The notes under the pieces are model-generated. The model saw only the letters and a list, made by a program, of their open reading frames with translations, searched no databases and was not told where the DNA came from. Shown here piece by piece: positions 1-33,469 of a DNA stretch of 33,469 nt; position 1 is the first letter of the stretch, and every line of letters begins with the position of its first letter. Source of the stretch: Spirochaetes bacterium ADurb.BinA120 (GTDB lineage: Bacteria; Spirochaetota; UBA4802; UBA5368); assembly GCA_002069125.1 (NCBI GenBank), contig MVZN01000030.1, forward strand, positions 1-33,469, in the 5' to 3' direction. The position numbers were made by a program, and so were the translations under genes.

Positions 1-821
1 TTGTCCGCCCTGAGTATGTTCACCACGGGTGATGATGCCGAAACATCCGGATCGCCGGAATATCGCGAATCGGTCATCGTACTCTTTCGTAGGTCTCGCC
101 ACTTTCTGATGCCCGCAACCACCACCTCGGCCTTTTCCAGGGCGTTCACCCCTTCCCACATCATTGTGGAATGGGCCCCACTACCTTTAACCGTAACGAT
201 AAGGTACGCCCCCCCGGTAAGCGCGGTACAGAGCTTCATATCCGTAGGCTCCGGTATGACGCAAGCATCGGCCCGGATGCCCCTTTCCTGGAGCGCGAGT
301 ATACCGTTTCCGGGGCCCTCCTCTTCTACAACCCCCGACACGATGAGATCACCCTTCAATTTTATGCCGCTATCGATGATCGATTTTACCGCATACAGTA
401 TGGCTGCGCCACCACCCTTCATATCGCAGGCCCCTCTTCCATAAAGCAGCCCGTCCTCTATACAGGCTTTCCACGGGTCCCTGGTCCACAGCGACCGGTC
501 GACATCCACCACGTCGAGATGAAAATTGAGCATGAGGCTGCGCCCGTTCCCCTTTCCAGGAAGCACTCCGACTACATTGGGCCTGTTCTCATAGGGATAA
601 CTGAAGCGATAAAAAGCCTCCGGGTATGCCTTCATAAGCTTTTCCGGATCTATATCAAAGGAATCCACATTAAACCCCTTATGATCCAGCCATTTAGCCA
701 GCCAACCGCTCATTTCCGACTCCTTGCCGGTCGGCGAAGGAATGGCTATCATTTCGCTTAAAAGGTCCGTTATCTCGTTTCGGGACTCCCTAATGCGATA
801 GCAAATATCGTTACTTTTCAT
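1..821 (-). CDS. M20-family metallohydrolase (ArgE/DapE/carboxypeptidase type), 3' part beyond window
   Basis: The reading frame is open from an ATG at 821 to the window edge, giving 273 N-terminal residues; the family is normally about 400-430 residues, so roughly the last third is missing. It shows the M20 two-metal signature: HLD near residues 101-103 (H101, D103), a GRGACDMKGG segment with D133, an EEEG segment at 166-169 carrying the catalytic and metal-binding glutamates, and E191 in an EPT motif. M20 enzymes hydrolyse peptide or N-acyl amide bonds (dipeptides, N-acetyl amino acids, hippurate-like conjugates) in the cytoplasm. A good ribosome site (AGGGAG) precedes the ATG. It lies 19 bases after the permease gene on the same strand and is probably the fourth or later gene of the TetR-controlled operon. 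The family is clear; the exact substrate is not readable from sequence. Confidence 0.9.
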   Translation of the reverse strand, partial: MKSNDICYRIRESRNEITDLLSEMIAIPSPTGKESEMSGWLAKWLDHKGFNVDSFDIDPEKLMKAYPEAFYRFSYPYENRPNVVGVLPGKGNGRSLMLNFHLDVVDVDRSLWTRDPWKACIEDGLLYGRGACDMKGGGAAILYAVKSIIDSGIKLKGDLIVSGVVEEEGPGNGILALQERGIRADACVIPEPTDMKLCTALTGGAYLIVTVKGSGAHSTMMWEGVNALEKAEVVVAGIRKWRDLRKSTMTDSRYSGDPDVSASSPVVNILRAD

Positions 822-840
822 CCCGGACTCCCTTTTATGA

Positions 841-2130
841 TTAGCGATTCTTTCTTATCAACAGATAATACCCGCAGCCTATAATCACCCAGCCTGCGAA
901 CACGCCAAGCGCCCATACCTTTAAAATTGCGAGCGATATCACCCAGGTCGGCACCACCGCTATCGCGGCTATTATGGGTATATAGGGATAGCCATGAATC
1001 CTGTAAGGCCTCTCCAGGTCAGGCTCCTTGCGTCGTAGCACCAGGACCGTCAGGGCCACGAGAAAATAGCTTACCAGAACCGAGGCCGCGGCGGTGTCAA
1101 AAAGCACTATGAGCTCCTGTATAAAGCTTCCCGCCACCCCCAGTGCCCCGACAAACAGTATGCCGGCATAGGGGACCTTTGTTTTAGTGCTCAGCTTTCC
1201 AAAGACCGCCGGGACCTCTCCGTCCTGAGCCATCCCGTATAACAGGCGGGAGCCTCCCACCATAAATGCGTTCATCGTGGTGATGAGGCCGCAGATCCCG
1301 GCGATAATGACTATGTAGGCCCCCTTGGGCCCCAGGGCTTTAAATACCGACGGCATGATGGGAATGTGCTCGGCATTCTTTGCGATGGTTTCCCAGTGGA
1401 CCACCCCGGCGGTGACCACCAGAACCGCTATATACATAAAGGCCACGAAGAAGATGGACACCGGGATGATAAAGACCATCTTTCTAATGGGCGCGTTCAC
1501 TTCCTCCGCGGCCTGCGGCAGCACGTCGTAGCCCATAAAGGCGAGCATGGCGATGGGGATCATGAGAAAAATACCGCCGGTGCCTCGCCCAAAGAAGGGC
1601 TTGAAGTTCTGAAGCTCCAGCTCCGGTATCCCGGCAAAGACGAATATCAAAAGCCCTATGAAAAGCGCGGCCGTCAACAGAAACTGGACCAACCCGGAGA
1701 AACGGATGCCCGCCAGGTTGACCAAGGTGAAAACCAGCGCCAGGACCGCCCCTACCATTGCCGGATCAAGTGTCGGAAACACGCCGTTGATCAGCTTGCC
1801 GAGGATTATGCACTCTCCCGGCATCATGGCGGCATAGGCCATTACGAGCAGCCAGCCCGCGATAAATCCGACAAACTTGTTGATGCCCCGGCGCACATAA
1901 ATATAGGCGCCCCCGGCATAGGGCATGGCGGAGCACAGTTCGGCGAAACAAAGGCCAACGAAAAGCGTCAGTATGGCGGCGACGCCGATGGAAATCATCA
2001 CGGCGGGACCGGCCCTGTCGAGAAAAACATTGGCGAGGATGGCCCATGCCATCCCCACCATGGCACCGGTAATGAGCGTGAACAGCGTAAACAGGGTAAG
2101 CCCTCTGGTCAGCTTGTTTTCTTTTTCCAT
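841..2130 (-). CDS. APC-superfamily amino acid/amine permease
   Basis: A 429-residue, strongly hydrophobic protein with about 12 predicted membrane segments. The first helix carries the APC-type glycine-rich stretch (TLITGAMVGMAWAI), followed by a PYAGGAYIYVRR segment after TM2 that is typical of the family and contacts substrate. The length is normal for APC permeases. It should import an amino acid, amine or related organic acid by proton or sodium coupling at the cytoplasmic membrane. The ATG at 2130 follows purine-rich AAGGGGAATAAGG. It sits 31 bases downstream of the tandem hydrolase gene and 19 bases upstream of the M20 hydrolase gene, so it very likely supplies the substrate of this operon. 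Specificity cannot be assigned; the neighbours suggest a conjugated or amide-bearing compound. Confidence 0.92.
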   Translation of the reverse strand: MEKENKLTRGLTLFTLFTLITGAMVGMAWAILANVFLDRAGPAVMISIGVAAILTLFVGLCFAELCSAMPYAGGAYIYVRRGINKFVGFIAGWLLVMAYAAMMPGECIILGKLINGVFPTLDPAMVGAVLALVFTLVNLAGIRFSGLVQFLLTAALFIGLLIFVFAGIPELELQNFKPFFGRGTGGIFLMIPIAMLAFMGYDVLPQAAEEVNAPIRKMVFIIPVSIFFVAFMYIAVLVVTAGVVHWETIAKNAEHIPIMPSVFKALGPKGAYIVIIAGICGLITTMNAFMVGGSRLLYGMAQDGEVPAVFGKLSTKTKVPYAGILFVGALGVAGSFIQELIVLFDTAAASVLVSYFLVALTVLVLRRKEPDLERPYRIHGYPYIPIIAAIAVVPTWVISLAILKVWALGVFAGWVIIGCGYYLLIRKNR

Positions 2131-2161
2131 CCTTATTCCCCTTGCCTATTGATAGGGTCGT

Positions 2162-3562
2162 TTATTTTAAAAACTCCACGATGCTCTTTGTGTCCAAAAC
2201 AGGGCCGATCAGACGGTCGAACCTCGCAAGCGCCAGGGCATGGTCTTTCTCGGTCGCCGTGGAGCAGGCATCGGAAACGATGATGGAAAAATATCCCCGG
2301 TCGGAGGCGTTCCTTACCGTCGCTTCAACACAGAAATCAGATAGAAACCCGCATACGATGATGCCGGTTATTCCGAGATGGTTCAGATAACGCTGCAAAG
2401 GGGTCGACTCGAAGGCGCTCCAGCTTGCCTTCTCGATTATCATGTCCTCGCCTCGAATAAGGGGCTCGATATCATCGAAGAACCCAGTATCCCAGCCATC
2501 ACCGAGGAGGACGCCGGGGGCGTCTCTGTGCACCTCCTCCATAAGCCTCCCGTCGAATGTCCCTGGGAATATGTCCTTTCCGCCGGGCAAACGGGAATGC
2601 TTAGTCCAGAAAACCGGTATACCGGAGGCCCTGCATGCCTTTACCAGAGATTCGATTTTTCCGACGGCGCCGGTTTCTTTCGCCTTTTTCCATGTCCCTG
2701 TGGATGCAAAGCTCCCTTTCTCGTGAAGGACGCTGTTTTGCGGGTCGATGACGAGAAGGGCGGTGGCCTCTTTATGAAGATAGAGCCTCCAATCGACGAT
2801 ATCGTTGAGCGAGAACCCCTCCGCCATTTTTTTGCCGATTTCCTCGACCGAAAAACTGCGCTGTACGGAGGGAAGCGGAGGCGCACTGGATTTATCGAGC
2901 AGATCGAGGACTCCGGCGGTGTCAATGACCGGCCCGATCATCCGTCGCATTCTTTGCAGCGAGTCCTGGTGGAGCTCCTCGTTCTGAGTGGCGCAGCCGT
3001 CGGACACCGTGACGGCCAGATAACCCTTGTCGCAGGCCGAACGTACCGTCGCTTCGATGCAAAAATCGGTAAGGAATCCTGTTATTAGAATCGTCCGCGC
3101 TCCGATGTTTCTAAGGTATTTCTCCAGGGCGGTCCCTTCGAACATGCTGGACCCGTGCTTTCCGATTAGGATGTCCTTTTCGTCGACACAGTCAGCCAGA
3201 CCCTCGTATATGTCGGTCTCCCATGTGTTCTGCAAAAACCCGTTCGGAATCAGGGTCCTTATCAGGGTCAGCGAATCGCCGTCCCAGGTCCCCGGGAACA
3301 AGTCCCTCCCCTTCTCCAGCCTGTACTGCTTGCCCCATATTACGGGCACCCCGGACTTTCTGCACGCGGCCACAATCTTTTTGATATTTTCTATTGAGCC
3401 GTTTTCCCTGGCGTGTTTCCATACCTGCCAGAAATTGAGGAAGCCCTTTTCGTCCAGAACGTCGTTCTGCGGGTCGATTACAAGTAAGACGGAGCGGGAG
3501 CTTTTAAAATACTCCTTCCAACCAGCCCGCTCAAATAAATCGAGTGCTCCATTTTTTTCCAT
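2162..3562 (-). CDS. Tandem isochorismatase-like cysteine hydrolase (two complete domains)
   Basis: This 466-residue protein is an internal duplication of the isochorismatase-like fold, which normally makes a protein of about 180-220 residues. Domain 1 (about 22-222) has D30 in VIDPQND, K135 in IGKHGSSMF and C168 in TDFCIEATVR. Domain 2 (about 265-465) has D273 in VIDPQNS, K378 in IIEKASWSAF and C411 in SDFCVEATVR. Both halves therefore keep the Asp-Lys-Cys triad used by amidohydrolases of this superfamily (nicotinamidase, N-carbamoylsarcosine amidase, maleamate amidase). A linker of roughly 40 residues separates them. The gene lies 18 bases after the CoA-ligase gene and 31 before the permease gene. 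I infer that it hydrolyses an amide or carbamoyl bond in the pathway; the substrate is unknown. The ATG at 3562 is preceded by GGGGGT. Confidence 0.9.
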   Translation of the reverse strand: MEKNGALDLFERAGWKEYFKSSRSVLLVIDPQNDVLDEKGFLNFWQVWKHARENGSIENIKKIVAACRKSGVPVIWGKQYRLEKGRDLFPGTWDGDSLTLIRTLIPNGFLQNTWETDIYEGLADCVDEKDILIGKHGSSMFEGTALEKYLRNIGARTILITGFLTDFCIEATVRSACDKGYLAVTVSDGCATQNEELHQDSLQRMRRMIGPVIDTAGVLDLLDKSSAPPLPSVQRSFSVEEIGKKMAEGFSLNDIVDWRLYLHKEATALLVIDPQNSVLHEKGSFASTGTWKKAKETGAVGKIESLVKACRASGIPVFWTKHSRLPGGKDIFPGTFDGRLMEEVHRDAPGVLLGDGWDTGFFDDIEPLIRGEDMIIEKASWSAFESTPLQRYLNHLGITGIIVCGFLSDFCVEATVRNASDRGYFSIIVSDACSTATEKDHALALARFDRLIGPVLDTKSIVEFLK

Positions 3563-3580
3563 AACGATACCCCCGATCGG

Positions 3581-4921
3581 TTATTTTTTCTCGTAGGCCC
3601 GCTCGAAATAATTAATTTTATACTCCGACCGTTCGAGCGTGTTAGGCGGAATCATTATGATGTCAGCGGTAAACACCAGCTTCTCCTTTATGCTCTTCTT
3701 TAAGCGGCCGGCAAGGTCCTTAATCGCGTCCCCGGTAACGCCCTCCCCGTGTTCGATCTTGAGTTCCAGATTGGTGCTTATGGCCGGTCCCGGCTCATAG
3801 AGAACGATTCTGAACTCGCCGGTGGTATCCGGCATGAACGAGCTGATTACGTCCTTCACCGCGGATGGAAAGACATTGACGGCCTTGACTTTCAGCATAT
3901 CGTCGCTACGGCCGAACACGCTGAAGCGGAATGCTGTGCGGCCGCATGCGCATGCCGAGGTATAAACGCGAACCATGTCCCGGCATCTGTAACGGAGCAC
4001 GGGCGTGGCCTCGCGGTCGATGGTGGTGTACACTATCTCGCCCTCGGCTCCGTCAGTCATGGGGATGCTTTTAAGGGTTGCCGGATCGATCAACTCCGCC
4101 TGGACCAGCCCCTGCCCGCAGAAATGCATGCCCTCGCCTTCGCCGCACTCGCTTGCCAGGTCGGCGGCCACGTCGGCCAGTCCGTAAAAGTTCCGTGCGA
4201 CGATGCCCCACTCGGCCTCTATGCTGCGCCTGTCCTCCTCGGGCATCGCCTCTCCCGCCAGAAATCCCTTGCTGAAACCGAGCTCCTTAGGCTCGCGCCC
4301 AAGCTGTTTTCGCACATAGTCGGCCAGAAAGACTGTCGCCGAGGGGGTCGCGAACAATACCGTGGGTTTCATGTCGAGGACGATCTGGATGAGCTTTTCA
4401 AGCCCGGTAGTGGCCAGCGGCGCGGGGATAACGCACACCCCCATGGCCTCGGCCGAAACGGCCTCGGAAAGTCCGCCCACGAAGAGCGTATAGTTCGCAG
4501 GATGGACGAAAGAATCTCCGGGCCGCAGCCCCCCGGTCCAGGCGTGCCTTGCGAAGAGCTCCTTCCAGTTGTCCGCGTCGCGGGCCGTAAGTCCTATGTA
4601 CAATGGCCTTCCGGTCGTACCGCTGGTTCCCTGTATGCGAACAAGCGCGGACTTGGGAGCGCACTGATGTCCGCCGAGCCCTCCGTCCTCGGCCTGGGTC
4701 TGTCTCAGGTCGTCCTTGGTGGTAAACGGGAGCTTTACGATGTCATCGCGCGTCCTGATGTCGCCCGGCTCTAGGCCGATATCCTTGAATTTTTTCCTGT
4801 AGAAGGGGGAATTATCGTACACATAAGAGACCTCCTTTAGGAGCCTCTCCGTCTCCAGCTTAAAAAGCCCCTCGTCCGAAATCGTTTCGATTTCTTCATT
4901 CCAGTATTTTCTGTCTGCCAT
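3581..4921 (-). CDS. Phenylacetate-CoA ligase (PaaK)-type AMP-forming CoA ligase
   Basis: A 446-residue adenylate-forming enzyme. The nucleotide-binding loop reads GTSGTTGRP at about residues 98-106. The region FYGLADVAADLASECGEGEG matches the PaaK segment with its conserved tyrosine and cysteine-containing turn, and a DRE-type ATP-ribose motif (TTIDREATPVLRYRCRD) follows. The C-terminal part (GRSDDMLKVKAVNVFPSAV) is the PaaK lid domain. These enzymes activate aryl or short acyl carboxylates to CoA thioesters with ATP in the cytoplasm. The ATG at 4921 is preferred; a GTG directly in front at 4924 is an alternative, and AGGAGG lies just upstream. It is the first structural gene behind tetR and one operator, and starts the catabolic operon. 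Aromatic acid specificity is likely from the family but unproven. Confidence 0.88.
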   Translation of the reverse strand: MADRKYWNEEIETISDEGLFKLETERLLKEVSYVYDNSPFYRKKFKDIGLEPGDIRTRDDIVKLPFTTKDDLRQTQAEDGGLGGHQCAPKSALVRIQGTSGTTGRPLYIGLTARDADNWKELFARHAWTGGLRPGDSFVHPANYTLFVGGLSEAVSAEAMGVCVIPAPLATTGLEKLIQIVLDMKPTVLFATPSATVFLADYVRKQLGREPKELGFSKGFLAGEAMPEEDRRSIEAEWGIVARNFYGLADVAADLASECGEGEGMHFCGQGLVQAELIDPATLKSIPMTDGAEGEIVYTTIDREATPVLRYRCRDMVRVYTSACACGRTAFRFSVFGRSDDMLKVKAVNVFPSAVKDVISSFMPDTTGEFRIVLYEPGPAISTNLELKIEHGEGVTGDAIKDLAGRLKKSIKEKLVFTADIIMIPPNTLERSEYKINYFERAYEKK

Positions 4922-5014
4922 CACTCCTCCTCCTTTCTCCTAAATTGAGTTTATATACCGCGCCCATTGACGGGCGGGCGCACAACAGCCGAGATCGCAT
5001 TTAATCCAATATTT

Positions 5015-5038
5015 AAATGAATGAACACTCATTCATTT
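5015..5038. promoter_or_regulatory. TetR operator O1, FadR-box-like palindrome
   Basis: A perfect inverted repeat with 10-base arms (AAATGAATGA and TCATTCATTT) separated by ACAC. The inner 18 bases, TGAATGAACACTCATTCA, differ at one defined position from the Bacillus FadR (YsiA) consensus TGAATGANTANTCATTCA as I remember it. It lies between the tetR stop codon and the CoA-ligase start, where it can repress the operon promoter on the minus strand. A near-identical copy (17 of 18 bases) lies at the tetR start. Confidence 0.8.
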
Positions 5039-5052
5039 TAAGACGAAATGAA

Positions 5053-5634
5053 TCAGCTCGCAGCCTTCATGCAAAATGTCGTGACCCGCTCGACGTCGGC
5101 GGGAGTAAACTTTCGCTTTTTCGGTTTTGCGTCTATGCGTATCTGCATTTGCTGCAGCGGTATCGAAAAAAAGATTATAAAGATGTCTTCCAGGGAAAGC
5201 TTGGGGCTTATCTCTCCCGTTGCGGCCCCTTTCTCTCGTATGGCCACGCACTGGTTTCGCGTGGCCCTCATTCGTGAAACTGGGACATGGAATCTGTGCT
5301 CATTTATAAGGAAAAAGAGGAATTTGACGAGGTCTGGCTTGCTGTCGCTCATCGAGAACATGTATGAGGTTATTTTAACCATGGCCTCGCGGACGGTGGC
5401 GCACTCGCGGATGGCGGTATCGATAAAATTATCGAATTCTTCGACCCTGTTTTCGTAGATGGAGCGCACCAGGTCTTCTTTGTTTTTATAATGGCTGTAG
5501 AGGTATCCGGACGAAACGCCCGCCTCCCCGGCTATCTCGGCGACCGAAGCGCCGGCATATCCCTTTTTGACTATCATGGATATGGCCGCTTTTTCAAGCC
5601 TCTCCCCGAGCTTAAGATTTACCTTTCTCGCCAT
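5053..5634 (-). CDS. TetR/AcrR-family transcriptional regulator
   Basis: About 193 residues. The N-terminal helix-turn-helix is clear: ASVAEIAGEAGVSSGYLYSHYKNKEDLV, with the typical GYLY-HYKNKE recognition helix and following helix. The rest is an all-helical ligand-binding domain ending in a conserved-looking MQIRID segment. I chose the ATG at 5634 (MARKVNLK) because the alternative ATG at 5655 lies inside the second operator copy and adds seven residues not usual before the HTH; neither start has a strong Shine-Dalgarno. The gene is the promoter-proximal member of the minus-strand cluster and is bracketed by two operators, indicating autoregulation and control of the downstream ligase-hydrolase-permease-hydrolase genes. 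The operator resemblance to FadR boxes and the CoA ligase next door make an acyl-CoA or aryl-CoA ligand plausible. Confidence 0.9.
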   Translation of the reverse strand: MARKVNLKLGERLEKAAISMIVKKGYAGASVAEIAGEAGVSSGYLYSHYKNKEDLVRSIYENRVEEFDNFIDTAIRECATVREAMVKITSYMFSMSDSKPDLVKFLFFLINEHRFHVPVSRMRATRNQCVAIREKGAATGEISPKLSLEDIFIIFFSIPLQQMQIRIDAKPKKRKFTPADVERVTTFCMKAAS

Positions 5635-5640
5635 AATTAT

Positions 5641-5660
5641 ATAATGAACATTCATTCATT
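5641..5660. promoter_or_regulatory. TetR operator O2 at the tetR start
   Basis: The bases 5643-5660 read AATGAACATTCATTCATT, 17 of 18 identical to operator O1 (AATGAACACTCATTCATT at 5020-5037). It contains the dyad AATGAA-CA-TTCATT. It lies immediately upstream of the preferred tetR start codon, so binding would block tetR expression and possibly affect the divergent plus-strand promoter about 85 bases away. Confidence 0.75.
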
Positions 5661-5744
5661 AATCAAAGCCTTTTATTGCGGCGCATGCGATCTGTCAAGC
5701 CAAAATTTTAAAAACCGGAACCCGGGGTATCCCTCCATTCGCCC

Positions 5745-5773
5745 TTGACAAACCCTTAAAAATCCACCAAAAT
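5745..5773 (+). promoter_or_regulatory. Candidate sigma70-type promoter for the membrane protein/sulfatase/AOR cluster
   Basis: A perfect TTGACA at 5745-5750 is followed after 17 bases by CAAAAT (5768-5773), which matches four of six -10 positions. It is the only convincing promoter-like element in the divergent region between tetR and the plus-strand genes. Transcription would start near 5780, leaving a leader of about 115 bases. Confidence 0.5.
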
Positions 5774-5788
5774 AAATCGTCTAAAGGC

Positions 5789-5869
5789 ATAATTGGGTAG
5801 GGATCTGCCCGTCCTCCCTGCCTGTGGAGGGAGGACATCGCTCATTCCAATTCAGAACAGCCCAATTAT
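5789..5869 (+). promoter_or_regulatory. Structured leader: nested inverted repeats
   Basis: An outer 9-base inverted repeat (ATAATTGGG at 5789-5797, CCCAATTAT at 5861-5869) encloses a second hairpin with 9-base perfect arms (GTCCTCCCT at 5811-5819, AGGGAGGAC at 5828-5836, loop GCCTGTGG). The Shine-Dalgarno of the first gene (GAGGAGG, 5880-5886) begins 11 bases after the outer stem. It could be a regulatory leader or a repetitive palindromic unit that landed there. No known riboswitch consensus was recognised. Confidence 0.5.
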
Positions 5870-5895
5870 AAACAATAAAAGAGGAGGATATCCAT

Positions 5896-6450
5896 ATGGA
5901 AAAGAAAGGCGTTTTCGGACGCTTCCTCGTGCCGCTTCTCGTCGCGCTCGGCACACTCGCCATATCGAGCCTCATCTACCACGGGTCAAGCCCCATGACG
6001 CCGGGAACGCTTCGTACAATCATCAAAGACGTCTCGGGCGCACTTATGTTCATCTCCATCTGGCTTTTTGCATTTATAGGCCCTCCGATGGCCTATTTCC
6101 GAGGGGCCTCCTTCGCGGAGCGGCTTACCGTCGCCTTTGCCAACCCGCTCGTCTGGCTCGTGCGCATGGCGCTCGCCGTCTCATGCCAGTTCGGCGCCAT
6201 TGAGATGGTGTACTTCTTCTTTCTTCCCTGGACCTTCGGCGTTGTCGCGGTTACGATCTTCACATTTTCCCTTTCGGAACTCGCCTGCAGGGCCATTGAC
6301 CGGCGGCGAGATGCCGATGTCAGAGTGCTGCATCCGGGCGTCATCTCTCTCTTAATAATAGGAGTCGCCGGCGTGTACTTTGGGCTGATAAAGGGTCAGG
6401 AATGGGCATATGTCATCGTAAACCACTACGCCGACCACTTCATCCGATAG
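5896..6450 (+). CDS. Small integral membrane protein of unknown function
   Basis: 184 residues with about five hydrophobic segments: roughly 10-30 (FLVPLLVALGTLAISSLIY), 48-68 (ALMFISIWLFAFIGPPMAYF), 85-130 (one or two helices ending LPWTFGVVAVTIFTFSLSE) and 152-172 (ISLLIIGVAGVYFGLI). There are no recognisable catalytic motifs and I cannot place it in a named family. The ATG at 5896 has a strong GAGGAGG site. The stop codon is ten bases before the sulfatase start, so the two are almost certainly co-transcribed and probably translated together. A role as membrane partner of the exported sulfatase or a transport accessory is a guess from position only. Confidence 0.8.
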   Translation: MEKKGVFGRFLVPLLVALGTLAISSLIYHGSSPMTPGTLRTIIKDVSGALMFISIWLFAFIGPPMAYFRGASFAERLTVAFANPLVWLVRMALAVSCQFGAIEMVYFFFLPWTFGVVAVTIFTFSLSELACRAIDRRRDADVRVLHPGVISLLIIGVAGVYFGLIKGQEWAYVIVNHYADHFIR

Positions 6451-6460
6451 GAGGTCCCAG

Positions 6461-7903
6461 ATGAAAAAAATTTCTTCATTGAATCTGGAAGACGGCCGGC
6501 TCCTCTCGCGACGCCAGGCCCTTAAAGCGGCAGCCGGGGCGGCGGCCGCAACACTCGTAAGCAGCTTACCCTTTAAAGGCGGCCTTCTACATGCAGCGCC
6601 ACGCAGACGCCCAAACATCATCTTCGTCCTTACCGATGACCACCGTTACGACATGTTGGGGGCGCTTGGACATCCTTTTCTCAAAACACCCAACATGGAC
6701 CGGCTGGTTCGCGAGGGGGTGCTCTTTTCCAACGCCTTCGCCACCACATCGCTTTGCAGCCCAAGCCGTGCGAGTTTTCTCACCGGCCGCTATGCCTCTT
6801 CGCACGGCGTTATCAACAACTTCACGCCATGGAGGGACGGCAATATAACCTTCATGGAGCTTCTAAAAAAGGCAGGCTACGACACCGCATTTATTGGTAA
6901 GTGGCACATGCCGGGCGGTGGCCTTCCAAAACTCCGGGGCGTCGACCTGCTGGTGTCCTTCACCAAAAAGGACGGCCAGGGCGACTACTATGACTGCCCG
7001 CTTTTCGTAAACCATCGGCCGGCCGCACCGCGAAAGGAATACATCACCGAAGAGCTCACGGAATACGCGCTCGGCTTCATAAAGGAGCGCCGCGACAGGC
7101 CCTTCTGTCTCTATCTCTCACACAAGGCAGTCCACCACGACTGGAAGCCGCCGCGCCATTTGAAGGGCATTTACAAAAATGAAAAAATCGATTTTCTTGC
7201 GCCGGAATCCGATAAATGGAACACCTGGAGCGGCACCAACTGGCTGGAGGGCTCCATGGGCTCGATGCACGGCATCTATCGCCGATACTGCGAGTGTCTT
7301 ACATCGGTCGACGAGCAGCTCGGCAGGATCCTAAAACAGCTTGACGAGATGGGAATCCTCGACGACACCGTCATCGTGTACGCCGGGGACAACGGCTACA
7401 TGTGGGGCGAGCACCGGCTGTACGCCAAGCACTGGCCCTACGAGGAGTCCATGCGGATTCCATTCGTCGTGCGCTACCCGCGCATTGTGCGCGATCCGGG
7501 GCGCAGGGCGCATCAGATGGCGCTTAACATCGATCTCTTCCCGACTCTACTGGAGCTGGGCGGCGCACGTTCGGAAAAACCCGTCGACGGAGAGAGTCTG
7601 GCGCCCATATTGCGAAATGCCGGGGCGCCGGGCAGGAAATCGTTCATGTACGAGCTCTTTAAGGACTTTCCCTTCGGAGGGAGGGTCCCGCCGCACCGGG
7701 CGGTGCGTACCGAGCGCTACAAGTACATCGAATGGGAGGCCTGCCGCTCGAACGAGCTCTACGATCTGTCGGAAGACCCGCGCGAGCTTACGAATATAAT
7801 CGACACCGAGCGCGGCAGGGGACTTCTTCAGTCGCTTAAGAAAGAGCTCGACCGATGGAAGCGCCTTTACACGAAGGATTCCGGCCCCTCTCCCGGCAAA
7901 TAA
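6461..7903 (+). CDS. Tat-exported sulfatase (formylglycine Cys-type)
   Basis: 480 residues, the normal size for type I sulfatases. The N-terminus has a twin-arginine motif SRRQALK (R17, R18) followed by an alanine-rich hydrophobic stretch and AAPRRR, indicating folded export through Tat. The mature part starts with RPNIIFVLTDDHRYDM (metal ligands D59, D60). The sulfatase signature CSPSRASFLTG begins at C99, the cysteine converted to formylglycine. KWHMPGG, a later DNGYMWGEH segment and the C-terminal RYKYIEWE are also typical. It would remove sulfate (or a similar ester) from a sugar or other substrate outside the cytoplasmic membrane. Conversion of C99 requires an FGE or anaerobic radical-SAM maturase, which is not in the window. 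The start is supported by TAGGAGGT six to seven bases upstream. It lies between the small membrane protein and the ferredoxin/AOR pair. Confidence 0.93.
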   Translation: MKKISSLNLEDGRLLSRRQALKAAAGAAAATLVSSLPFKGGLLHAAPRRRPNIIFVLTDDHRYDMLGALGHPFLKTPNMDRLVREGVLFSNAFATTSLCSPSRASFLTGRYASSHGVINNFTPWRDGNITFMELLKKAGYDTAFIGKWHMPGGGLPKLRGVDLLVSFTKKDGQGDYYDCPLFVNHRPAAPRKEYITEELTEYALGFIKERRDRPFCLYLSHKAVHHDWKPPRHLKGIYKNEKIDFLAPESDKWNTWSGTNWLEGSMGSMHGIYRRYCECLTSVDEQLGRILKQLDEMGILDDTVIVYAGDNGYMWGEHRLYAKHWPYEESMRIPFVVRYPRIVRDPGRRAHQMALNIDLFPTLLELGGARSEKPVDGESLAPILRNAGAPGRKSFMYELFKDFPFGGRVPPHRAVRTERYKYIEWEACRSNELYDLSEDPRELTNIIDTERGRGLLQSLKKELDRWKRLYTKDSGPSPGK

Positions 7904-7988
7904 CCGCCGGTTCGAGGCGATAAGCCCGCTTTATATACGAATTCGGCTTTACCGCAGGGCCGCGGGGCGATTGATAGGACACCGGCCG

Positions 7989-8492
7989 ATGGGCCGTGAG
8001 AATTCGATGGAAAAGAAGGTACTGGTCTTCGAGGCCGCCAGATGCACGGGATGCAGGATATGCGAACAGTGGTGCAGCGTCCACCACTTCGGCATGGCCG
8101 GACCCTCGCTCTCGCGCATTACGATAATCCGCGACCACGTCAATCAGATCGACAACGGCATCATCTGTCATCAGTGCGTCGACGCGCCGTGCATCGCCTC
8201 GTGCAAGTTCGACGCGCTCTCGAAGGACGGTACAACCGGCGCCATTATAGTCGACGCCCGGAAGTGCACGGGCTGCAGGCTGTGCATCCGGGCCTGCCCG
8301 CACGGGGCCGTCCGCATGCATCCCGGCGAAAAATACGTGCTCATCTGCGACCTGTGCGCCGGGGAGCCGCAGTGCGCGCTCCATTGCCCGGAGAAGGCCG
8401 TACAGTATCTGGAGCGCGGCAAGGCCGAGCGCCCCTACCGCTCGGCCCTGGTCCGGGGACTTGCGGGAAGGGGCAAACGCTATGAGCGATGA
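7989..8492 (+). CDS. Four-cluster [4Fe-4S] ferredoxin-type electron-transfer subunit (AOR partner)
   Basis: About 167 residues with four cysteine groups in HycB/DmsB-like arrangement: CTGCRICEQWC; CHQCVDAPCIASC; CTGCRLCIRACPHGA; CDLCAGEPQCALHCP. These bind four [4Fe-4S] clusters. The protein lacks a signal peptide and should be cytoplasmic. Starts at 7989 (AGGA about nine bases upstream) and 8007 (MEKKVLVFEAARC, closest to family N-termini) are both possible; a TTG at 7971 is less likely. Its last 11 bases overlap the AOR gene, so translation is coupled and the protein is the likely electron acceptor or intermediary of the oxidoreductase. Confidence 0.92.
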   Translation: MGRENSMEKKVLVFEAARCTGCRICEQWCSVHHFGMAGPSLSRITIIRDHVNQIDNGIICHQCVDAPCIASCKFDALSKDGTTGAIIVDARKCTGCRLCIRACPHGAVRMHPGEKYVLICDLCAGEPQCALHCPEKAVQYLERGKAERPYRSALVRGLAGRGKRYER

Positions 8493-10317
8493 CGATCGAA
8501 TCCGGGCCTTCCTCGGAGACGTGCTGCGGGTAAACCTCTCGAAGGGGAATATTTCGCGCGAGGAGCTTCCAATGGAGGCCGTGCGGCGCTTTATCGGCGG
8601 GCGCGGCCTTGGGGCATGGTACCTCTACAACGAGGTGGGACCGGAGGCCGACCCGCTCGGCCCTGCGAACAGGCTCATCTTCATGAACGGTCCTCTCGTC
8701 GGCACGCCCCTGCCCGCCTGCAACAAGATAAATCTGTGCTTCAAGTCTCCGCTGACATCGGGCTATTCATACTCGCTATGCGGGGGGCACTGGGGCCCGG
8801 AGCTGCGGTTTTCCGGCCGCACCGGCCTCATCATTGAAGGCGCATCGAGGGAGCCGGTTTACCTTTGGATCGACGACGACGAGATCGAGCTTCGCCCCGC
8901 GGACCGGCTCTGGGGCCGGACCGTACCCGAAACCGAGGAGCTGCTTCGCGCTGAGCTCGGTGGCGACGAACTGGTCCAGATCGCCTGTATAGGGCCCGCG
9001 GGGGAGATGCTGAACAGGATGGCCTGTATAACCGCGGGCCGTTTTCGGGAGTTCGGGCGCGGGGGCTGCGGAGCGGTTATGGGAAGCAAAAGGCTAAAAG
9101 CCATAGCCGTAAGGGGCACGGGGACAGTCCGCTTTGACGACGTAGCGGGGGTGATGGGGCTTGCGGAGAGGTTGACCGCGGACCTCCTCATCCAGCCCAA
9201 GACGATCGAGCGTCGCAATTACGGCACGGCCGAATTCCTCAAAGGCATTAACGACAATGGATTTCTGTGCACCAGAAACTTCAGCGGGACTCATTTCGAG
9301 GAGGGGCACCTTCTGGAAGGGCCGCGGATGCGCGAGGCCATAGTTGTGGGCGACTCCTCGTGCTTTGCCTGCCCCGTGGCCTGCGGAAAGCGCAGTTATG
9401 TGAAAACGCGCGACGGGAGGCGCATGCTGCTGGAGGGGCCGGAATTCGAGACCATTGCGCTTTTAGGCTCCAATTGCGGCGTATCGGACTGGGAGTCGCT
9501 CGTGGAGGCCACGCTGGTCTGCGATGAATACGGATTCGACACCATGAATGCCGGGGCCTGCGTTTCGCTGGCCATGGAATGCTTCGAGAAAGGGATAATA
9601 ACAATTAGGGATACGGGGGGGATGGAGCTTAGGTTCGGGAATGGGGCGGCGCTTGTGTCCCTTCTACGCATGATGGCCGAACGGAGGGGTATCGGCGACA
9701 TACTTGCCGAAGGTGTGAGATGCGCCTCCGAACGCTTCGGCGCCCCCGAGCTCGCAATGCACTCCAGGGGACAGGCCCTGCCGGCCTACGACCCGCGGGG
9801 CTGCAAGAGCATGGCCCTTGCCTATGCGACCTCGCCCAAGGGGGCCCATCACATGTTCTCGCCCACCATGGGCCATGAAATCGCCGCGGGCACCCGCCTC
9901 TCGTACGAGGGCAAGGGCGCGCTACACATGGAGAATCAAATGGAGATGTGCGCCGTGGATTCGCTGGGTATATGCTCCACCGTGCGCGGCAGCTTTAATA
10001 TCTCCGAACAGGCCAGGGCCTTCGGGCTTGTGACGGGCATGAAGCTCGACGTGGAGGGACTGAAGCTCGCGGCCGAGCGAACCATCAACCTTGAGCGAAT
10101 ATATAACGCGCGCCTGGGCTTCTCCCGCAAGGACGATACGCTTCCTAAGCGCATCCTGTGCGAACCTGTTCCATCCGGCCCGAGCGCAGGCGAGACGGTG
10201 GACCTGGACCGCCTGCTCGATGAATACTATTCGCAAATGGGATGGAACCTCGAGGACGGCCTGCCTACCCGCGAGCGCCTTCTAACGCTCGGCCTGTTGG
10301 ACCCGGACGCGGTATAG
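8482..10317 (+). CDS. Aldehyde:ferredoxin oxidoreductase family (tungsto/molybdo-pterin enzyme)
   Basis: 611 residues, the standard AOR length. The N-terminal domain has VLRVNLSKG, FIGGRGLGAWYLYNEV and NRLIFMNGPLVGT. The pterin region has the FGRGGCGAVMGSKRLKAIAV signature. The [4Fe-4S] ligands are C294, C297 and C301 (CFACPVAC) plus C498 in the DSLGIC motif that also contacts the pterin cofactor. AORs oxidise aldehydes (or reduce acids) with ferredoxin as electron carrier, using W-bis-pterin. The ATG at 8482 overlaps the end of the ferredoxin gene; purine-rich GGGAAGGGG lies upstream. AOR paralogues differ widely in substrate (aldehydes, glyceraldehyde-3-phosphate, benzoyl-CoA-type reductions), and this sequence alone does not decide. 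A hairpin after the stop may end transcription. Confidence 0.95.
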   Translation: MSDDDRIRAFLGDVLRVNLSKGNISREELPMEAVRRFIGGRGLGAWYLYNEVGPEADPLGPANRLIFMNGPLVGTPLPACNKINLCFKSPLTSGYSYSLCGGHWGPELRFSGRTGLIIEGASREPVYLWIDDDEIELRPADRLWGRTVPETEELLRAELGGDELVQIACIGPAGEMLNRMACITAGRFREFGRGGCGAVMGSKRLKAIAVRGTGTVRFDDVAGVMGLAERLTADLLIQPKTIERRNYGTAEFLKGINDNGFLCTRNFSGTHFEEGHLLEGPRMREAIVVGDSSCFACPVACGKRSYVKTRDGRRMLLEGPEFETIALLGSNCGVSDWESLVEATLVCDEYGFDTMNAGACVSLAMECFEKGIITIRDTGGMELRFGNGAALVSLLRMMAERRGIGDILAEGVRCASERFGAPELAMHSRGQALPAYDPRGCKSMALAYATSPKGAHHMFSPTMGHEIAAGTRLSYEGKGALHMENQMEMCAVDSLGICSTVRGSFNISEQARAFGLVTGMKLDVEGLKLAAERTINLERIYNARLGFSRKDDTLPKRILCEPVPSGPSAGETVDLDRLLDEYYSQMGWNLEDGLPTRERLLTLGLLDPDAV

Positions 10318-10334
10318 CCGAGCCCCGAAACAGG

Positions 10335-10357
10335 GGCCGCGTATTGCCGCGGCCTTT
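10335..10357. terminator. Hairpin between convergent AOR and ferredoxin-like genes
   Basis: Seven-base perfect arms GGCCGCG (10335-10341) and CGCGGCC (10348-10354) with loop TATTGC, then TTT. It starts 17 bases after the AOR stop codon. A second GC hairpin, GCGGCGG-AG-CCGCCGC, lies at 10393-10408 without a T tract. Both sit in the convergent gap and may serve as weak two-way terminators. Confidence 0.5.
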
Positions 10358-10445
10358 ACCTCACCGAAAGCCGGGCAACCGGCCGTTTGCGGGCGGCGGA
10401 GCCGCCGCGAAGGCCGCGGTCGCGGATAACGACTCGGCCTTGGAC

Positions 10446-11516
10446 CTACAAAAGGCCCCGTCTTCGCGCGATCTCCATCATCTGCTCCCTGCCTGTGGCG
10501 GGAGGCGTACGCAGGGCATCCGCCTCTTTCGCCTGGAGCGCAAGCGCTCCGGTCGGGCAGGTCGTCACGCAGAGACCGCAGCCGATGCAGCGGTCCAGGT
10601 CGATCTCTATTATGCCGGCGATGTCATTGAGCGATAGCGCCTCCATCTGACAGCGCTCTATACATTCCTCGCATCCGGAACAGAGCAAAGGGTCTACGAT
10701 TGCGTAATGGTTGCTGAACACGGCCTCCGCCGGTTTTGGCAGGAGCTTCAGGCCCCGAAGGACGGAGCAGCAGTCCCCGCAGCAGTTGCACATCCCGGCA
10801 GGGTTCTGGGCCGTACCGGGCTGGATTACCAGGCCCGCATCGTTGCACTTTTTCAATATATCGATCGCCTCGGCGTAGCTCACCTCGCGCCCGATACCGT
10901 AATCGATATAATAGCGCGCCATGGAACCGAACATAAAACAGACCTCCAGGGGCTTTCCGCATCCGTGGTCCATCAGTTCGGCCTGCTTTCGGCAGGTGCA
11001 TTCCGTTACGATGATCGGATCCATCTTCCTCAAGATCTCGGCGGCGTCATCGAACGCGGCCACGTGATGTTCCGGCATTATGGACTCGCCCACGGGGACC
11101 GTCCTTAAAAAAAGGCCCGATGAGGCCGCGATCGCACCGTGAAATCCCTCCTCGAAATAGCGCTCCAGGAGCCCCGCCAAGCGGCGGCTCATTCGAAGAG
11201 TATTGAACTCGGCAAGGCCGTGCATGAAGGGGATGGCCCCGTACTTCGATGTTTCACCCTTCTTTACCCTGAAGAGGAGCCCTCTGTTCGCCATGTCCTC
11301 CAGCCTGGCTTCCGCCGCCCCCGCGGCAAGGCCGATCCTTTCGGCAATGGCCCCGGGCGCTTCGAGTAGCGGGGAGAGCTTAATAAAAACCCTCGCATCG
11401 TCTTCGGAGAAGAGCTCCTTTAAAATCTCGATCTCCACTCCCGATTCGGTGGCTGGAAAGCCGAGCGAATAGGTGTCGAGCTGTTGTTGAAGTGTCCGGT
11501 ACAGGTCCTTTGACAT
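10446..11516 (-). CDS. Winged-helix/4Fe-4S dicluster ferredoxin protein
   Basis: 356 residues. Residues about 28-92 look like a winged-helix domain (SEDDARVFIKLSPLLEAPGAIAERIG, then RLEDMANRGLLFRVKKG). A central part holds unusual cysteine groups: CTC at 173-175, C186, C193, and CNCCGDCC at 243-250. The C-terminal part is a classical two-cluster ferredoxin: C279, C282, C285, C289 and C310, C313, C316, C320. Proteins with this layout are common in anaerobes and are annotated only as 4Fe-4S binding. GGAGGA precedes the ATG. It converges on the AOR gene, consistent with a second redox carrier or a redox-responsive regulator. Residues 338-344 are encoded by a short palindromic repeat also found at 5814-5834, so the C-terminal tail may have gained inserted DNA. 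Confidence 0.9.
   Translation of the reverse strand: MSKDLYRTLQQQLDTYSLGFPATESGVEIEILKELFSEDDARVFIKLSPLLEAPGAIAERIGLAAGAAEARLEDMANRGLLFRVKKGETSKYGAIPFMHGLAEFNTLRMSRRLAGLLERYFEEGFHGAIAASSGLFLRTVPVGESIMPEHHVAAFDDAAEILRKMDPIIVTECTCRKQAELMDHGCGKPLEVCFMFGSMARYYIDYGIGREVSYAEAIDILKKCNDAGLVIQPGTAQNPAGMCNCCGDCCSVLRGLKLLPKPAEAVFSNHYAIVDPLLCSGCEECIERCQMEALSLNDIAGIIEIDLDRCIGCGLCVTTCPTGALALQAKEADALRTPPATGREQMMEIARRRGLL
10485..10505. repeat. Palindromic unit shared with 5814-5834
   Basis: These 21 bases match 5814-5834 at 20 of 21 positions, including the core CTCCCTGCCTGTGG followed by GGGAGG after one variable base. Arms CTCCC and GGGAG surround the loop. One copy is intergenic and the other is inside the C-terminal coding region of the ferredoxin-like gene, where it reads PPATGRE. 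Two copies are suggestive of a small dispersed palindrome but cannot prove it. Confidence 0.4.
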
Positions 11517-12018
11517 GGCGTCCTCCGGTTGGGGGCCCGAGATTCGAGCTTCAAGGTTTTTCCGCTAATAAATCGCCGTTTCACGGCGCGGAGTTTTTGG
11601 CCAAACACGGCGTTTATGGCTTTCTCCAGCGTCAATTCGACATCTTCGATTGAATGACTTTAATACGGGCTTTATTGTTTTGGCAACCATGTTTTCCAAT
11701 CCTCTTCGCATCCGGAATCGCGTCGAAGTCCATACGGCTCTCCTGTAACAAAGTGCCGGTTTGGTCCACAAATATCCTGATCATTTTCCTTGACAGCGCC
11801 ATCCATGCAGGGCTACCCTGCAAATGGCTACGGACCGGGCCGACTGCCCGCTATGGAAGGCCGTCAAGGCGATGGAGGCGTCCCGATCCTAAACGAGCCG
11901 GCTGTACGCGGTTTGTCTGGAGGACGCCTTCGGACCGGTGGATACATGCTTCACTTCGTGCGGAATAAATGGGCCCATTCGGGCGTAACATCAACTCAGA
12001 ATAATACGGAGAGAACAA
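11517..12018. other. 502-base divergent intergenic region, no convincing gene
   Basis: This gap separates the divergent ferredoxin-like gene and htpX, so it must contain both promoters. I see small hairpins, CGCCGT-TTC-ACGGCG near 11575 and TGCAGGG-CTA-CCCTGCA at 11806-11822. A 63-codon minus-strand frame (11632-11823) has no recognisable domain and no ribosome site I trust. No RNA gene or operator was recognised. It may contain remnants of a decayed gene. Confidence 0.4.
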
Positions 12019-12900
12019 ATGTTTAAAAGGATAGGATTGTTCCTGTTAGTCAACATCCTCGTAGTGGTGGCCTTGGGCATAATCATGAATATCGTGCTCC
12101 CGCTCCTTGGCGTGCAGCCTACAGGCGATATGTTGGGCCTCGCCATCTTCTGCGGAATCTTCGGAATGTCCGGCGCGTTCATCTCGCTTGCAATAAGCCG
12201 CTGGATGGCCAAGCGGGCCTACAACATCCAGCTTATCGACGGAAAGACGTCCGATCCCGGGGCCCGCGAGATTTACGATATGGTGGCGCGCCTCTCCCGC
12301 AAGGCGGGCCTTCCCGGGGTCCCGGAGGTGGGAATATATCAGGCCCCCCAGCCCAACGCCTTCGCCACAGGCCCGAGCAAAAAGAAATCGCTGGTGGCCT
12401 TCTCGACCGGGCTTCTTTCGGCCATGGACCGCCAGGAGGTGGAGGCCGTGGCCGCGCACGAGATCAGCCACATAGCGAACGGCGACATGGTGACCATGAC
12501 CCTTCTTACCGGCGTAATGAACGCGTTCGTGATGTTCCTTTCCCGCATCATCGCGCAGCTCCTCGACAGCTTTCTGCGCGACGACGAGGGGCGCGGCGGA
12601 CTGGGCTTCTTGGGCTACATGCTTACCGTGATGGTACTCGAAACCTTCCTGATGCTGCTCGCATCCATACCGCTTGCGGCCTTTTCGCGCCGGCGCGAGT
12701 ACCGGGCCGACGCGGGCGCGGCTAAATACACCTCGGCCATGTCGATGATAAACGCCCTCAAGCGGCTTGCCGAAGCCGCCGGCATGCCCGAAAAGAAGGA
12801 TTCCTTTTCCATGGCGAAAATTAACTCCGGAAAGAGGGCGTCGCTCTTCGCCACCCACCCCTCGATCGAGGACCGCATCGCTCGCCTCATGGGGAAATAA
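12019..12900 (+). CDS. htpX: HtpX-type membrane zinc metalloprotease (M48)
   Basis: 293 residues, normal for HtpX. Two N-terminal membrane helices (about 4-30 and 36-60) are followed by the cytoplasmic catalytic domain. The zinc motif HEISH is at 147-151, with the third ligand expected in the REYRADAGAA segment. Two more hydrophobic segments (NAFVMFLSRIIAQLL and MLTVMVLETFLMLLASIPLAAF) lie between them, as in HtpX. KKSLVAFSTGLLSAMDRQEVEAVAAHE is strongly conserved family sequence. HtpX degrades misfolded or damaged membrane proteins together with FtsH. The ATG has GGAGAGAAC upstream. It is a single-gene unit, followed by a hairpin at 12915-12954. Confidence 0.96.
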   Translation: MFKRIGLFLLVNILVVVALGIIMNIVLPLLGVQPTGDMLGLAIFCGIFGMSGAFISLAISRWMAKRAYNIQLIDGKTSDPGAREIYDMVARLSRKAGLPGVPEVGIYQAPQPNAFATGPSKKKSLVAFSTGLLSAMDRQEVEAVAAHEISHIANGDMVTMTLLTGVMNAFVMFLSRIIAQLLDSFLRDDEGRGGLGFLGYMLTVMVLETFLMLLASIPLAAFSRRREYRADAGAAKYTSAMSMINALKRLAEAAGMPEKKDSFSMAKINSGKRASLFATHPSIEDRIARLMGK

Positions 12901-12914
12901 TCTGCTTTCCAAAC

Positions 12915-12954
12915 GGCCCGGACCCGCGGCTTAGGGTCGCGGATTTTCCGGGCC
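12915..12954 (+). terminator. Hairpin after htpX
   Basis: Perfect 8-base arms GGCCCGGA (12915-12922) and TCCGGGCC (12947-12954) enclose a further CCGCG/CGCGG stem (12924-12928, 12938-12942). The structure begins 14 bases after the htpX stop. There is no clear T tract, so it could be a factor-assisted terminator or an mRNA-stabilising hairpin. Confidence 0.55.
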
Positions 12955-12978
12955 CTTCGGGCGCGGAACCCTTTCGCC

Positions 12979-13039
12979 TGAATATCATTCACTTAATGAC
13001 TGCAATTCAGTGAACGGCGTTCATTTTATGATTGCAATT
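12979..13039. promoter_or_regulatory. Tandem operator-like repeat upstream of the symporter gene
   Basis: Two 29-base units, 12979-13007 and 13011-13039, match at 22 of 29 positions with a 32-base period, close to three helical turns. Each opens with a perfect 5-base dyad with three-base spacer: TGAAT-ATC-ATTCA (12979-12991) and TGAAC-GGC-GTTCA (13011-13023). Each ends in ATGAYTGCAATT. The region is much more AT-rich than its surroundings and lies 84 bases before the symporter start, so a regulator probably binds here as two dimers on one face of the helix. Confidence 0.6.
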
Positions 13040-13122
13040 TTTTTACGTAAAGGGGATGATGGTGCCCGTAAATGGGCCCTCAGGCCGTCCGTCGGCCCTA
13101 TACTATAAAACAGAGGTACTCC

Positions 13123-14496
13123 ATGAATATACCTTTCCCATTTGAACCCCTTCTTGCGTTCGGCTGGCTGGGGGTGATGCTTCTAATCGGCATCTTTCTG
13201 CGCGCCAAGGTCCCTTTCATACAGCGTTTACTGTTCCCGAGCTGTCTGCTCGGAGGCCTCATAGGACTGGCCTTCCTCCACAGCGGAATCGTTAAAATAG
13301 AGACCTCGCTTCTGGAATCCTTCGCATATCATTTCTTCAACATCAGCTTTATCTCGGTCGGCCTCACCGTTCGCACCCCGGAGGAAAAGGCGGCCTATGG
13401 CGGAAAGGAAATGGCAAAGGGCTCCCTGTGGATGGCCCTTGTCGAGGGAATCACCATACCGATACAGGCAATCCCCGGCGGCCTGCTTGTCATCGCCTTC
13501 AATTACTTCGGTTATGACCTTTTCAAGACTTTCGGCTTCTTCGCCCCGCTGGGGTTCACCGAAGGCCCGGGGCAGGCGCTCTCCATCGGAAAGGTATGGG
13601 AAAACCTTGGGTTCGAGCACGCGGCGACCATAGGCCTCACCTTCGCCACGGTTGGCTTCCTTTTCGCGTTTTTCGTCGGCGTGCCCCTTGCCAACTGGGG
13701 CTTAAAGAGGGGCCGGGCCGCGCAACCGCAAACCGTGCTTCCCAAAGACCTGCTTACCGGGGTAATAGGGAAAGGAAACCCCAGGGAAAGCGCCGGCTCG
13801 CTCACCATGCACTCCGCCAACGTCGAGACGCTCGCCTTTCAGCTCTCAATGGTCGGCCTCGTGTATCTCCTCACCTACGCCCTGGTATACGGAATTGGAA
13901 GCCTCCTGCAGCCGGAGCTCGCCACCACCCTGTGGGGGTTCTTCTTCTTCTTAGGGATGCTGGTGGCGCAGTTGGTGCGCTTTGTCGTCGTAAAAATCGG
14001 CTACGACCATCTGCTGGACGGCGGCATACAGAGGCGCATTACGGGATGGTCGGTCGACTTCCTCATCCTTTCCACCGTCATGGCGGTGCAGCTCGTTATC
14101 GTATGGCAGTACGTCGTTCCCATCAGCGTTATCTGCGTTACGGTGGGCGTGCTGACCACCCTGGTGGTGATATACCTGGGCAACCGTATTCCGTCCCTCA
14201 ATTTGGAGCGTACCCTTGCAATCTACGGCACAGTGACCGGCACGGTTTCCAGCGGACTCCTCCTCCTTCGAATTGTGGACCCGGAATTCCGCACCAGCAC
14301 GGCCATGGAATTGGGCTATATGACCATCTTCGCCTCGGCCCCCGTCCTCGGCACGATGCTTCTCGTCAGCGCGCCGGTGCTCTGGGGATGGAGCCTGGAG
14401 CTTACCATGGGCGTGTTCGCCGGGATGATGGTAATAAGTTTGATACTTCTAAAGGCACTCGGGCTGTGGGGTAAAAACAGGTACGCCTCGGCCTGA
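13123..14496 (+). CDS. GltS-like sodium/glutamate symporter (ESS family)
   Basis: 457 residues with about 11-12 membrane helices. The N-terminal half has FPSCLLGGLIGLAFL and GFTEGPGQALSIGKVWENLG; the C-terminal half has GTVTGTVSSGLLLLRIVDPEFRT, which closely recalls the GltS signature around the second pore loop. ESS transporters import glutamate with sodium across the inner membrane. Some members of this branch are longer than E. coli GltS (about 400 residues), as here, and substrate may differ. The ATG at 13123 has CAGAGG nine bases upstream and begins just before the first helix; an ATG at 13072 would add a polar leader without a ribosome site. The tandem repeat at 12979-13039 is likely its control region, and a strong hairpin follows the stop. 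Confidence 0.85.
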   Translation: MNIPFPFEPLLAFGWLGVMLLIGIFLRAKVPFIQRLLFPSCLLGGLIGLAFLHSGIVKIETSLLESFAYHFFNISFISVGLTVRTPEEKAAYGGKEMAKGSLWMALVEGITIPIQAIPGGLLVIAFNYFGYDLFKTFGFFAPLGFTEGPGQALSIGKVWENLGFEHAATIGLTFATVGFLFAFFVGVPLANWGLKRGRAAQPQTVLPKDLLTGVIGKGNPRESAGSLTMHSANVETLAFQLSMVGLVYLLTYALVYGIGSLLQPELATTLWGFFFFLGMLVAQLVRFVVVKIGYDHLLDGGIQRRITGWSVDFLILSTVMAVQLVIVWQYVVPISVICVTVGVLTTLVVIYLGNRIPSLNLERTLAIYGTVTGTVSSGLLLLRIVDPEFRTSTAMELGYMTIFASAPVLGTMLLVSAPVLWGWSLELTMGVFAGMMVISLILLKALGLWGKNRYASA

Positions 14497-14520
14497 CCGC
14501 GCTTCGAGACGCAACCCATC

Positions 14521-14558
14521 ACGGGACCGCGCCGGAAACCCGGGGCGGTCCCGTTTCC
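14521..14558 (+). terminator. Rho-independent-like terminator after the symporter gene
   Basis: Perfect 10-base arms ACGGGACCGC (14521-14530) and GCGGTCCCGT (14545-14554) with a 14-base loop that can pair further (CCGG/CCGG). TTT at 14554-14556 follows. It begins 24 bases after the symporter stop codon. Confidence 0.7.
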
Positions 14559-14650
14559 GTCAATACGGCCCTTCCATCGTTCAATCCCGGCGCGCCGCCG
14601 CCCATCCCCGTCGGGGTATTTGCAATCCGTTTTACCCTATTCGGCGCCCG

Positions 14651-14848
14651 GCATGCGGGTGTGAATTAAATTTCGGGGAATGATTCTGTCATTGCGAGCC
14701 CCGGCCTTATCGGGGCGTGGCAATCTCATAAAACCCCTCATTTTATGATACAATGATACAACTTTTGATCTTTTGAGATCGCCACGTCGCTGCGCTCCTC
14801 GAGATGACTGTATATTCACCCGGATTTTAATTTACACCCCCGGCATGC
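14651..14848. repeat. Nested palindromic intergenic repeat element (MITE-like), about 200 bp
   Basis: Outer arms at 14651-14673 and 14826-14848 (GCATGC... and ...GGCATGC) are imperfect inverted repeats. Inside are GTCATTGCGAG (14688-14698) against CTCGAGATGAC (14798-14808), then CGTGGCAATCTCA (14716-14728) against TGAGATCGCCACG (14774-14786, 12 of 13), plus a small hairpin GCCCCG/CGGGGC (14698-14716). The sequence words GTCATTGCGAG, GTGGCAATCTC and CGTCGCTGCGCTCCTC are those of a palindromic repeat seen in intergenic regions of many unrelated bacterial genomes, often mistranslated as an SSRGAQRRGDL peptide. It is non-coding and probably a non-autonomous mobile or REP-like element. The rest of the 14559-15047 gap holds a TTGACA at 14874-14879 with only a weak -10 partner. 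Confidence 0.75.
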
Positions 14849-15047
14849 TGCATTACTGTAATACAATAAATACTTGACAAAATCCGTTTCCCGGCAAACA
14901 TGCGGGAGAATTCCGCAGGTTCCGAACGGAACCACCGTTTTCCTTGCCTGGACGGAAGTCCATTGTCGAACGATACCCCACCGGCAACCCCGGAATGGTT
15001 CAATCGACGGACGATCCCTCCTGAAAATTTGCTTAAAAGGACATTAA

Positions 15048-15992
15048 ATGAATAACGACAAGCCAGGTCCTGGCGCACCTCATTCCGCCGCCGGAACGGG
15101 AAAGCGCCGCCCAGCACTCACCCGCCACGCCACAGGCTCGGTCTCCATGCTCCTGTACTTTCTCAACACGGCCGTCATGTTCCCGTTCTTTCCGGTCATC
15201 GGGCTGCTCAAACTTCTGCCGGCGGCGCGATGGCGCGCGCTGTGCGGCCGGGTTCTCGACAGAATGGCCACGCTGTGGATATCCATCAACAACCTCAATC
15301 TTAAGATCACCAAGCGGATCCACTGGGACATTACGGAGCCCGAGGGGCTCAATTCACGCGAGTGCTATCTCGTAATAGCAAACCATCGCTCATGGGCGGA
15401 CATTCTAATATTACAGAAGGTATTCAACCGCAAGATCCCTTTTCTAAAATTCTTTCTTAAAAAAGAGCTCATCTGGGTGCCGCTCATGGGTATAGCCTGG
15501 TGGGCCCTCGATTTCCCCTTCATGAAACGCTACTCCGGGGCATTTCTGAAAAAGTTCCCGCACCTCAAGGGGAAGGATATCGAGATCACGCGGAAGGCGT
15601 GTGAGAAATTCCGGCACATTCCCGTTTCGGTGATGAATTTCGTGGAGGGCACCCGCTTTACATACAAGAAGCACCGCGGCCAGAACTCTCCCTTCGCCAA
15701 TCTGCTGAGGCCAAAGGCCGGAGGAATGGCCTTCGTGCTCTCGACAATGGGCGGGGAGCGGATGAAAAAGATACTCAACGTGTCGATCTGCTACCCGGAC
15801 GGAATTCACAGCTTCTGGGATTTTCTGTGCGGCGAAATCTCGCGCGTCAGGGTGCACATCGAGGAGCTCCCCATCACCGCCCAGCACCTCGGCGATTATC
15901 TGAACAACGAACGCTTTCGGGAGGACTTCCAGGAGTGGGTCAACCGCCTGTGGAGGGAAAAGGACCTTCGCCTCTCCGAAATGTCCTTGTGA
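15048..15992 (+). CDS. Lysophospholipid/1-acylglycerol-3-phosphate-type acyltransferase (YihG-like LPLAT)
   Basis: 314 residues. A polar, proline-rich N-terminus of about 30 residues precedes a hydrophobic segment (MLLYFLNTAVMFPFFPVIGLLKLL, 34-57). The PlsC-family motif NHRSWAD has H113 and D118 (HX4D). Block II lies around FMKRYSG, and block III is FVEGTR. The arrangement WALDFPFMKR...FVEGTRFT is closest to the YihG/LCLAT-type branch rather than short bacterial PlsC. Such enzymes move an acyl group to a lysophospholipid or related glycerolipid at the cytoplasmic membrane. AGGA lies a few bases before the ATG. It stands alone after the repeat element and is convergent with the kinase gene. 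Confidence 0.9.
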   Translation: MNNDKPGPGAPHSAAGTGKRRPALTRHATGSVSMLLYFLNTAVMFPFFPVIGLLKLLPAARWRALCGRVLDRMATLWISINNLNLKITKRIHWDITEPEGLNSRECYLVIANHRSWADILILQKVFNRKIPFLKFFLKKELIWVPLMGIAWWALDFPFMKRYSGAFLKKFPHLKGKDIEITRKACEKFRHIPVSVMNFVEGTRFTYKKHRGQNSPFANLLRPKAGGMAFVLSTMGGERMKKILNVSICYPDGIHSFWDFLCGEISRVRVHIEELPITAQHLGDYLNNERFREDFQEWVNRLWREKDLRLSEMSL

Positions 15993-16226
15993 TTCGCACC
16001 CGGCGAGCTCCCACACCGGCACACGGCCCGCAAATAATTTCACGAAGCGGGGACGCGCGCGCTGGCTTGTTTTCTCTCGAAAAGCGCCGGAAGGCATCGG
16101 CGGAAAGAGCCGCAAAAGGCTCCGGGACCTTTGAAAGCGGGCGCGGGGGCGCGCCGCGCACGATCCGCGGACAACTGGATATCGAAACAGGTCCGATCCC
16201 TGGACATGGAAATCCCGGGAAATCCC

Positions 16227-19200
16227 TCAAGCATCCCTGGTTCGACCGGACTGCCCGGTGTACTTCACGACGAGCATGGTAAAGTCATCGTCGATTCCGC
16301 CGGGCGAATCGGCGTGCCCCCTCACCATGGCGAAGATATTGTCGCATATTGACCGCGGATCGTTGCCGCCGAGCCGCAGAAGCGCGCCCTGAAGCCTTTC
16401 CTCGCCGAAAATTTCCCCCGAGCCATTGCGCGCCTCGATGACCCCGTCGGTATACAGCACGATCCCGTCGCCACTGCGCAGCGTCATTGTCCGCTCAGCG
16501 TATATGCACGGTCCGAAGGCGTCGGCTATTACCCGCCCCCTCACATTGACGATCTCTATCCCAAAGGCTCCGCGCGTCAGCAAAGGTTCCGGATGCCCCG
16601 CCGAGGAGCATATTAGGCGTCCGGTAGCCAGGTCCAGGCAGCAGACGCATACGGACAGAAAATGGGAGCTTAGCTTTCCGAGAAGAGCGTCGCATATCAT
16701 CGACAGCGTCCACGCGGGGGAATGAAGCGTGTGCCTCCATGACTGGAGCGAGACCTTGGTCATCGAGGCAAGAAGGGCCGCGGGCATGCCGTGCCCCGAA
16801 ACATCGCCCATTACAAGCCCCAGAAGGCCGCGTTCACTGTCGTACAACACGTCGAAAAAGTCGCCGCCCACCCGCATGTTGGGCTCATAGCGGAACGCCA
16901 TTTCGGCCATGTCGAGCTTCGGAAGCCCGACGGGCAGAAGCGCCCGCTGGATCTTTTCGGCCAGGGCGATCTGGTTTTCCAGTTCGCGCTTCTGTTTCTC
17001 TATGGTTTCGGTCCGCCGGGCGACCTTGTCCTCCAGGCTCGCGTACAGGTTCGCGTTTTCTATGGAAATGGCGGCCTGGGTCATGAAGACGCGCAAAAGG
17101 TCGGCGTCATCGTCCGTAAATACGGCGCCTGAGAGCTGGTTGTCAAGATAACAAACCCCCACAAGCCGGTCGTGGCCCGTGATGGGAATGCATAGTATGG
17201 ACTTGAGTCCGTAGTCGAGCACGCTCTGAAAGCCGGTGAACTTTTCCTCCTTTTCGGCGTTGGTCGTGATCACCGTTCTTCGCGTCCTGGAGACCTCGTC
17301 GATTACGCCGCGCGAATACTCCGGGATCGCCTCACCGTCAATGTTTCGAGCCACTCGCATGATGAGCCCGCCTGTCTCCCCCTCCGTCAGTAACAGGTAT
17401 CCGCGCCGCGCTCCCGTCACCTCCATGGCCCTGTCCATTATGTGTTCCAGCAATTCATCGAGATTGAGGATGGAACTCATATCCTGGCTAATGCCAATGA
17501 TCGAGGAAAGGCGCTGGTGGTCGGTCAGGCGCTGGATCGCGTTGCGCTCCTCCGCCCCGGGGCCGAGGCACTCATCCGCCATTTTTCGATAATGCCTCGA
17601 TCCCACTTCGGCGAACAGCCTGCGGGCGGAATCGAAGCATGAGGACGCTTCGTCGTCTTTACACACGCGCGAGAGAAGCCCACCGAGTCCCAGATAGGCC
17701 CTCCCAAGCTCGAAGCGCCTGCCCGCACGGGCGCAGAGGCCAATGGCCTCCCGATACAATCGCACGGCCTTTTTATCACGTCCGAGCGCTTCGGCGCACT
17801 GTGCGGCAACCCGGACCGCCGCGCAGTGGATGAGCGGCCAGCCCCGTGAGCGCGCCAAGGCCTCGCGGCACGCCTTCATCATCATGGCGCGTAATTTAAA
17901 CGCCGACGGACCCTTCGGCCCCGAATTCAGATCGAGGTAAAGGCGCGTGTAGGCCTCTGCGCGATAGACATACAGCGGGGCGGTATACACCCTGAGGGTA
18001 AAACGGCGCTTGCGATCGAGCTCCCTCCCTCTATCCAGGAACTCAATCGCCCCCTGGTGATCGTTCATCTCGCTACGGCAGTAGCCGGCGTAGGCGCAGG
18101 CCAGAAAGTGGGCGAACCATATGCCCTGGCGCGCGCTAAGATCTAGGGATTTTCCGGCGCATTCCAGCGCCTTGGCGTGGTCGCCCAAATCGGTGTAAAC
18201 CCAGGCCAGGTTGGCAAGCCCGTTACAGAGCCCGTAATCGTTGTGGATCTTCCCGCTTATCTCGATCCATTCGTTGAGATGGCGTATACTCTGCTCGTAA
18301 TTAGATGTGTAGTACCGGTTTACGCTGGCGATATTGTTGACCTGGCCGATCTCCCAGATGTCGCCTATGCGCCTGAAATTTTCGTAGCTTTCCAGAAGCA
18401 GGTCCGTGCTCTTCCCAAGGTCCCCGGTCCACGAATAGAAGGTCCCCAACAACTGCCGCGAAACGGCCATGTAAAAAGTATCGCGGATCTTAGTGCTGAT
18501 GTCCAGCCCCAGCTCCAGATACGGAAGCGCCCAGCGGAACGCGGGTATCGCCGCGTACATCATTCCCAGGCCCAGTGTGCTTATGGCCAGTTCCCTGGAA
18601 ACGCCTATGCGCCGCTCGGAGATGTTCAGCATGCGCAGCGTCGAGCGGACAAATTTTAAAAGCGAGCTTAGGGCGTAATTCCAGCTCATGGAATGGTAAA
18701 ACTGGATGATGAGCAGGTCGCTTTCGGCGGGCGTCCTCCCGCCACGAAATCGCAGCAATCCCGGCAGCGCCTTCAATAGAAGATGCGCGGCGAATTCGCG
18801 CAGAATTCCGGAAACGACCCGCCACGTCGACAGGGGCAGGCGCTCACCCAGAAGGGCGAGGCCTTCCGCGCCGTAACGCTCACAGTTCGCGAAATCGCCT
18901 TTTTTAAAATAGGCATGGCTTATCTGCCGGTAGGCGGTGGCCCGGGCCATGGATGATTCGAGACGCGGCAATACCCGGGTGAAAATGCCGATGGCCTCGT
19001 CATTCCTTCCCGTCACCAGGAAAAGCCCGCCAATCCTGGCCTGACACTCAAGCCACAGCGGAATATCGACAGGGGCCCCCGCCCCGTCGCGCTGAAGCAT
19101 TTCGACGGCCAGGGTAAAATAGCGTATCGCGTCCTCATTGGCATAACTCTCCATAGCGCGCATTCCGGCCGGATAGGCGTATTTAAGCGTCTTCTCGACA

Positions 19201-21395
19201 TTGCCGGCCTGCGAATAATGGAACACGAGATCGAACACCGGGTATTCCGGCCCCTCCGGCGTTTCCTCGAGCGTTTGCGCTATACGCAGATGCAGGATCC
19301 TTCTACGATCCGCCGAAAGCATGTCGTAGAACGCCTCTCTGATGCGGTCGTGGACAAAAAACAGTTTTCCGCGCTCCCTCCTGTGCGTTTCCAGCAGCTG
19401 TTTGGCCACAGCCTCATCGACGATCCCGACGATCTCGTTATGCGAGTACTTTTCGCCCTCCCCTCCATAAACCAGCAGGTCGAAGAGAAGGCTTATGTCG
19501 AATTTACGGCCTATTACCGCGGCGTAAGAGAGCACCTCGTTCGAACGCGAAGAAAGTCCGGCGATTCGCAGCATGACCGCGTCCAGAATCCGACTCGATA
19601 TCTCAAGCGATCCCAGCCTCTCCTCGTCCGCGCTCCAGCGCATTTCCGTAAGGACGAGCGCCCCTTCGCCCACCATGCGCTTGACGATCTCAAGCGCGAA
19701 AAACGGGTTCCCTCGGCTCTTTCGGTATACGACATCGACCACCCTGTCGAGATACGGGTCGTCTGAACCCAGGAGCCCATGCACAAAGCGCGTGAGCGAG
19801 GGGTGGTCCAGAGGGTCCAGGCTTAACCTCTCCAGCGGGTATCCCGCCCGTTCGGCGAGCTGGATTAATCCGAGAAGGCCGTGTGAGGCCGAAACCTCGT
19901 TGACTCGGTACGCGCCCAGGATCATGAGGGGCGCGAAGGCGATCCCGGAGATCATCTCCTCCATTAGCGCGAAGCTCCCTTCATCGGACCACTGCAGGTT
20001 GTCCAGAAACAGGACGAGCGGCGCCTGCGTATCGCCGAGCGCCCGGAAAAAATCCCCTGCCACCATAAGGAAGCGCCGGTTTTCACGTTCGGGCTCCAGG
20101 TCGACCGGGTCGGGACATAGACCGGTTATCTCCACGAGCATGGGGTTGAGCCGTAAAACCACACCGCAGCGGTCGACTCCTATCGACCTGACTCGATCCT
20201 TCAGATTGAGCCGGTAGCGCTCACGCATCTTGGGGAAATGCCGGAGGAACTGATTGAGGGCTTCCTTGAACGGCCCATATGGCACCTTGTTCTCCCCGGA
20301 AAAACAATTCCCCTCGATGAATACACCGCCGCTGGAAATCACATGGTCGCGGAGCTCCTCGGCAAGCCTGGTCTTCCCAAGTCCCGCCTCGCCGGCGACA
20401 AGGCATATCGAACCACGTCCTTCGGCCAGCTCGCCGTACCGGGCCTTCAGCCTGGCGAGCTCGCCATCGCGGCCCACGACGCCCGTCCGCGAATTGAGAC
20501 GCGCCTGGCGATCCGCGGCGCCCGGCATTATATCCCTGGAGCCCGAGAGGATCATTTTTATATCGTACAACAATCCATGCGCGCTCTGATAACGGTCCAC
20601 GGGCTCTTTTTCGAGCAGCTTGAGGATCACGCGTTCGATTGCCGGCGGAATTTGCGGGTTGTGCGCGGAGGGCGGCAGGGGTTTTTTCGCGATATGCTGG
20701 TGGATTATGGCCAGCGCATCGCTCCCCTCATAGGGAAGCCTCCCGGTCACAAGCCGGTACAATACCACACCGAGCGAATATAGATCGCTGCGCTCGTCGA
20801 CGGGACGTCGAATAATGCCGCTTTGCTCCGGCGACATAAAGCCGAAGGTGCCTGTCACCCCTCTTATCGATCCTTCGAAAAACTCGCGCACGTGCGCGAA
20901 GCCGAAGTCGATTATCACGGCGCGGAGGTCCTCCCCTCTTCCGGATATCATGATATTCCCGGGTTTGATGTCCCGATGGACTATTCCCATATCGTGAACG
21001 TGCGCGAGCGCGTCGCTCACCTGGGACGCCGCCAGAAGCGCCTCGCGAAAGGTGAAGGACCCGCCTCGGTCCAGCTCGCCCTGCATGCTGGTCCCCTGGA
21101 TGTGCTCCATCACGAGATAATGTACGGACTGTCCGGGGGCCAGCGGAGCGGGGAGCTCCCCGATCTCGTGAATCCTGACAATGCCGCGATGGCGTATGTT
21201 CGAAACGGTTAGCGCTTCGGCGTGGAAACGAATGATATCCTCTATGCGCCGGGAAACGCCGCCTTCCTTGAGGATCTTGAGGACTACCATGCTCCCGTCG
21301 ATTCCCCGGGCGCGGAAAACCACGCTCGTGCCGCCTTCGGAGATGAAGTCGGCGATCACATAACGTTCGGCGATGATCTGGCCGGATAGATCCAT
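16227..21395 (-). CDS. Ser/Thr protein kinase - AAA ATPase - TPR - GAF - SpoIIE phosphatase multidomain protein
   Basis: A giant soluble signalling protein. Numbers below count from a TTG at 21470 with a GGGGAGGG ribosome site (1747 residues); I list the ATG at 21395 (residue 26) because it directly precedes the kinase domain, but the TTG is a real alternative. Kinase about 37-305: loop SEGGTSVVF, K65, HRDIKPGN at 165-172, DFG 188-190, SPE at 213-215. AAA/STAND-like ATPase about 330-620: Walker A GEAGLGKTR at 360-368, Walker B LVLFLDNLQW at 485-494. Helical TPR-rich part about 760-1300. GAF about 1335-1470, coiled coil about 1478-1510, then PP2C/SpoIIE about 1528-1740 with GGD, GDVSGHG (D1556), YTDG (D1675) and DDDF. 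All kinase and phosphatase key residues appear intact. The family resembles PknK-type regulators that control stress or anti-sigma switches. The target is unknown. Confidence 0.93.
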   Translation of the reverse strand: MDLSGQIIAERYVIADFISEGGTSVVFRARGIDGSMVVLKILKEGGVSRRIEDIIRFHAEALTVSNIRHRGIVRIHEIGELPAPLAPGQSVHYLVMEHIQGTSMQGELDRGGSFTFREALLAASQVSDALAHVHDMGIVHRDIKPGNIMISGRGEDLRAVIIDFGFAHVREFFEGSIRGVTGTFGFMSPEQSGIIRRPVDERSDLYSLGVVLYRLVTGRLPYEGSDALAIIHQHIAKKPLPPSAHNPQIPPAIERVILKLLEKEPVDRYQSAHGLLYDIKMILSGSRDIMPGAADRQARLNSRTGVVGRDGELARLKARYGELAEGRGSICLVAGEAGLGKTRLAEELRDHVISSGGVFIEGNCFSGENKVPYGPFKEALNQFLRHFPKMRERYRLNLKDRVRSIGVDRCGVVLRLNPMLVEITGLCPDPVDLEPERENRRFLMVAGDFFRALGDTQAPLVLFLDNLQWSDEGSFALMEEMISGIAFAPLMILGAYRVNEVSASHGLLGLIQLAERAGYPLERLSLDPLDHPSLTRFVHGLLGSDDPYLDRVVDVVYRKSRGNPFFALEIVKRMVGEGALVLTEMRWSADEERLGSLEISSRILDAVMLRIAGLSSRSNEVLSYAAVIGRKFDISLLFDLLVYGGEGEKYSHNEIVGIVDEAVAKQLLETHRRERGKLFFVHDRIREAFYDMLSADRRRILHLRIAQTLEETPEGPEYPVFDLVFHYSQAGNVEKTLKYAYPAGMRAMESYANEDAIRYFTLAVEMLQRDGAGAPVDIPLWLECQARIGGLFLVTGRNDEAIGIFTRVLPRLESSMARATAYRQISHAYFKKGDFANCERYGAEGLALLGERLPLSTWRVVSGILREFAAHLLLKALPGLLRFRGGRTPAESDLLIIQFYHSMSWNYALSSLLKFVRSTLRMLNISERRIGVSRELAISTLGLGMMYAAIPAFRWALPYLELGLDISTKIRDTFYMAVSRQLLGTFYSWTGDLGKSTDLLLESYENFRRIGDIWEIGQVNNIASVNRYYTSNYEQSIRHLNEWIEISGKIHNDYGLCNGLANLAWVYTDLGDHAKALECAGKSLDLSARQGIWFAHFLACAYAGYCRSEMNDHQGAIEFLDRGRELDRKRRFTLRVYTAPLYVYRAEAYTRLYLDLNSGPKGPSAFKLRAMMMKACREALARSRGWPLIHCAAVRVAAQCAEALGRDKKAVRLYREAIGLCARAGRRFELGRAYLGLGGLLSRVCKDDEASSCFDSARRLFAEVGSRHYRKMADECLGPGAEERNAIQRLTDHQRLSSIIGISQDMSSILNLDELLEHIMDRAMEVTGARRGYLLLTEGETGGLIMRVARNIDGEAIPEYSRGVIDEVSRTRRTVITTNAEKEEKFTGFQSVLDYGLKSILCIPITGHDRLVGVCYLDNQLSGAVFTDDDADLLRVFMTQAAISIENANLYASLEDKVARRTETIEKQKRELENQIALAEKIQRALLPVGLPKLDMAEMAFRYEPNMRVGGDFFDVLYDSERGLLGLVMGDVSGHGMPAALLASMTKVSLQSWRHTLHSPAWTLSMICDALLGKLSSHFLSVCVCCLDLATGRLICSSAGHPEPLLTRGAFGIEIVNVRGRVIADAFGPCIYAERTMTLRSGDGIVLYTDGVIEARNGSGEIFGEERLQGALLRLGGNDPRSICDNIFAMVRGHADSPGGIDDDFTMLVVKYTGQSGRTRDA

Positions 21396-21593
21396 TTTCT
21401 TTTTATCGATCGTTTCCGCATGCCGGAAAAAGTGAAGACCAGGGCTGTAAACGAATCCCTCCCACGACAAGAACGCCCTCCCCCGTTTTCGGCGGCGGGA
21501 ATCTGTACTTACATGAGAGAAAGCGTTCCATTCATAGCATAATGAAAATACATGGAATAGCGACGGAGGTCAATAAATTATCATTTCTCCCGG

Positions 21594-22460
21594 TCACTCC
21601 ATCCGGGGGTCCGCCGCGGCCGCCTCGAACTCATCGATACGCCGCCGGGCGAAACGGGTCATCCCCTTCAAGGCGTGCCACTGGGCCCTGTCCACGGGCG
21701 GTTTTTTCGCCGCGGCGACCAGCACGTCGTTTGCCAGCACCCTGAACGGAGGAAGGTCAAGGGCCTCGGCTATCCTCTCGCGAAGTTCGTAGAAACGGCG
21801 GAGCCTGTCGCGCGCCGCTACCGAAAGGCGGTTTGCGCCGGGGAGCCGGAGGTGCGGATCGCCCCTGGGTGTAAAGCTGATGTTTTCCAGCGCCCTATGC
21901 GCCTTGCGAACATCCGAGGCGAGGCCCTTCTCCTCGAGGAGGGCCTGCAGCACGCGCTCCAGATCGAGCAGATGAAGGACATCGCCGGCCGCGTATTCCA
22001 TCTGCCGGGGGGTGAGCGGTCTCCTGCTCCAATCGGAGCGGCGATCGCTCGCGTTCTTGGGTATGGCAATCCCCAGGTATTCCTCGACTATCGCCTGAAG
22101 GGAGAGCCGTTCGCTTCCGAGCGCCCTGGCCGCTATCTGCACATCGAAGACACCGGCCAGGCGAAAGCCCGATGTATGGTGAAGAAGGCGCATGTCGAAA
22201 TCGGCCGAGCACATCACCTTTCGCGTGCGGCCGCCCTCCATGAATCCTCGAAGCTCGTCGATCCCGCCAAGTGAGACAGGGTCAACGAGATAGCAGCGCT
22301 CCCCGTCGAAGATCTGCGCCAGGCAGAGGTGTATGCCGTAGTGATGAAGATTCGACTCGCCCTCGAAGTCCATGGCGACCCGGTCGAGCGTTTCCAGCCG
22401 CCGGGCAAGGTCCAGGATTCCCTCACGCGAATCCACCAGTACCGTAACGTCTTCTTTCAT
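21594..22460 (-). CDS. rnd: Ribonuclease D-like 3'-5' exonuclease with HRDC domain
   Basis: 288 residues. The DEDDy exonuclease domain has ExoI in MDFEGESN (about 34-41), ExoII around CSADFDMRLLHH and ExoIII YAAGDVLHLLDL with the catalytic tyrosine and aspartate. The C-terminal part LRRFYELRERIAEALDLPPFRVLANDVLVAAAKK is an HRDC helical domain. It is shorter than E. coli RNase D (about 375 residues) because it has a single HRDC repeat, which is common outside Enterobacteria. RNase D trims 3' ends of tRNA and other stable RNA precursors. The ATG has AAGGAAGA upstream. It lies upstream of the kinase gene on the same strand with a gap of 123-198 bases. Confidence 0.92.
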   Translation of the reverse strand: MKEDVTVLVDSREGILDLARRLETLDRVAMDFEGESNLHHYGIHLCLAQIFDGERCYLVDPVSLGGIDELRGFMEGGRTRKVMCSADFDMRLLHHTSGFRLAGVFDVQIAARALGSERLSLQAIVEEYLGIAIPKNASDRRSDWSRRPLTPRQMEYAAGDVLHLLDLERVLQALLEEKGLASDVRKAHRALENISFTPRGDPHLRLPGANRLSVAARDRLRRFYELRERIAEALDLPPFRVLANDVLVAAAKKPPVDRAQWHALKGMTRFARRRIDEFEAAAADPRME

Positions 22461-22668
22461 GAGATCTTCCTTATTACGCCGTACGACAGGCGGATATGCC
22501 CTATTTCAACTACCACATTCCGATAACTCGTCCTCAAGGCAAGCGACTATCGCGAGGGCAAGACGAAAAACGGATGTTCCGGCTCCGCGCGATCCATTTA
22601 TATAAGCGAAGCAAGGCCGCGAATGGGCGCAATCTCCCGATGGTAGTATATCCTGTGAGCGCTTGCGG

Positions 22669-23739
22669 TCAGAAATAAAACACCAGCGCGAGGATTGCGG
22701 CGATGATGACGATAAAGATGACGGAGAGCGCGAGTATCAGGCCCAGGCTGGATTTCGACTCGTCTCCGGCGCCCTGGCGAGCGAGCTCATAAGCCGGGTC
22801 GAGGGCGACCTTTATATTCGCCTCCTCTTCGACGATCTTCGCGTAGATGCCCCTTGCGACGATTGCGAATATCGAATATCCGCCTTCCGGCCTGGATTTA
22901 ATAGATTTGACACGCGCGGTGACGGGCAACAAGGCCCCGTCCTCGTAGGCGTTGAGCGCCTTTGCGACCGAAACGCACTTGGGATTGGAGTCGGTAATCG
23001 ATACGCGAATACGGTCGCCCGGTTCGATACGCGAGATGTCCTTTCCCTTTATGGGCGAGAGGATGAGCGAACAGCTCATTATAAGCTTCACCCCTTCCTG
23101 CCCCTCGCGCACCTCGTCCGCCGCCTCCTTCGCCACGGGCGGCGGACCCTCCTCGGGCGGACCTTTAAGCGCGGAGGCGTCGATCTTCTTGGCGCTCGCC
23201 GAATTTAGCTCCATGTCGAGGGAGGAGATGTGCTGGGAATCCACCTTTATGTCGATTCGCTGTACGTTCAGGATGAACTGCAACAGCTTCTGAAGCGCCC
23301 GCTCCACCGCGATGCCGTTGTCGCTCTGCAAAAACCGAGTCAGCTCGGCGCAGAAGCTCAGGTTGAAGCCGTCATGGAACCTATTCTTAACCAGCGTCTC
23401 GAAGTGGGTGTCGTGCTCACCGGCGGCGAGCGCCTCCAGAATGTCCTTTTCGAATAGCCTCCAGTCGACGCCGGTATCGATGGACTTGGTCATATATGTC
23501 GAGACCACCAGGACCAGGGAGTCCACCAGCTTGTTGTAAATACCGTTATAGAATACCAGAAAAGCGCCGTTCAGCGTGGACGAGGCGAAACGTGCCTTCA
23601 GCACGTAAAGGTCCTTGTATGAACCGGCTGCCATGGCCCTGGCCTTCTCCATGTCGCCGCCGGCGTAATGCAGCGCGATATTGATCCTGCCGGTCTGCTC
23701 GGAGAGCGAATTGACCGCGGAATCCAGCTCTTTGCTCAT
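22669..23739 (-). CDS. Tail-anchored protein of unknown function
   Basis: 356 residues I do not recognise. About 1-40 (INIALHYAGGDMEKARAMA) resembles a small UBA-like three-helix fold in pattern only. Residues about 50-170 are helical and polar. A proline/alanine-rich linker (ALKGPPEEGPPPVAKEAADE) precedes a beta-rich region (VKLIMSCSLILSPIKGKDISRIEPGDRIRVSI ... GGYSIFAIVARGIYAKIVEEE). A single C-terminal membrane helix (LGLILALSVIFIVIIAAILALVFYF) ends the protein, so the bulk should face the cytoplasm. The gene follows a receiver-domain gene by 41 bases and precedes RNase D. This suggests a membrane-attached partner of the receiver protein; no function is claimed. Confidence 0.85.
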   Translation of the reverse strand: MSKELDSAVNSLSEQTGRINIALHYAGGDMEKARAMAAGSYKDLYVLKARFASSTLNGAFLVFYNGIYNKLVDSLVLVVSTYMTKSIDTGVDWRLFEKDILEALAAGEHDTHFETLVKNRFHDGFNLSFCAELTRFLQSDNGIAVERALQKLLQFILNVQRIDIKVDSQHISSLDMELNSASAKKIDASALKGPPEEGPPPVAKEAADEVREGQEGVKLIMSCSLILSPIKGKDISRIEPGDRIRVSITDSNPKCVSVAKALNAYEDGALLPVTARVKSIKSRPEGGYSIFAIVARGIYAKIVEEEANIKVALDPAYELARQGAGDESKSSLGLILALSVIFIVIIAAILALVFYF

Positions 23740-23780
23740 CGCTATGATCCGTATCTCTTTTCGTACGGGCGCGCCGCGGA

Positions 23781-24230
23781 TCAGGCCCGGGTCGCCCTGT
23801 TAAGCACCATCTTGATCCGTTCCAGTATGCGGCCGCGCTGAATCGGCTTGAGTATGAAATCCGCCGCGCCCATCCGCAACAGGTCGGCGAGGACGGATTT
23901 GCTCGTTTCGTCGCTTATAAACACGATCCGCGCCTTGGGCTTCTTTTGGGAAATCTCGTACAACAGAGCGTATCCGTCTATCCCCGGCATGTCCAGGTCC
24001 GTTGTGATGATATCGAGGTCACGCGCATAGCGGTCGTAAAGCTGAAGCGCCTCCTTGCCGTCCCCCGCCGAGGCGACAACCTCATAGCCCTCGGACTCGA
24101 GTATCTGTACAATCTGCTTTCGCTGAAATTCCTTGTCCTCGACAACCATTACCCTGTACGGCTTTCCGCTGGGCTTGACCCCGTCGGGCCGCTTTGGATT
24201 TAGATTCGGAAAATCATACGAGCTCTTCAT
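23781..24230 (-). CDS. Stand-alone response regulator receiver protein (CheY-like)
   Basis: 149 residues with one REC domain after a polar leader of about 25 residues. The acidic pocket is VVEDKEFQR, the phospho-acceptor aspartate lies in TTDLDMPGIDGY, the switch serine in VFISDET and the lysine in FILKPI. There is no output domain, so it acts by protein contact, as CheY or Spo0F do. The ATG at 24230 follows GGAGGAG at ideal spacing; a longer reading from 24266 lacks such a site. An AT-rich stretch at about 24315-24330 (TATAGTAT-like on the minus strand) may be its promoter. The downstream tail-anchored protein is its probable operon partner. Confidence 0.93.
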   Translation of the reverse strand: MKSSYDFPNLNPKRPDGVKPSGKPYRVMVVEDKEFQRKQIVQILESEGYEVVASAGDGKEALQLYDRYARDLDIITTDLDMPGIDGYALLYEISQKKPKARIVFISDETSKSVLADLLRMGAADFILKPIQRGRILERIKMVLNRATRA

Positions 24231-24371
24231 TACGACTCCTCCGCTGCGATGGTAGGCACTGTGCAATGCGCGGCGGAAAGCACGCCCCCGACGGGCCGCA
24301 TTCCCCCGATGATACTATATGTATATTCTCTCCGGGCGGCTTCGTGTCAACGCAAAATTCGCCGCGTATGC

Positions 24372-24713
24372 TCATATCTCCACAAGTTCGTTGGAGCGCT
24401 CTCCCAATCCGGTTTTCGACGCGTAATCGAGCTGCCCCCCCCGGGGAAGGTCGTACAGCGCCCTGAGATTGTCCTTCGATTCGTCGTGGCCGGCGATCCC
24501 GGAGCCGGGAAGCGGCGCGGCCCCGTTGATCAGCTCGGCCGACGCCCGGTCTATGTTCGCTTTTTTTATCATGGTCGAAGCTTTTGGCATCCGCCGGGCA
24601 GCGCCGGATGCGCGTTTCGCGGAGTCCGCTTTCTCGACCGGGAAGGATAAAGTAAGATTATCATTGCCCCTGCCGGTCAAGTCAATTTGCGGCCCCGAGG
24701 TACGGCCCGTCAT
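24372..24713 (-). CDS. Small hypothetical protein, translationally coupled to the transglutaminase/TPR gene
   Basis: A 113-codon frame whose ATG overlaps the stop codon of the preceding gene in an ATGA arrangement, which favours a real coupled gene. The protein is polar, without membrane segment, cysteine or recognisable domain (MTGRTSGPQIDLTGRGND at the start, GLGERSNELVEI at the end). A later internal ATG (MPKASTMIKKANIDRAS) is possible. It could also be a chance frame in GC-rich DNA; I give it less than even odds of being a conserved protein. Confidence 0.42.
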   Translation of the reverse strand: MTGRTSGPQIDLTGRGNDNLTLSFPVEKADSAKRASGAARRMPKASTMIKKANIDRASAELINGAAPLPGSGIAGHDESKDNLRALYDLPRGGQLDYASKTGLGERSNELVEI

Positions 24714-25723
24714 TTCTCATGGCGCTCCCTGACTCGCCTGGATTTTTCGGCCCAGATGCGGGACTTTCCATCCTCGCCTCTTAGCTTCATTATGATCGCA
24801 ATGCTGTTGTAGGGAACATAGTTAGTCGGATCGAGCTCTATGCTCGCCTGAAATTCGGCAAGCGCACTGTCCAGCTCCCCGCGGTCCAGGTGGATGTCTC
24901 CCATGGTGTTGTGCGTTCCGGCCCGGGAGCGGTCCAGCCGGTTGGCCTTCTTGAGATCGGCCAGCGCGTCATTCAGGCGTTTTAGCGCGTATAGCGAAGA
25001 GCCCCGGTTGTGGTAGGCCGATGAAAACACCGGATATAATTCCACCGCGGCGCTTAAGTACGGCAGGGACGAGGCGTATTTGCCCGAGGCCATAAGATGG
25101 GCGCCGATATTGTTATACTCCACGGCGATGAACTCCTTGCGGGAAAGCGTCTTCATGTACACCCCGGCCCGGACCGATTCGGCCGGAATGCGCAGGGTCT
25201 CGATGTAATACGAATCCGTCCGGACCAGCGCCTGCGTAGTCTCCCAGTTGATATAGGCGCCGTCATCGAAAAAAAACCTGACAAAGCCGTGATCGGGGGC
25301 GTACACCGGGAGGATCGGCAGGCCAAGCGTCTCGGCTATGGCGGTATACAGAGCGCAGTAATTATCGCAGTCGATCGTTTTATTCCGAAGCCCACTGGAC
25401 AAAAGCTGGTTCTTCCCGAACCTGTAGCCCTCCCCAGTAATTACGGAGTCTATCGCCCGCAGTATTGAAAGCGCGTCGGCGTTCGTGCGGCCTTTCCGCA
25501 CGCTTATGGCGGCCGCGGCCCTGTCGATAATCCGGCCGAGCGCACGGTAGTCCGCTTCGCTTGCACCGAATTCCCTTTCCATGTCGAGGAAGTCGTGCGC
25601 GATCGTTACGGGCCTTCCATCACGGCCTTTACGCTCTTCCGGCTGAGTGGCGGGAATGAGCGCGTTTTGGCGGACAAAAAGCAGCGCCGTGGCAAGCGCC
25701 ATCATGATCACCGTTTTACGCAT
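24710..25723 (-). CDS. Exported transglutaminase-like protein with C-terminal TPR repeats
   Basis: 337 residues. The start at 25723 (MRKTVIMMALATALLFVRQNA) has GGAGGA upstream and begins a signal peptide; a longer frame to 25786 lacks one. A transglutaminase/SirB1-like core follows: cysteine in TIDCDNYCALYTAIAETLGLP, histidine in APDHGFVRF and the third residue in YINWETT. The last 120 residues are three TPR-like helical pairs (YNNIGAHLMASGKYASSLPYL; AYHNRGSSLYALKRLNDALADLKKA; THNTMGDIHLDRGELDSALAEFQ). Such proteins are thought to be periplasmic or surface thiol hydrolases, or non-catalytic binding proteins. The catalytic cysteine, histidine and an acidic/asparagine residue look present. It is the first gene of a minus-strand run. 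Confidence 0.85.
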   Translation of the reverse strand: MRKTVIMMALATALLFVRQNALIPATQPEERKGRDGRPVTIAHDFLDMEREFGASEADYRALGRIIDRAAAAISVRKGRTNADALSILRAIDSVITGEGYRFGKNQLLSSGLRNKTIDCDNYCALYTAIAETLGLPILPVYAPDHGFVRFFFDDGAYINWETTQALVRTDSYYIETLRIPAESVRAGVYMKTLSRKEFIAVEYNNIGAHLMASGKYASSLPYLSAAVELYPVFSSAYHNRGSSLYALKRLNDALADLKKANRLDRSRAGTHNTMGDIHLDRGELDSALAEFQASIELDPTNYVPYNSIAIIMKLRGEDGKSRIWAEKSRRVRERHEK

Positions 25724-25936
25724 GGAAAATCCTCCACCCCGCAAGGGCGACCGGGCGGCCGCCCGGCCATTTCTTTTGCCTTCCATGCCATGGGAAGGCC
25801 TTGTAGCGACGCTATGCCCGATATCATGCGGTATTGCAATTCAATATTTTTTCGAAAGCCGCCCGGGTCGGCTTGACATTTCAGAATGCGCGGATATCGT
25901 AAGCTTCAGCATATCCCGTTCTCATTGGAGACATCC

Positions 25937-26122
25937 ATGGCACGCTCCAACTGCGAAAATTGCGCCATGCGCGCGAAATACGACAGGGCCCCGGATTCGT
26001 TTTTGGGCAGGTTCTGGAAATGGCATACCCGATTCTGCCCGGGATGGAAATCCTACCTGATCGCCCAGACTCGGGAGACGAGGGAGGAGCTCTTCCGGCG
26101 GTACGGCGTCCGAAGGTTGTAG
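25937..26122 (+). CDS. Small cysteine-motif protein (61 residues)
   Basis: A short basic protein: MARSNCENCAMRAKYDR at the start, then FLGRFWKWHTRFCPGWKSY, ending in a charged helix (RETREELFRRYGV). CxxC at residues 6-9 plus a later CPGWK cysteine and a histidine (WHTRFC) suggest a metal-binding knuckle. I believe similar small proteins occur in other anaerobes, but no function is established to my knowledge. TTGGAG lies six bases before the ATG. It is divergent from the transglutaminase gene and convergent with the PPDK-like gene, so it is a single-gene unit. Confidence 0.75.
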   Translation: MARSNCENCAMRAKYDRAPDSFLGRFWKWHTRFCPGWKSYLIAQTRETREELFRRYGVRRL

Positions 26123-26252
26123 CGAACGCTGCCGCCATAGTCCCGGCCGGGGGACAAGGCGCATGGAGTCCGGGGCCGAAAAACAAATTTCAGGCTCCCG
26201 GCGGTTTGACCAATTTCCGCGCCGCGGGTCCAATCGGTTTAAAGGCGGGCCC

Positions 26253-29200
26253 TCAGGAAGCGGGCCTTTTCATGGACAGTGGACGCGCCGGGTCGGTTAC
26301 CGCGTTGATCTTCACCGCGAACGATGTCCTGTTTTCAATGTCGCGGTCGGTTACCATATGCACGTCCAGCAGCCCATGTGACCGATACCCGGTTCTAAGA
26401 TAGTTCATCTCCGAGAGGCTGAGGCTCCATCCCTCCAGCCAGACCGACAGGGCTTCCCGCTGTTCGCGCGTTCCATCGACGTGAAAAAGAAGATCTATAT
26501 CGCTGTCGGGGCCGGCGGTGGCGTTTGCTGTCGAACCGATAAGGTAAACCGCCCTCACCCCGAAGCGTGAGGCGTCGACCTGTCCGGCGATCTGTTCGGC
26601 CATGTGAAGGCGCCAGCGCCAGTATTCCTCACCGTGGGCCTCGTGCGGCCTGGGGCGCACGATCGAGCTTTCCGCGGCGGCTTCCGGTTCGTCGAAATAT
26701 CCAATCGACTCCCCAAGTTCCGCGTTTAAGAGGATTTTAAGGATTTTCCCGCCCATCCGGCCTGGAATATCTATAACCTTGAGGGTATCGGCGATATGAG
26801 CGTACTCCGGCAGTATGTCCGGCAGCATGTTGCGCGAGCCGGTAAAAAACAGTTCGTTATATACGACATCCCTGTCGTCGGGGTACAGCGGGATGTACCG
26901 GATTCCGGTTTCCGCAAGATCCTGGAAGAAGTGCGTACCGAAGGAAAGCTCCGGCGAATAGGTGCCCCTCTTCATCGATATTTCGATTAGAACCGCGGTA
27001 TTGTTGATGTCGGAATAGCTTACCTGGACCCCCAGCTTGATGTCGCCGCGGCTCCCCCACCGCCCCGGACCCATCAGGATGAACTGCCGCTTGGGCAGGA
27101 CCGCGTTTAACCGCCCTATGGCCCGCCCGACGTCGGTAAGCATTTCCAGGCTTTCCATCTCCCCGTATTTCCGCGGATTCACCCAGACCACGTGTGTGAT
27201 ATCCGGCACCCTGCCCCCGGAAATATAGCGGCGAGCAGTGAACAGTGTTCTGTCTTCGGGGATATCGCGGGGGATGGGGCTCGGGGCGGAGTCCTCGCCG
27301 GTGTTCTGGGGACGGCATTGCAGAAGGTAAAAATCCACGCCGTCCGAGGCGAATTCGATGTCGACCGGCATGCCAAAGCCATTTTCCAGGGCGGTCAGGA
27401 TGGAGCGCACCCGCCTTATAAACGTGGTCCTGGTTATGATTCCCTCGAAGGTCACCAGAAGGTCGCCCGACTTGAAATCGATGTCGAACCCGGATGGCCG
27501 CGAAATGTGACCATCCCTGTAAATCGAAACAATCTGGTGAACGGCCGGTATCTCCTCGCCGTAAGTGCGGAGCAGGTCGATTACGGATATCGTCTCGAAG
27601 CAGTTGGTTTCGAGATTTATGACATCGATCCACGAGGGCGAGTAGTGCCGGATCTCGTCCGGGCTTACATTCACTCTAAGCGCGGGCTGGCCGGGCGAAA
27701 CCAGAACCGGATAGTCGTTGCTTACCCGGTCCACGGCGCGCGTTCCCATGCCCGGCACCATCCGTATAAGTCCGTCCTCGCGCCTTAAACGGGGTGACCA
27801 GCGGAATTCGTTGTTGCTGAAGGCGATGCCCGCAAAAGCGGGAAAAAAATACGGGCCCACCCTGGTCCCCACCACCTCCTGGATCATTATTCCCATCTCC
27901 TCGTGCAGGTCCAACAGGCCCTGCTCCGCGCGATAGATTATAGGGTCCGGCCCGAAGACCGACGCGTATACCTCGGCGATCGCGTCCAGGAGGGCGCTCA
28001 ATCGCTTTTGCTTGGGGCCCTGGTTTGCCAGGAAAAGGCTCTTGTATTTTCCCGAGAAGGCCGTGCCTACGCGGTCCTCGAGCAGGCTCGAACTTCTAAC
28101 TATTATTGGCTTGTCGCCGAAGTCGTCGAGCGCCATGGAAAGGCCCTTTACGATCTCGGAGGAGAAGTGCGAATTCTTGAAGAGCTGAATGATGTTCGGA
28201 TAATCGATACGGACCTGTTCGGGGTCCTTGTATTTCTGTTCGTTTATATCCTCGAGATCGTTGTGCCGTAAAAATTCCGAGATAGAATCGGCCGTAATGT
28301 ACCAGGTCCTGGGGACCTTTATACCCGCAAACAGCCCCTCCTCGTCAGGCTGTTTTAGCAGTATGTGCCGCGCCAGAAGAAGCCCGGAGCTTTTTCCGCC
28401 AAGTTTTCCGTTGCTTCCGGCATGGAATATTATCCTGGTTACGAGGTCGAAAAAATCGCTTACCTCCAGGTGCCGTTTGGCGATATTTATAAACTCGATG
28501 GTGTCGGAAAAGAACCGTCGTATGAGCGACACCCTCAGCCACTTCTCGGTGGAGGGCGCAAGCACCATTCTGTCCCCGGCTATTGCCCGATAGCGCAGGA
28601 TGGCGTCGATTATCGCGCTCAGGGCGGTGCCGCCGGAATCTATGGTTTTGATAAGAAAGCTGATTTTGTTCTCGTGGATCCATTTCTGAAGGCACTGCAG
28701 GATCTCGTTGTCGCTGAGGTTCCTGGCCGCGATAGAAAAAACCTGATCGCTTATCTCGATGAGCTTCTCCCTGGACTGCTTGAAGCTCGGGCTGTTGGCG
28801 TCGAACTCCGGTTCGGGTTCGTTTTTAACGAATTCCCCGCCGAATTTTCCGAGGAACTGCCTGGCCTCCCCCACCCCGTTCCAGAAAAGATAGTATATCA
28901 TTTTCCGCGAGATGTGAAGATACAGCTTCTCGTCGGTGCGCCTTACGAGCTCGGTTATGACCATCCATTCGCGGTTTTTCTTTTCGGCCAGATCGCGGCT
29001 TGCCGTTTCCCATTCGTGTAAAAGCCTCTTGAGCTTGCGGTGGAAGATGGTCTGCCCGATGCGGTCCGCGATGGTTTTGATAAGCTTGCGCTCCTTTAGC
29101 AGGAAAAACCCGTCATCGACGCCGGGCACCTCCCGGGTGTACGACACCTCGAGGGAGCCGACGAGCTCGTCCTCCTCCCTTATTTCGGCGCTATCCCTCC

Positions 29201-29441
29201 AGGCGGTGGGAACGTAGTCCTCGTCCTGGTAAGATTGGTCACGGTAGACGATTCGGGCCCGGCAGATATCGGGATACTGCCAGCCCGAGGGGATCGTCCG
29301 TATCAGCGCGTTGAATATTCCCGGAAGCGGGACCTCCTCCCCGGCGAGGACCTCCTCGACCTGATACAGGCAATTGAGCTCCTTGGCCCGCTCGCGGAGC
29401 ACCACCAGCACCTGGTCGGTAGGAAGGTTCTTCGGCTCCAT
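26253..29441 (-). CDS. Sensor - PPDK_N (PEP/pyruvate-binding ATP-grasp) - nucleotidyltransferase fusion protein
   Basis: 1062 residues. About 15-140 (KELNCLYQVEEVL ... PSGWQYPDICRARIVY ... LIKTIADRIGQTI) matches the sensor-type N-terminus found before some histidine kinases. About 345-712 is the PEP/pyruvate-binding ATP-grasp domain (KLGGKSSGLLLARH, IIVRSSSLLEDRVGTAFSGKY, ending FYLLQCRPQ). A C-terminal extension has GPGRWGSRG at 791-799 and SFGTHFFQDL, as in one branch of PPDK-like proteins. The last part (about 930-1040) is a Pol-beta-type nucleotidyltransferase: GS at 969-970, D981, D983, D1026. No phosphohistidine swivel motif (TSHAA-like) is present, so it is not a normal PEP synthase or PPDK. 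It starts 17 bases after gdh with no evident Shine-Dalgarno, suggesting translational coupling. A regulatory role is inferred, not shown. Confidence 0.88.
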   Translation of the reverse strand: MEPKNLPTDQVLVVLRERAKELNCLYQVEEVLAGEEVPLPGIFNALIRTIPSGWQYPDICRARIVYRDQSYQDEDYVPTAWRDSAEIREEDELVGSLEVSYTREVPGVDDGFFLLKERKLIKTIADRIGQTIFHRKLKRLLHEWETASRDLAEKKNREWMVITELVRRTDEKLYLHISRKMIYYLFWNGVGEARQFLGKFGGEFVKNEPEPEFDANSPSFKQSREKLIEISDQVFSIAARNLSDNEILQCLQKWIHENKISFLIKTIDSGGTALSAIIDAILRYRAIAGDRMVLAPSTEKWLRVSLIRRFFSDTIEFINIAKRHLEVSDFFDLVTRIIFHAGSNGKLGGKSSGLLLARHILLKQPDEEGLFAGIKVPRTWYITADSISEFLRHNDLEDINEQKYKDPEQVRIDYPNIIQLFKNSHFSSEIVKGLSMALDDFGDKPIIVRSSSLLEDRVGTAFSGKYKSLFLANQGPKQKRLSALLDAIAEVYASVFGPDPIIYRAEQGLLDLHEEMGIMIQEVVGTRVGPYFFPAFAGIAFSNNEFRWSPRLRREDGLIRMVPGMGTRAVDRVSNDYPVLVSPGQPALRVNVSPDEIRHYSPSWIDVINLETNCFETISVIDLLRTYGEEIPAVHQIVSIYRDGHISRPSGFDIDFKSGDLLVTFEGIITRTTFIRRVRSILTALENGFGMPVDIEFASDGVDFYLLQCRPQNTGEDSAPSPIPRDIPEDRTLFTARRYISGGRVPDITHVVWVNPRKYGEMESLEMLTDVGRAIGRLNAVLPKRQFILMGPGRWGSRGDIKLGVQVSYSDINNTAVLIEISMKRGTYSPELSFGTHFFQDLAETGIRYIPLYPDDRDVVYNELFFTGSRNMLPDILPEYAHIADTLKVIDIPGRMGGKILKILLNAELGESIGYFDEPEAAAESSIVRPRPHEAHGEEYWRWRLHMAEQIAGQVDASRFGVRAVYLIGSTANATAGPDSDIDLLFHVDGTREQREALSVWLEGWSLSLSEMNYLRTGYRSHGLLDVHMVTDRDIENRTSFAVKINAVTDPARPLSMKRPAS

Positions 29442-29458
29442 ATAGTCATGCCCCGCGC

Positions 29459-30745
29459 TTATACCCAGCTCCTCGCTTTAACCGCCTGCGCCACCCTGTC
29501 GATGGCGATAACGTACGCCGCGTCCCGCATGTACAGTTTTTTTCTTTTTGCGAGCTCGCTGACAGCGGAAAAGGCGGAGGTCATCTTTGAATCCAGCTTG
29601 TCCAGGACATCCTGCTTTTCCCAGAAATAGTTCATATTGCACTGGACCTGCTCGAAATAGCTGCAGGTTACGCCGCCGGCGTTCGCCAGAAAATCGGGAA
29701 TCACGAAAATGCCGTTTTTCTTGATGACCTCGTCGGCCTCCGGGGTCGTGGGACCGTTTGCGCCCTCCGCGATGAACCTTACCCTGGGATTGATTTTCCC
29801 CGCGTTATCCCTGTTTATCTGGTTTTCCAGCGCTGCGGGTATGAGTATGTCCACCTCCTGCTCGAGCCATGCGTCACCCGGAAGCACCTCGTAGCCGCTG
29901 TCTCGCGCCTTGTTCTTGTCTATTCCGCCGAATTTGTCGGTAATATCGAGAAGCTCTTTGAGGTCGATGCCGCCCTTTTTCCTGAAGGTATACGAGGTTT
30001 TGTCGGACTGGTCCCAGCAGGCAATGGCCACCACCTTGCCCCCCAGGTGGTCGTACAGCCTTATTGCGTGCTGAGCCACATTGCCGAAACCCTGCACGCT
30101 GGCGCTGGTGCGGGAGATGTCGACCTCGTGCTCCTTGAGCGCCTCCCGGAGCGTGTATATCAATCCATAGCCCGTGGCCTCCGTCCTACCGAGCGATCCG
30201 CCCATGCCCACCGGCTTGCCGGTGATAAATCCCGGGAACCTCCCATTGTGAATGGTCTCATATTCATCGAGCATCCAGAGCATGTGCTGTGAATTGGTCA
30301 TAACATCCGGGGCGGGGACATCCTGGACCGGGCCCACGTTCCTTGCGATCTGCCGGACCCATCCCCTGCATATCTGCTCCTGTTCGCGGGCGCTTAGATG
30401 ATGGGGGTCGCACACCACGCCGCCCTTACCGCCGCCGAGCGGAATGTCCACAACGGAGCACTTCCATGTCATCCACATCGACAGGGCCCGCACCATATCG
30501 ATCGTTTCGAGGGGATGGAAGCGTATGCCCCCCTTCGCCGGCCCGCGCGCGTCGTTGTGCTGGACCCTGAAGCCCTTGAAAACCCGCACCGCGCCGTCGT
30601 CCATGCGGACCGGGATGGTGAAGTGATATTCACGCATGGGCTCGCGCAGCAGATCTCTTACGCCTGCCTCCAGATCCAGCATCTCCGCGACCTTGTCGAA
30701 CTGGGCCTGCGCCATATTAAACGGATTGTACGATTTTGACTCCAT
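29459..30745 (-). CDS. gdhA: Glutamate dehydrogenase (Glu/Leu/Phe/Val dehydrogenase family)
   Basis: 428 residues, normal for hexameric bacterial GDH. The substrate domain has KGFRVQHNDARGPAKGGIRFHP and IPLGGGKGGVVCDP with the catalytic lysine, and PAPDVMTNSQHM. The nucleotide domain has the Rossmann motif GFGNVAQHAI and ends with ANAGGVTCSYFEQVQ. It interconverts glutamate and 2-oxoglutarate plus ammonium; NAD or NADP preference cannot be set by eye. The ATG at 30745 (MESKSYNPFN) has AGGAGA eight bases upstream; a longer frame to 30859 is not supported. It is followed at once by the sensor/PPDK_N/NTase fusion and heads that two-gene operon. An AT-rich CATAATTATA stretch at about 30766-30776 on the minus strand may be the -10 region. 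Confidence 0.95.
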   Translation of the reverse strand: MESKSYNPFNMAQAQFDKVAEMLDLEAGVRDLLREPMREYHFTIPVRMDDGAVRVFKGFRVQHNDARGPAKGGIRFHPLETIDMVRALSMWMTWKCSVVDIPLGGGKGGVVCDPHHLSAREQEQICRGWVRQIARNVGPVQDVPAPDVMTNSQHMLWMLDEYETIHNGRFPGFITGKPVGMGGSLGRTEATGYGLIYTLREALKEHEVDISRTSASVQGFGNVAQHAIRLYDHLGGKVVAIACWDQSDKTSYTFRKKGGIDLKELLDITDKFGGIDKNKARDSGYEVLPGDAWLEQEVDILIPAALENQINRDNAGKINPRVRFIAEGANGPTTPEADEVIKKNGIFVIPDFLANAGGVTCSYFEQVQCNMNYFWEKQDVLDKLDSKMTSAFSAVSELAKRKKLYMRDAAYVIAIDRVAQAVKARSWV

Positions 30746-31361
30746 AGCGGGATTCTCCTGTGCTGATATAATTATGGCTGAATCGTCGCGTATCGTGCTT
30801 GCGCCTGGCGTACAGCGCCGGCGGGGAGACCCGGCGATACTCCACTTTCCGCGCGACACATCCGCCTGAATGCGCGGTGATCGGGTCTATGTCATAGGTG
30901 TTTTCCGCAAGAACGCTCCTAAGCCCATGGACTGAACGAATCGACCGGGGCCGGCCGCGCCGGGCCGTTACAACGCCGTGGATTCCGGGAGACGACGCCC
31001 GTGAACGCGGCATGGGAAGGTCTGGCCTATGGAATTGGAATCACTACCGGCATGCGCCGCCCGGGTTTTATTCCATTCACATCCCGGGGCACTGTCAAAC
31101 TTTTTTTTGGAAGGCATGGAATCTTCATTGTTCCGGTAATATAAATCATTGACTACTTAAAGCCTTCTGATACATTACCGAAGACTTGCTTTCCAACCGG
31201 AGAAGACGGCCCTGTTTCCCCCGCCGACGGCGGCGTAAACGCATGTCATTCCCGGTAAAACAAAAGGCTGCAATATGCAAAATAATAAGGTTCCGGGGGC
31301 GGTCTCCGGGGAATCCGCCCGAAAGCCATCCTGAATGACCCGGAACAGGGAGGGACTACCC
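30746..31361. other. 616-base divergent intergenic region with promoters, no gene seen
   Basis: This region separates gdh (minus) and the acyl-CoA synthetase (plus). I see no convincing protein frame. It contains two CCCGGG palindromes 17 bases apart (31060-31065, 31083-31088) followed by an 8-base T run at 31101-31108, a GC-rich patch near 30945-30965, and the promoter-like element listed separately. The AT-rich part at 31130-31180 stands out from the surrounding composition. Confidence 0.45.
31149..31176 (+). promoter_or_regulatory. Candidate sigma70-type promoter for the acyl-CoA synthetase gene, flanked by an inverted repeat
   Basis: TTGACT (31149-31154) and TACATT (31171-31176) are separated by 16 bases. 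A 7-base inverted repeat, CGGTAAT at 31134-31140 and ATTACCG at 31174-31180, brackets the element and overlaps the -10, an arrangement that would allow repression. The distance to the synthetase start is about 180 bases. Confidence 0.45.
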
Positions 31362-33197
31362 ATGACCACCGATTCTCCGAAGCAGTTCAGGCAGACCATA
31401 AGCGCGCCGGAGTTCATCTTCAAGCTGCTGGCCATTTCCTGGCGGATTCCCTTTATAATCTACCACGCGGTAAGCGGGCTCAAGCGCATCTCCGGCGACA
31501 GAAAGCTCTCCTGGGCCTCCACGCTCGAGGACATAGCGGCGCGTTATCCCGATAACATGGCGGTAAAATCGCCCGACGGCATGCTGACCTACCGCGAGCT
31601 GAACGAGAGCGCCAACAGGTTCGCGCATTTCCTTATCTCCAGAAAGATCTGCGCCGGGGACGTGGTTACGGTATGCATGGAAAACCGGCCCGAGCTCCTG
31701 GTAGCGTATTGCGGTTGCGGCAAGGTCGGCGCCGTGTGCTCTCTTATCAACACCAACCAGCGGGGCGATTCCCTTATACACAGCTTCAACCTCAACAAGG
31801 GGCGCCTATTGTTTGTGGGGGAGGAGTGCCTGGAATTCTTCGACAAGGTAAAGGGCTCCGTGGACCTAAAGAATTCGGAGCTTTACATTGTGGGCGACCC
31901 GGCCATAAAGCGCCTGAACGCGAAGGAAGACGTTACGAAGGCCCTTTCCGGAATGCCGGCCGCCAACCCGCCCACCACGTCGGACATCTCCATGAAGGAC
32001 CGGATAGCTTATGTATATACCTCGGGGACCACGGGCGGCATGCCTAAGGCCGCGGTGATCATCAACAAACGCGCCCTGTCGGCCATGTTCTGGTTCGGCC
32101 GCGTGGTTACGCGGATACGCCCGCATCACACGGTATACGTCCCCCTGCCCTTCTTTCACACCAACGCGCTTACGGTTGGATGGCCGGCGGCCCTGTACAA
32201 CGGCGCGGCCGTGGCCCTTCGCCGCAGGTTCAGCGCGAGCAATTTCCTCGAGGACATACGCAATTTCAGAGTGACCCATTTCGTCTACGTGGGCGAGGTG
32301 TGCCGCTACCTGATGGCCCAGCCCGACGTAAAGGGGCAGAACAGGACCACGCTGAAGTACGTTATCGGCAACGGCCTGAGGCCCGACATCTGGAAGGCCT
32401 TCAAAAAAAGATACGGAATTAAAAAGGTCTTTGAATTTTACGGCGCCGCGGAGGGTGTGGGGGTCTTTACAAACTTCCTTAACTTCGACTACAGCGTGGG
32501 CACCAGCCTTACGAGCTTCGCGATAGTGAACTACGATATCGAAAACGATCGCGTGGCCCGCGACGCAAACGGGTTCCTAACGAGGGTAAAGAAGGGCGAG
32601 GCCGGCCTTCTTATCATGGAGATAACCGAAAAGACGCCCTTTACCGGCTACTCGGACAAAAAGAAGACCGAGGAGAAGATCATACGAGACGCCTTTAAAA
32701 AGGGCGACAGTTGGTTCAACACCGGCGACATGCTAATCGACATGGGTTTCAGGCACGCACAGTTTGCCGACCGTCTGGGAGACACCTTCCGGTGGAAGGG
32801 AGAGAACGTGGCCACCATGGAGGTGGAAAAGGCCATCGACTCGTTCAAGGGCGTTGAGGCCTCGGCCGTATACGGCGTGAGCCTGCCCGCGGGCGACGGA
32901 CGCGCAGGCATGGCCGCCATTATACGACAAAAGGACGCAAAGATCGACCTTGCCGGACTGGTCGGGCACCTAAGATCGGCCCTTCCGAAATACGCGGTTC
33001 CGCTTTTCGTCCGTTTTATCGAGGACTTCCAGTGGACAGCAACGCACAAGATCAACAAGACCGGACTTAAGTCCGACGAATTCGATCCATCGAGGGTCGG
33101 CGGAAAGGTCTACGTGCTCCTTCCCGATAGCGACGAATATGTGGAGATGACCGGCGCAATCCACAGGGAGATAATGGCGGGGAAATACAGGTTTTAG
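31362..33197 (+). CDS. FATP/FadD-type long-chain acyl-CoA synthetase
   Basis: 611 residues. A hydrophobic N-terminal stretch (FIFKLLAISWRIPFIIYHAV, about 18-37) suggests membrane association, as in fatty-acid transport proteins. The AMP-binding P-loop YTSGTTGGMPKAA lies near residue 220. FEFYGAAEGVGVF is the ATP-binding A5-type motif, and DRLGDTFRWKGENVATMEVE is the hallmark of the FATP/very-long-chain branch. The C-terminal lysine segment ends near HKINKTGLKSDEFDP. It activates long-chain fatty acids to acyl-CoA. The ATG at 31362 has AGGGAGG eight bases upstream; a start at 31335 has none. It heads a plus-strand unit running out of the window, although a strong palindrome separates it from the next gene. 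Confidence 0.93.
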   Translation: MTTDSPKQFRQTISAPEFIFKLLAISWRIPFIIYHAVSGLKRISGDRKLSWASTLEDIAARYPDNMAVKSPDGMLTYRELNESANRFAHFLISRKICAGDVVTVCMENRPELLVAYCGCGKVGAVCSLINTNQRGDSLIHSFNLNKGRLLFVGEECLEFFDKVKGSVDLKNSELYIVGDPAIKRLNAKEDVTKALSGMPAANPPTTSDISMKDRIAYVYTSGTTGGMPKAAVIINKRALSAMFWFGRVVTRIRPHHTVYVPLPFFHTNALTVGWPAALYNGAAVALRRRFSASNFLEDIRNFRVTHFVYVGEVCRYLMAQPDVKGQNRTTLKYVIGNGLRPDIWKAFKKRYGIKKVFEFYGAAEGVGVFTNFLNFDYSVGTSLTSFAIVNYDIENDRVARDANGFLTRVKKGEAGLLIMEITEKTPFTGYSDKKKTEEKIIRDAFKKGDSWFNTGDMLIDMGFRHAQFADRLGDTFRWKGENVATMEVEKAIDSFKGVEASAVYGVSLPAGDGRAGMAAIIRQKDAKIDLAGLVGHLRSALPKYAVPLFVRFIEDFQWTATHKINKTGLKSDEFDPSRVGGKVYVLLPDSDEYVEMTGAIHREIMAGKYRF

Positions 33198-33228
33198 ACG
33201 GGGCCTGGGAACCTCGCCCCGCCTCCGG

Positions 33229-33256
33229 CGCGCTCTCTCCCGCGGGAGAGAGCGCG
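33229..33256. terminator. Perfect 28-base palindrome, probable terminator hairpin
   Basis: Arms CGCGCTCTCTCCCG (33229-33242) and CGGGAGAGAGCGCG (33243-33256) are exact reverse complements without a spacer. As RNA it would form a long hairpin with a small loop. It lies 31 bases after the acyl-CoA synthetase stop and is followed by GATTTATG, with only a short T run. A terminator is most likely; a dyad binding site is an alternative. Confidence 0.6.
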
Positions 33257-33290
33257 GATTTATGCGACTTTAGGTATTTAACAGGCTCCT

Positions 33291-33469
33291 ATGAAAATCG
33301 CCGTCATCTTCCCCAAGGACTCCGAAGCCCTCTTTAACAGGGCCTCCGGCCGCACTTTCGGCGGGGCGAACGTGCAGATGTTCATGATCGCGCGCGAGCT
33401 CTTCGGCCGGCCGGGCGTTGAGCCCTTTTCGCTCATCCCCGATTACCCGGTCATCGATTTCGACGACGC
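33291..33469 (+). CDS. Glycosyltransferase (GT4/GT-B-like), N-terminus only
   Basis: The frame is open from an ATG at 33291 to the window end, 59 complete codons. The start MKIAVIFPKDSEALFNRASG and the segment FGGANVQMFMIARELF match the N-terminal Rossmann fold of GT4-type glycosyltransferases, where the FGGA glycine loop precedes a helix that contacts the donor/acceptor site. AACAGG is a weak ribosome site. Only about 15 per cent of a typical family member is visible, so the assignment is tentative and the sugar specificity unknown. Confidence 0.65.
   Translation, partial: MKIAVIFPKDSEALFNRASGRTFGGANVQMFMIARELFGRPGVEPFSLIPDYPVIDFDD

Follow-up and report, generated by a model that had tools for sequence, protein, structure and literature searches.

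Several cysteine hydrolases with the isochorismatase-like fold have been described in detail. RutB (PDB 8bkd, 8bll) is a single-domain protein with an Asp-Lys-Cys triad, and its genomic context is made up of the rut genes, unlike that of the gene analyzed here. The maleamate amidases NicF and Ami (PDB 3uao, 4l07) hydrolyze an amide by means of the same triad, and are likewise single-domain proteins. The true isochorismatases EntB and PhzD are not known to have the catalytic Cys. A further comparison is with TrtA and BiuH, two separate proteins that act in series on triuret and are encoded in one operon (PMC7948467). The study of BiuH names nine active-site positions as conserved in the family and describes Lys145 as essential and substrate-binding, with variants that are effectively inactive (PMC5806882); in both enzymes, a glutamine of the neighboring subunit (Gln215 in BiuH, Gln202 in TrtA) is described as completing the active site (PMC5806882, PMC7948467).

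Here, we analyze a 33,469-nucleotide stretch of DNA (the window) from Spirochaetes bacterium ADurb.BinA120, in which two domains of this family are fused in one chain (Table 1). An earlier note on this DNA had claimed that the chain contains two full triads, and all six residues are indeed read from the translation. The N and C halves of the window protein have 89 identities over 208 residues (43%) with zero gaps (E 1e-65), and PF00857 matches two stretches of the protein with a summed score of 262.5 bits (135.3 and 131.3 bits per half; Pfam cut-off 27). The motif GFLTDFC/GFLSDFC, which would hold the active-site cis-peptide of the family, is also present. In addition to the Asp-Lys-Cys triad and the PF00857 score above the cut-off, the predicted models have the fold of solved family members.

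Table 1. Features of the tandem gene, its products and its gene cluster (window coordinates unless a locus is given)
Feature	Location	Strand	Remarks
Tandem isochorismatase-like hydrolase, 466 aa	2162..3562	-	ATG start; translation, Pfam, six full-length orthologs
N half, residues 1-230, triad D30/K135/C168	2873..3562	-	
C half, residues 231-466, triad D273/K378/C411	2165..2872	-	
Codon of D30	3473..3475	-	Residue from translation, coordinate by arithmetic
Codon of K135	3158..3160	-	Residue from translation, coordinate by arithmetic
Codon of C168	3059..3061	-	Residue from translation, coordinate by arithmetic
Codon of D273	2744..2746	-	Residue from translation, coordinate by arithmetic
Codon of K378	2429..2431	-	Residue from translation, coordinate by arithmetic
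Codon of C411	2330..2332	-	Coordinate by arithmetic, bases looked up in the sequence
PaaK-type adenylate-forming CoA ligase	3581..4924	-	Directly 5' of the tandem gene, 18 bases before its ATG
APC amino-acid/amine permease	841..2130	-	Directly 3' of the tandem gene, 31 bases after its stop
M20-family peptidase/deacylase, cut by the contig end	1..821	-	From open frame
Same-genus counterpart of the M20 gene	L081:981-2261		PF01546
TetR-type regulator	5053..5655	-	Upstream of the ligase; same-genus counterparts exist

We compared the tandem protein with solved and named members of PF00857. Its best sequence match among solved structures is PDB 3kl2, a putative isochorismatase from Streptomyces avermitilis, a 226-aa chain with one matched stretch. 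The predicted fold and the triad are shared with RutB, which is 21-22% identical to the C half; however, the tandem protein scores 127.9 bits against the NCBIfam model TIGR03614 for RutB, which has a cut-off of 377.95 bits. We also reject the assignments as a biuret hydrolase (NF050097, 127.4 vs. 370 bits), a nicotinamidase/pyrazinamidase of the PncA type (PRK11609, 61.6 vs. 174 bits) and a YcaC-type hydrolase (NF041461, 40 vs. 310 bits). The presence of Cys in both halves sets the protein apart from isochorismatases of the EntB and PhzD type. The fold is also shared with the maleamate amidases, of which 4l07 is 21% identical to each half.

Using a pattern scan of one genome per species, which picks up close relatives only, we found six more full-length tandem proteins with 60-66% identity to the window protein. 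Two are from Candidatus Solincola (L005 and L007), two from other Actinomycetota (L006 and L008), one from a genome (G296; L004) that is Myxococcota by taxonomy and whose record is titled Deltaproteobacteria, and one from an unplaced bacterium (L009); the phylum of the window is probably a third phylum beside those of the other tandem genomes. In samples of genomes, the tandem gene was present in 1 of 296 from the phylum of the window (the window itself), in 4 of 31 from the class of G299 (with any match at 1e-12 in 8 of the 31), and in 2 of 297 from the phylum of G301 and G296, where the third match, in G452, is single-domain. The statement that family members usually have a single domain holds among the matches listed in both of the samples used for it. 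In one sample, 41 of 59 genomes had a match, and all listed matches other than that of the window lie in frames of at most 302 aa; in the phylum of G299, 106 of 119 genomes had a total of 257 matches, and, among those listed, only the tandem ortholog of G299 has two in one frame. Among plasmid records, 819 of 72,556 matched the tandem protein, all with less than 60% identity, and the best 8 of these 819 extend over 525-795 bases each, or approximately one domain, with a stated query cover of 80-96%. Judged by titles and abstract openings, we found no account of such a tandem isochorismatase-like protein in the literature searched.

The earlier note had proposed dating the duplication by means of trees of the two halves. 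We built a tree from the 14 halves together with 24 single-domain relatives, out of 38 single loci matching the half profile; six of these singles fill less than half of the kept columns, and several are long-branched. In this tree, the N halves form a clade with support of 99/99, the C halves form a clade with support of 99/94, and N and C halves together are separated from the 24 singles with support of 91/97. Because the N and C halves are separate clades that jointly stand apart from the singles, a single duplication and fusion predates all seven proteins; a duplication confined to the genus of the window is ruled out by the same tree.

Several of the single-domain relatives themselves deviate from the triad. 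Two proteins, at L044:1468-2112 (G305) and L045:101-727 (G304) in the class of G299, have Gly for the catalytic Cys in a TEYGI motif, and their sequences suggest that they are probably non-catalytic or have another chemistry. In the alignment, the singles L057, L059, and L060 have Glu for the triad Asp, while Glu replaces the triad Lys in the single L061, whose row is long-branched and perhaps misaligned.

In the tandem proteins, both halves are well conserved. The six triad residues are identical in seven of seven proteins, which is beyond chance and bears out the claim that both triads are kept. Moreover, eight of the nine positions listed as conserved for BiuH (D, Q, K, F, T, G, C, and T) are identical in all 14 halves, such that the fold, the triad and eight of nine conserved pocket positions are in common with BiuH and TrtA; at the ninth, BiuH Phe41, all N halves and the C half of the window have Val, while the other six C halves have Asn. 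In five close Geothermincolia pairs, dN/dS (NG86) is 0.14-0.23 for the N halves and 0.14-0.25 for the C halves, and purifying selection on the two halves in these pairs is similar. On the basis of these values, we reject simple decay of either half throughout the family, despite an excess of change in the C half of the window. Of the 123 positions on which the other six C halves agree without exception, 29 are changed in this half, compared with 15 of 124 for the N half of the window relative to the other six N halves (Fisher p 0.020), which makes it the more diverged half of the window protein. Among its private changes are D277S, next to the catalytic loop, G380S and T408S. Thr408 is the counterpart of Thr171, the oxyanion-hole Thr of BiuH; a Thr is present at this position in 13 of 14 halves and in 26 of the 27 single-domain loci (of the 38 matching the half profile) in our structure-guided alignment, and is Ser in the C half of the window. 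Based on these substitutions, the C site of the window may be weakened or retuned with its triad retained.

The same changes bear on the idea that the protein has one working site, the other half being structural or regulatory and losing activity; in the case of the window, this would most likely be the C half. While the unequal load of private changes in the window, including D277S and T408S, is in line with this idea, the other six C halves have just 0-12 private changes each, all seven proteins retain the C-half triad, and dN/dS of the C halves is low in the Geothermincolia pairs. Structure prediction also argues against it. The C half alone (41 alignment rows) is predicted with a mean pLDDT of 92.3, and this model superimposes on RutB with a Z score of 30.3 and 1.7 Å over 207 residues and matches the maleamate amidase 4l07 with a Z score of 26.8. 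In the model of the whole chain, which is based on seven rows and has a mean pLDDT of 72.3 with lids below 50, the C half matches RutB (Z 21.0) and the N half matches 4l07 (Z 20.7). A half that is unable to form the pocket, the outcome that according to the earlier note would speak against two complete sites, is not seen in these models, in which the predicted fold of the C half is of high confidence and the N half resembles family members. Altogether, we consider a single working site quite improbable.

Having two intact triads does not make the halves equivalent. Among 223 gap-free columns of the 14 halves, 52 are identical throughout, while 10 are fixed for different residues in N and C halves. 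At the site aligned with BiuH Lys145, all seven N halves have Ser (Ser138) and all seven C halves have Trp (Trp381); counted in the alignment, Lys132 of TrtA falls in the same column. The 10 half-specific columns also include G134 in the N halves and E377 in the C halves, which adjoin the catalytic Lys. By contrast to TrtA, the site of its Glu72 is occupied by Gln in 13 of 14 halves and by His in the C half of the window, again as counted in the alignment. As far as can be judged from these residues, neither predicted site is a copy of the other, and two different pockets would be expected to suit either a pair of related substrates or two bonds within a single substrate. Moreover, the replacement of the substrate-binding Lys, together with the missing partner Gln in all halves, leads us to reject a ureide hydrolase.

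The stretch by which the neighboring subunits of BiuH and TrtA complete each other's sites is also changed. Compared with BiuH, it is shorter by three residues in all 14 halves, and the resulting gap coincides with the partner glutamine in each of them, in three MAFFT modes of alignment with BiuH as well as in a HMMER alignment. Val218, the other gating residue contributed by the neighboring BiuH subunit, meets Met208 and Leu451 of the tandem halves. In the shortened stretch, all 14 halves share an RxIGPV motif without exception; among the 27 singles, its Arg is found in three and its Pro in none. This pattern indicates that the stretch used by family dimers for completing each other's sites is under a strong constraint of its own in the tandem proteins, as judged by alignment.

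These observations allow two further explanations to be weighed. In the first, the fusion would only fix the usual dimer in one chain, with both sites catalyzing the same reaction. The completion of BiuH and TrtA sites by a partner glutamine, the invariance of RxIGPV in the corresponding stretch of both halves, and the 52 of 223 columns identical in all 14 halves fit such a fused pseudo-dimer; however, the ten columns fixed differently, among them S138/W381 and G134/E377, would not be needed by a symmetric fused dimer, and in both halves a three-residue gap takes the place of the partner glutamine. We regard this explanation as unlikely, yet the least unlikely of those that we set against our preferred reading. 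In the second, the protein would be a single-chain two-step deamidase, in which the sites act serially on two C-N bonds of one compound, for which the separate TrtA and BiuH enzymes offer a precedent, and cross-complete their pockets via RxIGPV before the acid is passed to the neighboring CoA ligase. We have downgraded this explanation because the partner stretch is three residues shorter and is without the glutamine, and hold it to be distinctly unlikely. The suggestion that retention of both triads points to two substrates or a pseudo-oligomer therefore stands in part: the retention itself is real in all seven proteins; the half-specific columns (10 of 223), with S138/W381 at the BiuH Lys145 site, lend indirect support to two substrates; and a pseudo-oligomer is plausible in view of the role of the neighboring subunit in BiuH and TrtA and of the RxIGPV motif in both halves, but is weakened by the altered partner stretch.

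The genomic neighborhood provides information on the pathway. In the window, genes for a TetR-type regulator, a CoA ligase, the tandem protein, an APC permease and an M20 enzyme form a row on the same strand. The best solved matches of the ligase are the PaaK phenylacetate-CoA ligases (PDB 2y4o, 4r1l); however, its score against NCBIfam PaaK is 275 compared with a cut-off of 646.3, and it is not an assigned PaaK. An ortholog of this ligase with 71-77% identity is present in all six other tandem genomes (the best paralog among the matches listed has 40%), giving seven of seven tandem-bearing genomes with the window included. In the window and in L005-L009, the tandem gene is immediately preceded by the ligase gene, although the latter is divided over two frames in L008 (L008:6562-7888), either by an assembly error or as a pseudogene. 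In G296, the ligase gene, which is part of a cluster with genes for an Amidohydro_2 enzyme and an APC permease, is on another contig than the intact tandem gene. There, the ligase gene is followed by the first 12 tandem codons and then by unrelated sequence resembling an inserted mobile element (L032/L075, about 100-190, minus strand); 84 bases of this interrupted copy are 94% identical to the region at the start of the intact one, and the intact copy is located behind the short tail of a ligase gene. In the four Geothermincolia loci, the Amidohydro_2, ligase and tandem genes are found together, with a related TetR gene nearby in three, while L009 is without a close Amidohydro_2 neighbor.

The ligase also occurs in genomes where the tandem gene is absent or broken. 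In two congeners of the window, G004 and G001, it has 89% identity. In G004, the order is TetR, ligase, tandem relic, APC permease, M20 enzyme and Amidohydro_2, the relic being an in-frame remnant of 45 codons between the ligase and permease genes (L081:3587-3756). In G001, the TetR and ligase genes are accompanied by genes for an Amidohydro_2 enzyme and an MFS transporter, and there was no tandem match at E ≤0.1 in the stretch examined. Similarly, G341, G379, and G414 have Amidohydro_2, APC permease and ligase (65-67% identity) genes and no tandem match at E ≤0.1 in the 16-kb stretches searched; nor are they among the 3 of 297 genomes that match in the phylum sample of G301 and G296, in which G341 is listed without a match and to which G379 and G414 belong by their numbering. 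Two sub-threshold hits, in L077 (E 0.17; 41 residues, just 5' of the ligase) and L078 (E 0.63), were taken as chance. Altogether, a ligase ortholog of at least 65% identity was found in 12 genomes; seven of these have an intact tandem gene, one has a relic and four have no match beside the ligase. On a tree of these ligases, in which that of L008 was entered by its second piece only, three changes of the tandem-presence label are needed; its deeper branching is left open, so gains and losses are not countable.

We conclude that the core of the cluster consists of a transporter, an Amidohydro_2 enzyme and the CoA ligase and that the tandem gene is an optional addition beside the ligase. Because the ligase cluster is found without an intact tandem gene in five genomes, the pathway does not need the tandem enzyme. 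The best solved match of the Amidohydro_2 gene product is the uncharacterized protein 3irs, and for the permease and MFS genes there are matches to broad families that do not reach the respective cut-offs; a conjugated bile salt transporter is the nearest model for the MFS protein of L004, but this match (157 vs. 400 bits) is too weak for an assignment. The five of 12 genomes with a ligase ortholog of at least 65% identity that have the cluster without an intact tandem gene could also be taken to mean that the neighborhood is incidental, i.e., that the tandem enzyme detoxifies an amide or salvages it for nitrogen with no metabolic tie to the ligase. However, the ligase is present in all seven tandem genomes, and, where the tandem gene is broken or deleted (G296 and G004), its traces lie directly 3' of the ligase gene. 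We consider an incidental neighborhood highly improbable.

The reading that we prefer, and deem about as probable as not, is that the tandem protein is a two-site cysteine amidase with two specificities, serving as an optional feeder of a pathway composed of a transporter, an Amidohydro_2 enzyme and a CoA ligase. The analysis shows the sequence with its two triads, the predicted fold of both halves, the single duplication, purifying selection on both halves in close pairs and the linkage with the ligase; catalysis by both halves, their differing specificities, the order of the steps and the kind of substrate are what we infer in this model. Each half would most likely hydrolyze the C-N bond of an amide or carbamoyl group: Cys would attack the carbonyl, ammonia would leave, and water would release the acid from the resulting thioester, assisted by Asp and Lys. 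The pockets would have diverged after the one ancient duplication, and the two sites would most likely act on different but related substrates, or on two groups in the same substrate. In this model, the adjacent PaaK-type ligase would receive the released acid and activate it with CoA, and the tandem enzyme would thereby feed a small catabolic cluster that also includes the TetR regulator, the transporter and the Amidohydro_2 enzyme. With one chain, two cysteines that can be removed singly and seven orthologs, the protein offers a clean natural system for the question of why dimeric enzymes become fused, and the constant ligase partner, together with losses of the tandem gene among relatives with an otherwise retained cluster, provides a concrete route to the substrate.

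Other genes of the window also deserve mention. An aldehyde ferredoxin oxidoreductase is encoded at 8461-10317, and a gene for such an enzyme is also found near the ligase cluster in the congener G001. The 356-aa open reading frame at 22669-23739 has no Pfam match at E 0.001. A 1062-aa protein encoded at 26253-29441 combines a PPDK ATP-binding domain with a stretch, close to its end, that resembles a nucleotidyltransferase. Finally, the gene at 16227-21470 encodes a 1747-aa protein with kinase, AAA_16, TPR, GAF, and SpoIIE phosphatase domains, such that kinase and phosphatase form the two ends of one chain.
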